From NCBI RefSeq assembly GCF_000576425.1, contig NZ_KK069996.1:77846-141845 (forward strand): DNA of 64,000 nt. The letters are read 5' to 3'. Positions 1 to 64,000 of the stretch are shown here, piece after piece. Below the pieces are notes generated by a model. It worked only from the letters and a program-made list of their open reading frames with translations. It was not told the origin of the DNA and did not search any database. The DNA is from Brachybacterium phenoliresistens. GTDB taxonomy: Bacteria; Actinomycetota; Actinomycetes; Actinomycetales; Dermabacteraceae. The translations under genes and the position numbers were made by a program. The stretch's first letter is position 1. Each line of letters opens with the position of its first letter.

Positions 1-1
1 G

Positions 2-160
2 CTGCGCGCCCGCCCCCGTCGTCTGGGACCCGTGGCGCTGCGCGGGCTGCGCGACGCGCTGCGCGGCGGGCCGCGCCCCTCCGCGAGCGTGCTCGCGGGA
101 TCGGACCCGGAGGTCGCGGCGAGCATCGCCCGGATCGAGCGGGAGGCCGGACGCACATGA
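2..160 (+). CDS. C-terminal end of an upstream gene (partial), probably cell-surface glycosylation
   Basis: Only the last 52 codons are inside the window. The frame ends with a TGA at 158-160 that overlaps the ATG of the next gene (ATGA), so the two are translationally coupled. The tail is Arg/Ala/Gly-rich and ends in a short helix-like segment (SIARIEREAGRT); I cannot assign a domain. Its position at the head of a glycosyltransferase operon suggests another glycosyltransferase, but that is inference from context only. Confidence 0.55.
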   Translation: MRARPRRLGPVALRGLRDALRGGPRPSASVLAGSDPEVAASIARIEREAGRT

Positions 161-981
161 GCTCGCCGTTCACCGTCCTGGTGCCCCTGTGGCGCGGGGA
201 CGCCCCCGACCGCTTCGCCGACGCCCTCGCCTCGGCGACGACCTCCCAGAGCCTGCGGCCCGACGAGCTGCTCGTGGTCGTGGACGGCCCCGTGCCCGAG
301 GACCTCGAGCGGGTCCTGGTCGACGTCGAGGCGGGCCGCTACGGGCCGGCGCGCGTGCGGCGATGCCCCGAGCACCGCGGCCTCGCCCCCGTGCTGCAGG
401 AGGGCCTCACGATGGCCCGGACCGAGCTGGTGGCCCGCGCCGATGCCGACGACCTGTGCCGGCCCGAGCGCTTCGCCCGCCAGATCCCGCTGATGGACGA
501 GCTGGACCTGCTCGGCAGCGCCATGCAGGAGTTCTCCGACGAGCGCCCGCCGGGGCGGGGGCCGCTGCGCCGCCGCCCGCTCACGCACGAGGCGATCCGG
601 GACTACCTCCCCTTCCACAGCCCGTTCCATCACCCCACGGTGGTGATGCGCCGGGAGGTGGCCCTCGCGGCGGGCGGCTACCGGGTGCTGGACCACCTCG
701 AGGACTACTGGTTGTGGGAGCGGATGCTCCTGGCCGGGGCCCGCACCGCGAACCTCCCCGAGGTGCTCGTGGACTATCGCGTGGATGCGCGGCTGTTCGC
801 CCGTCGCGGCGGCTGGCGCATGTTCGCCAGCGACCTGCGCCTGCAGCGGATCCTCTGGCAGGACCGGGTCACCACGCCGGGGCAGATGCTGGCGAACATC
901 GGCCGCCGCGGCGCCTACCGCTTCGCGCCGGGATGGCTGCGCCGCGTGGGCTATCGCACCGTCGTGGAGGGCGTTCTGTGA
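157..981 (+). CDS. Family 2 glycosyltransferase
   Basis: A 274-residue GT-A type glycosyltransferase expected to transfer a sugar from a nucleotide donor at the cytoplasmic face. The N-terminus has the GT2 pattern (VLVPLWRGD, then LLVVVDGP), the metal-binding motif is in ARADADDL near residue 94, and an acceptor-site region (DHLEDYWLWERML) follows near residue 190. The ATG overlaps the preceding stop. It resembles AmsE-like exopolysaccharide glycosyltransferases; donor and acceptor cannot be told from sequence. The glf operon follows after about 100 bp. Confidence 0.85.
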   Translation: MSSPFTVLVPLWRGDAPDRFADALASATTSQSLRPDELLVVVDGPVPEDLERVLVDVEAGRYGPARVRRCPEHRGLAPVLQEGLTMARTELVARADADDLCRPERFARQIPLMDELDLLGSAMQEFSDERPPGRGPLRRRPLTHEAIRDYLPFHSPFHHPTVVMRREVALAAGGYRVLDHLEDYWLWERMLLAGARTANLPEVLVDYRVDARLFARRGGWRMFASDLRLQRILWQDRVTTPGQMLANIGRRGAYRFAPGWLRRVGYRTVVEGVL

Positions 982-2244
<1,263 letters not shown>

Positions 2245-2255
2245 GGAGCACCCCT

Positions 2256-4298
2256 GTGAGCACCACCCCCACCGCGACGCCCGCCGGCCACCGCCTGCTG
2301 CAGCGGCTGATCCTCCCGCTCGAGCCGACGCCGGACGTCGTCCCGCTCTACATCGAGCAGACCACCGCGCACTCCACCTCCGCCGGGTCCTTCGGCCTCG
2401 GCTCGGAAGCCGCCGCGCCCCGCGGGGACGGCGCCGGCGGCCAGCGGACGTCGATGAGCCACTCGCAGGTGGACGTCGGCGATCTCAGCGCCCGGCACAG
2501 CGCCCCGGTCCCCGCCGGGGCGATGCGCTCCTTCGGCACCTACTTCAACGCCTTCCCCGCCGGCTACTGGCGGCGCTGGTCCCGCGTACGCGAGGTGACC
2601 CTGACCGTCTCGACGGTGGGCCGCGGTCAGATCGTCGTGTACCGCTCCAACGCCCGCGGGTCGATCCAGCGGCAGGACTTCCGCCCCGTCGAGGGCGTCA
2701 GCGAGAGCGTGTTCACTCTGCCGCTGGAGGCCTTCGGGGACGGCGGCTGGTATTGGTTCGACGTGTACGCCGGGGCTGAGGACATCACCGTCGCCGGCGC
2801 CGCCTGGAGCGCGGACGCCTCCCTCGCCCGCACCGAGGGCACCTTCTCCATGGCCATGACCACGATGAACAAGGTGTCCTACTGCCTGGACAACATCCGG
2901 GCGCTCGCGAGCAACGAGGACCTGCGCGCGGTGCTGGACGTCATGTACGTCGTGGACCAGGGCTCGGACCGGCTGCGCGACCACGCGGAGCTGGCCCCGC
3001 TGCAGGAGGCGATGGGCTCGCAGCTGCAGATCATCGAGCAGGGGAACATCGGCGGCTCCGGCGGCTTCTCCCGCGGGATGTACGAGGCGGCCACCGCCAA
3101 CTCCTCGACCTACGTCGTCAACTGCGACGACGACATCGTCATCGAGCCGGAGTCGCTGCTGCGCCTGAAGACCTTCGCGGACTTCGCCCGCACGCCCACC
3201 ATCGTCGGCGCGCACATGTTCGACCTGAACAACCGCTCCGTGCTGCACACCTTCGGCGAGATCGTGGACCCCTGGCGGATCCAGCCGGCGCTGCCCTCGG
3301 CCGACGGCACCCTGGGCCACGACTTCGCCCTCGAGCCGCTGCGCTCCACGCCGTGGCTGCACCGCCGCGCGGACGTGGACTACAACGGCTGGTGGATGTG
3401 CATGATCCCCACCGAGACCGTCCGCGCCATCGGCCTGGCCCTGCCCGTGTTCATCAAGTGGGACGACGCCGAGTACGGCCTGCGCGCCAAGAAGGCCGGG
3501 TACCCGACGGTGTCCCTGCCGGGCGCGGGCGTGTGGCACGTGTCCTGGATCGACAAGGACGACCTGGTCGGCTGGCAGGCCTACTTCCACGAGCGCAACC
3601 GCATCATCACCGCCCTGCTGCACTCCCCGTACCCCCGCGGCGGCCGGGTCGTGAAGGAGTCGCAGTTCATGGACGTCAAGCACCTGATCTCCATGCAGTA
3701 CTTCACGGAGGCGGGGCGCCTGCTGGCCCAGTCCGACGTGCTGCGCGGGCCCCACGTCCTGCACGAGGAGATCGGCACCAAGCTCCCGGCGATCCGCGGC
3801 ATGGCGAAGGACTTCGACGACGCCGTCGCCCGCAAGGACGCCGACCAGTACCCCGAGATCCACGTCGACAAGCCGCCGCGCAAGGGACGGCCCTTCACCG
3901 AGCCGCACCGCGCGCTGCTGCCGCTGTGGACGGCCAAGACCCTGGTCAAGCAGCTGGTCGCCCCCACGCAGGAGCGCGCCGCGGAGAACCCGCAGGCCGC
4001 CATCCCGCACCAGGACGCCCGCTGGTGGCGCCTGGCCCACTACGACAGCGCCCTGGTCTCCAACGCCGAGGGCACACAGGTCTCCTGGTACAAGCGCCGC
4101 CCGGAGACGGTGCGCAGCATGCTCACCACCGCCATCGGCGCCCACGTGGAGCTGTACCGGCGCTGGAACGAGCTGCAGAAGCAGTACCGCGATGCCGCCG
4201 GGGAGATCACCTCCTTCGCGGCCTGGGAGCGCACCTTCGCCGCCAACCCCGCCCCGCAGCGGGAGAAGGACAGCGCCGCCGGGGGCAGGACCGCGTGA
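2256..4298 (+). CDS. GlfT2-like galactofuranosyltransferase
   Basis: A 680-residue processive-type GT2 enzyme predicted to polymerise galactofuranose units from UDP-Galf. It has the GlfT2 layout: an N-terminal beta-sandwich domain (about 1-200), a GT-A domain with the metal-binding triad in VNCDDDIV, the catalytic-loop WDDAEYGLRAK and the metal-ligand His in GVWHVSW, then a long helical C-terminus. GTG 2256 is chosen: GAGGA at 2243-2247 precedes it and it lies just after glf; the longer open frame upstream only runs through glf. In mycobacteria GlfT2 builds arabinogalactan; here the acceptor is unknown. Confidence 0.93.
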   Translation: MSTTPTATPAGHRLLQRLILPLEPTPDVVPLYIEQTTAHSTSAGSFGLGSEAAAPRGDGAGGQRTSMSHSQVDVGDLSARHSAPVPAGAMRSFGTYFNAFPAGYWRRWSRVREVTLTVSTVGRGQIVVYRSNARGSIQRQDFRPVEGVSESVFTLPLEAFGDGGWYWFDVYAGAEDITVAGAAWSADASLARTEGTFSMAMTTMNKVSYCLDNIRALASNEDLRAVLDVMYVVDQGSDRLRDHAELAPLQEAMGSQLQIIEQGNIGGSGGFSRGMYEAATANSSTYVVNCDDDIVIEPESLLRLKTFADFARTPTIVGAHMFDLNNRSVLHTFGEIVDPWRIQPALPSADGTLGHDFALEPLRSTPWLHRRADVDYNGWWMCMIPTETVRAIGLALPVFIKWDDAEYGLRAKKAGYPTVSLPGAGVWHVSWIDKDDLVGWQAYFHERNRIITALLHSPYPRGGRVVKESQFMDVKHLISMQYFTEAGRLLAQSDVLRGPHVLHEEIGTKLPAIRGMAKDFDDAVARKDADQYPEIHVDKPPRKGRPFTEPHRALLPLWTAKTLVKQLVAPTQERAAENPQAAIPHQDARWWRLAHYDSALVSNAEGTQVSWYKRRPETVRSMLTTAIGAHVELYRRWNELQKQYRDAAGEITSFAAWERTFAANPAPQREKDSAAGGRTA

Positions 4299-5221
4299 GC
4301 GAGGCCATGACGAGGCCGGCGGTGCGCGGTCCGTCCCGGGCCGAGCGCGCCGAGGGCTGGCGCGCGCCCGGGACCGACGCCGGCTGGCTGAACCCGGTGA
4401 CCGAGCGCTTCCTGCTGCGCCTGCTGGTGAAGAAGGAGCTGCGGGTCCGCTACCGCGGCAGCGTGCTGGGCATGGTGTGGAGCTACGTCAAGCCCGCCGT
4501 CCAGTTCGTCGTCTTCTACATCGCCCTCGGCGTCTTCCTGCAGCTGTCCAAGGACACCCCGGCCTACGCCGTGTACCTGTTCAGCGGCATCGTGGTGGTG
4601 AACCTGTTCGGGGAGGTCTTCGGCAACGCCACCCGCTCCATCACCGGCAACGCGCCCCTGGTCTCGAAGATCTACCTGCCCAGCCAGCTGTTCCCCTGGT
4701 CGAGCATGATCGTGGCCCTGGTGCACTTCCTGCCGCAGCTGGTGGTGCTGGTGGTCGGCGCGCTGCTGTACGGCTGGCGGCCCTCGCCGACGTCCGTGGC
4801 CGCCTTCGCCCTGGGCATGGTGATCCTGCTGGTGTTCACGATGGGCCTGGGGCTGCTGGGCGCGGCGCTGAACGCCGCCTTCCGCGACGTGGAGAACTTC
4901 GTGGACCTCATCGTCATGGTCGCCACCTGGCTCTCCCCGGTCCTCTACCGCATCGCGATGGTGCAGGAGGCCATCGGCGGGACCGTCCTGTGGTGGCTGT
5001 ACCAGCTGAACCCGCTGACCATCGTGGTCGAGCTGTTCCATGTCGCCTTCTGGCGCTACGGCCCCCACGTCGTCGCGAAGGTCCCGGCGGACCCGACCCT
5101 CACCCAGCCCGGGGAGCCCTTCGGCCTGTGGTGGGCGGGACTGCTGATCGCCGCGGCGACCTTCGTCGTGGGCACCGTCGTCTTCGAGCGGTCCAAGCGC
5201 CGCTTCGCCCAGGAGCTGTGA
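4295..5221 (+). CDS. Polysaccharide ABC exporter, permease subunit (Wzm/TagG type)
   Basis: A 308-residue ABC-2 type permease with about six hydrophobic segments. The LLVKKELRVRYRGSVLGMVW start of the membrane domain is typical of O-antigen and teichoic-acid exporters. It probably flips the lipid-linked galactofuranose glycan made by the upstream genes. GTG 4295 overlaps the glfT2-like stop (GTGA); ATG 4307 is an alternative start. The 3' end overlaps the ATG of the ATPase gene by one base (TGATG), so the two subunits are coupled. Confidence 0.93.
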   Translation: MSEAMTRPAVRGPSRAERAEGWRAPGTDAGWLNPVTERFLLRLLVKKELRVRYRGSVLGMVWSYVKPAVQFVVFYIALGVFLQLSKDTPAYAVYLFSGIVVVNLFGEVFGNATRSITGNAPLVSKIYLPSQLFPWSSMIVALVHFLPQLVVLVVGALLYGWRPSPTSVAAFALGMVILLVFTMGLGLLGAALNAAFRDVENFVDLIVMVATWLSPVLYRIAMVQEAIGGTVLWWLYQLNPLTIVVELFHVAFWRYGPHVVAKVPADPTLTQPGEPFGLWWAGLLIAAATFVVGTVVFERSKRRFAQEL

Positions 5222-6009
5222 TGACCCTTCCTCCTCCGGACGCCCCCGGCCCCGGCGGCGGCGCCGGCCCCGTGACGCCCGCCGCCGCCCGCGAGATGGT
5301 GCGCGTCCAGCATGTCTCCAAGCGCTTCTCGCTGCGCCACGACCACTCGCTCAAGCAGCTGGTCTTCTCGGCGCTGCAGCGCAAGAAGCTGGCCGACACC
5401 TTCATGGCCCTGGACGACGTCGACCTCACCGTGCGGGCGGGGGAGACGGTCGGCCTGATCGGCTTCAACGGCTCGGGCAAGTCCACCCTGCTGAAGACCA
5501 TCTCGGGCGTGCTCTTCCCCGACGAGGGGCGCGTCATGCTGCGCGGCAGGGTGGCGGGCCTCATCGAGGTGGGCGCCGGATTCCACCCCGACCTCTCCGG
5601 CCGCGAGAACGTCTACCTCAACGGCGCGATCCTCGGCATGTCCCGCCAGCAGATCGACGAGCGGTTCGACGACATCCTCGCCTTCAGCGAGATCGAGCAG
5701 TTCATCGACACCGATGTGAAGTACTACAGCTCGGGCATGTTCCTGCGGCTGGCCTTCTCGGTGGCGGTGCACACCGATCCGGACATCTTCCTGGTCGACG
5801 AGATCCTCTCCGTGGGCGACGAGCCCTTCCAGGCCAAGTGCCTGGAGCGGATCCGCGAGCTGCAGGAGGCCGGGCGGACGATGGTCGTCGTCTCGCACGA
5901 GCTGGACATGCTCGAGTCGCTGTGCAGCCGCATCGTCGTGCTGCGCGGCGGCCGCATCGTCTTCGACGGCGACCCCGTCCAGGCGGTGCGCACCCTGCGC
6001 GAGTCCTGA
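5221..6009 (+). CDS. Polysaccharide ABC exporter, ATP-binding subunit (Wzt/TagH type)
   Basis: A 262-residue ATPase that powers the adjacent permease. Walker A is GFNGSGKST, the ABC signature is the Wzt-type YYSSGM in place of LSGGQ, Walker B is IFLVDEIL, and the H-loop is VVVSHEL. It lacks the C-terminal carbohydrate-binding domain of Escherichia coli O9a Wzt, ending soon after the nucleotide-binding domain, so export is probably not coupled to a terminal cap. The N-terminus carries about 30 Pro/Gly-rich residues before the domain. It ends the operon, convergent with the next gene after 16 bp. Confidence 0.95.
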   Translation: MTLPPPDAPGPGGGAGPVTPAAAREMVRVQHVSKRFSLRHDHSLKQLVFSALQRKKLADTFMALDDVDLTVRAGETVGLIGFNGSGKSTLLKTISGVLFPDEGRVMLRGRVAGLIEVGAGFHPDLSGRENVYLNGAILGMSRQQIDERFDDILAFSEIEQFIDTDVKYYSSGMFLRLAFSVAVHTDPDIFLVDEILSVGDEPFQAKCLERIRELQEAGRTMVVVSHELDMLESLCSRIVVLRGGRIVFDGDPVQAVRTLRES

Positions 6010-6025
6010 TCCGGGACAGGGCCGT

Positions 6026-6796
6026 TCAGGTACGGGCCCGATGGGGGCGCGCGGGCAGCACCCCGTCGGCGCCCGGGAGCCCGCCCAGGGCAGGGGCCGG
6101 ACCGGCGACGCCGCGGCCGGAGATCAGCGCCGCCACCGCCGCCGCCGGCTCGTCGAAGCCGTCCTGCTCCAGCAGCAGCGGCCGGGGCAGCTCCCGCTGT
6201 CCGGCAGGCTCCGCGCCGCCGGCGAGATCCTCGTGGATCTCCGGGCCGCTCCACGCCGGCAGGACCGCCACCAGGACGTCCGCATGCGCGCGCACCTCCT
6301 GCACCCAGTCGTGGGCCAGCGGCGGCAGCGTCCCGGAGAACCGCATGGCGAGGGAGACGGCGTCCACGGCGAGCACCTCCTCGGCATCGGCGGCGGGGCC
6401 CGCCTCCGGGCGGTCGGTCACCGCGACCCGTGCGGCCTCGCCGGGGCCGAGCGCATCGGCCGGCACGACCCGGGCGCCCAGGGACCAGGCGGCCACGGCC
6501 AGGACCAGGCGCTTCCAGTGCGGGGCGAGGTCGATGACCACCAGGTCCCCGGGGCTCAGGAGGAGCTCCTGATCGAGGTGGTTGACGCTCTTGACGATCC
6601 AGTTGGCCAGCACGTGCCCGGACAGCTCCACCCGTCCCGGCTCGCCGTGCCAGGCGAGCGCGGGCCGCGGCCCGAGCGCCTCGAGAGCGCCCAGCAGCCG
6701 CGCGGCCGGACGGTCGACGCGGGCGCCGCGCTCCGGGACGGAACGGTCGGGGCCCGTCTCCCGGGAGGGGCCGGGGCCTCGCAGCTCGGGGGTCAT
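6026..6796 (-). CDS. TIGR03089 family protein (truncated AMP-binding-like)
   Basis: A 256-residue actinobacterial protein resembling the N-terminal part of adenylate-forming enzymes, for example DLVVIDLAPHWKRLVLAVAA and LGARVVPADALG. It is too short for a full ANL enzyme and I see no P-loop TSGTTG motif or C-terminal catalytic Lys domain, so adenylation activity is doubtful. Its ATG overlaps the stop of the F420 ligase gene by four bases, so the two are translated together. Function unknown. Confidence 0.8.
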   Translation of the reverse strand: MTPELRGPGPSRETGPDRSVPERGARVDRPAARLLGALEALGPRPALAWHGEPGRVELSGHVLANWIVKSVNHLDQELLLSPGDLVVIDLAPHWKRLVLAVAAWSLGARVVPADALGPGEAARVAVTDRPEAGPAADAEEVLAVDAVSLAMRFSGTLPPLAHDWVQEVRAHADVLVAVLPAWSGPEIHEDLAGGAEPAGQRELPRPLLLEQDGFDEPAAAVAALISGRGVAGPAPALGGLPGADGVLPARPHRART

Positions 6797-7971
6797 GGCG
6801 TCTCCTGGTGGTCGTGCGCGGGGGAGCGGTCGGTCGCGCCCCCATCATCCTCGCCCGGCAGGTCGATCTCCACCGCGACCGCCGGCAGCGGGGACCAGTC
6901 GTGCTCGGCCGCGAGGGCGGTGCGCACCCGCTCCGCGAGCGCGCCCGCGGCCAGCAGCGCGGCCGGCGCGGCGCCGGCGGGGCGGATGCGGATCCGCTGC
7001 GGGCCGACGAGCTCGGCGGAGGCGGCCGCCGGGGCCCCGGTCCCCCCGCCGGCCGCCGCGGGGGAGGACCCGCCGCGGGGCACCAGGGCGACCTCGAGCG
7101 CCCGGGCTATCCGGATCGCCGGCTCCTCGGGGTCCATGCGCGCCACGGGCTCGGACTCCGGGGGCAGGCCGAGGGCCTGCCACACCGACTCCAGGGACGG
7201 GCGAGCGAACCAGTCCTCCGGGGGCAGGCGGTTCAGATCGCCGGCCGGGACGGCGGGGGAGAGGGCCCCCGGCACCCCGCGCACGAGGGCCGCGGGCACG
7301 GCGGAGGCCTTGCCCTTGACGAGGTCCGCCGCGGCGGCGAGCTCGTCGGCGAGGTCGCGCACGGTCAGCGAGAGGGTGCGGCCGCCTGCATCGGCGGTCC
7401 CACGCAGGTCCTGGAGCGAGGCGACGCCCGCGCAGCCCAGGGCGATGTCGCCCACGCCCCGGCGCCAGATCCGCGAGGACGTGTCGGTGAGGATCACGCC
7501 GATCCGCGGGGCGGGCCCGGTCCGGGAGGCCAGCTCCAGCAGGCGGTCGCGCAGCCGTCCGGCCTCGGCGTCCGGGTCCTCGGGCAGCAGCAGCAGGCCG
7601 TCGGGGGCGTTGGACCCGTCGATCCCCGCCGCGGCCATCACCGCGCCGTGCGGGGTCTGGACCACCGAGGTGACCGTCCGGTCGTGCCGGCGGCGCGCCA
7701 CCAGGCGGACCGTCTGCGCGGCGATGGCCTCCTGCTTGCCGGCGGGGTCGATCACCAGGCCCAGGGCCTTGGAGACGACCTTGGTCGACACGCACAGCAC
7801 GTCCCCGTCCGCCAGCCCCGGCCCGTCCGGGAGCTCGAGGGCGCGCAGCAGCAGGGCGGCCAGGTCGTCGCCGGGGGCGACCTCGGGCACGCCGTGCAGC
7901 GGGAGCACCTCGACCCGGCCCGGCCGGGGCGCGGCGGGCGGGAGCGGTGCGGTGCGGGGGTGCGTCTCCAT
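6793..7971 (-). CDS. Coenzyme F420-0:L-glutamate ligase, CofE/FbiB type
   Basis: A 392-residue protein whose first ~240 residues form a CofE domain, which adds gamma-linked glutamates to F420-0. Visible motifs: DVLCVSTKVVSKALG near the N-terminus, ILTDTSSRIWRRGVGDIALG, then DLRGTADAGGR and LVKGKASAVPAALVRG. The remaining ~150 residues follow PEDWFARPS; they are Ala/Pro-rich and I cannot recognise the FMN-binding nitroreductase domain of mycobacterial FbiB. ATG 7971 is chosen over a longer upstream frame because AGGAG lies just before it and the CofE domain starts soon after. whiB is divergent, as near mycobacterial fbiAB. Confidence 0.88.
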   Translation of the reverse strand: METHPRTAPLPPAAPRPGRVEVLPLHGVPEVAPGDDLAALLLRALELPDGPGLADGDVLCVSTKVVSKALGLVIDPAGKQEAIAAQTVRLVARRRHDRTVTSVVQTPHGAVMAAAGIDGSNAPDGLLLLPEDPDAEAGRLRDRLLELASRTGPAPRIGVILTDTSSRIWRRGVGDIALGCAGVASLQDLRGTADAGGRTLSLTVRDLADELAAAADLVKGKASAVPAALVRGVPGALSPAVPAGDLNRLPPEDWFARPSLESVWQALGLPPESEPVARMDPEEPAIRIARALEVALVPRGGSSPAAAGGGTGAPAAASAELVGPQRIRIRPAGAAPAALLAAGALAERVRTALAAEHDWSPLPAVAVEIDLPGEDDGGATDRSPAHDHQETP

Positions 7972-8060
7972 GGTGCTCCTGGGGGCGGCGGGAGGGCGGG
8001 AGGTGGGCGGCAGGTGCGGTGATGCCGGGCACGGCGGCCGAGGCCGCGGCGACGGCGGGC

Positions 8061-8091
8061 TTGACGGGCGGGAACTACACCGGTGTATTTT
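8061..8091 (+). promoter_or_regulatory. Candidate whiB2-like promoter
   Basis: TTGACG at 8061-8066 and the AT-rich TATTTT at 8086-8091 form a possible -35/-10 pair, with a long 19-bp spacer. This is one of the few AT-rich stretches nearby. It would give a leader of about 85 nt before the ATG at 8182. Confidence 0.45.
8076..8087. promoter_or_regulatory. 12-bp perfect palindrome overlapping the whiB2-like -10
   Basis: TACACCGGTGTA is a perfect inverted repeat that runs into the first two bases of the candidate -10 TATTTT. A dimeric protein bound here would block RNA polymerase, so it is a candidate operator. The cognate regulator is unknown. Confidence 0.4.
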
Positions 8092-8181
8092 AGGGCGACG
8101 CGAGTGCATGCTCCGCAGCATCCGCATCCAGGTCCGTCAGCCGCCGGATCCTGGAGACCTCAGGTGGAAGGACAGGTGCCG

Positions 8182-8481
8182 ATGGACAGCAATCAGCCGG
8201 AGGATACCGCCCCCGTCGAACTGAACCTCCTGAGCTTCGCCGACGTCGAGGGCGACGAGGCAGAGCTGTCATGGCAGGAGCGGGCCCTGTGCGCCCAGAC
8301 CGATCCCGAGGCGTTCTTCCCCGAGAAGGGCGGCTCGACCCGAGAGGCCAAGAAGGTCTGCGTCTCGTGCGAGGTGCGCGCCGAGTGCCTCGAGTACGCG
8401 CTGGAGAACGACGAGCGCTTCGGCATCTGGGGCGGTCTCTCCGAGCGCGAGCGCCGCAAGCTCAAGCGCCGGGCCGTCTGA
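8182..8481 (+). CDS. whiB2: WhiB family iron-sulfur regulator, WhiB2/WhmD-like
   Basis: A 99-residue redox-sensitive transcription factor with four Cys ligands for a [4Fe-4S] cluster: a single Cys in ERALCAQ, then CVSC and AEC in KKVCVSCEVRAEC. The GIWGG turn and a basic tail (ERERRKLKRRAV) complete the family pattern. WhiB2/WhmD proteins act in septation and sporulation. ATG 8182 is preceded by AAGGACAGG; a frame open further upstream would add a non-homologous extension that includes the likely leader. Assignment to the WhiB2 class rests on its divergent F420-ligase gene and the manB cluster downstream. Confidence 0.92.
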   Translation: MDSNQPEDTAPVELNLLSFADVEGDEAELSWQERALCAQTDPEAFFPEKGGSTREAKKVCVSCEVRAECLEYALENDERFGIWGGLSERERRKLKRRAV

Positions 8482-8500
8482 CGCGGCCGCCGCGCTGGCC

Positions 8501-11500
8501 GTGACCCACCGCATCGTCACCGCCGTCGTCCTGCTCTCCCCGCGGGACACGCCGACGCATCATCGGGAGACCTTCGCGGCGCTCCAGGCGCAGACCCGAC
8601 CTCCGGACCGGGTCGTCGTCGTCGCGCCCTCGGACCTCCCCGACGGCACCGAGACGGTCGTGGACGAGGCGTTCGACGCCGGCGGCATCGACGAGCTCCT
8701 GCGCACCTCGGCGGCGGTCGGCCATGTCGGGGCCGTGCGGCACGTGCTGGACCTGCTCGCCGACCCCGACCGCCTGCCGCCCGTCCGGCGTCCCGTCGAG
8801 CAGGAGGCCCCGACCTCCGGCAGCGGCCGCCGCGCGCTGGACATCGACGTGGACGAGGCCGTGCGCCGCGAGCTCAAGGAGGCCGACACGATCGCCCAGG
8901 TGCCCGTGCGGCTGCGCGAGCGCACCGGGGCTCCGGGCCGCCGCGGCGCCGGCCGGCGCCGCGCCCTGGACGGCGACTCCTGGCTCTGGTTCGTCCCCGA
9001 GGACTCCGCCCCCGGGCGCCGGGCCCTCGAGGAGCTGCTCGAGGTCGTCGGGCGCTCGCCGTCGACCGCCGTGGCCGGGCCGAAGCGGGTCCGCCACCGC
9101 GACGCGGTGCCGCTGTCCCAGCACCTCCTCTCGGCCGATGACGCCGACGGGCTCGTCGACGTCGGCCTCACCCTCACCCACGGCGGCCGCATCCATACGG
9201 GCGTCGAGCCCGGCGAGATCGACCAGGGCCAGCTCGACTGGCGCGAGGACGTCCTCGCCGTCGCGCTGCCGGGGATGCTCGTGCGCGAGTCCACGCTCGT
9301 GGACGTCGGCGGCTTCGACGCGGCGCTGCCCGCCCCCTGGGCGGAGATCGACCTCTGCCACCGGGTCTGGCGCGGCGGCGAGAGGGTCGCGGTCGTCGCC
9401 GCGGCGCGCGCCGTCTCCCCGGCGCCCCCGGGCGACGAGGCCGCCAGACTGCGCGAGCACCGCCGCGGCCAGCTGCTGACGCTGCTGAAGCACCGCCCCC
9501 TGCCGTACGCGGTCCTGTTCCTGCTGCTCACCCCGCTGATGACGCTCGCCCGGATGCTCGGGGCGATCGTCGTGCACCGCCCCCGGCTCGCCGGCGCCGA
9601 GGTGATGGCATGGATCGCCATGCTGCGCGGCACCCCGCGGGCGCTCGCGCAGTCCGCGGTGATCTCGCGGCGATCCCCCGTGCCGCGCCGGCGCCTGGCG
9701 CCGCTGTACCTCCCACGCGGCGAGGACCTGCGCCAGCAGATCGACACGGTGTGGACGCGGCTGTTCGCCGATGACGACCGCACCCGTCGGATCCGCCGCA
9801 CCACCTGGGGGATCTCCGGGACGACCCATGGCGCCGACGACGCCGACTTCGGCCGTCACGGCGTCTGGACCCTGGTGCTGGCGCTCGGCGCGACCTGCAT
9901 CTCCCTGATCGCCCTGCGCTCGCTGTTCGGGCGCGGCGACCTGGCCGGGCCGTCGTTCCTCCCGCTGCCCGAGGACTGGCGCGAGACCGCCCAGGCCGCC
10001 TGGTCGAGCTGGATCCCCGGAGATCTCGGCGCGCGAGGGCCGGCGGATCCGCTGATCCGCCTGCTGGGCTCGGTCCCGGTGCCGGGAGGCCTCCTGGTCG
10101 AGGCGATCGTCTTCACGGCCGTTCCGGTCTCCGCGCTCGCCGCCTGGTGGGCCGCCGGGGCCCTGACCCGTGCCATCGGGGCCCGCCTGGCGATCGCGGT
10201 GGTGTGGGCGAGCGCGCCCACGGTGCTGTCCGCCCTCGCCTCCGGGGCCTGGCAGGCGCTGCTCGTGCACATGCTGCTGCCGCTGCTGGCCCTGGCCGTC
10301 GGCCGGGCGATCGGCCTCCCGCACCGCGTCTCGCAGGCGAGCGTCTCCGCGGCCGCCGCCGGCGGGCTCGTGCTGCTGGTCATCGGCGCCGCCCAGCCGG
10401 TGCTGGTGCTGGTGACGGCGCTGGCCCTGGCGCTGCTCGCGCCCTCCGTGCCCGGCCGCCGCAGCCGCCTGATCTGGGTCCTGGTGCCCTCGATCGCGCT
10501 GCACCTGCCGTACATCGCGCAGTACGTCCACCACCCGGCGACGCTCCTGGCCGGGATCCCGGGCACCCCCGCCGGGCAGCAGAGCGGGATCACCGTGATC
10601 TCCCTGTGGCCCGTGGTGACCCCGGCGTGGCAGCTGCTCGCGCCCGTCCTCGGCGGCACCACCGCGGCCATGCTGCCGGTGCTGCTGCTGGCGCCCGTGG
10701 TCCTCGCCGCCTGCGCCGCACCCTTCCTCGAGGGCGATGCCGCCCGCGCGGGCCGCCTGGCCCTGCTGGTGGCCGCGGTGGCCCTGGCCCTCGCGGTGCT
10801 CGCCGCGCGCACGCCGATCGCCGTGGAGGACGGCGCGCTGCTGTCCGCCTCCCAGCACGGGCTGGTGAGCATCGCCCTGCTCGCCGTGCTGCTGGGCGCC
10901 GGGTGCACCTTCGACGCCCTCGCCCGCCGCGGCCCCACGATCTCCCGGCCCCGTCGCGTGCTGTCCCTCGGCGCGGCATGGGTGATGGCCGCGGTGTGCA
11001 CGGCGCTCGTGGTGGGCTGGTCCGTGGGGCTGCCCGCCGTGCTGGGGCTGCATCGCGACACCACCGTCGAGGTTCCGGCCGCGGCCGCCGACAGCGGCCG
11101 CTCCGGGGACCGCCAGCGCGTGCTCGTCCTGCGCGCCGCAGGCCCTGATCAGGTCCGGGCCCAGCTCGTGGTCGGCGGCGGCGACTCCGCGATCGAGCAC
11201 TCCGGCTTCGCCGAGGCGCGGATCCTCGACGCCGTCGCGGAGGACGGCTCCGTCGGCACCGATCCCGGCACCACCGCCCTGCGCGAGTCCGCCGCCCAGC
11301 TGCTCAGCTCCTCCCCGCCGGATGCCGCGTCCGTGGACGCGATGCGTCTGCTGGGCATCGAGTACATCGTCGTCCCCGGCTCCCTCGGGGAGCAGGAGGC
11401 CCTCGCGAGCGCGCTGGACAGCTCGCCGCGGCTGGAGAAGGTCACCCAGACGACCACCGGCGGCCTCTGGCGGCTCGTGGACAGCGCTCCGCGCGCCTGG

Positions 11501-11857
11501 GCGGGCCGGACGGGGCAGCAGGCGGGAGCCTCCGAGACCGTCCCGATCGGCAGCCAGGTCATCACGGCCGAGGGCACCGTCGACGCCGCGGACGAGGAGC
11601 AGGTCCTCGTGCTGTCCGAGCGCTTCGACGCCGAGTGGACCGCGACTGTCGGCGGCACCGAGCTGGAGGCCGTCCGCCTGGACGACTGGGCCCAGGGCTT
11701 CGTGCTGCCCGCCGGCACCGGGGGAGAGGTCCGCATCGAGCGGGAGCAGCCCTTCCGCCTCCCGGCACAGATCCTGCTCGGCGCGACGGTCGTCCTCACC
11801 GCCCTGACCGCGGTGCCCTGGCGCCGCCGCGGCGTCCGCACGGAGGTCCCCTCATGA
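8501..11857 (+). CDS. Large membrane protein with N-terminal GT2 glycosyltransferase domain
   Basis: An 1118-residue protein. Residues 1-320 form a degenerate GT2 domain (VTAVVLLSPRDTP at the start, WLWFVPEDSAP at the metal-site position, then VGGFDAALPAPWAEIDLCHRVW). Multiple membrane segments follow from about residue 330 and again from 450 to 870, then an extracytoplasmic region of about 230 residues and a final membrane helix (AQILLGATVVLTALTAV). Homologues sit between whiB2-like and manB genes across actinobacteria and are presumed to build an envelope glycan. GTG 8501 lies 19 bp after the whiB stop. The 3' end overlaps the next ATG (ATGA). Confidence 0.85.
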   Translation: MTHRIVTAVVLLSPRDTPTHHRETFAALQAQTRPPDRVVVVAPSDLPDGTETVVDEAFDAGGIDELLRTSAAVGHVGAVRHVLDLLADPDRLPPVRRPVEQEAPTSGSGRRALDIDVDEAVRRELKEADTIAQVPVRLRERTGAPGRRGAGRRRALDGDSWLWFVPEDSAPGRRALEELLEVVGRSPSTAVAGPKRVRHRDAVPLSQHLLSADDADGLVDVGLTLTHGGRIHTGVEPGEIDQGQLDWREDVLAVALPGMLVRESTLVDVGGFDAALPAPWAEIDLCHRVWRGGERVAVVAAARAVSPAPPGDEAARLREHRRGQLLTLLKHRPLPYAVLFLLLTPLMTLARMLGAIVVHRPRLAGAEVMAWIAMLRGTPRALAQSAVISRRSPVPRRRLAPLYLPRGEDLRQQIDTVWTRLFADDDRTRRIRRTTWGISGTTHGADDADFGRHGVWTLVLALGATCISLIALRSLFGRGDLAGPSFLPLPEDWRETAQAAWSSWIPGDLGARGPADPLIRLLGSVPVPGGLLVEAIVFTAVPVSALAAWWAAGALTRAIGARLAIAVVWASAPTVLSALASGAWQALLVHMLLPLLALAVGRAIGLPHRVSQASVSAAAAGGLVLLVIGAAQPVLVLVTALALALLAPSVPGRRSRLIWVLVPSIALHLPYIAQYVHHPATLLAGIPGTPAGQQSGITVISLWPVVTPAWQLLAPVLGGTTAAMLPVLLLAPVVLAACAAPFLEGDAARAGRLALLVAAVALALAVLAARTPIAVEDGALLSASQHGLVSIALLAVLLGAGCTFDALARRGPTISRPRRVLSLGAAWVMAAVCTALVVGWSVGLPAVLGLHRDTTVEVPAAAADSGRSGDRQRVLVLRAAGPDQVRAQLVVGGGDSAIEHSGFAEARILDAVAEDGSVGTDPGTTALRESAAQLLSSSPPDAASVDAMRLLGIEYIVVPGSLGEQEALASALDSSPRLEKVTQTTTGGLWRLVDSAPRAWAGRTGQQAGASETVPIGSQVITAEGTVDAADEEQVLVLSERFDAEWTATVGGTELEAVRLDDWAQGFVLPAGTGGEVRIEREQPFRLPAQILLGATVVLTALTAVPWRRRGVRTEVPS

Positions 11858-13437
11858 GCATCGCGCGCCGGCCCCTGCTCGGGGCCCTCAGCCTGCTGCC
11901 CCTGGTCGGGGCCGGGGCGGTCGCCCTGTCCTCCCGCGGCACGCCCGGTCTCGGCGAGATCGTGCGGCCGCAGTCCGTGGCCGCCCCCGGCGCCCTCACC
12001 CTCCACGCCGAGGGGCCCCTCACCGTCCCGGCCGCGATCCTCGAGGCGGGCGGAGGCGACGAGGAGTTCGCCGTGGTGCCGCCCAGCCCCGACATCGGCA
12101 TCGGCGCGGTGGCCCTGGAGGAGGACTCCTCGCTCCTGTTCGGCCGCGTCAGCACCAGCACCACGCTGCAGGACCAGGACGGCAACCCGCTGGCCCCGAG
12201 CATCGCCGTGACCGACGAGGACGGCGCCGAGACCGCCGCCGAGCCGACCGCCCTGGGCCTGGGCGCCCTGGCCCTCGCGGTCCCCGAGCTCGCCGGCGCC
12301 CCCGTCGCCGTGCTCGCCGCGGCCGACGGCGGCCTCCCCGTCGCCGACGCCGTCCAGAGCACCCACACCGACACCGGCGACTTCCGCTCGCTCTCGCTGA
12401 CGCGGATGCTGTCCCCGGTGGTCGATGCGTCCTTCCTCGGCATGGGGACGCTGCCGGGGACCACCTCGGTGCTGGTGCTGCGCAACGTCTCCTCCCGTCC
12501 CGCGACCGCGGCGGTCCAGGTGTGGACCCCCGACGGCCCCGCCGCGATGCAGGGCCGCAGCCAGATCGTCGTCGCCCCCGGGGCGGAGCAGCAGCTCCTG
12601 CTGGACACCGTCGCCGCCGGTCAGCAGGCCGTGGGCCTGCGCGTGGTGACCGTGGGCGCGCCCCTGCTGATGCACGTGAGCACTGCGGAGCGCGACGGCC
12701 TCACTCCCCGCGGCGCCCAGATCCTCTCGCCGCTGCCGCCGGCGGCGCCGTCCCCGATGATCCCCGGCGTGCACGTGAGCTCCGCCGAGGAGCCGCCGCT
12801 GCTGGTGCTCCAGAACCCCGGCGGCACCGGGGCGGCGGCCGATGTCACCGTGCTCGGCCCCGCCGGTGCGCTGCCCCTGGCAGGGCTCGGCGGCCTCGAG
12901 CTGCCCGCCGGGACGGTGCTCGCCGTCCCGCTGCCGGTCACCGCCCCGGGCGACTACGTCGTCCGGGTGCAGGCCGACCGGCCGATCGACGCCGTGGTCC
13001 GCTCCCGCGCGCCGGGGGCCCGCCTCCCCGGTGGGACCCTCGGGGTGCAGGCCGACCTCGCGATCGCCGGCCCCGCCCCCGCCCTGGGCGGCGGCGCCGT
13101 GCTCGCGCTGCCGGCGCTGGGGCCCTTCGGCCTGCTCGCCCTGGCGGCCACCGAGGACACCTCCGCCACCGTGATCCCCGTCGGCGCCGATGGGGGCGCC
13201 GGGGACGTCATCGAGCGCGACGTGCCCGCGGGGCGGATCGTGACCGTCCCCGCGACCGAGCTGACGGGCACCACCGGCACCCCGGCCGGCCTCGCCATCA
13301 CCGCCGGGGCGGCGCGGGTCCTCCACGCGGCCTGGGTGCAGGTCGAGCACGACCCGGCCCTGGGTCCGCTGCTGTCCACCTGCACCGTCGCCCCCGCCCG
13401 TCGCGAGACCGGAGCCCTGGCCGTCCAGGTCCGCTGA
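11854..13437 (+). CDS. DUF5719 family secreted/anchored protein
   Basis: A 527-residue protein starting with a signal peptide or anchor (basic RR, then LLGALSLLPLVGAGAVAL). The rest is rich in Ala, Gly, Val and Pro with beta-strand repeats, consistent with an extracytoplasmic beta domain. DUF5719 proteins regularly follow the large GT2 membrane protein in actinobacteria, and the ATGA overlap here suggests that the two work together at the outer face of the membrane. Molecular function is unknown. Confidence 0.82.
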   Translation: MSIARRPLLGALSLLPLVGAGAVALSSRGTPGLGEIVRPQSVAAPGALTLHAEGPLTVPAAILEAGGGDEEFAVVPPSPDIGIGAVALEEDSSLLFGRVSTSTTLQDQDGNPLAPSIAVTDEDGAETAAEPTALGLGALALAVPELAGAPVAVLAAADGGLPVADAVQSTHTDTGDFRSLSLTRMLSPVVDASFLGMGTLPGTTSVLVLRNVSSRPATAAVQVWTPDGPAAMQGRSQIVVAPGAEQQLLLDTVAAGQQAVGLRVVTVGAPLLMHVSTAERDGLTPRGAQILSPLPPAAPSPMIPGVHVSSAEEPPLLVLQNPGGTGAAADVTVLGPAGALPLAGLGGLELPAGTVLAVPLPVTAPGDYVVRVQADRPIDAVVRSRAPGARLPGGTLGVQADLAIAGPAPALGGGAVLALPALGPFGLLALAATEDTSATVIPVGADGGAGDVIERDVPAGRIVTVPATELTGTTGTPAGLAITAGAARVLHAAWVQVEHDPALGPLLSTCTVAPARRETGALAVQVR

Positions 13438-13472
13438 GCCGCGCGTCGGCCCCGCCGGCGCCGCAGCCCGGG

Positions 13473-13934
13473 TCAGCCGCTCCAGGCGTCGGGGTCCACG
13501 TCCTCGGGCGCGATGGCGAGCATCGCGCCGATCTGCTCGGCGAGCACCTGCCGGATCATGAGCTCGACCTCCGCGGGCGTCGAGGCGCGGGTCTCGATCG
13601 GGCGGCGGTACAGGACGATGGCCGGCGGCTGGAAGCGGTCCGCGGGCACGAAGCGCCCCAGCGGCACCTGCTCGCCCTCCCAGGGGGCGGGGTCGCTCGC
13701 GGGGACCTCCTCGACCGTGACGCGGACGTGCTCGAGCCTGCGTCCGAAGCGGTCCAGGTGCGGGCGCACCGCATCGAGCACCGTCTCGTCGAACTGCTGC
13801 CGGCGTGACATGTATCCCGGAAGATGCGAGGGGATCAGATCATGCCGGAACCCCCGTCCGTGCCGGTCACGGCGCGACCGGCGGGCCGGACCGAGGGCGC
13901 CCGACCGGTTGTTCGAGGCGGCGGGAGAGTCCAT
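13473..13934 (-). CDS. Metallopeptidase-family (zincin-like) protein with lost zinc motif
   Basis: A 153-residue member of the small actinobacterial metallopeptidase family (PF06262-like), recognisable from RRDRHGRG near the N-terminus and IVLYRRPIE in the core. Family members carry a HExxH zinc motif in the C-terminal helix; here the equivalent stretch reads VLAEQIGAML, so both His ligands and the catalytic Glu spacing are gone. I infer a non-catalytic role or a degenerating gene. It is convergent with the DUF5719 gene and divergent from the DUF3499 gene, matching the usual actinobacterial order. Confidence 0.78.
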   Translation of the reverse strand: MDSPAASNNRSGALGPARRSRRDRHGRGFRHDLIPSHLPGYMSRRQQFDETVLDAVRPHLDRFGRRLEHVRVTVEEVPASDPAPWEGEQVPLGRFVPADRFQPPAIVLYRRPIETRASTPAEVELMIRQVLAEQIGAMLAIAPEDVDPDAWSG

Positions 13935-14003
13935 GGCCGCACTCTAGCGCCCTCGCCCGCCCGGCCCTGGGCGCGCCGTCCCGCAGGGCCGGTCGGGCCT
14001 GCG

Positions 14004-14009
14004 TAGACT
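14004..14009 (+). promoter_or_regulatory. -10 hexamer for a leaderless DUF3499 transcript
   Basis: TAGACT lies 7 nt before GTG 14017, so transcription would begin at or next to the start codon. No ribosome-binding site is present. Confidence 0.55.
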
Positions 14010-14016
14010 GCTGGGC

Positions 14017-14364
14017 GTGCCCGCTCGTGAATGCTCCCGGACGGCGTGCTCCCGACCTGCGGTGAGCACGCTGACCTACGTGTACGAAGACTCGACCGCC
14101 GTGCTGGGACCGCTGTCCCGCAGCAGCGAGCCCCACGCCTACGACCTCTGCGCCGACCACGGCCAGCGGCTCACGGCGCCCCGCGGCTGGCGGCTGATCC
14201 ACGTCCCCGGCGGCGCCGGCGCCTCCGACGACCTGGTCGCCCTGGCCGATGCCGTCCGCGGCGGCGAGCAGCCCGATCCGGAGCCGGCCCCCGCCCCGGC
14301 GGGCGCCGCCCCGCGGCCCGGCGAGCGCCACCTCCAGGTCGTGCGGAGCAGCGGCCATGAGTGA
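14017..14364 (+). CDS. DUF3499 family protein
   Basis: A 115-residue actinobacterial protein with an N-terminal Cys pair (ECSRTACSRPA) and a second CxxH (DLCADHGQRL), probably a small zinc-binding domain of about 75 residues. An Ala/Pro-rich linker and a short tail follow. GTG 14017 has a -10-like hexamer 7 nt upstream and no ribosome-binding site, indicating leaderless expression. The gene overlaps manB by eight bases. Function is unknown, but the link with manB is conserved. Confidence 0.85.
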   Translation: MPARECSRTACSRPAVSTLTYVYEDSTAVLGPLSRSSEPHAYDLCADHGQRLTAPRGWRLIHVPGGAGASDDLVALADAVRGGEQPDPEPAPAPAGAAPRPGERHLQVVRSSGHE

Positions 14365-16156
14365 GGGCGCCGCCCGCCGCGCGGACCTGAGCGGCATCGT
14401 CAAGGCCTACGACGTGCGCGGCACGGCGGGGGAGGACCTCACCGCGGAGGTGGCCCGCGCGCTCGGCGCCGCCTTCGTCGACCACCTCGGCGAGGACGCC
14501 CTGGTGATCGGGCACGACATGCGCATCTCCTCCCCGGAGCTGGCCGAGGCCTTCAGCGAGGGCGCGGTGCGCCGCGGCGCCACCGTCGCGTTCACCGGGC
14601 TCAGCTCGACCGACCAGCTGTACTGCGCGAGCGGCCTGCATCGGGCCGCCGGCGCGATGTTCACCGCCTCCCACAACCCGGCCCCGGACAACGGGATCAA
14701 GCTGTGCCGCGCCGGTGCCCGGCCCATCAGCCGCGACACCGGCCTCGCCGACATCCGCCGCCGCGCCGAGGAGTACCTCGACCGCGGGGAGATCCCCGAG
14801 CAGGGCGCGGGGCGCCGCGAGGACATCGACACGCTCGGCGACTACATCGACACCGTGCTGCGCCTGGCCCCGGTCCCGCCGGGCCGCCCGCTGCGCGTGG
14901 TCGTCGACGCCGCCAACGCGATGGCCGGCCTCACCGTGCCCCCGCTCGCGCAGCGCCTCGAGGGCGTCGAGGTGATCGGCCTGTACTTCGACCTCGACGG
15001 CACCTTCCCGAACCACGAGGCCAACCCGCTGGACCCGGAGAACCTGCGGGATCTGCAGGCGGCCGTGCTCGCCGAGGGCGCGGACCTGGGCCTCGCCTTC
15101 GACGGCGACGCCGACCGGTGCTTCGTGGTCGACGAGACGGGGCGCGCCGTCCCGGCCTCCACCATCACCGCGCTCATCGCGGAGCGGGAGATCGCCCGGG
15201 CCCGCGCGGCCGGGGAGGAGAGCCCCGCCGTCGTCGCGAACCTCGTCTCCTCCCGCCATGTGCAGGAGACGATCGCCGCCGCCGGCGGGCGGCGCATCCG
15301 CTCCCAGGTCGGCCACTCTCTGATCAAGGCGCTGATGGCGCAGGAGAACGCCGTCTTCGGCGGAGAGCACTCGGCGCACTACTACTTCCGCGACTTCTTC
15401 TTCGCCGACTCCGGGATGCTCGCGGCCCTGCACGTCCTGGCCGCGCTGCGCGAGTCCGACGGGCCGGCCTCGGCCCTCGTGGCCCGGCACGACCCCTACG
15501 CCGCGAGCGGGGAGATCAACACGCGGGCACCGGACCCGGCGGCGTCCCGCGAGGCCGTGCGCGCCCATCTGCTCGCCCGCGCCGCCGCGGAGGGCGCCGA
15601 CCTCGAGATCGACGACGTCGACGGCATGACCGTCACCTGCTGGGACGACGAGGGCCCGGCCGCCGGGCGCTGGTGGCTGAGCCTGCGCTCCTCGAACACG
15701 GAGCCGCTGCTGCGGCTGAACGTGGAGGCCGCCGTCCCCGAGACCATGGAACGCATCCGCGACGAGGTGCTGGCCGTCGTGCGCGGCGAGCCCGGCCCGG
15801 CCGGATCCCCCGACCCCGCCTTCCCCGCGGCGGACGAGACCGACGCCTGGTCCGCGACTGCGCACCAGGACGATGCCGGCGCGGCCCCCGAGGCCGCGGC
15901 CGCATCGGCGGGTCCCGGCGACCGGCCGACCCCCGACGCTCCGGAAGGGGCCGATGCCATGACCGGGAACGATGCCCGCAGCGGTGCGACGGCCGGTGCC
16001 AGCGGCGCCGACATCCCCGACTGGGTGCGCGCACGGATCGTCTGCCCGCACTGCCATGGCGCGCTGGAGGATCGCCCCGGCACGCTGGTGTGCGCCTCCT
16101 GCGGCCGGGTGTTCACGGTCGAGGGCGGGATCCCCGTCCTGATCCCCGGCGATTGA
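14357..16156 (+). CDS. manB: Phosphomannomutase/phosphoglucomutase fused to a Trm112-like zinc domain
   Basis: A 599-residue alpha-D-phosphohexomutase interconverting mannose-6-P and mannose-1-P (GDP-mannose supply) and possibly the glucose phosphates. Visible motifs are the phosphoserine loop TASHNPAPDNGIK, the metal loop AFDGDADRC, the sugar loop GGEHSAHYYF and the phosphate loop RSSNTEPLLRLN. After about residue 480 comes an Ala/Pro-rich linker of ~70 residues, then a Trm112-like domain with two Cys pairs (CPHC and CASC) ending in GGIPVLIPGD. In many actinobacteria the Trm112-like protein is a separate downstream gene; here the frame is continuous. Confidence 0.93.
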   Translation: MSEGAARRADLSGIVKAYDVRGTAGEDLTAEVARALGAAFVDHLGEDALVIGHDMRISSPELAEAFSEGAVRRGATVAFTGLSSTDQLYCASGLHRAAGAMFTASHNPAPDNGIKLCRAGARPISRDTGLADIRRRAEEYLDRGEIPEQGAGRREDIDTLGDYIDTVLRLAPVPPGRPLRVVVDAANAMAGLTVPPLAQRLEGVEVIGLYFDLDGTFPNHEANPLDPENLRDLQAAVLAEGADLGLAFDGDADRCFVVDETGRAVPASTITALIAEREIARARAAGEESPAVVANLVSSRHVQETIAAAGGRRIRSQVGHSLIKALMAQENAVFGGEHSAHYYFRDFFFADSGMLAALHVLAALRESDGPASALVARHDPYAASGEINTRAPDPAASREAVRAHLLARAAAEGADLEIDDVDGMTVTCWDDEGPAAGRWWLSLRSSNTEPLLRLNVEAAVPETMERIRDEVLAVVRGEPGPAGSPDPAFPAADETDAWSATAHQDDAGAAPEAAAASAGPGDRPTPDAPEGADAMTGNDARSGATAGASGADIPDWVRARIVCPHCHGALEDRPGTLVCASCGRVFTVEGGIPVLIPGD

Positions 16157-16166
16157 CCCGGCGCGT

Positions 16167-16185
16167 CCGCCGGCGATGCCGGCGG
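16167..16185. terminator. Stem-loop between convergent manB and RDD genes
   Basis: Perfect 8-bp stem CCGCCGGC (16167-16174) / GCCGGCGG (16178-16185) with a 3-nt loop in the 30-bp convergent gap. There is no T tract, which is normal for high-GC actinobacteria. It could serve both genes. Confidence 0.5.
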
Positions 16186-16186
16186 C

Positions 16187-17017
16187 TCAGGCGCTGAACG
16201 GCAGCGTCATCACCTGCTCGGCGTCCTCGCTGCGGCGCTCGCGGGCGCGCCGCAGCAGCGCCTCGTCCCGGCGGGAGCGCTCCGCGACCACCGCCTGCAG
16301 GAAGTCCTCCGGGTCCGTGCCCGGCGGCGGCGGGGGCGAGACCGAGGGCAGCACGCGGCGCAGCAGGTCCCGGGAGCGGGCCCGGCGCGATTCCGTCGCG
16401 AGCAGATGCGCCCGGGGCAGGTAACCGCGCAGCTCCTGCGCCAGGGCGAGGGGGAGGCGGCCGACATCGGCCGTCCGGACCCAGTCGGCGAGCTCGGCGG
16501 GGACCTCCGCGCGGCGAGGGATCGGGGCGCGCAGCCGCTCCTGCATCACCAGGGTGCCGGCCATCATGTCGCCCAGACGCCGCGAGCGGCGATCGATCAC
16601 CGAAGCGGTCAGCGCCAGCGCCCCGGACGTGGACCAGATCTCGAGCATCGCCATCACGGCCCGCAGCAGGCTCTGGCGCACATGCACCGGGCCGCCGTCC
16701 TCGCGGACCACCCGGGTGCCCATCACGAGGCGGCCGATCGAGCGCCCGTCCAGCAGCAGCTCGCACAGCACCGGGTACCCGATCCAGGTGCTCACGGCGA
16801 CCAGCACCACCAGGGCGGTGAGGATCCCGTCGTCCAGCCCCGTGGCCGAGCCGAGGAACGCCGTGGCGGCGGTCAGCCCCAGGAACACGAGCAGCTGGAT
16901 CGCGCCGTCGATCGCGGCGGAGACGATGCGCGTCGCGAAGGACGCCGGCAGCAGGTCCAGCAGCACGGCCTCGCCGGTGACGAGGGCGTCCCGGCGCCGG
17001 GAGGGGGCAGCATCCAT
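16187..17017 (-). CDS. RDD family membrane protein
   Basis: A 276-residue protein. The RDD domain (about 20-170) has three hydrophobic segments and the family Arg-Asp pattern in FATRIVSAAIDGAIQ, the conserved GRSIGRLVMGTRVV, and RRLGDMMAGTLVM. The C-terminal ~100 residues are a charged cytoplasmic tail. RDD proteins are often transporters or membrane partners. Here it is divergent from a SpoIIM-like gene and near DUF58/MoxR genes, an association that recurs in actinobacteria. Confidence 0.88.
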   Translation of the reverse strand: MDAAPSRRRDALVTGEAVLLDLLPASFATRIVSAAIDGAIQLLVFLGLTAATAFLGSATGLDDGILTALVVLVAVSTWIGYPVLCELLLDGRSIGRLVMGTRVVREDGGPVHVRQSLLRAVMAMLEIWSTSGALALTASVIDRRSRRLGDMMAGTLVMQERLRAPIPRRAEVPAELADWVRTADVGRLPLALAQELRGYLPRAHLLATESRRARSRDLLRRVLPSVSPPPPPGTDPEDFLQAVVAERSRRDEALLRRARERRSEDAEQVMTLPFSA

Positions 17018-17122
17018 GCCCTCCAGTGTCCCAGCCGACGCCGATGCCCTCCATCGACGACCGTCTCGTCTCGCGCGGGAGGCGGCCGACTTTCGTCGCA
17101 GGTGCCCGCCGCGTCACCCGCC

Positions 17123-17128
17123 TACGCT
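17123..17128 (+). promoter_or_regulatory. -10 hexamer for a leaderless SpoIIM-like transcript
   Basis: TACGCT sits 7 nt before GTG 17136; no ribosome-binding site lies between them. Confidence 0.5.
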
Positions 17129-17135
17129 GGGGCGC

Positions 17136-18131
17136 GTGGATACCGACGCCTTCATCGCCGTGCACCGCGAGGACTGGGACCGCCTGGATGCGCTGACGCG
17201 CCGGCGGGATCTGGACGCCGACGGCATCGACGAGCTGATCGCCCTGTACCAGCGGGTGGCGACCCAGCTGTCGACCGTCCGCTCGACCAACCCGGACCCG
17301 ACCCTCACGGCGCGCCTGTCGATGATCCTGAACCGGGCCCGGCTGCGCATCACCGGGGCCCGGGTGCCGATGTGGGCGCACCTGCGACGCACCCTCTGGG
17401 ACGACGTGCCCGCCGCGCTCTACGACGCGCGCTGGGCCGTGGCCCTGTGCGCAGGCCTCCTGCTGCTGTCGACGCTGGTGTCCGGGCTCTGGTTCGGTCT
17501 GGACGCGGACGCCCGCGAGGCCGTCGTCCCGGCCTCCCAGCAGCGGCTGCTGGCCCAGCGCGACTTCGTGGCCTACTACTTCCAGGGCGATGCGAGCGGC
17601 TTCGCCGCCCAGGTGTGGACCAACAACGCGTGGATCACCGTGCAGGCCGTGGTCTTCGGCGTCACGGGCTTCTGGCCGGTGCTCATGCTCCTGCAGAACG
17701 GACTGAACATCGGCCTGTCCGCCGGCGTGATGGCCGCCCACGGGAGCCTGGGCACGTTCTTCGTGTTCATCCTCCCGCACGGCCTGCTCGAGATGACCTG
17801 CGTGTGCGTGGGCGCCGGAGCGGGGCTGCGGATGTTCTGGTCCTGGGTGCGCCCCGGGGACCTGCCGCGCTCCTGGGCCCTGGCTCGGTCCGCGCGCGCC
17901 CTGGTCACGGTCGCCATCGGCCTGGTGCCGGTGCTGCTGGTCGCCGGGCTGGTGGAGGCCTTCGTGACCCCCTCGAGCCTGCCGGCGCCGGTGCGCCTGG
18001 GCATCGGCATCGTGCTGTGGGCCGGGTTCCTCGCGGTGGCGCTGGTGCGGGGACGGCAGGTCCACCGTGACGGGATGAGCGGGGACCTGTCCGAGGACAT
18101 CGTCGGCGACCGGGTGGCGGTCGCGGCCTGA
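17136..18131 (+). CDS. Stage II sporulation protein M-like (SpoIIM/DUF95) membrane protein
   Basis: A 331-residue integral membrane protein with a soluble N-terminal helical region of ~100 residues, then about five membrane segments. Family patterns include FVAYYFQGD, WTNNAWITVQA and LPHGLLEMTCVCVGAGAGLRM. SpoIIM in Bacillus works in peptidoglycan remodelling during engulfment; actinobacterial relatives beside MoxR/DUF58 have no established role. GTG 17136 is supported by a -10 hexamer 7 nt upstream and by family length. Confidence 0.87.
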   Translation: MDTDAFIAVHREDWDRLDALTRRRDLDADGIDELIALYQRVATQLSTVRSTNPDPTLTARLSMILNRARLRITGARVPMWAHLRRTLWDDVPAALYDARWAVALCAGLLLLSTLVSGLWFGLDADAREAVVPASQQRLLAQRDFVAYYFQGDASGFAAQVWTNNAWITVQAVVFGVTGFWPVLMLLQNGLNIGLSAGVMAAHGSLGTFFVFILPHGLLEMTCVCVGAGAGLRMFWSWVRPGDLPRSWALARSARALVTVAIGLVPVLLVAGLVEAFVTPSSLPAPVRLGIGIVLWAGFLAVALVRGRQVHRDGMSGDLSEDIVGDRVAVAA

Positions 18132-18545
18132 GCCGCCTTCCCCCGCCCCGAGGCCGTGCGCCTGCCGCTGCCGCTGGTCGATGGCCTCGGCACGGACCGG
18201 GCGATGCTCGCCGTCGCCCGGTATCCTCACACGTACAACTCACGGGCTCTGTCTCGGCACCTGCCGCGCATCCACGCCGCCCCCGCGGCGCGTGGTCGCC
18301 GCAGCACGAGAGGACCCTCCCAGGGCACATCCCGAGAGATTCGACGCCCTCACCGCCGCGCTCGTGCGCGGCGTGCAGGAACGCGACGGGCTGATCGGTC
18401 CCGTCCTTTCTCGGCTCCGCGGCGAGCAGGCCCGGCACCGACGCGGGCCGGTCGGACTCCCGGGATCCGCACGTCGCCGCCCGGGCCGCGACATCGCCGC
18501 GGCCCCCTCGACCCCGCGGTGGATCCGGGAGGAGCCGTGGTCGCC
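18132..18545. other. 414-bp gap between convergent genes; possible structured transcript
   Basis: No gene is assigned here. On the plus strand TATCCT (18222-18227) fits the local -10 pattern. Downstream are a bulged hairpin at 18272-18295 (CCACG/CGTGG arms) and an 8-bp hairpin at 18354-18373 (CGCCGCGC, loop TCGT, GCGCGGCG). A weak open frame from GTG 18292 runs into the antisense of the DUF58 gene and has no ribosome-binding site. A GGAGGAG followed by GTG at 18537 also reads into that antisense. This could be an unannotated non-coding RNA, a leader, or simply a long convergent spacer. Confidence 0.35.
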
Positions 18546-19844
18546 TCAGAGCCGTCCCGCGGCCTTGAGCCGGAGGTACTCGTCGGCCAGCGCCTGCGGC
18601 AGCGCCTCCGGGCCGGCGTCGACGACATGGGCTCCGCATCGGCTGAGCGCCTGCGCCGCCCCGTCCCGCTCCAGACCGGTGCGGGCGGCGGCCGCCGCCC
18701 GGTAGACGGCCTCGGCGTCGTCGCGACCGGCGGCGAGCGCCTCCAGAGAGGGGTCGGCGACGGAGGCGACCACCAGCGGGTGCGAGGCCGCCAGCCGGGA
18801 GGCCACCGGCAGCAGCCCCTGCTCGACGAGGGAGGGCTCCACCGGAGTCAGCAGCACCACCAGGGCATGGCGGCGGGTGCGGGCTGCGACCTCGGCGGCG
18901 ACCCGCTCCCAGTCGGTCTCCACGAGGGCGGGCTGCACGGGCGAGGTCGCGGCGACCACGTCGTGCAGCACGGTGCGGGGGCTGGAGCCCGCCACCGAGA
19001 CATGGGGGATCCGGTCGATGCACAGCACGTCCACGCGGTCCCCGGCCTCGGTCGCGAGCGCCGTCAGCAGGAGCGCGGCGTCCAGGGCGGCGTCCAGCCG
19101 CGGCTCCTCGCCGATGCGGGCGGCGGAGGTGCGGGAGGTGTCCACCACCACCAGCACGTGCCGATCCCGCTCGGGACGCCAGGTGCGCACGACGACGCTG
19201 CGCCGCCGGGCGGTGGCCCGCCAGTCGATGGAACGGACGTCGTCGCCGTCGACGAAGTCGCGCAGGGAGTCGAACTCGGTGCCCTGCCCGCGCTGATGCA
19301 CCGCAGCCAGGCCCTCCAGCTCGCGCAGGCGCCGCACCCGGGAGGGCAGGTGCTTGCGCGAGGCGAAGGCGTGCAGGGCCAGCAGCGTCCCGGGCACCTC
19401 GGGCCGGGCGGAGCGGCGGGCCAGCCCCCAGGGCGACAGGGAGTCCACCACGACCGCGCGCGAGGAGTGCGGGCCGCGGCGGGTGGGCGTGAAGGTCTGG
19501 GCGACGGCGCGGCGCTCGCCGCCGGGCACGGTGAGGCGGGTGCGCTGCGCGGCCAGGCCCGCGGTCGGGTTCCAGGCGTCGCGCAGGTGGAGCACCGCCC
19601 GGCGGGTGCCGGGGTTGGTCACCAGCAGGCGACCGTCGGCGCTGCTGCCCAGCCGCACCTGGCCGGGGTTCTCCCGCCGCACCCGCAGGGTGCGGGGATC
19701 GGCCGTGCGCAGCAGGTCCGTGCCGATCAGCGCGCACCAGGCCAGGGCGCACGCCAGCAGCGTCCAGGCGCTGGGCCACAGCAGCAGGAACGGCGCGGCC
19801 GCCAGGGCGGTCAGCGCGCCGGGGACCGTCAGGGAGATGCGCAC
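18546..19844 (-). CDS. DUF58 domain-containing protein
   Basis: A 432-residue protein with two N-terminal membrane helices (about 5-45), a beta-rich middle region, the DUF58 signature (RGQGTEFDSLRDFVDGDDVRSIDWRATAR) near residue 200, and a vWA-like domain (VLVVVDTSRTS, a MIDAS-like DxS pattern). DUF58 proteins are standard partners of MoxR ATPases. The GTG start lies 7 bp after the MoxR stop; it is the last gene of a five-gene operon. Probably a substrate or metal-dependent adaptor for MoxR at the membrane. Confidence 0.92.
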   Translation of the reverse strand: MRISLTVPGALTALAAAPFLLLWPSAWTLLACALAWCALIGTDLLRTADPRTLRVRRENPGQVRLGSSADGRLLVTNPGTRRAVLHLRDAWNPTAGLAAQRTRLTVPGGERRAVAQTFTPTRRGPHSSRAVVVDSLSPWGLARRSARPEVPGTLLALHAFASRKHLPSRVRRLRELEGLAAVHQRGQGTEFDSLRDFVDGDDVRSIDWRATARRRSVVVRTWRPERDRHVLVVVDTSRTSAARIGEEPRLDAALDAALLLTALATEAGDRVDVLCIDRIPHVSVAGSSPRTVLHDVVAATSPVQPALVETDWERVAAEVAARTRRHALVVLLTPVEPSLVEQGLLPVASRLAASHPLVVASVADPSLEALAAGRDDAEAVYRAAAAARTGLERDGAAQALSRCGAHVVDAGPEALPQALADEYLRLKAAGRL

Positions 19845-19851
19845 GACGGCC

Positions 19852-20841
19852 TCAGCGGGGGACCGGCACGGAGGCCAGGGTGGCGGCGAGCACCGCGGCG
19901 ACCTGCGTGCCCTCGAGCTCGGCCTCGGTGGTCAGGCGCACCCGGTGGGAGAGGGTGGCCGGGGCCATCGTCTTCACGTCGTCGGGGGTGATGAAGTCGC
20001 GGCCGCCCAGGTACGCCCACGCCCGGGCGGTGCGCAGCAGGGCGATGGCCCCGCGGGGCGAGACGCCCAGCTGCAGGCTCGGGGAGCGGCGGGTGGCCCG
20101 GCACACCTCGACGATGTACTGCAGGACGGCGTCCTCGGCGCGGACCCGCGCGACGTCCTCCTGGGCCGCGTGCAGGGAGGCGGCATCGGCCACCGCGCGC
20201 AGCCCCGCCCCGGCGAGGTCCGAGGTCGAGAAGCCCGCCGCGTGGCGGCGCAGCACGTCCAGCTCGTCCTCCCGGCCCGGCAGCGGCAGCACGGCCTTGA
20301 GCAGGAAGCGGTCCAGCTGGGCCTCGGGCAGCGCGTAGGTGCCGTCGAACTCGATCGGGTTCTGGGTGGCGACCACGAGGAACGGCTCCGGCAGGGGCCG
20401 GCTGGCGCCGTCGACGGTCACCTGGCGCTCCTCCATGGCCTCCAGCAGCGCGGACTGCGTCTTCGGCGGGGTGCGGTTGATCTCGTCCGCCAGCAGGAGG
20501 TTGGTGAACACGGGGCCCTCGCGGAAGACGAGGTCGCTGGTGGCGTTGTCGTAGATGAGGGAGCCGGTGACGTCGCCCGGCATCATGTCCGGGGTGAACT
20601 GGACGCGGCGCATCTGGACGTCGAGCGAGGCCGCCAGGGAGCGGACCAGCAGCGTCTTGGCGACGCCGGGAACCCCTTCGAGCAGCACGTGGCCGCGGCA
20701 CAGCAGGGCGACGACGAGGCTGGTCACGGCGGCGTCCTGGCCCACGACGGCCTTGTGGATCTCGGTGCTGAGCGCCGCCATGCGCTCGCGGTGGCGGGGG
20801 TCGGCGAGCTGCTCGGTCCCGGGGGCGGGCTGGTCGGTCAT
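19852..20841 (-). CDS. MoxR family AAA+ ATPase
   Basis: A 329-residue AAA+ chaperone-like ATPase. Walker A is GVPGVAKT, Walker B is LLADEINR, sensor 1 is VVATQNPIEFDG, and the arginine-rich QLDRFLL region and sensor 2 (PRGAIALLRTARAWA) follow. MoxR proteins remodel or insert cofactors into vWA partners; the DUF58 protein encoded next is the likely partner. Its ATG overlaps the DUF4350 stop by one base, with AAGGAG upstream. Confidence 0.95.
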   Translation of the reverse strand: MTDQPAPGTEQLADPRHRERMAALSTEIHKAVVGQDAAVTSLVVALLCRGHVLLEGVPGVAKTLLVRSLAASLDVQMRRVQFTPDMMPGDVTGSLIYDNATSDLVFREGPVFTNLLLADEINRTPPKTQSALLEAMEERQVTVDGASRPLPEPFLVVATQNPIEFDGTYALPEAQLDRFLLKAVLPLPGREDELDVLRRHAAGFSTSDLAGAGLRAVADAASLHAAQEDVARVRAEDAVLQYIVEVCRATRRSPSLQLGVSPRGAIALLRTARAWAYLGGRDFITPDDVKTMAPATLSHRVRLTTEAELEGTQVAAVLAATLASVPVPR

Positions 20842-22055
20842 CAGGAGATCTCCTTCTCGAGGCGGTCCAGGTCATGGGCCAGGCGGACGAGCTCGCGGTC
20901 GTCGGCGACGGGGGTGGGTCCGAGCAGCCGGTGCAGCTGGGCCGCATCGAGCTCGGTGTGGGGCGCGAGGGCGTCGACCAGGGCGTCGCGGCGGGTCTCG
21001 CGGCGGATCCCCAGACGGTGCGCGAGCCGCGTCGAGGCGGCCGAGCGCAGTGCCCGGGCGGCGCTGTCCCGGGCGTGGGCACGGTGCATCAGCCGGCCGC
21101 GGCCGATGGTCAGCTCGTGGGCCCGCACGCTCACCGGCAGCGGCTCGACCACGACGGGGCCGTGGCGCCGGGAGACGGCCAGCAGCACGAGGGCGGTCAC
21201 GACCAGCAGCCACAGGGCCAGCGGCGCGGCCCAGCCGGGGATGCGGTCCAGCAGCGTGGGGCCCAGCGAGGACATCGGATCCCCGGCGGAGGGGATGTAC
21301 CAGCCCAGCCCCTGCGGATCGGCCAGGGAGTTCAGCGCCAGGGCGGGGGCGTCGAGGGTGCCGATCCGGTCGTTGGTGAGCAGGCTCGCCGAGCCCAGCA
21401 CGACGACGCCGTCCGCGACCACGACGGCGCTGCCGTCGCCGTGGTCGAAGCAGCCCGCGGCCCCGTCGGGGACGGTGTAGTAGGTGTCGTGGCCGGAGAC
21501 CTCGGCCACGGGCCGCAGCTGCAGGCTGCGGGCGCCGAAGGCGGCGGGGCCGCAGCCCGCCCCGGCCCGCAGGAGGGTCGGCTCGTCGGTGGTCCCGGCG
21601 GGACGCACCCCGGGGGCGAAGGCCGTGGCGGTCACGAAGTCGGGCTGGAGCAGCACCAGGCGGCCCCCGCCCTCCTCGCGGGCGGTGCGCAGCAGGTCGA
21701 CCTGGGCGGCGCCGAGGAGGTTCGGGGCGGTGACCAGCACCGTGCCTCCGGCGCGGAGGGTCTCGGCGGCATCGGCCGTGCGCCGCTGCGGCGTGACCTC
21801 GGTGCCGAGGTCCTCCAGGACGCGGACGGCGGCCAGGGATCCCTGCGGGCTGGGGGCGTCCGGCTCGAGCGGCCCGTCCCGGTACGAGCCCCGCAGCACG
21901 GAGACCATCACGGTCGCCAGCAGGGCGAGGACCAGGACGGCGACGAGCAGTCCGTTGCGGGGCGGGGGCTGCTCCGCGCCGCCCTGCGAGGATCCGGCGG
22001 CGCCGGCGGCGGGCCCGCTCGTCGGGGCCGGGGCGAGGAGGCCGCCGGCGCTCAT
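20841..22055 (-). CDS. DUF4350 domain-containing membrane protein
   Basis: A 404-residue protein with a membrane helix near residues 35-55 (LLVAVLVLALLATVMVSVL), an extracytoplasmic DUF4350 domain (SPQGSLAAVRVLEDLGTEV, GGTVLVTAPNLLG), a second helix near 265-285 (APLALWLLVVTALVLLAV), then a cytoplasmic helical tail. DUF4350 proteins sit between MoxR and DUF4129 genes in actinobacteria. Start and stop overlap both neighbours by 4 and 1 bases. No biochemical role is known. Confidence 0.88.
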   Translation of the reverse strand: MSAGGLLAPAPTSGPAAGAAGSSQGGAEQPPPRNGLLVAVLVLALLATVMVSVLRGSYRDGPLEPDAPSPQGSLAAVRVLEDLGTEVTPQRRTADAAETLRAGGTVLVTAPNLLGAAQVDLLRTAREEGGGRLVLLQPDFVTATAFAPGVRPAGTTDEPTLLRAGAGCGPAAFGARSLQLRPVAEVSGHDTYYTVPDGAAGCFDHGDGSAVVVADGVVVLGSASLLTNDRIGTLDAPALALNSLADPQGLGWYIPSAGDPMSSLGPTLLDRIPGWAAPLALWLLVVTALVLLAVSRRHGPVVVEPLPVSVRAHELTIGRGRLMHRAHARDSAARALRSAASTRLAHRLGIRRETRRDALVDALAPHTELDAAQLHRLLGPTPVADDRELVRLAHDLDRLEKEIS

Positions 22056-22672
22056 GCGTCGACCTCGGCGAGATCGGGCCGCGTCTGGGCGACGTACTCG
22101 ACCAGGCGGACGGCGTCCTGCGCCGGCTTCGCGCCGACGGGCCGGCGCGAGTAGGCGGCGGTGTCGAAGGCCGCCGCGGCGTGCTCGAGGCGGCGGTGCA
22201 GGTCCGGGAAGGGGCGGGCGGCGCCGGCGGCGACCTCCCGCGCGGTCATGCCGGCGCTGACCTCGATCAGGGTGCGCTCGTCGAGGTCCCGCACCAGGGA
22301 GCGCAGGGCGAGGACCACCGCGTCGTCATGGCGCCCGGCATCCAGCGCGGTGCGGGCGCGCACGCGCAGCTCGGCGGCATCGGCGGTCTCCGCGGCGTCC
22401 AGCGCGGCGGAGACGCTCAGCGCCCCGGACCGGCGCAGCCATCCGGTGCGCCGCACGACCAGGGCGACCAGCAGGGCGAGGACCCCGGCGGCGAGGACCA
22501 GCAGCGCCCAGTGCACGGGGGTCGCCTCCGGCAGGTCGGCGGTGATGCGGGCGACGAGGCTGTCGAACAGGTGCAGCAGCCAGGCGACGAACCCGTCGCC
22601 GGTGCGGTACTCGTCCCGGGAGAGCTCCTCGAGGATCCGCCGCCGGGCCTCGTCCGGGTCGACGGGGCTCAC
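22052..22672 (-). CDS. DUF4129 domain-containing membrane protein
   Basis: A 206-residue protein with one membrane helix (WALLVLAAGVLALLVALVV) and the C-terminal DUF4129 domain, which ends in the typical pattern FDTAAYSRRPVGA. I chose GTG 22672 because it overlaps the upstream stop (GTGA) and has GGAGGGG about 8 nt before it; ATG 22690 would put that ribosome-binding site inside the gene. Related domains are found fused to transglutaminases, suggesting work on envelope proteins, but this is not established here. Confidence 0.88.
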   Translation of the reverse strand: MSPVDPDEARRRILEELSRDEYRTGDGFVAWLLHLFDSLVARITADLPEATPVHWALLVLAAGVLALLVALVVRRTGWLRRSGALSVSAALDAAETADAAELRVRARTALDAGRHDDAVVLALRSLVRDLDERTLIEVSAGMTAREVAAGAARPFPDLHRRLEHAAAAFDTAAYSRRPVGAKPAQDAVRLVEYVAQTRPDLAEVDA

Positions 22673-23835
22673 GCCGCGGACCCCTCCCACGAGGCCTCCG
22701 CCGCGACGGCGTTCAGCTCGACGTCCCAGGCCTCATGGCGCATCCGGGTGTCGGCGTACAGCGTGGTGATGCCCGCGGAGAGGAACGGGGCGGTGAGGAT
22801 GATGGCGAGGTAGGCGCCGAGCATCGAGATCACCATCATGAGGATCATCGCGGGGACCATCGCGGAGAAGTTCGTCGCCAGCAGGATCGCGATGTACACG
22901 ATCGCGGCGATGGTGCCCAGCACCCCGGACAGCGCCTGCTGCGCCGCGAGGTAGAGGATGTACACGAGCGCCCCGATGCCCAGCACGCGCAGGGAGCGCC
23001 GGCCGCGGGTGAGGGCGAGGGAGCGGCGCAACGCCCCGATCGGCCCCACCGGCTCGACGGCCAGCGCCGGGACGGCCAGCAGCAGGCGGAAGGCGACGTA
23101 CACCGTGCCCAGCAGCCCCAGGACGATGCCCAGCACGAACGGCGCGATGGTCCACCAGTGCGCCTCCTGGACGATCAGCAGCGGCAGGCCCGCCAGGATC
23201 GGCAGCAGGACCATGGGGATCGCGGAGACGATCGCGGTGAGCAGCCCGAGGAGGACGGCGGCCACGCCGCGGCGGCGCAGGAGGGCCCGCATCCCGGCCT
23301 GGGTCGCCGCGGTGCCGACGGCCTCGTCGATCGTGATGCGGGCCAGGACCAGCGTCACGAGCTGCGTGGCCACCAGGGACACCAGCGCCGCGGCCACGCT
23401 CGAGAGGATGATCGCGTACATCTCGGAGGGGGAGAACTCGACGCCGGACGCGGTCGGATCCGCGACGGGATCGGAGAGGACCTGCAGCTGCGTCATGGTC
23501 GGGATCATGCCCGCCCCCTGGAACAGGGAGGTCAGCACGAAGGCGATCCCGAAGACCACGGCGCTCAGCCCCAGCACCAGCCGGGGGCGCACGCGGTAGA
23601 TCCGGACCGCCGCGCCGAGCACCTCGCCCAGGCCCATCGGCCGCAGCGGGAACATCGGCACGCGCGCCACGAGCTCGCGCTGCAGGGGGCTGCCGCCGGG
23701 CGGGGCCCCGCCGTACCGGCGGGGCGATGCGGCGGCCCCCGATGCCTGCTCGGAGGCGCCGGCGCTCCAGGGCGAGGGCGGGGCCTCCGGCTCCGGGGGC
23801 GGGGGCTGACCCGGGGCGGACCACGATGTGCTCAT
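22669..23835 (-). CDS. Multi-pass membrane protein (glycerophosphodiester phosphodiesterase membrane-domain-like)
   Basis: A 388-residue protein with a Pro/Ala/Ser-rich cytoplasmic N-terminus of ~60 residues (MSTSWSAPGQPPPPEPEA) and about six to seven membrane helices with Gly/Ala-rich bundles (ALRRSLALTRGRRSLRVLGIG between them). It resembles the membrane-only relatives of GdpP/GlpQ-type proteins; no catalytic domain is present. It heads the DUF4129-DUF4350-MoxR-DUF58 operon. Start ATG 23835 has GGAGGAGGAG upstream. Confidence 0.8.
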   Translation of the reverse strand: MSTSWSAPGQPPPPEPEAPPSPWSAGASEQASGAAASPRRYGGAPPGGSPLQRELVARVPMFPLRPMGLGEVLGAAVRIYRVRPRLVLGLSAVVFGIAFVLTSLFQGAGMIPTMTQLQVLSDPVADPTASGVEFSPSEMYAIILSSVAAALVSLVATQLVTLVLARITIDEAVGTAATQAGMRALLRRRGVAAVLLGLLTAIVSAIPMVLLPILAGLPLLIVQEAHWWTIAPFVLGIVLGLLGTVYVAFRLLLAVPALAVEPVGPIGALRRSLALTRGRRSLRVLGIGALVYILYLAAQQALSGVLGTIAAIVYIAILLATNFSAMVPAMILMMVISMLGAYLAIILTAPFLSAGITTLYADTRMRHEAWDVELNAVAAEASWEGSAA

Positions 23836-24003
23836 CGCTGCTCCTCCTCCTATGCGCGGGTGCGCGTCGGCGAACCTGACCCGTTCACCGTACGAGGCCG
23901 CCGACGGTGCCTCGATCCGACGAAGGTCGAGAGCGCGCCCGCCGCCGGTCGGCGCCTGCCGCGCCCGGGAGGGGGCCTGCGACCGCTCGGCCTCGCCCGA
24001 TGG

Positions 24004-24009
24004 CACAAT
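24004..24009 (+). promoter_or_regulatory. -10 hexamer for a leaderless mtrA transcript
   Basis: CACAAT ends 6 nt before ATG 24016. A GAGG lies too close to the ATG (2 nt) to be a good ribosome-binding site, so a leaderless message is more likely. Confidence 0.5.
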
Positions 24010-24015
24010 GAGGCC

Positions 24016-24702
24016 ATGACGACGCCTTCTCGAATCCTCGTGGTGGACGACGACCAGGCCATCGCCGAGATGGTCGGGATCGTCCTGCGCGGCAAGGGCT
24101 TCGAGGTCGTGACCACTCCCGACGGGGCCTCCGCGCTCGAGGCCTTCGGGCAGGTGAGGCCGGACCTCGTGCTGCTGGACCTGATGCTCCCGGGCATGGA
24201 CGGGATCGAGGTGTGCCGGCGGCTGCGCCGCGACTCCGGGGTCCCCGTGATCATGCTGACGGCCCGGTCGGACACCGCCGATGTGGTCGAGGGTCTCGAG
24301 GCCGGGGCCGACGACTACCTCACCAAGCCCTTCGAGCCCGACGAGCTGGTCGCCCGGATCAAGGCGCGCGTGCGCCGCTCGGACACCCCCAGCACCGAGA
24401 CGCTCACCATCGGCGAGGTGGTGATCGACGTCGACGGCCATGTGGTGCGCCGGGCGGGGGAGGTCGTGCCCCTGACCCCGCTGGAGTTCGACCTGCTCAC
24501 CCAGCTCGCCCGCAAGCCCTGGCAGGTGTTCACCCGCGAGGTGCTCCTGCGCGACGTGTGGGGATATCGCCACGCCGCGGACACCCGGCTGGTCAACGTG
24601 CACGTCCAGCGGCTGCGCTCGAAGATCGAGCGCGACCCCGAGAACCCGCGCGTCGTGGTGACGGTGCGCGGGGTGGGCTACCGCGCCGGCACCGAGGGCT
24701 GA
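24016..24702 (+). CDS. mtrA: MtrA response regulator
   Basis: A 228-residue OmpR-family regulator. The receiver domain has the acidic triad (VVDDD, residues 11-13), phosphoacceptor Asp55 in LLDLMLPGMDG, and the conserved Lys in TKPFEPDE. The winged-helix domain shows GEVVPLTPLEFDLLTQLAR and VNVHVQRLRSKIE. MtrA is the essential actinobacterial regulator linking cell division, cell-wall metabolism and DNA replication. Followed by mtrB and lpqB in the standard order. Confidence 0.97.
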   Translation: MTTPSRILVVDDDQAIAEMVGIVLRGKGFEVVTTPDGASALEAFGQVRPDLVLLDLMLPGMDGIEVCRRLRRDSGVPVIMLTARSDTADVVEGLEAGADDYLTKPFEPDELVARIKARVRRSDTPSTETLTIGEVVIDVDGHVVRRAGEVVPLTPLEFDLLTQLARKPWQVFTREVLLRDVWGYRHAADTRLVNVHVQRLRSKIERDPENPRVVVTVRGVGYRAGTEG

Positions 24703-24708
24703 GCCAGG

Positions 24709-26391
24709 GTGGTCCCGTCCGGCGAGGGCGATGCGGAGCATCGCAGGCTGGACCCGCGGCGCTGGTCGCTCGCCGCGCGGGTGGTCTCGGTGACCATCGT
24801 GATGGCGATGGTCTCCATCCTCGGGGTGGGCGCCTATCTCTCCTCCGTGATCGCCGAGGGACTGTTCGAGCAGCGCCAGGAGCGCGTCCTGGACGAGTCC
24901 GCGTCCCTGCGCTCCGGGCTCATCGGCCGCCTGCAGCAGTCCGTGGGCACCACCTCGACGCAGCAGCGCGACTCCGCGACGGAGTTCATCACCACGGTGC
25001 GGCAGGACAGCGACGGCTCGGGCCGGCAGGCGGCGCTGGTGCCCGTGGACTCCACCGGCGGCATCGTGCCGATCTCCACGGACCGCGACGTACTGGGGCT
25101 GGTGCAGGAGCAGGCCGGCGACGACTTCGCCGCCGCGATCACCGAGGAGCCCGACGCGCTGACCTACCGCAGCGTCGCCCTCGACGGCGAGGACGGCCGG
25201 CAGGAGCCGGGGATCCTGGTGGGCACGCGCGTCACCGTCCCCGGCAGCGGCAGCTACGACTTCTACCTCGTCTACTCCCTCGGCGAGGAGCAGCGCACCC
25301 TCGCCTTCGTCCAGCGGGTCATGATCGGCGGCTTCGCGGTCCTGCTGGCGCTGATGGTCGGGGTCGCCTTCGTCGTCTCCAAGCTCGTGACCGTGCCCCT
25401 GCAGAGGGCCGCCTCGGCCGCCGAGCGTCTCGCCGAAGGCGACCTGACCAGCCGTGTCGAGGTGCAGGGCGGGGACGAGCTGGCACGGGTGGGGGAGTCC
25501 TTCAACGACATGGCGCAGAGCCTCGAGCAGAAGGTGCAGGACCTCACCGAGCTGTCGCACGTCCAGCAGCGCTTCGTCTCGGACGTCTCCCACGAGCTGC
25601 GCACCCCGCTGACCACGATCCGGATGGCGACCTCCGTGCTCGAGGCGCGCCGCGAGGACTTCGCCCCCGAGATCGCCCGGACCACCGAGCTGCTCTCGGC
25701 CCAGGTGCGTCGCTTCGACACGCTCCTGGCGGACCTGCTGGAGATCTCGCGCTTCGACTCCGGCGCCGCCATGCTGGAGGCGCGGCGCGAGGACATGGAC
25801 GCCCTGGTCCGCTCCGCGATCGACGACATCCGCCCGCTCGCCGGGAGCCAGGGCGTGGTGATCCGGCTGGACCAGTCCGGCGACGCCGATGCCGTCGTCG
25901 ACCGCCGCCGCATCGACCGGATCCTGCGCAACCTGCTGACCAATGCGATCGAGCACGGCGCAGGGCACCCGGTGCACGTGCAGACCGGGGCGGACCACGA
26001 CGCGGTGGCCGTGGTCGTGCAGGACTTCGGCCACGGCATCTCCCCGCAGGACGCCAGCCGGGTGTTCGAGCGGTTCTGGCGCGCGGATCCCTCGCGCGCC
26101 CGCACCCTGGGCGGCACCGGGCTGGGCCTGGCGATCTCCGCCGAGGACGCCCATCTCCACGGCGGCTGGCTGCAGGCGTGGGGCAGCCCGGGGGAGGGCG
26201 CCGTGTTCCGCCTGACCGTGCCGCGCCGCCCCGGGGCGCCGCTGCGGCGCTCCCCGGTGCCGCTGGAGCGCCCCTTCACCCTGGTCGAGCCGTCCTCCGG
26301 GGAGGGCGCCGCGGCGCCCTGCCCGCTGTCGGAGCCGGTCCCGGTGCGGCCCGACGATCTCCCGGTGATCGATCCCGAGGAGGACCGATGA
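24709..26391 (+). CDS. mtrB: MtrB sensor histidine kinase
   Basis: A 560-residue membrane kinase that phosphorylates MtrA. Two membrane helices (about 25-47 and 207-227) flank an extracytoplasmic sensor domain; a HAMP domain follows, then the HisKA box FVSDVSHELRTPL with His295. The ATPase domain has the N box NLLTNAIEHG, a G1-like DFGHGIS and G2 GGTGLGLAI. GTG 24709, 6 bp after mtrA, is the start. The C-terminal ~70 residues are Pro/Glu-rich. The 3' end overlaps lpqB (ATGA). Confidence 0.96.
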   Translation: MVPSGEGDAEHRRLDPRRWSLAARVVSVTIVMAMVSILGVGAYLSSVIAEGLFEQRQERVLDESASLRSGLIGRLQQSVGTTSTQQRDSATEFITTVRQDSDGSGRQAALVPVDSTGGIVPISTDRDVLGLVQEQAGDDFAAAITEEPDALTYRSVALDGEDGRQEPGILVGTRVTVPGSGSYDFYLVYSLGEEQRTLAFVQRVMIGGFAVLLALMVGVAFVVSKLVTVPLQRAASAAERLAEGDLTSRVEVQGGDELARVGESFNDMAQSLEQKVQDLTELSHVQQRFVSDVSHELRTPLTTIRMATSVLEARREDFAPEIARTTELLSAQVRRFDTLLADLLEISRFDSGAAMLEARREDMDALVRSAIDDIRPLAGSQGVVIRLDQSGDADAVVDRRRIDRILRNLLTNAIEHGAGHPVHVQTGADHDAVAVVVQDFGHGISPQDASRVFERFWRADPSRARTLGGTGLGLAISAEDAHLHGGWLQAWGSPGEGAVFRLTVPRRPGAPLRRSPVPLERPFTLVEPSSGEGAAAPCPLSEPVPVRPDDLPVIDPEEDR

Positions 26392-28121
26392 CGATCCGCC
26401 GCCCCGACCGCCCCGACCGCCCCGGCCACCCGCGGCGCTCCGTGCTGCGCGCGGGGGCCGTGACCGGGCTCGGCCTGCTCGCCGCGGCCTGCGCGCGCAT
26501 CCCCACCAGCTCCCCCGTCCAGCAGCAGCAGGTCGGCTCCGGGGTGGTCCAGGACGCGCCCTACGTGCAGCCGCGCCTTCCGGTGCAGGGCGCCGCCCCC
26601 GAGGAGATCGTGCTCGGGTTCGTGCAGGCCGGGGTGGGGCCCGAGGACGACTACGGGGTCGCCCGCCAGTACCTCGCCCCGTCCGCCCGCAGCAGCTGGG
26701 ACCCCACCGCGGGCGTGACTATCTATCCCGCCGGGATGGAGCTGGAGGTCGTGCGCACCTCGGACGTGTCCGCGCGGCTGACGGTGCAGGCCCTCGCCCA
26801 GGTCGATGCCCGCGGCATCCGCACGGTGCTCGGCGCGCCGTCCTCGCGCGAGATCGACATGCGCCTGGAGAAGGTCGACGGGCAGTGGCGCATCTCCTCG
26901 CCGCCGGACGGGATCTTCCTGTCCCAGGCCGCCTTCGAGAACCTCTTCACCACCGCGCGGCTCTACTTCCTGGACCCCCGGGCGGCGCACCTGGTGCCCG
27001 ACCACCGGTGGTTCCCCGTGCAGCAGAGCGCCCAGAAGCTGCTGGTGCAGCTGGGGGCCGGGCCCTCCGAGGTGCTCGCCCCGGCGGTGCGCAGCGCCGT
27101 CCCCCAGTTGACCGAGCTCGCCGAGGTCACCCTGGCCCCGGGGGACGACAACACCACCCAGGTCGAGCTGCCCCGCGCGATCGACGACCTGCCCCAGTCG
27201 CAGCGGGATCGCGCCCTCGCCCAGATCCAGACCTCGCTGCGCACCCTGCGCGGGCTCAGCAGCGTGCGCGTGAGCATCGGCGGCGTGGTGGTCGACCTCT
27301 CCGCCGGGGACCTCAGCCGGCCGCTGCCGGGGCATCGGCCGATCGGCGCGGGGACCACCGGGATTATCTCCCTGGCCGACATCACCGCCGGCGCAGGCGC
27401 CGCGCAGCTGGTGCCCGCCCTCGCCGACGACGTCGTCTCCTCCCCGGCGATCGCGCAGTCGGGCCCGCTCGCGGCGGCCCTCGCGGCCGATGGCGGCACC
27501 CTCGTGCTCGCCTCGACCAACGGCTCCATCCCGCGCCGGGACGCGGCGCTGGGCGGAGCGCTGGTGGCGCCGCGGGTGGACGACGCCGGCTACGTGTGGA
27601 CCTCGCCCGTCACCAGCGCCGGAGCGCTGCTGGCGCTGTCGGGATCCGGATCCGCCGCCGATGCCCGGGTGGACGCGCCCTGGCTCGCCGGGCGGGAGCT
27701 GCGGGCCCTGGACCTGTCCGCGGATGCGACGCGCCTGATCGTGCTCTCGGCGGACGAGAGCATCTCGCGGATCGACCTGTGCGCCGTGATCCGGGACGCC
27801 GCCGGGGTGCCGACCGAGCTGACCAGCCCGATCACCCTCCATACGGAGCTGGGCGATGTGACCCAGGTCAGCTGGTACGACGAGATCGAGGTGCTCGTGC
27901 TGGGCACCGCCGCGCAGAGCGGCGAGCAGCAGGTCCTGGTGCTGAACCTCCTCGAGGGCTCGGAGATGATGCCGGCCCCGCGCCCGGGGACCCTGCGCGT
28001 GGCGGGCACGGCCGTGTCCGAGGTGATCTGGGCGACCACCGAGGGCGGCGCCCTGCTGCGCACGAACGGCACCGGATGGTCGAGCGTCGATCTCCCGGCA
28101 CGGGATCCCTCGTACTACTGA
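26388..28121 (+). CDS. lpqB: LpqB lipoprotein
   Basis: A 577-residue lipoprotein with an N-terminal RRSVLRAGAV signal and lipobox LLAAAC (Cys35). A GerMN domain and the LpqB beta-propeller follow. In mycobacteria LpqB interacts with MtrB's extracytoplasmic region and modulates MtrA phosphorylation. Overlap with mtrB gives translational coupling and fits the conserved operon. The gene is slightly GC-richer at codon third positions than the flanks but otherwise ordinary. Confidence 0.95.
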   Translation: MTIRRPDRPDRPGHPRRSVLRAGAVTGLGLLAAACARIPTSSPVQQQQVGSGVVQDAPYVQPRLPVQGAAPEEIVLGFVQAGVGPEDDYGVARQYLAPSARSSWDPTAGVTIYPAGMELEVVRTSDVSARLTVQALAQVDARGIRTVLGAPSSREIDMRLEKVDGQWRISSPPDGIFLSQAAFENLFTTARLYFLDPRAAHLVPDHRWFPVQQSAQKLLVQLGAGPSEVLAPAVRSAVPQLTELAEVTLAPGDDNTTQVELPRAIDDLPQSQRDRALAQIQTSLRTLRGLSSVRVSIGGVVVDLSAGDLSRPLPGHRPIGAGTTGIISLADITAGAGAAQLVPALADDVVSSPAIAQSGPLAAALAADGGTLVLASTNGSIPRRDAALGGALVAPRVDDAGYVWTSPVTSAGALLALSGSGSAADARVDAPWLAGRELRALDLSADATRLIVLSADESISRIDLCAVIRDAAGVPTELTSPITLHTELGDVTQVSWYDEIEVLVLGTAAQSGEQQVLVLNLLEGSEMMPAPRPGTLRVAGTAVSEVIWATTEGGALLRTNGTGWSSVDLPARDPSYY

Positions 28122-28288
28122 TCCCGCCCTGCGACCGCTCCGACCTGCTGCGACCTGCACCCTCGAGTTGACCCTTCCTTTACCTGCCCTTGACGCGCTA
28201 TGGTGAGGGTCCGGGCCCTGTCGGCCGCCGATGGGGGCGACCGCACCCCTGGAGGGAGCAGGAGCCCGGACGGATCAGGGGGTACGCG

Positions 28289-29029
28289 ATGAGCACCATC
28301 GCCAGGACACATCGGATCGACAGGGGTGGGGAGGACCGGGGGCTGCCCCGGCCCGGCAGGAGGCGCGTGCTCGTGGGGGCGGGGACCGTCGGGCTGTCGC
28401 TGGCGCTGGGCACCGGCGCCGCGCACGCCTCGCACTACCCGTCCCGGGGCTGGAGGGGCACCGAGGTCGCGGCGATCCAGCGCCGCCTGTGGGAGCTGAA
28501 GTACTGGTGCGGCGCCGCCGACGGCTCCTTCGGGCACCTGACGCAGCAGGCGGTCTGGGCGCTGCAGAAGGCCGCCGGGCTCGCGCAGGACGGGGTCGTC
28601 GGCCCGAACACGCGCAGCGCCCTGGACCGGGGGGTGCGCCCCAGCCGCAGGATCACCTCGGGGACCGGGATCGAGATCGACGTCGGCCGGGACCTGATGA
28701 TCTTCACCTGGAACGGCGGCCTGTCGTACATCATGAACACCTCGACCGGCAGCGGGGAGCGCTACTACTCCGGAGGCCGGTGGAAGACCGCCTACACGCC
28801 GCTGGGGGACTACCGCGTCTTCCGCCGGTACAGCGCCGGCTGGCAGAGCGGCTCCCTGGGAGACCTGTACCGGCCGATCTACTTCTACAGCGGCTGGGCC
28901 ATCCACGGCTCGTACTCGATCCCGCCGTACCCGGCCTCGCACGGCTGCGCCCGGGTCTCGACGGCGTTCATGAACCGGATGTGGGACCGCGGCTGGTGCG
29001 TGGACGGCCGCCGGGTCCTCACCTACTGA
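28289..29029 (+). CDS. L,D-transpeptidase with N-terminal peptidoglycan-binding domain
   Basis: A 246-residue secreted enzyme. A twin-arginine-like signal peptide (RRRVLVGAGTVGLSLALG, cleavage near AHA) leads to a PG_binding_1 domain (TEVAAIQRRLWELKYW, then VGPNTRSAL) and a YkuD-type catalytic domain with the His in AIHGSYS and the nucleophile Cys220 in SHGCARV. It likely makes 3-3 peptide crosslinks or anchors proteins to peptidoglycan. GGGGG lies just before ATG 28289. A 20-bp tandem duplication covers its stop codon. Confidence 0.9.
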   Translation: MSTIARTHRIDRGGEDRGLPRPGRRRVLVGAGTVGLSLALGTGAAHASHYPSRGWRGTEVAAIQRRLWELKYWCGAADGSFGHLTQQAVWALQKAAGLAQDGVVGPNTRSALDRGVRPSRRITSGTGIEIDVGRDLMIFTWNGGLSYIMNTSTGSGERYYSGGRWKTAYTPLGDYRVFRRYSAGWQSGSLGDLYRPIYFYSGWAIHGSYSIPPYPASHGCARVSTAFMNRMWDRGWCVDGRRVLTY

Positions 29030-29060
29030 GCTCCCGCCCGACCTACTGAGCTCCCGCCCG
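29021..29060. repeat. Exact 20-bp tandem duplication across a stop codon
   Basis: Two adjacent identical 20-bp copies (29021-29040 and 29041-29060), each containing CTACTGAGCTC. The first copy supplies the TGA of the L,D-transpeptidase gene; the second is in another frame, so the protein is unchanged. This looks like a recent slippage or unequal-exchange event. Confidence 0.95.
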
Positions 29061-29235
29061 CTGATCGCGGCGAGCTCCCGGAGCTGACCGTCGGCGCACC
29101 GTGCGCCGGCGGCGCGCCCCGCCGAGGCGGCGCCGCCCGCCGACGGCGGGCCGCGCCGCCCCGGGCTGCTCCTCCCCAGCGCCCCGTCGTCCCCAGGCGC
29201 GAGCGCGCGGGCCGCCGGCGCGGTTCCCTGGAGCC

Positions 29236-30018
29236 ATGGATGCGCGCGAGGTCGTCACGAGGATGCTGCGGGACCTGTGCGCCCTGGTGATCCCCCTGGA
29301 GTGCCCCTGCGGCCAGGAGGGGACGCTGCTGTGCCCGTCCTGCCGGACGCTCCTCCAGGCCGGGGCGCAGGAGGTGCAGTCGGTGTGCGACGCCCTGCAG
29401 ATCGTCGCCGCGGCGCGGGTGCGGGAGCGCTCCGGAGCCCCGCCCGAGCCGGTCGGCGTCGACTACCGCTCCCCGTTCCCGGTGCTCGCCCTGGGGGAGT
29501 ACGCCGGGGCGCTGCAGCGCCTGGTGGTCCAGTGGAAGAACGGCGGCGCCCTCCTGCACACCGGCGCTCTGGCGCAGGCCCTCGCCCCCGTCGTCCGCGA
29601 CATCGTCGGGAGCGAGGACCCCGCCCTGTACCGCCTCGTGCCCGTCCCCTCGCGCCCGGGGAGCCGGATCCGGCGCGGGGAGGACCACATGGCGCTGCTG
29701 GCCCGCGCCCTGTCCCGGCGCACCGGGGTGGAGGTCCTCACGGTGCGGGGCTCGCTGAGCGGGTCCCAGGCGGGCAAGGGCGCGCGGCAGCGTCGCCGGC
29801 GCACCTTCCGCGCGGCCGGCGCCGCGGCGGCGCGCGATCGGGGGCGCGATCCCGCACGCGGCCCGGCGCCGGACCACCCGCGGGTGATCCTGCTGGACGA
29901 CGTGGTCACCACGGGCTCGACCCTGCGCGCCCTCCACGAGGGATCGCCGGCCGGGGCCGCGGCGGTGGCGGCGGTGGTCGTCGCCTCCGCCCGCTGGCCG
30001 GCCCCGGTGCGGCTGTGA
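29236..30018 (+). CDS. comF: ComF family protein (phosphoribosyltransferase-like)
   Basis: A 260-residue protein with an N-terminal Cys cluster (CPCGQEG, then CPSC) that probably binds zinc, and a C-terminal PRTase fold with the PRPP loop VILLDDVVTTGSTL. ComF acts in DNA uptake or late steps of transformation in Gram-positive bacteria. ATG 29236 has a TGGAG upstream; a longer frame back to 29101 is Arg/Pro-rich noise. It lies between the L,D-transpeptidase gene and hpf, as in other actinobacteria near lpqB. Confidence 0.92.
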   Translation: MDAREVVTRMLRDLCALVIPLECPCGQEGTLLCPSCRTLLQAGAQEVQSVCDALQIVAAARVRERSGAPPEPVGVDYRSPFPVLALGEYAGALQRLVVQWKNGGALLHTGALAQALAPVVRDIVGSEDPALYRLVPVPSRPGSRIRRGEDHMALLARALSRRTGVEVLTVRGSLSGSQAGKGARQRRRRTFRAAGAAAARDRGRDPARGPAPDHPRVILLDDVVTTGSTLRALHEGSPAGAAAVAAVVVASARWPAPVRL

Positions 30019-30189
30019 GAGACCGGATCCCGGAACCTGGGAGTGATCTCCTGCACAGGCCCAGCCGTTCGTGGCATGCTGGCCTGACTCGATACGACGA
30101 GTGCCCTCGAGAAGAGGAGGTGGTCCCCCACTCAGCGCCATGGCGGCCGGGCGGAGAGCGGCCGCGCCGAAGATTCCGAGGAGGACCTC

Positions 30190-30855
30190 ATGGAGATCAA
30201 TGTCGTCGGACGCCATATGGACGTCCCCGAGCGTTTCCGCCGCCACCTGGAGGAGAAGCTCGACAAGGTCACACAGCTCGCCCCGGCTGCGCTCCGGGTC
30301 GATGTCGAGATGTCGCACGAGAACAACCCGCGTCAGAGCGAGCTCAGCGACCGCGTAGAGCTCACCGTGCACGACAGCGGGTCCATCATCCGGTCCGAGG
30401 CCCGGGCCGACGATCTCTATGCCGCGCTGGACGTGGCCTACGGCAAGCTCCTGGAGCGGCTGCGGCGCGCCCGCGACCGCCGCAAGGACCGTCACCGCGG
30501 CAAGGACCGCTCCCACCAGACGTCCGTCGCCTCGCTGCGCACCCTGCCGACGCATCCGGACCTCGCCCAGGACGCCGGCGCCGAGAGCACCCCGAGCACG
30601 GCGCCCGCAGCCCCGGAGCCGGAGCCTGCCGCCGAGGACGTCCCGGACACCGGCCTCAGCCCCGTCGTGATCCGCGAGAAGAAGCACGTCGCCGAGCCGA
30701 TGAGCATCGACGACGCGCTGTACCGGATGGAGCTGGTCGGGCACGACTTCTTCCTGTTCATCGACGCCGAGTCCCGCAACCCCAAGGTGGTCTACCGCCG
30801 CAAGGGCTGGAGCTACGGAGTGATCGAGCTGGACGGCCAGCTCGAGGACGCCTGA
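30190..30855 (+). CDS. hpf: Long-form ribosome hibernation-promoting factor
   Basis: A 221-residue HPF. The N-terminal S30AE domain (MEINVVGRHMDVPERFRRHLEEKL) binds the 30S decoding centre; a linker of ~60 residues follows, then the C-terminal dimerisation domain (EPMSIDDALYRMELVGHDFFLFID) that makes 100S disomes. GAGGA precedes the ATG. The upstream 171 bp hold no gene and probably the promoter (hpf is usually stress-induced). Confidence 0.96.
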   Translation: MEINVVGRHMDVPERFRRHLEEKLDKVTQLAPAALRVDVEMSHENNPRQSELSDRVELTVHDSGSIIRSEARADDLYAALDVAYGKLLERLRRARDRRKDRHRGKDRSHQTSVASLRTLPTHPDLAQDAGAESTPSTAPAAPEPEPAAEDVPDTGLSPVVIREKKHVAEPMSIDDALYRMELVGHDFFLFIDAESRNPKVVYRRKGWSYGVIELDGQLEDA

Positions 30856-30870
30856 TCCCCTGACGAGCCC

Positions 30871-30904
30871 GGGCGGGAGGCACGCGCATCGCGGCCTCCC
30901 GCCC
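30871..30904 (+). terminator. Stem-loop after hpf
   Basis: An 11-bp perfect stem GGGCGGGAGGC (30871-30881) pairs with 30894-30904 around a 12-nt loop, 16 bp after the hpf stop. No T tract follows. Confidence 0.6.
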
Positions 30905-30945
30905 TCGCTGCGCCCACCATCCGCGACCCCGGAGGACCCGCCCGC

Positions 30946-32241
30946 ATGACCGAGACCCTCTCCTGGGCGCAGGCCCGCCGGATCGCGCTGCGCTCCCAGG
31001 GCATCGGCCCGGCCCGCCGGACGGTCGTGCCCGGCCCCGCCGCCAGCCGGCGCGCCCTGGACCGCACCCTCGAACGCACCCACCTGCTGCAGATCGACTC
31101 CGTCAACGTCTTCGCCCGGGCCCACCACATGCCCGTGTTCACGCGCACCGGCAGCTGGGACACCACGGTTCTCGAGACGGCGTCCCGTCCCGGCCCCGGA
31201 CGGCGCGTCCGCGAGGCCCTCGCGCACGAGGCCGCCTATGCCACGCCCGCGGTCCACGCCCTGCTGGCCTTCCGCCGCGCCCGGGCCGCGCACCGCGACT
31301 GGGGCGCGGTCCGCCGCGCCGCCGAGCAGTCCCCGCACCTGTTCGAGGGGATCCTCCGGACCATCGCCGAGCACGGCCCCCTCAGCGCGGCGGCGATCTC
31401 CCGCCACCTCGGCGACCACGATCGCGGAGAGGGGTGGGGCTGGCGGCGCACGGAGAGCCAGTGGGCGGTCGAGTACCTCTTCCGCTCCGGGGCGCTGGAC
31501 TGCGTCGGGCGCAACGAGCGCTTCGAGCGGCTGTACCTCCCGGCCCCGGAGGCACCGGACGGCCCCGTCGACCCGGGCACCGATGCGGCTGAGGACCCCG
31601 CCGCGGTGCTCTCGCTGACCTCGCTCGCCGCCCGGGCGCTCGGCATCGCCGATGCCGGCGCGATCGCGGACTACTTCCGCCTGCGGGTCGGGGAGGTGCG
31701 CCCGGCGATCACCCGCCTGCTGGCCGACGGCGAGCTGCGCGAGGTCGAGGTCGGCCTGCCGGAGGGACCCCGCCGCCTTCTGCTGCACCGCGACGCGCCC
31801 CAGGGCTCCGCCCTGCGCGGCGCCGCCCTGGTGAGCCCCTTCGACCCGATCGCCTTCCATCGGCCCCGCCTGCGGGAGCTGTTCGACGTCGACTACACCA
31901 TCGGGATCTACACCCCGGCGCAGCGCCGGACCACCGGCTACTACTCCCTGCTCCTCCTGCTGGGCGACCGCATCCCTGCTCGGGTGGACCTGCGCTCGGA
32001 CCGGTCCCGCGGAGTGCTGGAGGTGCGCGGGACCTACGCCGAGCCCGCCCTGCGCACCCGGGCCCGCGAACGCCCGGGGGCGGGGACCATCGCCGGGGCG
32101 CTCGCCGCCGAGCTGTCCCGCGCCGCGACCTGGCAGGGGCTGGAGGAGATCGAGGTGCTCACGGGCCCGGGCACCGGGGACCTCTCCGCGGCCCTGCACG
32201 CGGAGGTCCGTGCGGCGTCCGCGGCGGGCATCCCGTCCTGA
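30946..32241 (+). CDS. Winged-helix DNA glycosylase-like protein (YcaQ/AlkZ family)
   Basis: A 431-residue HTH_42-family protein. The AlkZ/YcaQ catalytic QxD motif is present as LLQIDSVNV (Gln49, Asp51), and the C-terminal winged-helix region includes STEP-like segments such as DYTIGIYTPAQRRTTGYY. AlkZ unhooks azinomycin crosslinks and YcaQ acts on crosslinked or alkylated DNA, so a DNA-repair role is likely; whether this paralogue is YcaQ-like or AlkZ-like is unresolved. ATG 30946 follows the hpf terminator by 41 bp. Confidence 0.87.
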   Translation: MTETLSWAQARRIALRSQGIGPARRTVVPGPAASRRALDRTLERTHLLQIDSVNVFARAHHMPVFTRTGSWDTTVLETASRPGPGRRVREALAHEAAYATPAVHALLAFRRARAAHRDWGAVRRAAEQSPHLFEGILRTIAEHGPLSAAAISRHLGDHDRGEGWGWRRTESQWAVEYLFRSGALDCVGRNERFERLYLPAPEAPDGPVDPGTDAAEDPAAVLSLTSLAARALGIADAGAIADYFRLRVGEVRPAITRLLADGELREVEVGLPEGPRRLLLHRDAPQGSALRGAALVSPFDPIAFHRPRLRELFDVDYTIGIYTPAQRRTTGYYSLLLLLGDRIPARVDLRSDRSRGVLEVRGTYAEPALRTRARERPGAGTIAGALAAELSRAATWQGLEEIEVLTGPGTGDLSAALHAEVRAASAAGIPS

Positions 32242-32280
32242 CGGGGGACGGACCGGGCTCACGCCCAGGCTCGTGACGAC

Positions 32281-32286
32281 TACGAT
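32281..32286 (+). promoter_or_regulatory. Candidate secA -10 hexamer
   Basis: TACGAT fits the local TAnnnT pattern and would give a leader of about 45 nt before secA. No clear -35. Confidence 0.35.
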
Positions 32287-32339
32287 GTGACAGGCATGAA
32301 CCGTCCGGCGAGACGTTTCCAGACGAAATGGGAGTACCT

Positions 32340-35246
<2,907 letters not shown>

Positions 35247-35319
35247 CGCGGTGCGAGCCGCCGCGGCGGGACGCAGACCTGCGGGGACCTGACCCGGCGG
35301 GCGCGACCCGGGCAGAGGG

Positions 35320-35349
35320 AAGGCCCGGCACCTGGGGGTGCCGGGCCTT
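35320..35349. terminator. Bidirectional stem-loop between secA and the Rv3235-like gene
   Basis: A 13-bp perfect stem (35320-35332 with 35337-35349; AAGGCCCGGCACC and its complement) with loop TGGG. It lies in the gap between convergent genes, 73 bp after the secA stop. Confidence 0.8.
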
Positions 35350-35367
35350 CGCGCGCCGATCGCCGGG

Positions 35368-35772
35368 TCATCCGATCTCCAGCACCGTGACGCGCCAGCC
35401 GGTGTGCCGCAGCTCCCAGCGCATGGCGAGGAAGCGGGCGCGCCCCACCTCGCGCAGCACGGCGCTGGCCTCGACGGTGCGCTCGTCGACCACGCACACC
35501 CGCACCCCGGTGACGGCGATGCGCAGGGCCGAGGGGTCGCGCGGCGTCGACGTCCCTCTCAGACGCCGGGTCAGCGAGGCGCGCCGGGCCAGCATGGCCG
35601 AGATCTCCGGCGTGACGACGCGGGACAGAGCGGTGACCGGGCGGGCGTCGCGGACGATCTCGACGGCGCTGCGCGCGACGGCCTCGACCATCGGCGCGAC
35701 GCTGCGCGGGTCCTCGGGGGCGATCCCGGGGCGTCCGGGTGCCGTCTGGAGGCGCTGGTCGGTGGCGGTCAT
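35368..35772 (-). CDS. Rv3235-like family protein
   Basis: A 134-residue protein. The C-terminal half resembles the Rv3235 family (RVVTPEISAMLARRASLTRRL, then VCVVDERTVEASAVL and FLAMRWELRHTGWRVTVLEIG). This family occurs beside secA and a LysM protein in actinobacteria, which is the context here. ATG 35772 overlaps the LysM gene stop. Function unknown. Confidence 0.82.
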   Translation of the reverse strand: MTATDQRLQTAPGRPGIAPEDPRSVAPMVEAVARSAVEIVRDARPVTALSRVVTPEISAMLARRASLTRRLRGTSTPRDPSALRIAVTGVRVCVVDERTVEASAVLREVGRARFLAMRWELRHTGWRVTVLEIG

Positions 35773-36794
35773 GAGACCTCCTGATCTCGGGTGTCCTGCG
35801 TGGAGGGGGCGGGCTGATCCGGGGTGCCGGGACCCTCGCCGATCCCGGCGGGGATGACGAGCACCTGCCCGGGGTGGATGAGGTCGGGATCCGAGCCGAT
35901 GGTCGCGGAGTTGGCGCGGTAGAGCTCGGGCCAGGCGGCGGCGATCTCCGCGGCGGGCTCGTCCTCGGGGCCGAGCAGATCGTCGGTGAGGGACCACAGG
36001 CTGTCCCCGGGGTGCACCGTGACGGTGCGCTGCTGAGGGGCGGGGGACGCGGGCTCGGGAGCCGGTGCGACCCAGCCGAGGCCGGGCGGCGTCTCGTCGG
36101 GGTCGGCGGCGACCTCTGACGATGAGGACGCGGCGTCGTCCCGGCGGTCGCGCGGCACGGATTCCCCATCGGCCGGCACGGCCTCGCCGTCGGCTGGGAC
36201 GGCCTCCCCGTCGGCCGGAACAGGAGCGAGCTCCGCGGCGGCACCCGCCCGCACCATGTGCGAGGGATGCGCGGCCTCGAGGAGCGGCTCCGACATCGCC
36301 GGCGCCGAGGCCGCGGTGCCCACGGTCTGCGCCGTCGCGCTCGGGGCGCTCGGGGTGCTGGGCGGATCCTCCCAGGACGAGGGATCCATGGCGAGCGCGG
36401 GGCCCAGGGCGAGGGAGCCGACGGCGGTCGCGGTGGCGGCGCCCAGGGCGACGCGGCGGGCCAGGGCCGGGGCCAGCAGGCGCAGGACCTGCAGGCTGGC
36501 GCGGCCGCTCAGCCGTCCGTGGCGACCGCGGGCGAGGGCCGCCAGAGCCCAGATCAGCGTCAGGTACCCGCAGAAGGCGGTGGCGGCCAGCCCCACCAGG
36601 GCCAGCAGGGAGGCGGTCATCGCCTGGGTGCCGGCGCCCGCGAGCGCCGCAGGGCCGAAGGAACGCGCGCAGAGCAGCGCAGCGGCGCCGGCCGCGGCGG
36701 CGAGCACGCTGAGCAGGGCGTACGCCCCTCCTGTCGGACCGATCCCCGGCGAGGAGGGGCGTGCCGCGCGGCGGGGCGGTGCTGCCGAGGTCAT
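35769..36794 (-). CDS. LysM domain membrane protein
   Basis: A 341-residue protein. About three membrane helices occupy roughly residues 20-130, then a long Pro/Ala/Glu-rich region, then one LysM domain (HPGDSLWSLTDDLLG ... LIHPGQVLVIP). LysM binds GlcNAc in peptidoglycan, so the protein anchors the wall to the membrane. The linker includes three tandem PADGEAV-like heptapeptides. ATG 36794 fits the family size; a longer upstream frame crosses the divergent gene's promoter. AGGA lies about 9 nt before it. Confidence 0.85.
   Translation of the reverse strand: MTSAAPPRRAARPSSPGIGPTGGAYALLSVLAAAAGAAALLCARSFGPAALAGAGTQAMTASLLALVGLAATAFCGYLTLIWALAALARGRHGRLSGRASLQVLRLLAPALARRVALGAATATAVGSLALGPALAMDPSSWEDPPSTPSAPSATAQTVGTAASAPAMSEPLLEAAHPSHMVRAGAAAELAPVPADGEAVPADGEAVPADGESVPRDRRDDAASSSSEVAADPDETPPGLGWVAPAPEPASPAPQQRTVTVHPGDSLWSLTDDLLGPEDEPAAEIAAAWPELYRANSATIGSDPDLIHPGQVLVIPAGIGEGPGTPDQPAPSTQDTRDQEVS
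36163..36225. repeat. Three 21-bp in-frame tandem units in the LysM gene
   Basis: Units at 36163-36183, 36184-36204 and 36205-36225 encode PADGEAV-type heptapeptides in the linker of the LysM protein. They differ by a few bases each, so the array is older than the exact 20-bp duplication. Copy number may vary between strains. Confidence 0.75.
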
Positions 36795-36850
36795 GCGAGC
36801 CGTCCTGGAACAGGAACGTGCCGTTCGGCATCGGTCGGACGCGGAGGCTG

Positions 36851-36880
36851 TCGTTTGATGCAGTTTGATGTCATGTGATG
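36851..36880. repeat. Three 10-bp phased repeats in a divergent promoter region
   Basis: TCGTTTGATG, CAGTTTGATG and TCATGTGATG follow each other with a strict 10-bp period (one helical turn), with a weaker copy after a 10-bp skip (cgATGTG). The block is AT-rich against the surrounding sequence and lies between the LysM gene (-) and the gene at 36982 (+). Candidate regulator site or bent-DNA promoter element. Confidence 0.6.
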
Positions 36881-36968
36881 CACAGTACGGCGATGTGCGG
36901 AGTCCGGCAAGCCCCCGGATTCCGGGGAGGGGGATCTGCGTCGCGGACGGCGGCCGGAGCGAGGTCGC

Positions 36969-36974
36969 TACAGT
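36969..36974 (+). promoter_or_regulatory. -10 hexamer for a leaderless transcript
   Basis: TACAGT lies 7 nt before ATG 36982. Confidence 0.5.
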
Positions 36975-36981
36975 GGCCCCC

Positions 36982-37530
36982 ATGAGCATGGAGAGGATGT
37001 TCGACGATCTCGAGGGTCGGTTCGAGCACCTCGAGTCGCTCGACATGCGCGCCATGTCCGACGAGCTCGCCCGGGCCGAGCGCGCGCAGGTGAGCCTGGC
37101 CGATCGCTTCCGTGGGGCGGCCGGGAGGGTGGTGCGGATCCACCTCGCTGCGGACCTCGTGGTCGAGGGGGCGATCGAGGATTCGGGGGAGGAGTGGGTG
37201 CGTCTGCGCCCCTCCGGGGAGGGCGGCATCGCCCTGGTGCCGATGTCCAGGATCTCCCTGGTCGAAGGGCTCCCGCAGCGGGCGAGGCCGGTCTCGGACA
37301 CCGTGGGCCGGCGCCCCTACGGCATCGGGCACGAGCTGCGGGGCATCGCCCGGGACCGCTCGCTGGTGCGCCTGCGCACCGACGCCGGGACCTGCCACGG
37401 ACGGCTGCGGGCGGTGGGGGCCGATGCCCTGGACCTGCGTACCTCTCCCACCGGGGAGGCGGTGCGGGTCAGCGCCGGCCGCGACGTGCTGGTGCCGTTC
37501 TCCGCGCTCGTCCTGGTGCAGGTGCTCTGA
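36982..37530 (+). CDS. Uncharacterised actinobacterial protein
   Basis: A 182-residue protein. The first ~40 residues are helical (MFDDLEGRFEHLESLDMRAMSDELARAER), and the rest has beta-rich stretches around VVRIHLAADLVVEGAI and RPYGIGHELRGIARDRSLVRLRT that repeat in two halves, suggesting an SH3- or Sm-like barrel pair. I do not recognise a functional family. Small proteins of this kind stand next to Rv3235 and LysM genes in Micrococcales, so a link to the envelope is possible. ATG 36982 is leaderless-like. Convergent with the HTH gene. Confidence 0.75.
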   Translation: MSMERMFDDLEGRFEHLESLDMRAMSDELARAERAQVSLADRFRGAAGRVVRIHLAADLVVEGAIEDSGEEWVRLRPSGEGGIALVPMSRISLVEGLPQRARPVSDTVGRRPYGIGHELRGIARDRSLVRLRTDAGTCHGRLRAVGADALDLRTSPTGEAVRVSAGRDVLVPFSALVLVQVL

Positions 37531-37541
37531 GCCGGACGGGG

Positions 37542-37560
37542 GCCCGCGCCGGGCGCGGGC
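37542..37560. terminator. Stem-loop between convergent genes
   Basis: An 8-bp stem GCCCGCGC (37542-37549) / GCGCGGGC (37553-37560) with loop CGG, in the 39-bp gap between the gene ending at 37530 and the HTH gene ending at 37570. Confidence 0.5.
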
Positions 37561-37569
37561 GGGCGGAGG

Positions 37570-37812
37570 TCAGCGGGAGGTGCGCTCGCCGGCGGAGGAC
37601 TCGGCGGCTCGTTCCTGCTCGAGCAGGGTGCGCGTCTCGGCGTAGCTGCGCTGGATGTAGTCCTCGAGCTCGGAGATCTCGACCCGCCACTGCCCCCGGC
37701 CGCCGACCTTGATGGCGCGCAGCTCCCCGGAGCGCACCAGGGCGTAGGCCTGGGACGCGGAGATGGACAGCGATTCCGCCACATCGGACAGCGGGATGAA
37801 CCGTGGGGGCAT
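37570..37812 (-). CDS. Excisionase-type helix-turn-helix protein
   Basis: An 80-residue single-domain regulator of the HTH_17/MerR-like excisionase type: FIPLSDVAESLSISASQAYALVRSGEL makes the HTH, then the wing with GGRGQWRVEISELEDYI. The C-terminus is helical and Glu-rich. It is divergent from the SAF/CpaE pilus-type genes, and the intergenic region holds the shared TTGTCCACA element, so a role in regulating those genes is plausible. I cannot say what it binds. It is not phage-linked here. Confidence 0.88.
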   Translation of the reverse strand: MPPRFIPLSDVAESLSISASQAYALVRSGELRAIKVGGRGQWRVEISELEDYIQRSYAETRTLLEQERAAESSAGERTSR

Positions 37813-37934
37813 CTGGACTCCTCGGGGTCGGGCACGCCCATTGTCGCACCTCCGGGCCCGCGGGAGGAGGCGACGAGCGCCCGCGCGTCCCTCCTGCGAC
37901 GCGCTCGCCTGCGCATTCTCCGCGAGCGCGGCAG

Positions 37935-37987
37935 TTGTCCACAGCCGATGACCACCGGGCCCGCCCGCCTGCGGGCTCGTCTACCCT
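37935..37987 (+). promoter_or_regulatory. TTGTCCACA element with a TAnnnT hexamer, upstream of SAF/CpaE
   Basis: TTGTCCACA at 37935-37943 is identical to the actinobacterial DnaA-box consensus. TACCCT at 37982-37987 begins 47 bp after the start of that 9-mer. The same pair, with the same 47-bp offset, recurs before the main Tad locus at 51356-51408. It is 72 bp before the ATG at 38059. Confidence 0.6.
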
Positions 37988-38058
37988 CGAACCAGCGCGG
38001 CCCGCCGCGCCCGTCCCCGCCCCTGGCCGTCACGCCGCGGCCGTCCCCGGAGGTCCCG

Positions 38059-38706
38059 ATGACCGATGCCGCCCCCGCCCCCGCAACGATGCGCCTGCGG
38101 AGACCCCGCTGGAAGGACCCGCGCCTGGTGGTCGGCATCGCCCTGGTGCTGCTGAGCATCCTGCTCGGCTCCGTGCTCGTCTCCCGCCTGGCCGAGACGA
38201 CCACCGTCCTCGCCGCCCGCGTGGACATCGTTCCCGGCGACGTCATCACCGCCGACAAGCTCACGTCTGTGGACGTGCGCCTCGGAGAGCTCGAGGGCCT
38301 CTACGTCCGCGATCTCGAGGCGATCCCCGAGGGGTCCGTGGCCATGCAGACGGTCCGCTCCGGGGAGCTGCTGACCGTCTCCGCGGTGGGGCAGGGCACG
38401 GAGGTTCCGCTGCGTCCCGTCGTGCTGCCCGTCGAGGAGTCGGTCGCGCAGTCCGTCGCGCCCGGCGGGCAGGTCGAGCTGTGGCGCACCCGCGAGGGGA
38501 TCGACGGCGCCCCGCCCACCGCGGAGCTCCTCATCGACAGCGCCGTCGTGCGCCGGGTCGACGAGGGCAGCGCGATCGGGATGCGCTCGATGACCGTCGA
38601 GGTCCTCGTGCCCGCCGAGGACGTGCCGCTGGTCCTCGAGGCGCTGGCCGAGGACGCCCGGCTGGACGTCATCGGAGTCCCCGGCGCCCAGGGGGCGCGC
38701 TCATGA
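38059..38706 (+). CDS. SAF domain protein (CpaB/RcpC-like)
   Basis: A 215-residue protein with a short cytoplasmic N-terminus, one membrane helix (VVGIALVLLSILLGSVLV) and an SAF domain (VDIVPGDVITADKLTSVDV, then IPEGSVAMQTVRSGELLTVSAV). CpaB proteins are the periplasmic/outer wall parts of Tad pilus systems. Good GGAGG ribosome-binding site before ATG 38059. It overlaps the CpaE-like gene by four bases, so the two act together. Confidence 0.87.
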   Translation: MTDAAPAPATMRLRRPRWKDPRLVVGIALVLLSILLGSVLVSRLAETTTVLAARVDIVPGDVITADKLTSVDVRLGELEGLYVRDLEAIPEGSVAMQTVRSGELLTVSAVGQGTEVPLRPVVLPVEESVAQSVAPGGQVELWRTREGIDGAPPTAELLIDSAVVRRVDEGSAIGMRSMTVEVLVPAEDVPLVLEALAEDARLDVIGVPGAQGARS

Positions 38707-39914
38707 TCGACATCGTGCTGTGCGCCTCGGGGAGCGACGAGGTCCGCATCGTGCACGACCTCGCCCCGACGGGGTCCCGGGCACGGGTCGTCCGGCGCTG
38801 CGCGGATCTGGCGGAGACCCGCGGCGCCGCGGCCGCCGGGATCGGCGACGTCGTCGTCATCGACCTCACCGTGCGCGGCCTGGACCGCGATGCGATCGCG
38901 GATCTGCTGCGCACGGGCGCCGCCGTGGTGGGCCTGCGCCCCGACAGCGCCGCCCTGGGCCGCACCGACCTGGGGCTGCGCCACGTCGTCGACTCCTCCG
39001 CGTCGGTCGAGGAGATCCTCACGGCGATCGAGGCGGCCATCGGCGAGGACGAGGAGGAGGTCGACGCCTGGACCCAGGGTCCTCCGGCCGATCCCAGCGA
39101 CGACGAGCCGCGAGGCCGGATCCTCGTGGTGTGGGGACCCGCCGGAGCCCCGGGACGCTCGACCGTCGCCGTGAACCTCGCCGCGGAGGCCGCGGCCGCC
39201 GGGACGGAGACGGTCCTGGTCGATGCCGACACCTACGCCCCGAGCCTCGCGCAGATGCTCGGCGTGCTGGAGGAGGCTCCCGGCCTCGTGGCCGCGTGCC
39301 GGGCGAGCGCCCGGGACACGCTGGATGCGCGGACGCTGGCCGGGCTTCTTCCCTCGCTGGGGCCGGGGCTGCGGCTGCTAACCGGGATCGGCGTCGCCGC
39401 CCGCTGGGCGGAGGTCCGGCCCAGCGGCCTGGACGGCGTGTGGTCCGCGCTGCGCCGCCGCGGCGGGCTCGTGATCGTCGACGTGGCCGCAAACCTCGAG
39501 GAGGACGAGGAGCTCAGCTACGACACGAGCGCCCCGCAGCGCAACGGCGCCGCGCTCTCCGCCCTGCAGGCGGCCGACCAGGTGCTGGCCGTGGTCGATG
39601 CCGAGCCCGTCGGCATCACCCGGCTGATCCGCGAGCGCGAGCGGCTCGAGGAGCTCGGGGTGTCCGATCTGGCCGTCCTGGTCAACCGCACGACCTCCCT
39701 GATCCCGGCGCAGCGGCTGGAGGAGCTGCTGGCGGGGAGGATGCCGCTGGCGTCCCTGCACGCCCTGCCCGAGGACTCGGCCGCATGCCATCGCGCGGCC
39801 TGGGACGGGGCGCTGCTGGCCGAATCCGCCCCGCGCAGCCCGCTGCGCCGTGCCCTGAAGGAGCTGGCCTGCTCGCCGCTGGTGCAGGGCGCGCCCGCCC
39901 GGGTGGCAGGATGA
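38703..39914 (+). CDS. CpaE-like P-loop ATPase
   Basis: A 403-residue protein: an N-terminal receiver-like region (about 1-125) and a MinD/ParA-type ATPase. The Walker A is GPAGAPGRST, where the two Lys residues of the canonical deviant Walker A (KGGxGKT) are replaced; actinobacterial CpaE homologues commonly show GAPGR at this site. The DADTYAPSLAQMLG and VDVAANLEEDEEL stretches follow. CpaE localises or assists Tad pilus assembly. ATG 38703 overlaps the SAF gene stop. Confidence 0.83.
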   Translation: MIDIVLCASGSDEVRIVHDLAPTGSRARVVRRCADLAETRGAAAAGIGDVVVIDLTVRGLDRDAIADLLRTGAAVVGLRPDSAALGRTDLGLRHVVDSSASVEEILTAIEAAIGEDEEEVDAWTQGPPADPSDDEPRGRILVVWGPAGAPGRSTVAVNLAAEAAAAGTETVLVDADTYAPSLAQMLGVLEEAPGLVAACRASARDTLDARTLAGLLPSLGPGLRLLTGIGVAARWAEVRPSGLDGVWSALRRRGGLVIVDVAANLEEDEELSYDTSAPQRNGAALSALQAADQVLAVVDAEPVGITRLIRERERLEELGVSDLAVLVNRTTSLIPAQRLEELLAGRMPLASLHALPEDSAACHRAAWDGALLAESAPRSPLRRALKELACSPLVQGAPARVAG

Positions 39915-39918
39915 GCGC

Positions 39919-40371
39919 ATGAGGATCTATCTGCCCGTGACCCCTGCCGAGCACGCCGCGCTGCGCTCCGGTGCCGGGGCCCTGGAGCTTCCTGCCGGAC
40001 GCTCCGCCTGGGCCGTGCATGCCTCGGCGCGCACGGACCGCCCGGGGGAGGACCCCGAGGATCTCGAGTACGACGCCCTGCAGGACGCCGTGCACGTCGC
40101 CCTGACCTCCGGCCCCCAGGAGGACCCGGATCGTCGCGCCCTGGTGGTGGCGGGGGACGTCCCCGACCGGGCCGTGGTCGAGTCCCCCGAGGAGGGCGGG
40201 GCCTACGGCATCGAGCTCCCCGCGCCCGCCACGCTGCGGATCGCCGCCTTCCACGTGAGCGAGCTGGGGGCGCGCGCCGTCGAGGCCGACGACACGGACC
40301 CGGCCCTGCTGTGGTTCGACGCCAGCGAGGGCGCCGCGGCGCTGGACTACGCGGAGGCGCCGTCGCGGTAG
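39919..40371 (+). CDS. DUF6912 family protein
   Basis: A 150-residue protein starting MRIYLPVTPAEHAAL, with an EYDALQDAVHVAL helix and ERAVVESP-like strands; this matches the actinobacterial DUF6912 pattern as I know it. It starts 4 bp after the CpaE-like stop and its 3' end overlaps the convergent DUF2505 gene by 25 bp. Function unknown. Confidence 0.78.
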   Translation: MRIYLPVTPAEHAALRSGAGALELPAGRSAWAVHASARTDRPGEDPEDLEYDALQDAVHVALTSGPQEDPDRRALVVAGDVPDRAVVESPEEGGAYGIELPAPATLRIAAFHVSELGARAVEADDTDPALLWFDASEGAAALDYAEAPSR

Positions 40372-40853
40372 GTGCGGGCCGCCTTCTGCTCGGCCTTCAG
40401 CACGCGCGAGACGTACGGCATGGCCGCCTTCTCCAGACGCTTGCCGAGCACCGGGACCTTCGCGACGAGCTCGCCGTCGATCACGATGTCCGTGGTGCCC
40501 TCCGCGCCCGGGGTCATGGAGACCGAGGCGGTCATCGAGGCCGGGGTGCCGACCACGACGAGATGCGTGGTGCCGGTGCGGCTGCCGTCGGCCTGCGGGG
40601 CCGACCACTGCTGGACCTCGCGCACCGTGATCGAGGAGCCCACGAAGGGGCGGGCGATGTCCGGGACGCGGTCGGTCGGCATGGAGAGGTCCGTCGAGAC
40701 GGTGAACGCGGCCTGCACGTCGCCCTCCACGCTCGAGGACGCGTCCTGCGCGCCCAGCACCTCGCCGCGGACCGTCGCGTAGCGCGGATCGGCGTACATC
40801 GCGGCGACGTCCTGCGCGGGCATCGGCAGGCTCAGGGTCTCCGTCAGCTTCAT
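40347..40853 (-). CDS. DUF2505 domain-containing protein
   Basis: A 168-residue START/SRPBCC-like protein: MKLTETLSLPMPAQDVAAMYADPRYATVRGEVL marks the N-terminus, with strands such as TTHLVVVGTPASMTASVSM. DUF2505 proteins are thought to bind hydrophobic ligands; none is known here. ATG 40853 has GGAGGAAG upstream; the frame open a little further upstream is not homologous. It is divergent from pdtaS across a 22-bp tandem duplication. Confidence 0.85.
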   Translation of the reverse strand: MKLTETLSLPMPAQDVAAMYADPRYATVRGEVLGAQDASSSVEGDVQAAFTVSTDLSMPTDRVPDIARPFVGSSITVREVQQWSAPQADGSRTGTTHLVVVGTPASMTASVSMTPGAEGTTDIVIDGELVAKVPVLGKRLEKAAMPYVSRVLKAEQKAARTYRDGASA

Positions 40854-40872
40854 GGTCTCTTCCTCCAGCATC

Positions 40873-40916
40873 GGCGATGAGGCCAACTCTATGTGGCGAT
40901 CGGGCCAACTCTATGC
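40873..40916. repeat. 22-bp tandem duplication in the DUF2505/pdtaS divergent promoter region
   Basis: Two adjacent 22-bp copies (40873-40894 and 40895-40916) agree at 19 positions, including a 13-bp identical core GGCCAACTCTATG. On the minus strand each copy has TAGAGT, a possible -10 for DUF2505. The duplication may double a promoter or operator. Confidence 0.9.
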
Positions 40917-40943
40917 CAGGCACCGGCAGCTGCCGGGCGGCCC

Positions 40944-40949
40944 TAAGCT
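40944..40949 (+). promoter_or_regulatory. -10 hexamer for a leaderless pdtaS transcript
   Basis: TAAGCT lies 6 nt before ATG 40956. Confidence 0.5.
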
Positions 40950-40955
40950 GGTGGC

Positions 40956-42449
40956 ATGCCCAGCCTCGCGAAGTTCCTCTCCGACTCCACCGGTTCCCTC
41001 TCCGCCGCCGCCGAGTGGCTGCAGCTCCTGGTGGGGGACTGGAACCTTGTGGCGGACCTGCTGCGCTCGGATCTGGTGCTGTGGATCGAGCGGGAGGGCG
41101 AGGTCCTCGCCATCGCCCACTGCCGTCCCGCGACCGGCCAGTCCGTCTACTACGACGATCCCGTCGGCAGCCCCGCCCCCGAGGACATCGCCGGCGACAT
41201 CTCGCAGCTGCTGGCGGGCCATCCCGTCGACCGCACGGCCCGCGCCGTGCAGCGCGAGGACCGCCCCGCCCGGGTGCGCCTGACGCCGGTGCGCAAGGAG
41301 GGGAAGCTGCTGGCCGCCGTCACGGTGGAGACCTCCGCGCAGGAGACCGCGGCCGGCACCGCCGAGGCCCACATGGACGAGCTGGGCCAGCGCCTGCTGC
41401 AGATGATGGACGCCGGCGCCTACCCGATCGCGGGGGCTCCGATCCCGCCGAGGCGCGGCGCCCCGCGCGTGGGCGACGGGATCGTCCAGCTCGACGAGAC
41501 GGGGACCGTGCAGTGGGCCTCGCCCAATGCGCTCTCGGCCTTCCACCGCTTCGGGGTCGAGGGGGACATGCGCGAGCGCACGCTCGCGGAGCTGAGCACC
41601 GAGGTCATCCAGACCCGTTCCCCGGTGGACGAGTCGCTGCCGCTGGTGCTCATGGGGCGGGCCGCCTGGCGGTCGGACATGCAGGCCCGCGGCGGGACGC
41701 TGTCGCTGCGCGCGGTGCCGCTGACGGAGGCGGGCCGGCGCACCGGCGCGATCGTGCTGGTCCGGGACGTCACCGAGCTGCGCCGTCGCGAGCGGGAGCT
41801 CATCACCAAGGATGCGACCATCCGCGAGGTCCACCATCGCGTCAAGAACAACCTGCAGACGGTGGCGGCGCTGCTGCGCCTGCAGTCGCGGCGCATGAAG
41901 TCGGAGGAGGCCCGCGACGCCCTCTCCGAGGCCATGCGACGGGTCTCCACCATCGCGCTGGTGCACGAGTCCCTGCTGCAGGGCAGCGAGGAGACCGTGT
42001 TCTTCGACGAGGTGATCGACCGCTGCCTGCGCCTGGCCGTGGACGCCGCGAGCGCCTCGGTGCGCCATGTGGGCGCGCCGGCCGTGGGAGGCAGCCAGGT
42101 CGAGGTGCGCACCTCCAAGGAGGGCAAGGCCGGGGCGGTCCGGGCCGAGGAGGCCACGCCGCTGGCGCTCGTGGTCACCGAGCTCGCCACCAATGCGGTC
42201 GAGCACGGCCTGTCCGACACCGGCGGGACCCTCACCGTGCGCAGCGAGCGCAAGGGGAGCCATCTGGTCATCTCCATCGAGGACGACGGCGTGGGCATGG
42301 GATCCCGGGGCGCGCCCACCGGTCTGGGCACGAACATCGCCCAGACGCTCGTGCAGGGCGAGCTCGGCGGGACGCTGACCTGGGAGGACCGCAGCGGCGG
42401 GGGGACCCGGGCCACGGTCGACGTCTACCTCGACCCGATCGGCGTCTGA
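40956..42449 (+). CDS. pdtaS: PdtaS-type sensor histidine kinase
   Basis: A 497-residue cytoplasmic kinase: GAF-like N-terminus (about 1-150), PAS domain (VQLDETGTVQWASPNALSAF), HisKA_2 box HHRVKNNLQ, and a HATPase domain with N box VVTELATNAVEHGL, then DDGVGMGS. PdtaS acts with the RNA-binding regulator PdtaR in mycobacteria and controls antitermination through ANTAR targets; the partner is not in this window. whiB1 is convergent downstream, the mycobacterial arrangement. A strong terminator follows. Confidence 0.95.
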   Translation: MPSLAKFLSDSTGSLSAAAEWLQLLVGDWNLVADLLRSDLVLWIEREGEVLAIAHCRPATGQSVYYDDPVGSPAPEDIAGDISQLLAGHPVDRTARAVQREDRPARVRLTPVRKEGKLLAAVTVETSAQETAAGTAEAHMDELGQRLLQMMDAGAYPIAGAPIPPRRGAPRVGDGIVQLDETGTVQWASPNALSAFHRFGVEGDMRERTLAELSTEVIQTRSPVDESLPLVLMGRAAWRSDMQARGGTLSLRAVPLTEAGRRTGAIVLVRDVTELRRRERELITKDATIREVHHRVKNNLQTVAALLRLQSRRMKSEEARDALSEAMRRVSTIALVHESLLQGSEETVFFDEVIDRCLRLAVDAASASVRHVGAPAVGGSQVEVRTSKEGKAGAVRAEEATPLALVVTELATNAVEHGLSDTGGTLTVRSERKGSHLVISIEDDGVGMGSRGAPTGLGTNIAQTLVQGELGGTLTWEDRSGGGTRATVDVYLDPIGV

Positions 42450-42454
42450 CGCGC

Positions 42455-42486
42455 GAGGAGCCCGTCGCGACGGCGACGGGCTCCTC
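42455..42486. terminator. Strong bidirectional stem-loop between pdtaS and whiB1
   Basis: A 14-bp perfect stem (42455-42468 with 42473-42486; GAGGAGCCCGTCGC and complement), loop GACG, in the 100-bp gap between convergent genes. Confidence 0.8.
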
Positions 42487-42549
42487 GGAAGTCGAGCAGA
42501 TCGGCCGCGGACCCGAGGGGGCGGGGCGACGGCCGCGGTGCGGCGGGTC

Positions 42550-42798
42550 TCAGCCTGCGCGGCGGGCGCGGGCGTTGCGGCGCTTGAGGGAGCGGCGCTC
42601 GTCCTCGGACAGACCACCCCAGACACCCGAGTCCTGACCGGTCTCCAGGGCGAACTTCAGGCACGCCGTCATGACGTCGCAGCGCTGGCACACCGCCTTC
42701 GCCTCCTGGATCTGCGTGATCGCCGGCCCGGTGTTCCCGATCGGGAAGAACAGCTCGGGATCCTGCGTGAGGCACTCTGCGCGGTGGCGCCAGTCCAT
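42550..42798 (-). CDS. whiB1: WhiB1 transcriptional regulator
   Basis: An 82-residue [4Fe-4S] protein very close in pattern to mycobacterial WhiB1: starts MDWRHRAECLTQDPELFFP, then CQRC and ACL for the remaining cluster Cys ligands, TGQDSGVWGGLSEDER, and a basic tail. WhiB1 binds the sigma-70 region 4 and is NO-sensitive and essential in mycobacteria. ATG 42798 is fixed by homology; a longer frame upstream is not conserved. GAAAGAGAG precedes it. Confidence 0.96.
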   Translation of the reverse strand: MDWRHRAECLTQDPELFFPIGNTGPAITQIQEAKAVCQRCDVMTACLKFALETGQDSGVWGGLSEDERRSLKRRNARARRAG

Positions 42799-42952
42799 CG
42801 TCACTCTCTCTTTCCGGATCACCCCGCCGCACCCGGAGGATGCGGCACGGTGGTGCTCTCGCCCGCTGTTCGGGCGATGTTCGTGGGACGGCCTCTTCGT
42901 GCCGCGGCCGGAGCGTGAGATGCCCTCCGGGGCGCGAAGGCGGGCTGATTCC

Positions 42953-42981
42953 ATTGTTGCGGGGTGACCCGGTGGTCACAA
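42953..42981 (-). promoter_or_regulatory. Candidate whiB1 promoter with inverted repeat
   Basis: On the minus strand TTGTGA (42981-42976) and AACAAT (42958-42953) form a 4/6 and 4/6 promoter match with a 17-bp spacer, about 155 bp before the ATG. The perfect inverted repeat GTGACC-N4-GGTCAC at 42964-42979 overlaps the -35 and spacer. Mycobacterial whiB1 is regulated by a CRP family protein; the half-site spacing here (8 bp between TGTGA-type halves) differs from the classic 6. Confidence 0.45.
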
Positions 42982-43070
42982 GGGGATGCGCAGGTCAGGT
43001 GGGTGGCACTTCCCACAGCCCAGAGCCTTGCGTCGAAACGTCCGATACGGGCGTCCTGGTCGGCGGGCGA

Positions 43071-43076
43071 TACAGT
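43071..43076 (+). promoter_or_regulatory. -10 hexamer for a leaderless transcript
   Basis: TACAGT lies 6 nt before ATG 43083. Confidence 0.5.
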
Positions 43077-43082
43077 GCTGGC

Positions 43083-43583
43083 ATGACGACGTCCGAGCCC
43101 GCGCAGGGCGCCCCGGGACGCCCGGGTGCGGCCCGTCCCGACCGCCCCGAGGCGCCCGCCCTGCTCGGGACCCGCCGCGCGGCGGCCGCGCTCCTGGCCC
43201 TGGAGGGCCTCGCCCTGCTGGGCGTGGCGACCTTCGCCTTCGCGGTGATCGCCCGCGTCCCCGAGGGCGGACGGTTCGGCACCGGGCTGGGGATCTTCGT
43301 CATCGCCTTCGCCCTGGCCGTGTTCGCCGCGGCCCGATCGATCCTGGCCCGCACCCGCTTCGGCGTCGGCTACGGCATCACCTGGCAGCTGTTCCAGGCC
43401 CTGGTGGGCGCCAGCCTGCTCACCGCCGGTCTGATCCCCGAGGGGTTCGCGGCGATCGCCGTCGCCGTCGCGACCTTCGTGCTTCTCACCCGGATCGCCC
43501 GGGCCACCCCTCTGCCCCACGATCTCGCCGCCGCGGCGGAGGACCGCCGCGACGGCACCGGCCCCTCGCGCCCGCGGCGCTGA
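43083..43583 (+). CDS. Small integral membrane protein, unknown function
   Basis: A 166-residue protein with a Pro/Ala-rich cytoplasmic N-terminus (~30 residues) and four hydrophobic segments (AAALLALEGLALLGVATFAF; LGIFVIAFALAVFAAA; ITWQLFQALVGASLLTAGLI; IAVAVATFVLLTRIA). It resembles small DUF-type membrane proteins of Micrococcales near whiB1. ATG 43083 is leaderless-like. Convergent with the permease gene 43 bp away. Confidence 0.78.
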   Translation: MTTSEPAQGAPGRPGAARPDRPEAPALLGTRRAAAALLALEGLALLGVATFAFAVIARVPEGGRFGTGLGIFVIAFALAVFAAARSILARTRFGVGYGITWQLFQALVGASLLTAGLIPEGFAAIAVAVATFVLLTRIARATPLPHDLAAAAEDRRDGTGPSRPRR

Positions 43584-43626
43584 CGCCGGGGGCGGAGGAG
43601 CCGGAGGACGTCCGCGACCTGGGGGA

Positions 43627-46170
43627 TCAGGACTCGGCCGCGGCCAGGGCCTGTGCGGGAGCCGTCGAGGCGGCGCGACGGGCCGGCAGCACCGAGGCGA
43701 TCAGTCCCGCCGCGAGGGTCAGCACGATCACCGTCAGGACCTGCACCCAGGGCACGGTGACGACGGTCGGGAAGGTCGAGCCGAAGATCGCCATGATCCC
43801 CGTGGTGCCGTAGAGCATCCCCAGGGCCACGCCCAGCACCGCGCCGATCACCGCGAGCAGCAGGCCCTCCCAGGCGAGCATGGAACGCATCTGGGCGCGG
43901 GTGGTGCCCAGCGCCCGCAGCAGCGCGTTCTCGCCGGTGCGCTCGACCACGCCGAGGCTCAGCGTGTTGGCCACGCCGACCAGGGCCACGAGCACGGCGA
44001 CCGCGAGCAGGCCCAGGGTGATCGCCAGCAGCACGCCGAGGATCTGCCCGTACATCTCCCGCTCGACGCCCTCGGCGCTCATGGACGGGTCGGTGAAGCC
44101 GCCCTCCTCGAGCGCATCGCGCAGGTTCAGCAGGATCGTGGTCGAGTCGAGCCCGCCGCGGGCGCTGGCGCCGGGGGCGGCCATGTCCACGAACAGGGCG
44201 GTGGCCGGATCGCCGCCGGCCAGCTGCGCGAAGGTCGCCGGGGTCAGCAGGCTCATCGCGAGGTTGCCGTCGAGCTCGACGGTCACCGGCACGGTGCCGC
44301 CGTCGGCGGCGGGAAGCGTGAGCACCTGCCCGTCGTGCAGCCCGAACTGCTCTGCGCGATCCCCGCCGGTCAGCAGCACGCCGTCGGCCATCTTCGCGGA
44401 GATGTCCCCGCGCACGGCGACGTCGTCGATCTCCTCGGGCGTGGGGCCGTAGACGGTCATCGTGTCGCGGGCGTCGACGTCCAGCTCCGCCGTGGGGACC
44501 TCCACGGCCTTCTCGATGCCCTGCACCGCCTCGACCTGGGCGACGGCGTCCTGCGGCATCGCCTCGGCCCGGACGACCATGTCGATCGGCTTGCGGTTGT
44601 CGAGATCGGAGGTCAGCGAGACCTCCGCGGTGTGGGCGCCCACCGCCATCATGGTCATGAGGGTGGTGCCGATCAGGAGCGCGGAGATCGTCGCCGCGCT
44701 GCGGCGGGGGTGGCGCAGCGTGTTGGCCGCGGCCACCGTGGCAGGGACCCCGCCCAGGCGCCGCACCACGCGGCCGATGAGGGAGGTCGCGATCGGGGTG
44801 AGCACGACCAGGCCCACGAGCGCGGCCACGAAGCTGACGACGCCGCCGGCGATGGCCAGCAGCAGCCCCGGGCCCGTGGTCCCGGCCAGGGAGATGCCGG
44901 TCCCGGCCAGCAGCATGCCGACGCCGGCGACGAACGCGGCCGCGGAGCCGACGGCGCGCAGCCGCCCGGCCCCTCGGGAGCTCGCCTCGACGGGGCGCAG
45001 CGCCTCCAGCGGGGCGACCCGGGTCGCCCGGCGCAGCGGGGAGACCCCGGCGAAGACGGTCACCAGCACCCCGGCGATCAGCGGCAGCGCCACCGACAGC
45101 ACGCTGACGGGGACGATGCCGAGGCCCGGGGTGGCCCCCAGCAGGAAGGCCGCGAGCAGGGCCAGCTGGGCCAGGACGTGCCCGAGCAGCAGCCCCGCGA
45201 CGGAGCCGACCAGCCCGACGCGCAGCGACTCCCCGCGCACGGTCGCCGTGACCTGCCGGCGGGTGGCGCCGAGGGTGCGCAGCAGGGCGAGGTCGCGGGT
45301 GCGCTGGGCGAGGGTGACGGTGAAGGTGTTGCCGACCACCACGGCCGCGGTGAGCAGGGCGATGACGACGAACACGCCGAAGATGGACCCCATGGCGACC
45401 ATCCCGGACAGGCCCTGGGACTTCGCCTCGGCGATGGCCTGCTCGGCGGTGACGATCTCGACACCGGCGGTCGAGCCGGAGCGCGCGATCGCCTCGGCAT
45501 CGGCCCCCGGGGTGAGGGCGGCATGCCAGGTGTAGGTGCTCGCCGGGAGGTCGCCGCCGGTCAGGACCGGGGCGTTGGCCGCGGTGAGCACGGCCCAGGG
45601 CGTGTCGAAGGCGAACAGGTCCGAGCCGGAGGCCGAGGGAGCGAGGATCCCGGTGACCTCGAGGGACACCTGCTGCTCCTCGCCCTGCGCGTCGTAGGTC
45701 TGCGCGAGGACCGCGTCGCCGACGCCGACCCCGAGGGCCTCCGCCGTCTCCGGGGCGAGCGTGATCTCGTGATCGCCGACGGCCTCGCGGCCCTCGCCGA
45801 CCGCGGTGGGGGCCACCTCCTGCGGCGGGAGCGTGCGCAGCTCGACGAAGCGGGGAGATCCTCCCGGCGCCGCGGACCGCAGCTCCGTGTAGTACGAGGC
45901 GACCGGCCACATGGCCGCGACGTCCCGGAGCGCGGGGGCGGGCGGGGCGCTGACGGTGCCGTCGGCGTTCTCGACCGGCTCCGCGCCGCCGGTGTCGATG
46001 ACCAGATCGGCGCCGCGGTAGGTCGACTCGGCGCTCTGGTCCAGGGACGCGGTCATGAGGTTGCCCGCCAGCACGAGCACGGCGACGAACGCGGTGGACA
46101 GGGCGATGGTGACGATGGCGGCGACATGGCGCCGCACCGGGGTGATGCGGGGACGTGCGGGCCGGCTCAT
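43627..46170 (-). CDS. FtsX-like permease of an ABC exporter (MacB type)
   Basis: An 847-residue protein with two FtsX-like four-helix halves: an N-terminal helix, an extracytoplasmic domain (~200 residues), three helices around residues 260-400, linker helices, a second extracytoplasmic domain, and three C-terminal helices (LGVVERTGENALLRALGTTRAQMRSM in the second core). Such permeases act in lipoprotein or peptide export or in resistance modules. ATG 46170 overlaps the ATPase gene stop. Two-component genes lie immediately upstream on the same strand. Confidence 0.93.
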   Translation of the reverse strand: MSRPARPRITPVRRHVAAIVTIALSTAFVAVLVLAGNLMTASLDQSAESTYRGADLVIDTGGAEPVENADGTVSAPPAPALRDVAAMWPVASYYTELRSAAPGGSPRFVELRTLPPQEVAPTAVGEGREAVGDHEITLAPETAEALGVGVGDAVLAQTYDAQGEEQQVSLEVTGILAPSASGSDLFAFDTPWAVLTAANAPVLTGGDLPASTYTWHAALTPGADAEAIARSGSTAGVEIVTAEQAIAEAKSQGLSGMVAMGSIFGVFVVIALLTAAVVVGNTFTVTLAQRTRDLALLRTLGATRRQVTATVRGESLRVGLVGSVAGLLLGHVLAQLALLAAFLLGATPGLGIVPVSVLSVALPLIAGVLVTVFAGVSPLRRATRVAPLEALRPVEASSRGAGRLRAVGSAAAFVAGVGMLLAGTGISLAGTTGPGLLLAIAGGVVSFVAALVGLVVLTPIATSLIGRVVRRLGGVPATVAAANTLRHPRRSAATISALLIGTTLMTMMAVGAHTAEVSLTSDLDNRKPIDMVVRAEAMPQDAVAQVEAVQGIEKAVEVPTAELDVDARDTMTVYGPTPEEIDDVAVRGDISAKMADGVLLTGGDRAEQFGLHDGQVLTLPAADGGTVPVTVELDGNLAMSLLTPATFAQLAGGDPATALFVDMAAPGASARGGLDSTTILLNLRDALEEGGFTDPSMSAEGVEREMYGQILGVLLAITLGLLAVAVLVALVGVANTLSLGVVERTGENALLRALGTTRAQMRSMLAWEGLLLAVIGAVLGVALGMLYGTTGIMAIFGSTFPTVVTVPWVQVLTVIVLTLAAGLIASVLPARRAASTAPAQALAAAES

Positions 46171-46943
46171 CGGGCGCCCCCGGCGGCGGGCACGGAGGCG
46201 GCGCGGGCGGCGGAGGGCCCGAAGGGTCCCTGCTCGTCGCTGGCGATGCGGCCGTCGGCGAGGGTGACGATGCGGTCGGCGCGCTCTGCCGCGTCGCGCT
46301 CGTGGGTGACCATGACGACCGTCTGGCCGAACTGGTCGACCGAGAGCCGCAGGAAGTCCAGGACCTCCTCCGTGGTGCGGGAGTCGAGGTTTCCGGTGGG
46401 CTCGTCGGCGAAGATCACCGCGGGCGAGCCGATCAGGGCACGGGCGATCGCCACCCGCTGGACCTGCCCGCCGGAGAGCTGGGAGGGCAGATGGTCCAGG
46501 CGGTCGGCGATGCCGAAGGCGGAGGTGATGGTGTCCAGCCAGGCGCGGTCCGCGCGGGCGCCGGCGAGGTCCAGCGGCAGCAGGATGTTCTGCTCGGCGG
46601 TCAGCATCGGCAGCAGGTTGAAGGACTGGAACACGAAGCCGATCCGGTCGCGGCGCAGCCGCGTGAGCGCGTCGTCGTCCAGGGCGGTGAGCTCGGTGCC
46701 CTCCAGCTCGATGCTGCCGGAGGTCACGGCATCCAGCCCCGCGAGCACGTGCAGCAGGGTCGACTTCCCGGAGCCGGAGGGGCCCATGATCGCCGTGAAC
46801 GCCCCGCGCTGCAGGTCGAGGTCCACCCCGTCCAGGGCGAGCACCTGCGAGGTGCCGCTGCCGTAGGTGCGGCGCAGGTCGCGGGCGCGCAGGGCGGGCC
46901 CCTGCGCGGGGGACGAGGAGGGGGAGGCGGGAGAGGATGACAT
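46167..46943 (-). CDS. ABC exporter ATP-binding protein (LolD/MacB-like)
   Basis: A 258-residue ATPase: Walker A MGPSGSGKST, Q-loop FVFQSFNLLP, signature LSGGQVQRVAIARAL, Walker B VIFADEPTGNLDS, H-loop MVTHERD. It pairs with the FtsX-like permease. ATG 46943 fits with an AAGGA about 13 nt upstream and is fixed by the domain start. A Ser/Pro-rich N-terminal ~18 residues precede the domain. Confidence 0.95.
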   Translation of the reverse strand: MSSSPASPSSSPAQGPALRARDLRRTYGSGTSQVLALDGVDLDLQRGAFTAIMGPSGSGKSTLLHVLAGLDAVTSGSIELEGTELTALDDDALTRLRRDRIGFVFQSFNLLPMLTAEQNILLPLDLAGARADRAWLDTITSAFGIADRLDHLPSQLSGGQVQRVAIARALIGSPAVIFADEPTGNLDSRTTEEVLDFLRLSVDQFGQTVVMVTHERDAAERADRIVTLADGRIASDEQGPFGPSAARAASVPAAGGAR

Positions 46944-47084
46944 GGAGGTTCGTTCCTTCGCTGGTGGACTGTTCCCCCTCAGCCTCCGCCATGCCGGGCC
47001 CCGCGCACATCGGCGCGAGGTCGTGAGGCCGCGGCGGGACATGAGCCCTGAGCAGGAGGGACAGGTCCGCCCACGGTATGACGC

Positions 47085-47168
47085 GGGATCATCCGCCCAC
47101 GATCACCCGCGCGGGATCGCCAGCGCGGGATCGCTCGCCCCGGATCGCCCGCCCGGGATCACTCGCCC
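47085..47168. repeat. 14-bp tandem repeat, six copies, through a stop codon
   Basis: Units start at 47085, 47099, 47113, 47127, 47141 and 47155, an exact 14-bp period, with consensus GGGATCGCYCGCCC; copies two and five differ in the first two bases or one. The last copy overlaps the stop codon (47159-47161) of the response-regulator gene. It is a minisatellite-like array, and copy number may differ between strains. It lies between that gene and the ABC exporter. Confidence 0.95.
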
Positions 47169-47848
47169 GGGCGCACCAGCCCCGTCTCGAAGGCCGTGAT
47201 CACCGCATGCACCCGGTCGCGGGCGCCGAGCTTGGACAGCACCCGGCCCACGTGCGTCTTCACGGTCGCCTCGGCCACGAACAGCTCCGCCCCGATCTCC
47301 GTGTTGGACAGCCCCTTGGCCATGAGGGTGAGGACCTCCCGCTCCCGGTCGGTGAGGGAGTCCAGCACGGCCGTGGACCGGGTCGCGGACGGGACGGCGG
47401 AGACCATCTGCTCCATCAGGCGCCGCGTGGCCGAGGGCGCGATCACCGCATCCCCGCGATGGACGGTCCGGATGGCGCTGAGCAGCTCCTCCGGCTGGGA
47501 GTCCTTGAGCATGAAGCCGCTGGCCCCGGCGCGGATCGCGGCGACGACGTAGTCGTCCAGGTCGAAGGTGGTCAGCACGATGATCCGCGGGGCGCGATCC
47601 GCGGGGGCGCGGGAGAGGATCTGCCGGGTCGCCTCGATGCCGTCCATCCGCGGCATGCGCACGTCCATGAGGACCACGTCGACCATCCGGGAGGCGAGGG
47701 AGTCCACGGCGGCGGCCCCGTCGTCGGCCTGGAGGACGACCTCGAGGTCGGGCTGGGAGTCGATGACCATCGCGAAGCCGGCGCGCACCAGCGGCTGGTC
47801 GTCGACGAGGGCGATGCGCAGCGGCAGGGAGGTCTCGGGCGTGGTCAT
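47159..47848 (-). CDS. NarL/LuxR-family response regulator
   Basis: A 229-residue regulator: receiver domain with VDDQPLV, phosphoacceptor Asp in VVLMDVRMPRMDG and the Lys in MLKDSQPEEL, then a LuxR HTH (LTDREREVLTLMAKGLSNTEIGAEL). It pairs with the kinase gene, overlapping it by four bases. The stop lies within the 14-bp tandem repeat. Position and strand suggest regulation of the adjacent ABC exporter. Confidence 0.95.
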   Translation of the reverse strand: MTTPETSLPLRIALVDDQPLVRAGFAMVIDSQPDLEVVLQADDGAAAVDSLASRMVDVVLMDVRMPRMDGIEATRQILSRAPADRAPRIIVLTTFDLDDYVVAAIRAGASGFMLKDSQPEELLSAIRTVHRGDAVIAPSATRRLMEQMVSAVPSATRSTAVLDSLTDREREVLTLMAKGLSNTEIGAELFVAEATVKTHVGRVLSKLGARDRVHAVITAFETGLVRPGE

Positions 47849-49128
47849 CGGGCGGTCCTTCCGGGGACGGGGGCATCGGGTCGCAGGGGGATGCGTGCGC
47901 TCACACGGTAGCCGCCGCCGGGCAGCGGGCCGGTCTGCAGCTCGCCCTGGAAGGCGGCGATGCGCTCGCGCATGCCGGTCAGGCCGTGGCCCTGGCCGTC
48001 GGAGGCCGGGTCGTGGCCCCGGCCGTCGTCGAGCACGTCCAGGCGCAGCAGGTCGCCGGTGCGGGCCAGCTCCACGCGCACGCTCGCGGCGGGGCCGGCA
48101 TGCTTCATCACGTTGGTCAGCGCCTCCTGGACGACGCGGAACACGGTCAGGCCCAGGGCGTGGGGGACCGTGGCGAGGTCGCCGTCACGGCGCAGCTCGA
48201 CGCGCACCCCGGCGCTGCGGACCCGGGCGACGAGCTCGTCGAGCATCTCGATGCCGGGCTGCGGGCCGAAGCTCGTCTCCTCGTCCTGGCGCAGCACCCC
48301 CAGCAGGTTGCGCATGTCGGCCAGGGCCGCGCGGCCGGTCGCGCCGATGGTGGACAGCACGTCCTGCGCCTTCTCGGGCTGCTGGGCGGCGATGAACCGG
48401 CCGCCGTCGGCCTGGGCGATGATCACCGACAGCGAATGGGCCACCACGTCGTGCATCTCGCGGGCGATGCGGGCGCGCTCGTCGGCGACGGCCAGGGCCG
48501 TGCGCTGCTCGCGCTGATGCACCTCCTGCGCGGCCCGCTCCCGGGCCAGGCGCAGCTGGTCCACGCGCACGTGCTGGTACCGGCCGATGGCCCAGGTCCC
48601 CAGCACCGCGACGCAGCCCACGAACAGCGAGACCGCGAAGACGAGGACGATCTCGTACAGCTCCCCGAGCGAGTGCACCGTCACGGCCAGGCTCGCCGCC
48701 ATGGCGCCGGCCTGCAGGAGCGCCCCGAAGAAGGCGGCTCCCAGCGCCAGGCGACGGGCGAGGGCGGAGCCGTGCACGGTCGCGCAGAACAGGGCGTAGA
48801 AGATCATCGCGTCGCCCAGCACGTAGGGCTGTCCCGCGACGAAGTGGAGCACGGCGAGGATGCCGATCACGAGGGTCGCCCCGCCGGTGCGGGTGCGCAG
48901 GAACGCGCCCGCGGCGACCATCGGGAAGGTCGACAGCAGCCACCATCCCAGCGAGCCGGTCAGGACCGAGAACGCCGCCAGGAACAGCGCGCCGCCCCCG
49001 AAGACGACCAGGTCCACCCAGCCGGGGTGCTCGACGACCCAGCGGAAGGGGTCGAAACGGGTCCGGGGCGCGGGCCGGAGGTCGGGGCCTCCCGCCCGGG
49101 CCGCGGCGGGGTCGTGCGGTGCGCTCAT
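47845..49128 (-). CDS. DesK/NarX-type sensor histidine kinase
   Basis: A 427-residue kinase with about five or six membrane helices in the first ~190 residues, then HisKA_3 (ERARIAREMHDVVAHSLSVII) and HATPase (VVQEALTNVMKHAG; DDGRGHDP; GHGLTGMRERI). A short extracytoplasmic part suggests sensing within the membrane, as in Bce/LiaS-type systems. ATG 49128 has TAGGCT 6 nt before it, indicating leaderless expression. Operon with the response regulator. Confidence 0.93.
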   Translation of the reverse strand: MSAPHDPAAARAGGPDLRPAPRTRFDPFRWVVEHPGWVDLVVFGGGALFLAAFSVLTGSLGWWLLSTFPMVAAGAFLRTRTGGATLVIGILAVLHFVAGQPYVLGDAMIFYALFCATVHGSALARRLALGAAFFGALLQAGAMAASLAVTVHSLGELYEIVLVFAVSLFVGCVAVLGTWAIGRYQHVRVDQLRLARERAAQEVHQREQRTALAVADERARIAREMHDVVAHSLSVIIAQADGGRFIAAQQPEKAQDVLSTIGATGRAALADMRNLLGVLRQDEETSFGPQPGIEMLDELVARVRSAGVRVELRRDGDLATVPHALGLTVFRVVQEALTNVMKHAGPAASVRVELARTGDLLRLDVLDDGRGHDPASDGQGHGLTGMRERIAAFQGELQTGPLPGGGYRVSARIPLRPDAPVPGRTAR

Positions 49129-49134
49129 GCCTCG

Positions 49135-49140
49135 AGCCTA
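49135..49140 (-). promoter_or_regulatory. -10 hexamer for a leaderless kinase transcript
   Basis: On the minus strand TAGGCT ends 6 nt before ATG 49128. Confidence 0.5.
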
Positions 49141-49196
49141 GGGATGACGCGGCATGCCGGCGTCCTCCCGTGGTCGGAGCCGGGGTGCGCCATGCG

Positions 49197-49970
49197 TCAC
49201 GCCGGCGGCAGCGGGATCCGGCCCTGGGCGGTCCCCGCCGGGGCGATGAGGTCCGGTCCGTCGTGGCGGACGCTGCCGACCTCCGGGCCGACGGGCCGCA
49301 CCTCGAGCAGGGCGTCGTCGATCAGGTTCGCATCCTCCAGGGCGAAGGCCTGGGCATCGGCCGCCCGGTCCATGCCCGGATCCAGCCACCGGTCCACGGC
49401 CTCCCGGGTGAGCATGAGCGGGGTGCGGTCGTGGATGTCGGCGAGCTCGCCCCGGGACTCGCGGGTGATGATGCTCGCGCTGAGCAGCCAGGCGCCGTCG
49501 GCGCTCGCCGCCGGGCCCTCGTGCCCGCCCGGGCCCTTCCACCAGGAGATCAGCGCCGCCATGTACAGCAGGGAGCCGTCCGCCGGGGTGATGAAGAAGG
49601 GCTCCTTGGTGCGCCGGCCCTTCGCATCGCGCCGCCACTCGTAGTAGCCGTTCATCGGGACCACGGCCCGGTAGCGGGCCAGGGAGCCGCGGAAGGACGG
49701 CTTCTCGGCGAGGGTCTCGCGCCGGGCGTTGAAGGTGCGGGCCGAGAAGGAGAGGTCCTTCGCGAAGGGAGGCAGCAGGCCCCATCGGGCCATCCGCAGC
49801 GCCCGCAGCACCTCCCCGGAGTCCCGGTCGATCGACTCGGTGACGACGTGGATCGGCACGGTGGGCGGGATGTTCCAGCGGGCCCGGAAGCCGGGCTCGG
49901 TGAGATCCACGGCGCCGAGATCGTCCAGCAGCGGCTCGATCTCCTGGTAGAACGCGAATCGACCGCACAT
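49197..49970 (-). CDS. SOS response-associated peptidase (YedK/HMCES family)
   Basis: A 257-residue SRAP protein. The catalytic Cys2 follows the initiator Met (MCGRFAF), with the conserved NARRET, VVPMNGYYEW (Glu) and IHDRTPLML (His) motifs. SRAP proteins form a covalent crosslink with abasic sites in single-stranded DNA, shielding them. ATG 49970 is fixed by the Cys2 motif. Confidence 0.95.
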   Translation of the reverse strand: MCGRFAFYQEIEPLLDDLGAVDLTEPGFRARWNIPPTVPIHVVTESIDRDSGEVLRALRMARWGLLPPFAKDLSFSARTFNARRETLAEKPSFRGSLARYRAVVPMNGYYEWRRDAKGRRTKEPFFITPADGSLLYMAALISWWKGPGGHEGPAASADGAWLLSASIITRESRGELADIHDRTPLMLTREAVDRWLDPGMDRAADAQAFALEDANLIDDALLEVRPVGPEVGSVRHDGPDLIAPAGTAQGRIPLPPA

Positions 49971-50029
49971 GGCGGGCCTCCTTCTGGGCGGCGGGATCGG
50001 GGCTGCGGGCCGGCGCGACGCCGAGGGCG

Positions 50030-51202
50030 TCAGTCCTCGCGCTCGGGGGCGGAGGCCCGGTCCTCCGGCGGGGTGAGGCGGTGCTCGGGGCCGGTGTAGG
50101 AGGCCGCGTCGTGATGGAGGTTGCGCAGGCGGATGTCCCGGCCCGCGTCGACGACCTGCTGGTACTTGTCCTCCGCCTTGACCGCGCCGGCCTCTGCGCG
50201 CAGCGGCAGGGCCAGGGAGTCCTCGGCGGGCTTGCCGGCGGCCAGCTCGCGGGCCCGCTCGTACTCGGCGTCGACCTCCGCCCCCAGCAGGATGACCGTG
50301 TTCACGACCCACAGCGCGAACAGGACCGCCATGATCGAGCCGATCGCCCCGTAGGAGGAGTAGGAGGCCAGGGTCGACATGTACAGCGACAGCGCCAGCA
50401 GCGCGAGGGCGATCCCCAGGATCGCGAACACGCCGCCGGGGGAGATCAGCCGGAAGGGCTTGGCGATGTTGGGGGTCGCCCAGTACAGCAGCGAGATGAG
50501 CACGAACATCAGCAGCACCACCACCGGCCACTTCGCCCACGCCCAGATCGGCAGGAAGGAGTCCACCAGGAAGGTGAGCAGCCCGGTCGCCCCGATCGGC
50601 TCGGCGATCGGCCCCAGCAGGGAGGTCACGATCGACTCGCTCAGCAGCAGGGAGATCGCGATCGCGAGGATGCCCAGGACCAGGGCGGCGGTCACGGCGA
50701 GCATGGTGCCGTTCATGCGGATCGGCCCGCGGCCTTCGGGGACGTCGTACATGGCGTTGGAGACCCGGGCGTACGCCTTCACGTACGCGGAGGCGGACCA
50801 CAGGGCCGTCGCGATACCGATGATCAGGGCGACCGTCCCGCCGGTGGAGCTGCCCATCAGCGATTCCAGGGTCGATGTGACCAGGGGTTCGAGGTTCATC
50901 TGGCCGCCGTCAGGGTTCGACCGGGCGATCATGTCGATGATGAGCTGGGAGATCTGCTCCTGGAAGCCCTGCAGCACCAGCGTCGCCAGGGAGAACACCG
51001 CCAGCAGGGTCGGGGCGACCGAGAGCACCATGAAGTAGGTGAGCTTCGCGGCGTGGTCGGTGCCGCCGTCGCGGCCGAACTCCGTCAGCACGCGCTTGGC
51101 CATGTACACCACGGTGGCCCGCGTCAGGCGGGGCCGGTCCTTCGCTGCCGGGCTCGTGGCCGAGCCGCTCGTCGTCACCGGGGATGCGTCCTTCGCCGTC
51201 AT
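50030..51202 (-). CDS. YihY/BrkB-family membrane protein
   Basis: A 390-residue protein with about six membrane helices; the HAAKLTYFMVLSVAPTLLAVFSL and AYARVSNAMYDVPEGRGPI patterns and ANPNIAKPFR-like loop match BrkB/YihY. Role is unclear (older RNase BN name is a mistake). A charged C-terminal tail of ~100 residues extends past the domain. ATG 51202 has GAGGAA upstream. Confidence 0.9.
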   Translation of the reverse strand: MTAKDASPVTTSGSATSPAAKDRPRLTRATVVYMAKRVLTEFGRDGGTDHAAKLTYFMVLSVAPTLLAVFSLATLVLQGFQEQISQLIIDMIARSNPDGGQMNLEPLVTSTLESLMGSSTGGTVALIIGIATALWSASAYVKAYARVSNAMYDVPEGRGPIRMNGTMLAVTAALVLGILAIAISLLLSESIVTSLLGPIAEPIGATGLLTFLVDSFLPIWAWAKWPVVVLLMFVLISLLYWATPNIAKPFRLISPGGVFAILGIALALLALSLYMSTLASYSSYGAIGSIMAVLFALWVVNTVILLGAEVDAEYERARELAAGKPAEDSLALPLRAEAGAVKAEDKYQQVVDAGRDIRLRNLHHDAASYTGPEHRLTPPEDRASAPERED

Positions 51203-51355
51203 GGTTCCTCCGCGATGTCGGGGACCGGCCGGGGGCCGGGTCTCAGGCGATGTCATCCTTGCACGTCGCAGGCCTGCGCGCACCGGGTGCGCCGTCGCGG
51301 GCGCGTCCCCGGGGCCCGGGGACGGACGTCCTCCGCGGCGGGCGCCGTGCCGGAG

Positions 51356-51408
51356 TTGTCCACAATCCTCGGGACGGGGGAGCGGGATCCGGCCGATCTC
51401 CCTAGAGT
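51356..51408 (+). promoter_or_regulatory. TTGTCCACA element with a TAnnnT hexamer, upstream of the main Tad operon
   Basis: TTGTCCACA at 51356-51364 is preceded by AG, giving the same 11-bp AGTTGTCCACA as at 37933-37943. TAGAGT at 51403-51408 starts 47 bp after the 9-mer start, the same offset as at the SAF/CpaE locus. The leader to the ATG at 51490 would be about 75 nt with GGAGGGG near the end. Confidence 0.6.
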
Positions 51409-51489
51409 GGCTGCAGTCACAGCGCAGATGCAGGGAAGACACCGGCGGTCCCCAGGGAGGGCGGCGCCGGAGCAGGAGGGGAGCGGTCG

Positions 51490-52713
51490 ATGGAGGCCCA
51501 CGCGATCATCGAGGCGGAGACCCGCGAGATCATCCGGCGGCGAGGCCTCGACGTGCGCACCGGCGGCCTGGAGCCCCTGATCCGCGATGTCGCCGCCGAC
51601 TACGACCAGCGCTCCGCGAGCGGCGCGGTGCCGCCGGTGCGCGACCTCGACACCGTCGTCGCGCAGGTCGCGGCCCGCATCGGCGGCTACGGCGCGATCC
51701 AGGAGCTGCTGGACGACCCGAGCGTCGAAGAGGTGTGGATCAACGGCCCCGGGCAGATCTTCTGCGCCCGCCACGGACGCAGCGAGCTGACCTCCCTCGT
51801 CCTCTCCGAACCGGAGATCCGCGGCATCGTCGAGCGGATGCTCGTCTCCTCGGGCCGCCGCCTGGACCTCAGCACTCCATTCGTGGACGCCCTGCTGAGC
51901 GACGGCAGCCGTCTGCACGTCGTGATCCCCAGCGTGACCCGGCGCCACTGGTCGGTGAACATCCGCAAGTTCATCGCCCGTGCCCACCGGCTGGAGGACC
52001 TCGTCGAGCTCGGCTCGCTGACCCCGCAGTCCGCCGCCTTCCTGGACGCCGCTGTCGCCGCCGGGCTGAACATCATCGTCTCCGGCGCGGTCGGCGCCGG
52101 GAAGACGACCATGCTCAACTGCCTCGCGGCATCCATCGGGGCCCGCGAGCGCGTCGTGACCGTGGAAGAGGTGTTCGAGCTCGACCTCCACCTGCGCGAC
52201 GTCGTCGGGATGCAGACCCGCCAGCCGAACCTCGAGGGCACCGGTCGCATCACCCTGCGCGACCTGGTCAAGGAATCCCTGCGGATGCGTCCCAGCCGCA
52301 TCATCGTCGGCGAGGTCCGCGAGGCCGAGAGCCTGGACATGCTGATCGCGCTCAACAGCGGGCTGCCGGGGATGGCGAGCGTGCACGCGAACTCCGCCCG
52401 CGACGCCGTCACCAAGCTGTGCACGCTGCCGCTGCTGGCGGGCGAGAACGTCTCCAGCCGCTTCGTGGTCCCCACCGTGGCCAGCTGCATCGACCTGGTC
52501 GTCCACCTGGACATCCGGCCCGACGGCCGGCGCTGCGTGCGGGAGATCGCGGGACTGCCCGGGCGCGTCGAGAACGACGTCATCGAGATCTCCGACATCT
52601 TCCACCTGCGCGAGGACCAGCTGGTGCGCGGCGACGGATTCCCGCCGCATGCCGAGCGCTTCGCCCGTGCCGGGGCGGACCTCTCCCGTCTGCTGGGGCG
52701 GGACGCGGCATGA
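51490..52713 (+). CDS. TadA/CpaF-type pilus assembly ATPase
   Basis: A 407-residue secretion ATPase: N-terminal helical domain, ATPase with Walker A GAVGAGKTT, the Asp box VVTVEEVFELDLH, and Walker B-like RIIVGEVREAESLDM, HANSARDA for the His box. It powers assembly of a Flp-type pilus. ATG 51490 with GGAGGGGAG upstream. The gene heads an operon with TadB, TadC, pilin-like and TadE-like proteins. Confidence 0.95.
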   Translation: MEAHAIIEAETREIIRRRGLDVRTGGLEPLIRDVAADYDQRSASGAVPPVRDLDTVVAQVAARIGGYGAIQELLDDPSVEEVWINGPGQIFCARHGRSELTSLVLSEPEIRGIVERMLVSSGRRLDLSTPFVDALLSDGSRLHVVIPSVTRRHWSVNIRKFIARAHRLEDLVELGSLTPQSAAFLDAAVAAGLNIIVSGAVGAGKTTMLNCLAASIGARERVVTVEEVFELDLHLRDVVGMQTRQPNLEGTGRITLRDLVKESLRMRPSRIIVGEVREAESLDMLIALNSGLPGMASVHANSARDAVTKLCTLPLLAGENVSSRFVVPTVASCIDLVVHLDIRPDGRRCVREIAGLPGRVENDVIEISDIFHLREDQLVRGDGFPPHAERFARAGADLSRLLGRDAA

Positions 52714-53585
52714 TCCAGGGAGCGCTGCTCGGTCTGCTGATGGGCGTGGGCCTGGTCGCCATCTGGCGCTCCTGCTGGGAGACCGCGGAGCCCCGTGCCG
52801 CGGGCCCGGGCCGGCTCAGCACGTGGAGCGACCGGATCCGCGACGACCTCGTCCAGGTGGGGCTCGGCAGCGTGCCGCCGGTCGCCGTGCCGGCGCTGAG
52901 CGCCGGGGCAGCTCTCGTCGTGCTGGCGACCCTGTGGTCGATCTCCTCCGCGCTCGTGCCCTCGTTCGCGATCGCCGTGGGCACCGCAGCGCTGCCGGTC
53001 CTCGTGCTGCGCTCCGCGGCACGCCGGCGGCGCATCGAGCTGCGCGAGGTCTGGCCCGAAGCGGTGGACCACATCAACTCCGCCGTCCGGGCCGGCATGT
53101 CCCTGCCCGAGGCGCTCGTGCAGGTCGGCGAGCGCGGCCCGGAGGCGCTGCGCCCGCCGTTCGTGGAGTTCGCCCGCGACTATCAGGCCAGCGGAGACTT
53201 CGGCAGCTGCCTGGACCGCCTCAAGGTGCGCCTGGCGGACCCCGTCGGCGACCGCATCGTCGAAGCGCTGCGGATCACCCGGGACGTGGGCGGCACCGAT
53301 CTGGGGGTCCTGCTGCGCACCCTCTCCTCGTTCCTGCGCGAGGACGCCCGCACCCGCGCCGAGCTCGAGGCCCGCCAGTCCTGGACCGTGAACGCGGCCC
53401 GTCTGGCGCTGGCGGCGCCCTGGATCGTGCTCGTGCTCATGTCGACGCGACCGCAGGCCGCCCAGGCCTACGACTCCCGCGAGGGGATCCTGCTGATCCT
53501 CATCGGCGGGGCGGTCTCCCTCGTGGCCTACCGGGTGATGCTGCAGATCGCGCGGCTCCCCCAGGACGAGAGGGTGCTGCGATGA
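52710..53585 (+). CDS. TadB-type pilus assembly membrane protein
   Basis: A 291-residue type II secretion F-domain protein with about four membrane helices and the F-domain core (DHINSAVRAGMSLPEALVQVG). It overlaps the TadA gene by four bases and TadC by four bases. It forms the inner-membrane platform for the pilus with TadC. Confidence 0.9.
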   Translation: MIQGALLGLLMGVGLVAIWRSCWETAEPRAAGPGRLSTWSDRIRDDLVQVGLGSVPPVAVPALSAGAALVVLATLWSISSALVPSFAIAVGTAALPVLVLRSAARRRRIELREVWPEAVDHINSAVRAGMSLPEALVQVGERGPEALRPPFVEFARDYQASGDFGSCLDRLKVRLADPVGDRIVEALRITRDVGGTDLGVLLRTLSSFLREDARTRAELEARQSWTVNAARLALAAPWIVLVLMSTRPQAAQAYDSREGILLILIGGAVSLVAYRVMLQIARLPQDERVLR

Positions 53586-54526
53586 CCGCCGTGCATCCTG
53601 CGCTGCTCGGCGCCGGCCTGGGTCTCGTGCTCGGGGCCGGTCTGCTGCTGGTCGTCTACGGGAACCCGATCATGCGCCCGCGCCGCCTCGCGCAGAGGAT
53701 CGACCCGTATCTGCGCCGCGACCGCGAGAGCGCCCTGCTCGCCCCGCGCGAGCAGCGTGGACGCCGCTGGCAGGTGGCCCGGCGCCTGCTGGGTCCCATG
53801 GTGAGCCGGGTGATCGGTCTCCTCGAGCGGCTCACCGGCGGTCCCGAGCAGCTCGAGCGGAGGCTGCGCCTGGCCGGTCGCAGCACCACCGTGGACACCT
53901 TCCGCCTGGAGCAGGTGGTGATGGGGCTCGGCGCGATGGCGGTCGCCGGCGTCCTGGCCGTCGCCGCCGTCACCCTGCGCGGCGCGAGCCCGCTGCTCGG
54001 CCTCATGATCATCCTCATCGGCGGGATCTGCGGCGTGCTGCTGCGGGACTACCTGCTCGGCATCGCGGTCGCGCGGCGCGGGCGGCGCATGGCACGGGAG
54101 TTCCCGACGGTCGCGGATCTGCTCGCCCTCGCGGTCGCGGCCGGGGAGAGCCCTGTGGCCGCCATGGAGCGCGTGGCCACCACCTCCCGCGGCGCCCTGC
54201 CGGAGGAGTTCGCCACCACAGTCGCCGAGATCCGCGCCGGATCGACGGTCTCCGAGGCGCTCATGAGCCTGGGGACCCGCACCCCGCTGGACGCCCTGGG
54301 GCGGTTCGGCGAAGGGGTCGCGGTCGCCATCGAGCGGGGCACCCCGCTCGCGGAGGTGCTCCGCGCCCAGGCGCAGGATGCCCGCGAGACCGCCAAGCGG
54401 GACCTGCTGGAGACGGCCGGCCGCCGCGAGATCTACATGCTCGTGCCGGTCGTCTTCTTCGTGCTCCCGCTGGTGATCGTGTTCGCGATCTTCCCCGGTC
54501 TCGCCGTCCTGGAGATCTCGCTGTGA
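53582..54526 (+). CDS. TadC-type pilus assembly membrane protein
   Basis: A 314-residue type II secretion F-domain protein, with an N-terminal helix, two central helices and a C-terminal one; the F core reads EFPTVADLLALAVAAGESPVAAMERVA. Partners with TadB. The final helix (MLVPVVFFVLPLVIVFAIFPGL) is typical of TadC. Confidence 0.92.
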   Translation: MTAVHPALLGAGLGLVLGAGLLLVVYGNPIMRPRRLAQRIDPYLRRDRESALLAPREQRGRRWQVARRLLGPMVSRVIGLLERLTGGPEQLERRLRLAGRSTTVDTFRLEQVVMGLGAMAVAGVLAVAAVTLRGASPLLGLMIILIGGICGVLLRDYLLGIAVARRGRRMAREFPTVADLLALAVAAGESPVAAMERVATTSRGALPEEFATTVAEIRAGSTVSEALMSLGTRTPLDALGRFGEGVAVAIERGTPLAEVLRAQAQDARETAKRDLLETAGRREIYMLVPVVFFVLPLVIVFAIFPGLAVLEISL

Positions 54527-54630
54527 GCGGGGCGGACGGGGCGCCGGCGCGGGCCTCTCCCCACCGCCGTCGGCGCCGACCCGCACGAATCCCATCCCAC
54601 CACCCCTCCTCGAGAGCATCGGAGAATCCC

Positions 54631-54912
54631 ATGAGCACGCGCGTCACCCCCGGACAGGCCATCACCACCACTCGAGCGCATGTGCGCCGTGCCGCGGCGG
54701 CGGCCGGCGCCTGGAGCAGCCGCAGCGCGCGCCGTGCCCTGCACGGCGCGGCGAGACGTCTCGCGGCGGACCGCGGCGATGTGCCCGGCTGGGTCCTGAT
54801 CACCCTGATGACCGCGGCGATCGTGGTGGCCCTGTGGGCCGTCGCGGCGGATCAGCTGGTGGCCATCTTCAACAACGCGATGAAGCCGTTCCTCGGCGGC
54901 AACGTCGGCTGA
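54631..54912 (+). CDS. Flp-like pilin subunit, atypical
   Basis: A 93-residue protein with a long basic leader (Arg/Ala-rich, ~50 residues) and one hydrophobic helix (GWVLITLMTAAIVVALWAVA) preceded by RGDVP. This is the position of the major Flp pilin in Tad operons. The canonical Glu at +5 after the cleavage Gly and the Tyr pair are absent, so processing may differ; similar DVPGWVLITLM proteins occur in Micrococcales Tad loci. ATG 54631 has GGAGAA upstream; an in-frame GTG at 54523 would overlap TadC but lacks support. Confidence 0.75.
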   Translation: MSTRVTPGQAITTTRAHVRRAAAAAGAWSSRSARRALHGAARRLAADRGDVPGWVLITLMTAAIVVALWAVAADQLVAIFNNAMKPFLGGNVG

Positions 54913-54913
54913 C

Positions 54914-55360
54914 ATGGCCGCGACCCGCCGGACCGGTCCTCCTGGGCAGCGACGACCGCCGCGGCGCCGCCTCGCCCGCTTGCGGCGGGCGCTGCGCGCC
55001 GAGGACGGCTCCGCCGTCGTCGAGTTCCCCCTGGTCGCCGTCCTGATCCTGATCATCGCCCTCGCGGTGATCCAGGCCGCCGTCATCCTGCACACCCGCA
55101 ACACCCTGATCGATGCGAGCGTCCAGGGCGCCCACCACGCCTCGCTGGTGGGCAACGATCTGCAGGACGGGGAGGAGCGGACCCGGCAGCTCATCGACCA
55201 GAACCTCGGCGGCGACCTGGACGTCGAGGTGAGCGCCGTGCAGGGCGAGGACGGGATCATCGACGTCCGCGTCAGCGCCGCCTTCCCGCTGGTGGGCCTC
55301 TACGGTCCCCGCGGGACATTGCAGGTGGACGGGCGCGCCATCGCCGAGGAGACCTGGTGA
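54914..55360 (+). CDS. TadE-like pseudopilin
   Basis: A 148-residue protein with a basic leader then the TadE N-terminal motif EDGSAVVEFPLVAVLILIIA, where Glu at +5 and the hydrophobic helix match prepilin-peptidase-type processing. The remainder is an extracytoplasmic domain. One base after the Flp-like stop; overlaps the next start. Confidence 0.87.
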   Translation: MAATRRTGPPGQRRPPRRRLARLRRALRAEDGSAVVEFPLVAVLILIIALAVIQAAVILHTRNTLIDASVQGAHHASLVGNDLQDGEERTRQLIDQNLGGDLDVEVSAVQGEDGIIDVRVSAAFPLVGLYGPRGTLQVDGRAIAEETW

Positions 55361-55869
55361 TGCGCCGGCGCGCCCCATGGCCCCGGCTCCGCGGCGGTGC
55401 CCGGCTCCGCGAGGCCGGGCGGGCTCTGCGCGGCACCGAGGGCAACGCCCTGATCGAGTTCGTGGTCCTCGCCGTCGCCCTGCTGATCCCGACGCTGTAC
55501 CTGGTGCTGACGCTCGGCTCCGTCCAGGCGGCCGTCTTCGCGGCCGATGTCATCGCCCGGGACGCCGCCCGCATCCACGCCACCGAGACCGATCCCGTCG
55601 CCGCATCCGGCCGCAGCTCCGCGCATGCCCGGATGGTGCTGGAGGACTTCGGCCTCGAGCCCGGGGACGTCGTCGAGATCCGCTGCACCGAGGACCCCTG
55701 CGCGACCCCCGGCGGGACCGTCACCGCGAGCGTGCGCATCCCCGTGCCGATCCCGGGGCTGGGCCCTGTCCTCGGCGGCGCCGGACCGGTCGCGGTCAGC
55801 AGCGAGCACATCGCCCCCGTGGACCGCTACCGCGCCCCCGGCTCGAATGGCCCCGAGGGCGCCGCATGA
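55360..55869 (+). CDS. TadE-family protein (second)
   Basis: A 169-residue protein with a TadE-like leader: TEGNALIEFVVLAVALLIPTL. The extracytoplasmic region has a Cys pair (IRCTEDPC) that may form a disulfide. ATG 55360 overlaps the preceding stop; an in-frame GTG at 55357 is equally possible. Probably a minor pilin. Confidence 0.83.
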   Translation: MRRRAPWPRLRGGARLREAGRALRGTEGNALIEFVVLAVALLIPTLYLVLTLGSVQAAVFAADVIARDAARIHATETDPVAASGRSSAHARMVLEDFGLEPGDVVEIRCTEDPCATPGGTVTASVRIPVPIPGLGPVLGGAGPVAVSSEHIAPVDRYRAPGSNGPEGAA

Positions 55870-56345
55870 GCGCCTGCGGCCCGATCCGCCGGAGGGCGCG
55901 ATCCCTGCGCGCCGCGCTCGCCGAGGACTCGGGGACGATGACCATCCTGACCACCGGCGTGGTCGCCGTGGTGCTCATGGTGATCGCTCTCGGCGTCGCC
56001 ATCACCGGCGTGCACCTGGAGCGCAACGGCCTCCAGCATGCCGCCGACGGCGCGGCCCTCGCCGCCTCCCAGACCGTGGACGAGGCGGGCCTCTACACGC
56101 CCGGTGCCCAGGCCACGACGACTCCGGCTCTCGCGCGCCGGGCCGCGGAGGACTTCCTGGCCCGCTACCCTCTCGGGGACGGGCGCCTCCGCGACGTGGG
56201 CGTCGCGCGCGTGGACGTAGCCGAGGACGGCACCGTCTCGGTGACGCTGACCGGCCGCGTCGACCCGCCGCTCGTGGGCTGGTTCACCAGCGCGACGGAC
56301 ATGTCCATCCCCCTGACCACCCTCGGAGAGGCTCGAGCTCGATGA
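55866..56345 (+). CDS. TadG-like/Rv3654c-type secreted protein
   Basis: A 159-residue protein: leader EDSGTMTILTTGVVAVVLMVIAL, then HAADGAALAASQTVDEAGLY, the pattern of the Rv3654c/TadG family (helix followed by AAxAA). It is the last pilus-type gene; it overlaps glycerate kinase by four bases. Processing by a prepilin peptidase is possible but no peptidase gene lies in this window. Confidence 0.8.
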   Translation: MSACGPIRRRARSLRAALAEDSGTMTILTTGVVAVVLMVIALGVAITGVHLERNGLQHAADGAALAASQTVDEAGLYTPGAQATTTPALARRAAEDFLARYPLGDGRLRDVGVARVDVAEDGTVSVTLTGRVDPPLVGWFTSATDMSIPLTTLGEARAR

Positions 56346-57472
56346 CCCACCCCGCCCCCCGCACCGTCCTGCTGGCCCCGGACAAGTTCAAGGGCACGCT
56401 CACCGCCGCCGAGGTCTGCGACGCCCTCGAGACCGGCATCTCCGCCGCCGCGCCGCACGCCCGGGTGCTGCGCTGCCCGATCGCCGACGGCGGCGACGGC
56501 ACCGTCGAGGCCGCCCTCGCCGCCGGCTTCGAGGGCCGCACGACCACGGTCGAGGGCCCCACCGGTCAGCCGGTCCCCGCCCGGTGGGCGCTGCGCGGCG
56601 CCGATGCCGTGCTCGAGCTGGCCGAGACCTCCGGGCTGCGCGTCCTTCCCGGCGGAGACCTCGCCCCGGGGCGGGCGAGCACCCGGGGCCTGGGGGAGCT
56701 GATCCTCGCCGCCCGCGACGCGGGAGCGCGGCGGATTCTGGTGGGCCTCGGCGGCAGCGCCACCACCGATGCCGGGGCCGGGATCCTCCAGGGCCTCGGC
56801 GCGCACCTGCGCACCGCGCGCGGGGAGGACATCGCCCCCGGCGCGGACGGCCTGGAGGACCTCGCCTCCGTCGACCTGGTCCCCGCCCTGACGGCCCTGG
56901 AGGGCGTCGAGCTGGTCGCGGCCTGCGACGTCACCAATCCGCTGACCGGCCCGGAGGGCGCCGCCGCCGTCTACGGGCCGCAGAAGGGCATCGCGCCCGA
57001 GCGCATCGGCGAGATCGACGCGCGCCTCGCCGCGGCGGGGGAGCGCATCGACCCCAGCGGCCAGCACGCCCACCGCCCCGGGGCGGGCGCCGCCGGGGGA
57101 GCGGGCTTCGCCCTGTACGCCCTCGGCGCGAGCTTCGAGGCCGGGGCCGATGCGGTGCTCGCCCTGCTCGGCTTCGACGAGGCGCTGGAGCAGGCGGACA
57201 CGGTCGTCATCGGCGAGGGCAAGCTCGACGAGCAGACCCTCCACGGCAAGGGCCCTGCCGAGGTCGCCCGCCGCGCCCGCGAGGCCGGGCGGGAGGTCCT
57301 CGCCGTCGCCGGCGCCGTGACCCTGGCGCCGGAGCAGCTGCGCGCGGCCGGCATCGGCGCCGCCTACGACCTGATCGGCCGCTCCGCCGGGCTCGAGGAC
57401 GCGCTGCGGCGCGGCCCCGAGCTGTTGGAGGGCATCGGCCGCGAGATCGGTGCGGCGCTCGGGAGGGGCTGA
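56342..57472 (+). CDS. glxK: Glycerate kinase
   Basis: A 376-residue GlxK/GarK-type enzyme making phosphoglycerate from glycerate and ATP. Family motifs: [41 protein letters not shown] and [14 protein letters not shown]. It overlaps the last Tad gene by four bases (ATGA), probably through operon compaction since metabolism does not relate to the pilus. Confidence 0.95.
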
Positions 57473-57555
57473 CCGCTCCGCGCGCCCCGGGGGTCCCGGA
57501 CTGCTCCCGGGAGACGCGCGCCCGGGAATCGGCCGGCTCCGCCCGGGCCCTGCCG

Positions 57556-57561
57556 TAGACT
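57556..57561 (+). promoter_or_regulatory. -10 hexamer for a leaderless prfB transcript
   Basis: TAGACT lies 8 nt before GTG 57570 and no ribosome-binding site is present. Confidence 0.5.
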
Positions 57562-57569
57562 TGCTCCTC

Positions 57570-58688
57570 GTGGCTACCGTCGACTTCTCCGAAGAGATCC
57601 CGCACCTGCGATCGACCCTCGAGTCCATCGCCAAGGTGACGGATCTCGATGCCCTGAACGCGAAGATCGCCGACCTCGAGGAGCAGGCCGCCGCGCCGGA
57701 CCTGTGGGACGACGTCGACAACGCCCAGAAGGTCTCCTCCGCGCTCTCCCACGCCCAGGCCGAGCGCCGCCGGATCGACGAGCTGACCAGCCGCATCGAC
57801 GACCTCGAGATCATGGTGCAGCTCGCCGCCGAGGAGTCCGACGAGGACACCCTCCACGAGGCCGAGACCGAGTACGCCTCGATCCGCAAGGCGCTCGACG
57901 AGCTCGAGGTGCGCACGCTGCTCTCGGGCGAGTACGACGAGCGCAACGCCGTGATCACCATCCGCGCGGGAGCCGGCGGCGTCGACGCCGCGGACTTCGC
58001 CGAGATGCTGCTGCGCATGTACCTGCGCTGGGCCGAGCGCAAGGGCTACCCCACCAAGGTGATGGACACCTCCTACGCGGAGGAGGCGGGCCTGAAGTCC
58101 GTCACCTTCGAGGTCTCCGCCCCCTACGCCTACGGCACCCTGTCCGTCGAGGGCGGCACCCATCGCCTGGTGCGCATCAGCCCCTTCGACAACCAGGGCC
58201 GCCGCCAGACGAGCTTCGCCGCCGTCGAGGTGATCCCGCTGATCGAGTCGACCGACACCGTCGAGATCGACGAGAACGACCTCAAGATCGACGTCTTCCG
58301 CTCCTCCGGCCCCGGCGGGCAGTCGGTGAACACCACCGACTCCGCCGTGCGCATGACGCACCTGCCCACCGGCATCGTCGTGTCGATGCAGGACGAGAAG
58401 TCCCAGATCCAGAACCGCGCCGCCGCCCTGCGGGTCATGCAGTCCCGCCTGCTGCTGCTGAAGAAGGCCGAGGAGGCCGCCGAGCGCAAGGAGCTCGCCG
58501 GCGACGTCAAGGCCTCCTGGGGCGACCAGATGCGCTCCTACGTGCTGAACCCGTACCAGATGGTCAAGGACCTGCGCACCGAGCACACCGAGGGCAACCC
58601 GCAGGCCGTGTTCGACGGCGATATCGACGCCCTGCTCGAGGCGGGGATCCGGTGGCGCGTGGGCCAGCAGCGCGAGAACGCGAGCTGA
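57570..58688 (+). CDS. prfB: Peptide chain release factor 2
   Basis: A 372-residue class I release factor for UGA/UAA. The peptidyl-tRNA hydrolysis GGQ motif is in [13 protein letters not shown] start with -10 hexamer 8 nt before. There is no in-frame UGA near codon 26, so the programmed +1 frameshift of many bacteria is absent here, as common in high-GC actinobacteria. Followed by ftsE in the usual order. Confidence 0.96.
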
Positions 58689-58700
58689 TCGGGACCCGCT

Positions 58701-58752
58701 CCGGGGCCGTGCGCGCCCCGGGGCTCCCTGCGGCGGCGGGCCGCCCCGCAGG
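58701..58752 (+). terminator. Two stem-loops after prfB
   Basis: CCGGGGC (58701-58707) pairs with GCCCCGG (58715-58721); a second, longer hairpin has CCTGCGG (58727-58733) with CCGCAGG (58746-58752) and an internal GGCGG/CCGCC. They start 13 bp after the prfB stop. Confidence 0.5.
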
Positions 58753-58845
58753 AAGCGGCGCATCAGCAGGTGGCGCCGCGAATCTTGACCAAGGCTTGAC
58801 CGGTGATCGGCCGCGTGGCCGTCGCGGTCCGGGCCCCCTCGCGCC

Positions 58846-58851
58846 TACCCT
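58846..58851 (+). promoter_or_regulatory. Candidate ftsE -10 hexamer
   Basis: TACCCT fits the local pattern, 33 bp before GTG 58885. Two TTGACC copies lie about 50-60 bp upstream, too far for a standard -35. Confidence 0.3.
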
Positions 58852-58884
58852 GAGCGTGTCCGTCCACTCGACCCGTAGGCAGCA

Positions 58885-60396
58885 GTGATCCGATTCGACA
58901 ACGTCACGAAGACGTACCAGCGCGGCCAGAAGCCGGCGGTGGAGAACCTCACCCTCGAGTTCGCCCGCGGGGAGTTCGTGTTCCTCGTCGGCGCCTCCGG
59001 CTCGGGCAAGTCCACCCTCATGCGCCTGGTGCTCAAGGAGACCTCCCCGACGCGCGGGAACGTGTACGTCGCGGGCAAGGACATCGCCCGCATCCCCTCC
59101 TGGCGGGTTCCGACGCTGCGCCGGGACATCGGCATGGTGTTCCAGGACTTCCGCCTGCTCCCGTCGAAGACGGCCTACCAGAACATCGAGTTCGCCCTCG
59201 CCGTGATCGGGACCCCGCGCAAGGTGGTGCGGCGCCTCGTGCCCGAGATGCTCGAGATGGTGGGCCTGGCGGACAAGGGCCGCCGCCTGCCCCATGAGCT
59301 ATCCGGCGGCGAGCAGCAGCGCGTCGCGATCGCCCGCGCCTACGTCAACCGCCCCTCGATCCTGCTGGCCGACGAGCCCACCGGGAACCTCGACCCCGCC
59401 ACCGCGGAGGGGATCCTGGACCTGCTGGGCCAGATCAACGACCGCGGGACCACGGTCGTCATGGCCACCCACGATGCCACCGCGGTGGACCGCATGCGCA
59501 AGCGCGTGGTCGAGATGGTCGGCGGGCACGTAGTCCGCGACGAGGAGGCCGGCGGCTACGAGTCCGCCAGCGAGGCCAGCGTCATCTCCGGCAACCTCCC
59601 CGACGGCGCCCTGCCGGCGGAGCTCGCCGCCGGGGACGGCCCCGAGGCCGCCCCGGAGCCGCGCGAGGAGGGACCCGTCGTGCTCGCGACCGGCCCCGCA
59701 TCGGCGCCCGAGGCCCCCGCGCCGGAGCCCGCGACCACGCCGAGCCCGGAGGAGACGCAGGCCCCGGAGGAGAAGCCGCGTCGTCCCGAGCGCCGGCGCC
59801 GCGGTCGTCGCGCCGCCCAGCTCCTGGAGCCGGAGACCGCCGACGTCCCCGTGCCCGCCGATGCCCCGACGGCTCCCGCTGCCGCGGCCACCCCGGATGC
59901 CCCGGCGGCCCCCGGGCCGGCGCCGTCGGCCGATGCCCCGGCCTCCGACGCTCCCCACGAGCCCTCGGCTCCCGCGACCGGCCGCGCAGCCCGCACGTCG
60001 CGAGGAGCCGCCGCCGGCCGCCGCTTCCGGTCCCGGGATCCCTTCGCCCCCGGCGCCGCCGCAGCGACCCTGGCCGCAGCCGAGGGGCCGGGTGCCGCGG
60101 CCGGCCCGGCCGAATACGCCGGTGATCCGGCGTCCGCGGCCGGCGGCTCCCTGCCGTCCGACGGCGAGGACCGCGCCCGCCCGACCGCCGCGTCGGTGCT
60201 CGCCGCCTCCCCGTGGCTCGAGGACGCCGAGGATCCCCGCGCCGAGATCGCCGCGGAGCTGCCCGCAGAGGCGGAGGAGCCCGCCGTGGTCGACGACGTC
60301 CTGGACGAGGACCTCTACGACGAGCGGGACACCGTCCTGGACGAGGACGCCGCCGCCTTCCAGGAGATCCAGGACGACCCGGAGGTGCTGCGATGA
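58885..60396 (+). CDS. ftsE: FtsE cell-division ATPase with long C-terminal extension
   Basis: A 503-residue protein. Residues 1-220 are the FtsE ATPase: Walker A GASGSGKST, Q-loop VFQDFRLLP, signature LSGGEQQRVAIARAY, Walker B ILLADEPTGNLD. It binds FtsX and drives cell-wall hydrolase activation at the septum. The normal family length is about 220-230, so ~275 extra residues follow: Pro/Ala/Glu-rich with a basic patch (RRPERRRRGRRAA) and an acidic end (DVLDEDLYDERDTVLDEDAA). This could tether FtsE to other proteins. GTG 58885 is supported by the domain start. Confidence 0.95.
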   Translation: MIRFDNVTKTYQRGQKPAVENLTLEFARGEFVFLVGASGSGKSTLMRLVLKETSPTRGNVYVAGKDIARIPSWRVPTLRRDIGMVFQDFRLLPSKTAYQNIEFALAVIGTPRKVVRRLVPEMLEMVGLADKGRRLPHELSGGEQQRVAIARAYVNRPSILLADEPTGNLDPATAEGILDLLGQINDRGTTVVMATHDATAVDRMRKRVVEMVGGHVVRDEEAGGYESASEASVISGNLPDGALPAELAAGDGPEAAPEPREEGPVVLATGPASAPEAPAPEPATTPSPEETQAPEEKPRRPERRRRGRRAAQLLEPETADVPVPADAPTAPAAAATPDAPAAPGPAPSADAPASDAPHEPSAPATGRAARTSRGAAAGRRFRSRDPFAPGAAAATLAAAEGPGAAAGPAEYAGDPASAAGGSLPSDGEDRARPTAASVLAASPWLEDAEDPRAEIAAELPAEAEEPAVVDDVLDEDLYDERDTVLDEDAAAFQEIQDDPEVLR

Positions 60397-61310
60397 GAGC
60401 GCGGTACATCTTCGGGGAGATCTTCACCGGCCTGTGGCGCAACGTCGCCATGGTCGTCTCGGTGGTGATCGTCACCGCCGTGTCGTTGACCTTCGTGGGC
60501 ACCGGTCTGCTCATGCAGAAGCAGATCATCGACATGAAGTCGACCCTGGTCGAGCAGTCGCAGGTGACGATCTTCCTGTGCTCCCCGCATTCGACGGCCG
60601 CATCCTGCGCCGGCGGGCCGGCGACCGATGCGCAGATCCAGTCCGTGCGCGACGCCCTCGAGGGCGATGTCCTGTCGGGGTACATCGACTCCTACTCCGA
60701 GCGGGACCAGGAGGAGGCGCTGGCGATCTACCAGGAGCAGTTCGCGGGGGAGGGGTTCGTCTCCAACTTCACCGCCGAGGACATGCCCGTCTCCTTCCAC
60801 ATCACGCTGAAGGACTCCGACTCCTCCGCGGCGGTGGTCGAGTTCTTCCAGGGCCGCGACGGCGTCGACGAGGTCACCGACCTGCTCAGCGTGTTCGCCC
60901 CGTTCATCGACGCCCTGAACCAGTCGACCCTGTTCTCGCTGGGCCTGGCGGTGCTGATGCTCGTGGCCGCGGTGCTGCTGGTGGCCACCACCATCCGGAT
61001 GTCGGTGGCCAACCGACGCCGCGAGATCGCGATCATGCGCCTGGTCGGCGCCTCCAACGTGTTCATCCGCGCCCCCTTCCTGCTGGAAGGGGCGGTCGCC
61101 GCGATCATCGGCGGCCTCATCTCCAGCGCCCTGCTCTGGCTGGGCCTGCGCTACCTGGTCGAGGACTGGCTCGCGCCGACCCTCGGATCCCAGATCATCT
61201 CGGTCGGCACGCAGGATCTCCTGTGGGCCGGGCCCGTCCTGGTCGCGACGGGGGCCGCCCTGTCGGTCGCCTCCTGCGTCGTCTCCCTGAACCGCTACCT
61301 CAAGGTCTGA
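60393..61310 (+). CDS. ftsX: FtsX cell-division membrane protein
   Basis: A 305-residue protein with one N-terminal helix, an extracytoplasmic domain (~130 residues, with a Cys pair CSPHSTAASC), and three C-terminal helices. FtsEX activates peptidoglycan hydrolases across the membrane; the M23 protein next door is the likely partner. ATG 60393 overlaps the ftsE stop by four bases. Confidence 0.96.
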   Translation: MRARYIFGEIFTGLWRNVAMVVSVVIVTAVSLTFVGTGLLMQKQIIDMKSTLVEQSQVTIFLCSPHSTAASCAGGPATDAQIQSVRDALEGDVLSGYIDSYSERDQEEALAIYQEQFAGEGFVSNFTAEDMPVSFHITLKDSDSSAAVVEFFQGRDGVDEVTDLLSVFAPFIDALNQSTLFSLGLAVLMLVAAVLLVATTIRMSVANRRREIAIMRLVGASNVFIRAPFLLEGAVAAIIGGLISSALLWLGLRYLVEDWLAPTLGSQIISVGTQDLLWAGPVLVATGAALSVASCVVSLNRYLKV

Positions 61311-61313
61311 GCC

Positions 61314-62609
61314 ATGAACGCCGTCCTCCCTGCCCGCCGTGCACTGCTGGCCGCGCTCGCCGCGACGATGCTGGTGGCCCAGCTGCTGGTGCTGGGGACC
61401 CCGGCCTCCCTCGCCGAGGGCGACCGGGACGACAAGGTCGCCGAGCGCGCCGAGATCGACCAGAAGCTCGAGGACGTCCGCACCTCCCTCGAGGGCACCA
61501 ACCAGGATCTCGCCGACACCTACGTCGCCCTCGCCGAGACGGAGCTGCTCATCCCGCAGGCCCAGCAGGACCTCGAGGACGCGCAGGCCGCTGCGGCCGC
61601 CGCGGAGGAGGAGAACCGGCTGGCCGGGGAGCGGCTGGAGACGGCCCAGGCCGAGCTCGACCGGCTGACCACCGAGGTCGAGACGGGCCAGCAGCAGGTC
61701 GACGCCTCCGGCGAGGAGCTCTCGCAGGTGGCGCTGGACGCCTACAAGGGCGGCGGCCCCCCGAACCCGGCGAGCGTCTACGTCGGCTCGCAGAACCCGC
61801 AGGACGCGGTGGACCGCTCCATGAACTACAAGCTGACCCTCGCCTCCCAGGGCACGCGGCTGGACGAGCTGCGCGACGAGCAGTCCGTCACCGAGAGCTC
61901 CGCCGACCGCGTCACCGCCGTCGAGCAGGAGATCGCCGACCTCAAGGTCGAGGCGGAGGAGGCGCAGGCCGCCGCCGAGCAGGCCGAGGCCGATGCCGAG
62001 AAGAAGAAGCAGGACCTCGATGACCTCTACGCCGCGCAGATCGCCCAGCGCGACGAGCTGGAGACGAAGAAGGTCCAGTACCAGGGCGACGCCGAGGCCC
62101 TCGAGGACAAGGGCACGACCCTCGACTCCGAGATCCAGGCCCTCGCCGACGAGGAGCGCGAGCGGGGCAGCTCCGGGGGGTCGGGCGGCGGCGCGGCCCT
62201 GGGCCCCGTCTCGGGATCGGGCTTCCTGCAGCCGGTCGCCGGCCGGCTGAACTCCAACTTCGGCTGGCGCGTCCACCCGATCTACGGCACGCGCAAGCTG
62301 CACAAGGGCGTGGACTTCCCCTCCGCCTGCGGCACCCCGGTGCGGGCGGCGGCCGATGGCCGCGTGTCCCGGGCGTACCACAACTCCGGCGCGGGCAACA
62401 AGATCATCCTCACCCACGGCACGATGAACGGCAGCGTCATCACCACCTCCTACCACCACCTGCAGGGCTTCGCCGTCTCGCAGGGGCAGAGCGTCAAGCG
62501 CGGGGAGGTCGTCGGCTACATCGGCACCACCGGCTCCTCGACCGGCTGCCACCTCCACTTCGAGGTCCACGAGGACGGCACCGCCGTCAACCCGATGAAC
62601 TATCTCTGA
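61314..62609 (+). CDS. M23 family peptidoglycan hydrolase with coiled coil (EnvC/RipC-like role)
   Basis: A 431-residue secreted protein: signal peptide (~30 residues, ending ASLA), a long coiled coil (about 35-270 with a break near 150) and a C-terminal LytM domain with Zn ligands in LHKGVDF and the HLHFEV motif. All catalytic residues appear present, unlike EnvC of E. coli, so it may cleave peptide bonds itself. Directly downstream of ftsX (3 bp), the usual site of an FtsEX-activated hydrolase. Confidence 0.92.
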   Translation: MNAVLPARRALLAALAATMLVAQLLVLGTPASLAEGDRDDKVAERAEIDQKLEDVRTSLEGTNQDLADTYVALAETELLIPQAQQDLEDAQAAAAAAEEENRLAGERLETAQAELDRLTTEVETGQQQVDASGEELSQVALDAYKGGGPPNPASVYVGSQNPQDAVDRSMNYKLTLASQGTRLDELRDEQSVTESSADRVTAVEQEIADLKVEAEEAQAAAEQAEADAEKKKQDLDDLYAAQIAQRDELETKKVQYQGDAEALEDKGTTLDSEIQALADEERERGSSGGSGGGAALGPVSGSGFLQPVAGRLNSNFGWRVHPIYGTRKLHKGVDFPSACGTPVRAAADGRVSRAYHNSGAGNKIILTHGTMNGSVITTSYHHLQGFAVSQGQSVKRGEVVGYIGTTGSSTGCHLHFEVHEDGTAVNPMNYL

Positions 62610-62668
62610 TCCCGGTCCGCCCCTGCGCCCTCGGAGAAATCCGCTCGCGCATCCCCGGCACCGCCTCG

Positions 62669-62674
62669 TATGCT
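62669..62674 (+). promoter_or_regulatory. Candidate smpB -10 hexamer
   Basis: TATGCT, 41 bp before ATG 62716. GGGAGGTGAGGAGGAG just before the ATG provides the ribosome-binding site. Confidence 0.45.
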
Positions 62675-62715
62675 GGATGGTCCGTGCCGGAGATCCCGGG
62701 AGGTGAGGAGGAGCC

Positions 62716-63225
62716 ATGTCGAGGATGAAGTCCGCGGCGAAGAAGCAGGCCGCGAAGGACGACGGGCCGGTCAAGAAGCTCATCGCCTCCAACAAGAAGG
62801 CCCGTCACGACTACCACATCGACGACACCTACGAGGCCGGCATCGTCCTGACCGGCACCGAGGTGAAGTCCCTCCGCGACCGCGGCGCCTCCCTCGTGGA
62901 CGGCTACTGCTATCTCGAGGGCGGGGAGGTGTGGATGGACGCCGTCCACATCGCGCCCTACGTCAAGGGGACCTGGACCAACCACGCCGCGCGGCGCAAG
63001 CGCAAGCTGCTGCTGCACAAGGCGGAGATCGCCAAGCTCGCCGGCAAGACCCGCGAGAAGGGCTACACGCTGGTCCCGCTGGAGATGTACTTCCTGGGCT
63101 CGCACGCGAAGGTCGTCGTGGCACTGGCCCGCGGCAAGAAGGAATGGGACAAGCGCCAGACCCTGCGCGAGCAGCAGGATCTGCGCGAGGCCCAGCGCGC
63201 CATGCGCCAGCGCGAGCTCGTCTGA
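62716..63225 (+). CDS. smpB: SmpB tmRNA-binding protein
   Basis: A 169-residue protein. Family patterns: IASNKKARHDYHI, GIVLTGTEVKSLRDRGASL, YVKGTW and the C-terminal GKKEWDKRQTLREQ. It delivers tmRNA to stalled ribosomes. The N-terminus has a ~20-residue Lys/Ala-rich extension. tmRNA (ssrA) is not visible in the remaining 775 bp. A terminator hairpin follows. Confidence 0.97.
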   Translation: MSRMKSAAKKQAAKDDGPVKKLIASNKKARHDYHIDDTYEAGIVLTGTEVKSLRDRGASLVDGYCYLEGGEVWMDAVHIAPYVKGTWTNHAARRKRKLLLHKAEIAKLAGKTREKGYTLVPLEMYFLGSHAKVVVALARGKKEWDKRQTLREQQDLREAQRAMRQRELV

Positions 63226-63244
63226 ACCCGTCAGGGATGGGTCA

Positions 63245-63274
63245 CGCCCGGGGCCGATGGATCGGCCTCGGGCG
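63245..63274. terminator. Stem-loop between smpB and the TPR-like gene
   Basis: Arms 63245-63258 and 63261-63274 are nearly perfectly complementary (one G-T pair) in the gap between convergent genes; the innermost pairs must open to form a loop. Confidence 0.65.
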
Positions 63275-63309
63275 CGGGGTGGCTGCTCGAGCCTGCGCGG
63301 CCGGGGCGA

Positions 63310-63870
63310 TCACTCGGCCCGTTCCAGGCGGGCCACCGTCTGCCGGCTCGAGGCGATCTGTCCCTCGTCGGCCACCCCGAGGTTCTCGCGCATCATGAGC
63401 GCGCGCCGCGCGTCCTCGAGCGCCAGGTCGCGCAGCCGCCGCGCCGCCATCGGCCGCCCGGAGCGGCGCAGCAGCGCCGCATGCTCGAAGCGGCACTTCG
63501 CCCGATGCTGGAACACCGAGGCCAGCACGGACAGCGAGCTGGGGGAGGTGGGGTCGTCCAGGCCCGTCTCCTCCGCGGCGAGGTCCAGCAGCTCCTCGGC
63601 GGCGGCGTAGGCGCCCTGCCACTGCAGCACGTGGGCGTAGCGGGTGCGGCGCACCGCGCGCACCAGCGGAGGCATCGAGCCGTGCAGGGTGCGGCGGGCG
63701 GCCGCGGCCGCCTCGTCGAGCCGGCCCAGCATCCGCAGGTAGGCGACGGTGCGCGGGTCCTCCGGGTGGGCCGCGCACCAGGCGGCGAGCCCGTCCGCGT
63801 CCTCGACGACCTCGCGCAGGGTCTCGTCGTCCACGCGCACCGTGACGCCGGCGGCATCGAAGCTGATCAT
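63310..63870 (-). CDS. Hypothetical TPR-like protein
   Basis: A 186-residue helical protein with repeated Ala/Leu/Arg-rich helices (AYLRMLGRLDEAAAAARRTLH; FEHAALLRRSGRPMAARRLR), consistent with two or three TPR-like helical pairs. No enzyme motif is visible. ATG 63870 with AGGATG upstream (CAGGATGGGAGG). It lies antisense to the smpB flow, and function is unknown. Confidence 0.72.
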   Translation of the reverse strand: MISFDAAGVTVRVDDETLREVVEDADGLAAWCAAHPEDPRTVAYLRMLGRLDEAAAAARRTLHGSMPPLVRAVRRTRYAHVLQWQGAYAAAEELLDLAAEETGLDDPTSPSSLSVLASVFQHRAKCRFEHAALLRRSGRPMAARRLRDLALEDARRALMMRENLGVADEGQIASSRQTVARLERAE

Positions 63871-63966
63871 CCTCCCATCCTGCTCCTTCCGCGCCGCGGC
63901 GACCAGGGCCGGGCCCGTTCGCGGTGAGCAGACAGATAATCGCTTCGCCCCGGAGCGGGAGAGGAG

Positions 63967-63972
63967 TAGACT
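63967..63972 (+). promoter_or_regulatory. Candidate -10 hexamer for a gene beyond the window
   Basis: TAGACT fits the local TAnnnT pattern, near the window edge. An AT-rich GATAATC lies 30 bp upstream. The downstream gene or RNA is outside view. Confidence 0.3.
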
Positions 63973-64000
63973 GGTCGGACGGCGAAGGGGTGGCCCGGTC

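Follow-up and report, generated by a model that had tools for sequence, protein, structure and literature searches.

A DnaA-box-like element at a fixed distance from the -10 hexamer before Tad, comEA and recA genes of actinobacteria

In Brachybacterium phenoliresistens and in other actinobacteria, a 9-bp box lies at a set distance upstream of a -10-like hexamer before genes of the Tad pilus, of DNA uptake and of recombination. On balance, and judging from sequence and geometry, we favour the joint reading that box and -10 form a conserved promoter class of the activator type, and that the genes behind it (cpaB-cpaE, the tadA cluster, comEA-comEC and recA) constitute a natural-competence and recombination regulon. 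The leading candidate for the protein that would bind the box is DnaA.

Two box and hexamer pairs in the window

The window analysed is a 64-kb stretch of B. phenoliresistens DNA. Read directly, it carries the element AGTTGTCCACA at 37933-37943 and again at 51354-51364. Within these copies lie box 1 (37935-37943, + strand), upstream of cpaB, and box 2 (51356-51364, + strand), upstream of tadA, both with the sequence TTGTCCACA. As the initial annotation had stated, both copies have a TAnnnT hexamer 47 bp downstream, counted from the first T of TTGTCCACA to the first base of the hexamer: TACCCT (37982-37987, +), the putative -10 of the cpaB promoter, and TAGAGT (51403-51408, +), the putative -10 of the tadA promoter. 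Its view that the identity exceeds chance was borne out, with two copies of TTGTCCACA in 64 kb against a shuffle mean of 0.06, and none of 100 shuffles reaching two.

Divergent from cpaB is a gene for an HTH_17/excisionase-type DNA-binding protein of ∼80 amino acids (37573-37812, − strand; PF12728, E 6.5e-11). The cpaB gene (38059-38706, +) codes for a cpaB/rcpC-like SAF-domain protein of 215 amino acids (SAF PF08666, E 3.1e-7; the TIGR03177 match is weak and under cut-off), and is followed by that of a CpaE/TadZ-like P-loop ATPase (38703-39914, +; TIGR03815, E 8.3e-15), whose top NCBIfam match, CpaE_hom_Actino, lies under that model's cut-off. A DUF6912 gene (39919-40371, +; PF21853, E 8.5e-16) lies immediately downstream on the same strand, from which we infer that it shares an operon with cpaE. 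Further on, a sensor histidine kinase of the PdtaS-like type, containing GAF and PAS domains, is encoded (40956-42449, +; PF12282, PF08448, PF07568). The first gene of the tad cluster (51490-52713, +) codes for a TadA/CpaF-type secretion ATPase of 407 amino acids (T2SSE PF00437, E 1.4e-36) that shares 62-80% identity with the 80 listed TadA proteins. A reading frame with a TadB/TadC-type T2SSF domain, whose true starts are uncertain (52649-54526, +; PF00482, E 1.3e-17), and the gene for a TadE-like protein (54914-55360, +; PF07811, E 3.6e-8) follow.

Across the whole genome, TTGTCCACA occurs 17 times and its reversed word twice; for TTNTCCACA the counts are 40 and 8. A TAnnnT hexamer follows 12 of the 40 TTNTCCACA sites at 47 bp (7 sites) or 48 bp (5 sites) and none at 46, 49 or 50 bp, and offsets 12-103 after all 40 sites hold just 23 TAnnnT in total; the offset of the two window sites is therefore a preferred one. 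The other 28 sites have no partner at 47 or 48 bp. The pair was found ahead of cpaB, tadA, recA and HNH-type genes, and variant boxes ahead of comEA-comEC, a uvrD-type helicase gene (offset 47) and recQ (offset 48). The relaxed word YYNTCCACA is not enriched genome-wide (297 places against 304 for the reversed word), and the first 100 of these 297 places, which were the ones listed, gave 29 new loci, with TAnnnT at 46-50 bp at comEA only. Since it is unenriched and has few partners at 46-50 bp, the relaxed box is informative solely in a promoter context. A sequence-only model, R1, ranked cpaB, a MTES_1575-like gene, tadA and comEA highest in this genome. All four belonged to its training set, so that R1 serves to make lists and provides no independent evidence; its hits outside that set were weak (uvrD-type, E 0.044; recQ, E 0.285).

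Conservation and extent of the element

Upstream of tadA, TTNTCCACA with TAnnnT at 46-50 bp, the arrangement of box 2, was present in 53 of 80 named loci, against 0.005 in shuffles and 0.0 in random segments from those loci. By the patterns used, the box is absent from 13 of the 80, and the records are not independent, because 53 of them carry Arthrobacter-group titles. Among 24 tadA sequences of one spacing class, identity was 0.30-0.31 in the spacer, 0.61 at offsets 24-29 and 0.75 in the -10. Since the spacer has diverged and the -10 has been kept, box and -10 appear to be under selection rather than a block inherited by common descent.

Box 1 is kept both in the genus and in other families. 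Within the genus, NNNTCCNCA with TAnnnT at 46-50 bp precedes cpaB in 27 of 30 loci, the window's own counted. Three were left out: one has its partner at 39 bp (L159), one a short upstream region (L171), which fits at 46 bp in a separate pass, and in the third the contig ends early (L174). The pair seen at two loci of one genome thus recurs in related species before both genes. Reversed boxes are present in the genus on the HTH_17 side as well. For other families, cpaB was analysed in 80 of the 114 non-genus genomes with a match, 60 of them hand-picked. The box was found in either orientation in 59 of these 80 loci (2.5 in shuffles) and, by the patterns used, is absent from 21. Only three of the 80 had TAnnnT at 46-50 bp, and 36 fit once CAnnAT hexamers and reversed boxes, both adopted post hoc, are allowed. 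The offsets fall into groups spaced by roughly one turn of the helix, at 37-39, 46-50 and 57-58 bp for forward boxes and at 34-37 and 44-45 bp for reversed ones, with 11 of 27 reversed-box partners at other-family cpaB lying outside the latter two ranges. A chance origin of the box and -10 pair was ruled out by the shuffles, the reversed-word controls, the random segments and the offset statistics.

The element is not confined to pilus genes. In the genus, comEA has two boxes 17 bp apart in 14 of 14 loci, 10 of 24 having been left out because the flank stopped short of comEA. In other families (20 of the 50 non-genus genomes with a match), a box lies at 48-49 bp in 8 of 20 loci. Tad genes and comEA-comEC thus have a cis-element in common in the genus and in other-family loci. 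At recA, 22 of the best 30 of 56 loci (four of the 30 from the genus) have a TGTC(A/G)G...TAnnnT promoter with the box 47-50 bp above its -10; TGTC(A/G)G is the word of the RecA-NDp promoter. The recombination genes with the element are recA, recQ and that of the uvrD-type helicase, and nuclease-type genes carry it also. The earlier proposal of a shared regulatory element therefore holds, as a real and position-fixed one, and its restriction to pilus genes does not: with comEA-comEC, recA, recQ, the helicase and nuclease-type genes included, a competence and recombination regulon is the better fit. In B. phenoliresistens, recQ, the uvrD-type helicase gene, several HNH/DUF222-type genes and MTES_1575-like genes are probably further members.

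DnaA as candidate activator and rival explanations

The proposed promoter class would consist of a 9-bp box, (T/C)(T/C)NTCCACA plus some variants, followed by a TAnnnT or CAnnAT -10. From the first base of the box to the -10 the distance is 46-50 bp, or shorter or longer by roughly one turn of the helix, and a consensus -35 is absent. A second box often lies 17 or 27-30 bp further upstream. This architecture is observed directly; its geometry suggests that a protein occupying roughly -59 to -51 would touch RNA polymerase from a fixed face of the helix and activate transcription.

The actinomycete DnaA box is TT(G/C)TCCACA, and TCCCCA is a weak W-box in Caulobacter, as given in the part of PMC4285127 consulted. 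As the initial annotation had pointed out, TTGTCCACA at both window sites matches the actinobacterial box. We took the 900 bp after the dnaA stop as the putative origin, in 32 stretches (one of 33, with 100 bp only, was left out). Relative to mononucleotide shuffles, TCCACA was enriched 16-fold in these oriC stretches, TCCCCA 2.6-fold, TGCACA 2.5-fold and TACACA 2.6-fold, and the last three also occupy the box position of promoters. TTCACA and TCCTCA are about 2-fold enriched at oriC as well, and the promoter variant TCAACA, from one locus, is unenriched there. The comparison is biased, because the promoter search demanded pyrimidines at positions 1-2, while oriC boxes with purines at these positions number 73 against 3.4 expected. 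At the third base, the oriC of one family (f6) had 7 A and 1 T, and the named tadA set, mostly of the Arthrobacter group, 40 A in 57. In the genus, oriC had 2 G and cpaB 7 G in 12 (7 of 30 cpaB loci were left out of this pass); these are few data, to which base composition may contribute. The DnaA C-domain is found exactly once in each of 59 order genomes, and once in 10 of 11 genus genomes and not at all in one draft. A second DnaA-type protein as binder was sought in the same 11 and 59 genomes, and none was found.

Since the promoter-box variants are mostly those enriched at oriC, DnaA is favoured as the most likely binder; the original suggestion of DnaA draws partial support from these variants and from the single-copy dnaA, and DnaA stays a candidate. 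If free DnaA binds the box, competence would be coupled to the state of replication initiation. More tentatively, with somewhat less than even confidence in the two parts together, DnaA may be a direct activator of natural competence in Actinomycetota, and DnaA not bound at the origin may turn on uptake and recombination when starvation or stress holds back initiation, with the HTH_17 protein as the brake. Mutations in the divergent HTH_17 gene of Micrococcus luteus are reported to derepress comEA/EC (PMC8467076), and this genetics suggests that the protein would be a repressor.

It is rather unlikely that this HTH_17 protein (the Mlut_14660 family) itself binds the box as the competence regulator. 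Its gene stands divergently beside cpaB in 79 of 80 other-family loci, and side-by-side binding by such a small protein would match the tandem boxes. We know of no link between the HTH_17 protein and the word TTNTCCACA, whereas DnaA does recognise TTNTCCACA. Missense or 5′-region mutations of the gene were found in most M. luteus comEA/EC up-mutants, in some cases verified as the sole change, and deletion of the gene proved impossible; its binding at the comEA/EC promoter awaits verification according to the authors (PMC8467076, in part). This genetics points to a repressor, however, and a fixed spacing of ∼47 bp above the -10 is activator geometry. Another activator of DnaA-like specificity, for instance the response regulator Mlut_14110 of the M. 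luteus screen, is an unlikely binder, too. Response regulators are consistent with fixed spacing and helical phasing, and a Mlut_14110 substitution lowered transformation at least 1000-fold (PMC8467076, same portion), but such an activator would need a range of tolerated variants similar to that of DnaA.

Boxes by unrelated genes might serve to titrate DnaA with no role in transcription, since DnaA boxes elsewhere on the chromosome than oriC can do so. Titration needs no set distance to a -10, and the 12 of 40 sites at 47/48 bp and the 53 of 80 tadA loci argue against free placement, which makes this explanation very improbable. We give equally little credence to the element being the upstream portion of the PafBC/RecA-NDp DNA-damage promoter class. 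The recA boxes above a TGTC(A/G)G...TAnnnT promoter would accord with it, but in B. phenoliresistens the word TGTC(A/G)G, present at those recA loci, is absent between box and -10 at cpaB, tadA and comEA.

The element may be the missing switch for foreign DNA uptake in actinobacteria, and its fixed position across the order predicts both the members of a regulon and a protein to seek. If DnaA binds it, the initiator itself would wire replication control to gene uptake. HNH/DUF222 genes, which are abundant in actinobacteria, would then gain a first functional context. According to PMC12849477, of January 2026, the upstream signals and the regulatory cascade of M. luteus competence still await identification.

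Comparison with known systems

One close counterpart is cluster 13 of M. luteus, in which, in the sections of PMC8467076 drawn on throughout this paragraph, an HTH_17 gene is divergent from genes for SAF/CpaB, CpaE and a PAS histidine kinase of the cpaB operon. Gene order in the window (37573-42449) is alike except for the DUF6912 gene and the stretch before the kinase, and by domain and gene order the product of 37573-37812 is the counterpart of Mlut_14660. Cluster 13 affects comEA/EC expression and transformation; comEA/EC is induced in minimal medium, where the cpaB operon is among the most expressed. The mutations in the screen tables fall mostly in HTH_17, not in dnaA. The authors propose transcriptional interference, unlike the box activation suggested here, and a term search of these sections gave no match to the word CCACA. 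In the literature searched, we found no report of the element itself or of DnaA control of tad or comEA.

Other phyla have competence boxes of their own, the ComX/CIN-box, the ComK box and CRP-S. There, likewise, one cis-element stands over uptake and recombination genes, with a different sequence and geometry. ComK and ComX are absent from M. luteus (PMC12849477, in part). The PafBC/RecA-NDp promoter with its SOS box at recA has the TAnnnT -10 at that gene in common with the promoters described here (PMC8223512, in part), whereas the present box is sited farther upstream and occurs additionally at tad and com promoters that lack the RecA-NDp word. With the DnaA box of DnaA-regulated promoters the element shares an identical 9-mer, partly overlapping weak variants, either orientation and frequent tandem copies, and it differs from those promoters in its fixed spacing to the -10 and in its set of competence and recombination genes.

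A spaced box and putative −10 hexamer in the window and the genome

The initial annotation had described a DnaA-box-like 9-mer (hereafter the box) and, 47 bp from its first T, a TAnnnT hexamer ahead of both Tad-related loci, and both sites, when re-read, matched this description exactly. TTGTCCACA has two copies in the window, each upstream of a Tad-related operon and on the same strand as the operon. In the 4.19-Mb genome this word occurs 17 times, versus 2 for the reversed word, and TTNTCCACA 40 times, versus 8. The offset of 47 had been set before the genome-wide count; its preference across the genome, a check that had been proposed, was then analyzed by reading 120 bp downstream of all 40 TTNTCCACA sites. 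Twenty-three TAnnnT hexamers were observed at offsets 12-103, of which 12 were at 47 (n = 7) or 48 (n = 5), none at 46, 49 or 50, three at 36-39 and three at 56-59. The binomial P for TAnnnT at 46-50 was ~1e-15, a rough value, since all other offsets at these 40 sites served as the background.

The 12 sites at offset 47 or 48 precede cpaB (SAF), tadA, recA (L027), two HNH genes (L002 and L018), two frames whose upstream DNA and N-terminus are by eye like those of these HNH genes (L134, and L028, which is cut by the contig end and has no family), a DUF6318 gene (L030), two products that match no family (a 483-aa frame, L006, and a 394-aa protein, L135/L214) and two that score below the cut-off: a WXG100-like protein (L010), which narrowly misses the Pfam threshold, and an MTES_1575-like protein (L021). 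At offset 57-58 the box precedes another HNH gene (L026), the gene of a DUF222 protein (L029) and a frame without assignment (L008). With the first half of the box relaxed, comEA (CTGTCCACA, TAGCGT at 47), a uvrD-type helicase gene (TCGTCCACA upstream, TATCCT at 47) and recQ (TCGTCCACA upstream, TAGTCT at 48) were also found. Genes for DNA uptake, recombination and nucleases are prominent in the box-bearing set of this genome, of which several members have no assignment. The HNH-type promoters (L002, L018, L028 and L134) are nearly identical from the −10 on; the shared stretch contains TTTCGAACAGGCAATCGAA, similar to one half of a LexA-type site.

Conservation ahead of tadA, cpaB, comEA and recA

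Scanning genome contigs with TadA yielded 80 titled loci, which by title comprise 53 Arthrobacter-group, 4 Brachybacterium, and Cellulomonas, Ornithinimicrobium, Knoellia, Janibacter, Modestobacter and others. TadA in the records titled Vibrio cholerae 35D (L082) and Spirochaetaceae MAG (L056) shares 64-66% identity with the query, as in Arthrobacter, so both contigs probably entered the public records as actinobacterial contaminants. TTNTCCACA was found within 260 bp upstream of tadA in 57/80 loci (0.195 in dinucleotide shuffles, 0.13 in random 260-bp segments drawn from these loci). Retention of the pair in relatives, also suggested initially as a check, was observed ahead of both genes: TTNTCCACA with TAnnnT at 46-50 precedes tadA in 53/80 loci (0.005 in dinucleotide shuffles, 0.0 in random 260-bp segments), and NNNTCCNCA with TAnnnT at 46-50 precedes cpaB in 27 of the 30 genus loci examined, the window's own counted.

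At four tadA loci (L041, L042, L102 and L114) the −10 partner lies at 37-38. Thirteen of the 80 lack the box word by pattern, and several of these carry related words at 46-47: TTATGCACA (L117), ATATACACA (L088), TTATCAACA (L064) and, at the box position of two Arthrobacter-type loci, ATACTCACA (L098) and CTACTCACA (L048), both followed by CAGTAGGGTG rather than TTATCCACA as the −10 region. Among the 24 sequences with offset 48, identity was 0.28 upstream of the box, 0.95 in the box (partly due to selection of the sequences by the box), 0.30-0.31 in the spacer but 0.61 at offsets 24-29, and 0.75 in the −10. A CTTG-type word lies at these offsets, ~20-24 bp above the −10; it is possibly a weak −35 or a second contact, and was not seen in the window's promoters.

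For cpaB outside the family, 80 loci from 17 other families of the order were analyzed. The box, in either orientation, was present within ~300 bp upstream in 59/80 (shuffles: mean 2.5, maximum 9). The −10 is often CAnnAT at these loci, and TAnnnT alone at 46-50 accounts for 3/80. With both hexamers counted, forward boxes had 22 partners at offsets 20-75, 15 of them at 46-50 and 5 at 37-39, and reversed boxes had 27 partners, 12 at 34-37 and 4 at 44-45. In total 36/80 loci fit a preferred offset, a weaker result in that CAnnAT was adopted after inspection.

The genus comEA sample comprised 14 loci with sufficient upstream DNA, the window's genome counted. All 14 carry a pair of boxes: TCCTCCNCA is followed after 17 bp by NNNTCC(A/C)C(A/C), and this second box has TAnnnT at 47-48; in shuffles the second box alone is expected in 5/14, and the box plus −10 in 0.055. 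Among 20 other-family comEA loci, with gene starts as predicted, the box with TAnnnT was found at 48-49 in 8 and at 39 in 1; two matches at 36 and 56 may be unrelated, and 9/20 gave no match by the box pattern.

Among the best 30 of 56 recA loci of the order, 25 carry the box, and in 22 the promoter is of the TGTC(A/G)G...TAnnnT type, with the box 47-50 bp upstream of its −10. Of three loci that lack the exact word, two have TCATGCACA at 49 (L302) and CCGTGCACA at 48 (L316). By eye, many of the printed sequences (L300-L329) have a LexA-like palindrome further upstream, so that ~100-230 bp upstream of recA this palindrome, a TCCACA box and a RecA-NDp-type word are stacked above one TAnnnT; we take these letters to be the SOS box and RecA-NDp motifs. 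Published work describes dual control of recA, through an SOS box and through RecA-NDp (PMC8223512). Since the box is added to these two, recA may integrate three inputs: SOS, PafBC and competence.

The shared promoter class is almost certainly real. The initial annotation had singled out the pair as the most promising regulatory signal and tied it to pilus genes; the signal is conserved and wider than was stated, and the restriction to pilus genes was dropped, as comEA, recA, recQ and the uvrD-type helicase gene share it.

Promoter architecture and the candidate binder

These promoters have a −10 without a consensus −35, and the box centre lies ~43 bp above the −10, which would put it near −55 relative to the transcription start, given a hexamer at −12 to −7. 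The spacing is fixed, with jumps of ~10 bp, and some promoters carry an additional box, 17 or 27-30 bp upstream of the first. Such features would be expected of an activator that, bound at the box, touches RNA polymerase from one helix face, and the promoter class is, judged from its layout, very probably activator-type.

The initial annotation had proposed DnaA, or a different activator using the same word. The word has the sequence of the DnaA box of actinomycetes, and TCCCCA is known from Caulobacter as the weak W-box (PMC4285127). In 32 stretches downstream of dnaA, taken as oriC, enrichment over mononucleotide shuffles was 16-fold for TCCACA, 2.6 for TCCCCA, 2.5 for TGCACA, 2.6 for TACACA, 2.3 for TTCACA, 2.0 for TCCTCA, 1.2 for TCCGCA, 0.9 for ACCACA and 1.0 for TCAACA. 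The promoter variants are TCCCCA (genus comEA), TGCACA, TACACA, one TCAACA and two CTCACA; most are thus oriC-enriched, but TCAACA is not. Third-base preferences of the two sets point the same way, in numbers too small to count, and the comparison of spectra is biased, since oriC boxes tolerate purines at positions 1-2 and promoter boxes were sought with pyrimidines there only. DnaA is single-copy. The HTH_17 protein encoded next to cpaB is a possible alternative binder and has genetic evidence, from the Micrococcus luteus screen. Weighing the word and its variants against the biased comparison of spectra and this genetics, we give DnaA as the binder close to even chances, at best. That DnaA is a direct activator of natural competence in Actinomycetota, through the box at cpaB, tadA, comEA-comEC and recA, falls a little short of an even chance. 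We slightly favour the broader explanation that the element marks a class of actinomycetotal promoters that serves competence and recombination and carries a DnaA-like box.

The HTH_17-cpaB locus and Micrococcus luteus

An HTH_17 gene is divergent from cpaB in 79/80 loci of 17 families (L190-L209, L240-L299), a very stable pairing for the gene of an 80-aa protein. Inspection by eye of the genus loci often shows a box in reverse orientation (TGTGGA...), which lies towards the HTH_17 gene, ~30-40 bp upstream of the box of cpaB (L153, L157, L162, L163, L166-L170, L172 and L177), and could serve the divergent promoter.

Searches of open-licence papers, M. luteus papers among them, found no published report of the element, whether under its sequence or under a link of DnaA to competence or Tad in Actinobacteria, and a term search of PMC8467076 did not find the box word. 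In that study an EMS screen in M. luteus scored changed comEA/EC-lacZ expression, and almost every sequenced up-mutant had a SNP within 550 bp spanning the HTH_17 gene and, divergent from it, the gene for SAF/CpaB. Single SNPs, when re-inserted, did not always reproduce the effect (13-M89, for example, was negative), and two down-mutants had gyrA changes among ~8 SNPs each, as candidate causes only. Deletion of the SAF gene lowered transformability 10^4-fold, the HTH_17 gene could not be deleted, and the working model for the locus is transcriptional interference (PMC8467076). The M. luteus SAF/CpaB operon goes on with CpaE and then a histidine kinase (PMC8467076), and this gene order is that of the window at 37573-42449, where the HTH_17 gene (37573-37812, minus strand) is divergent from cpaB; the window differs in an extra DUF6912 gene and in a stretch of ~0.6 kb before the kinase.
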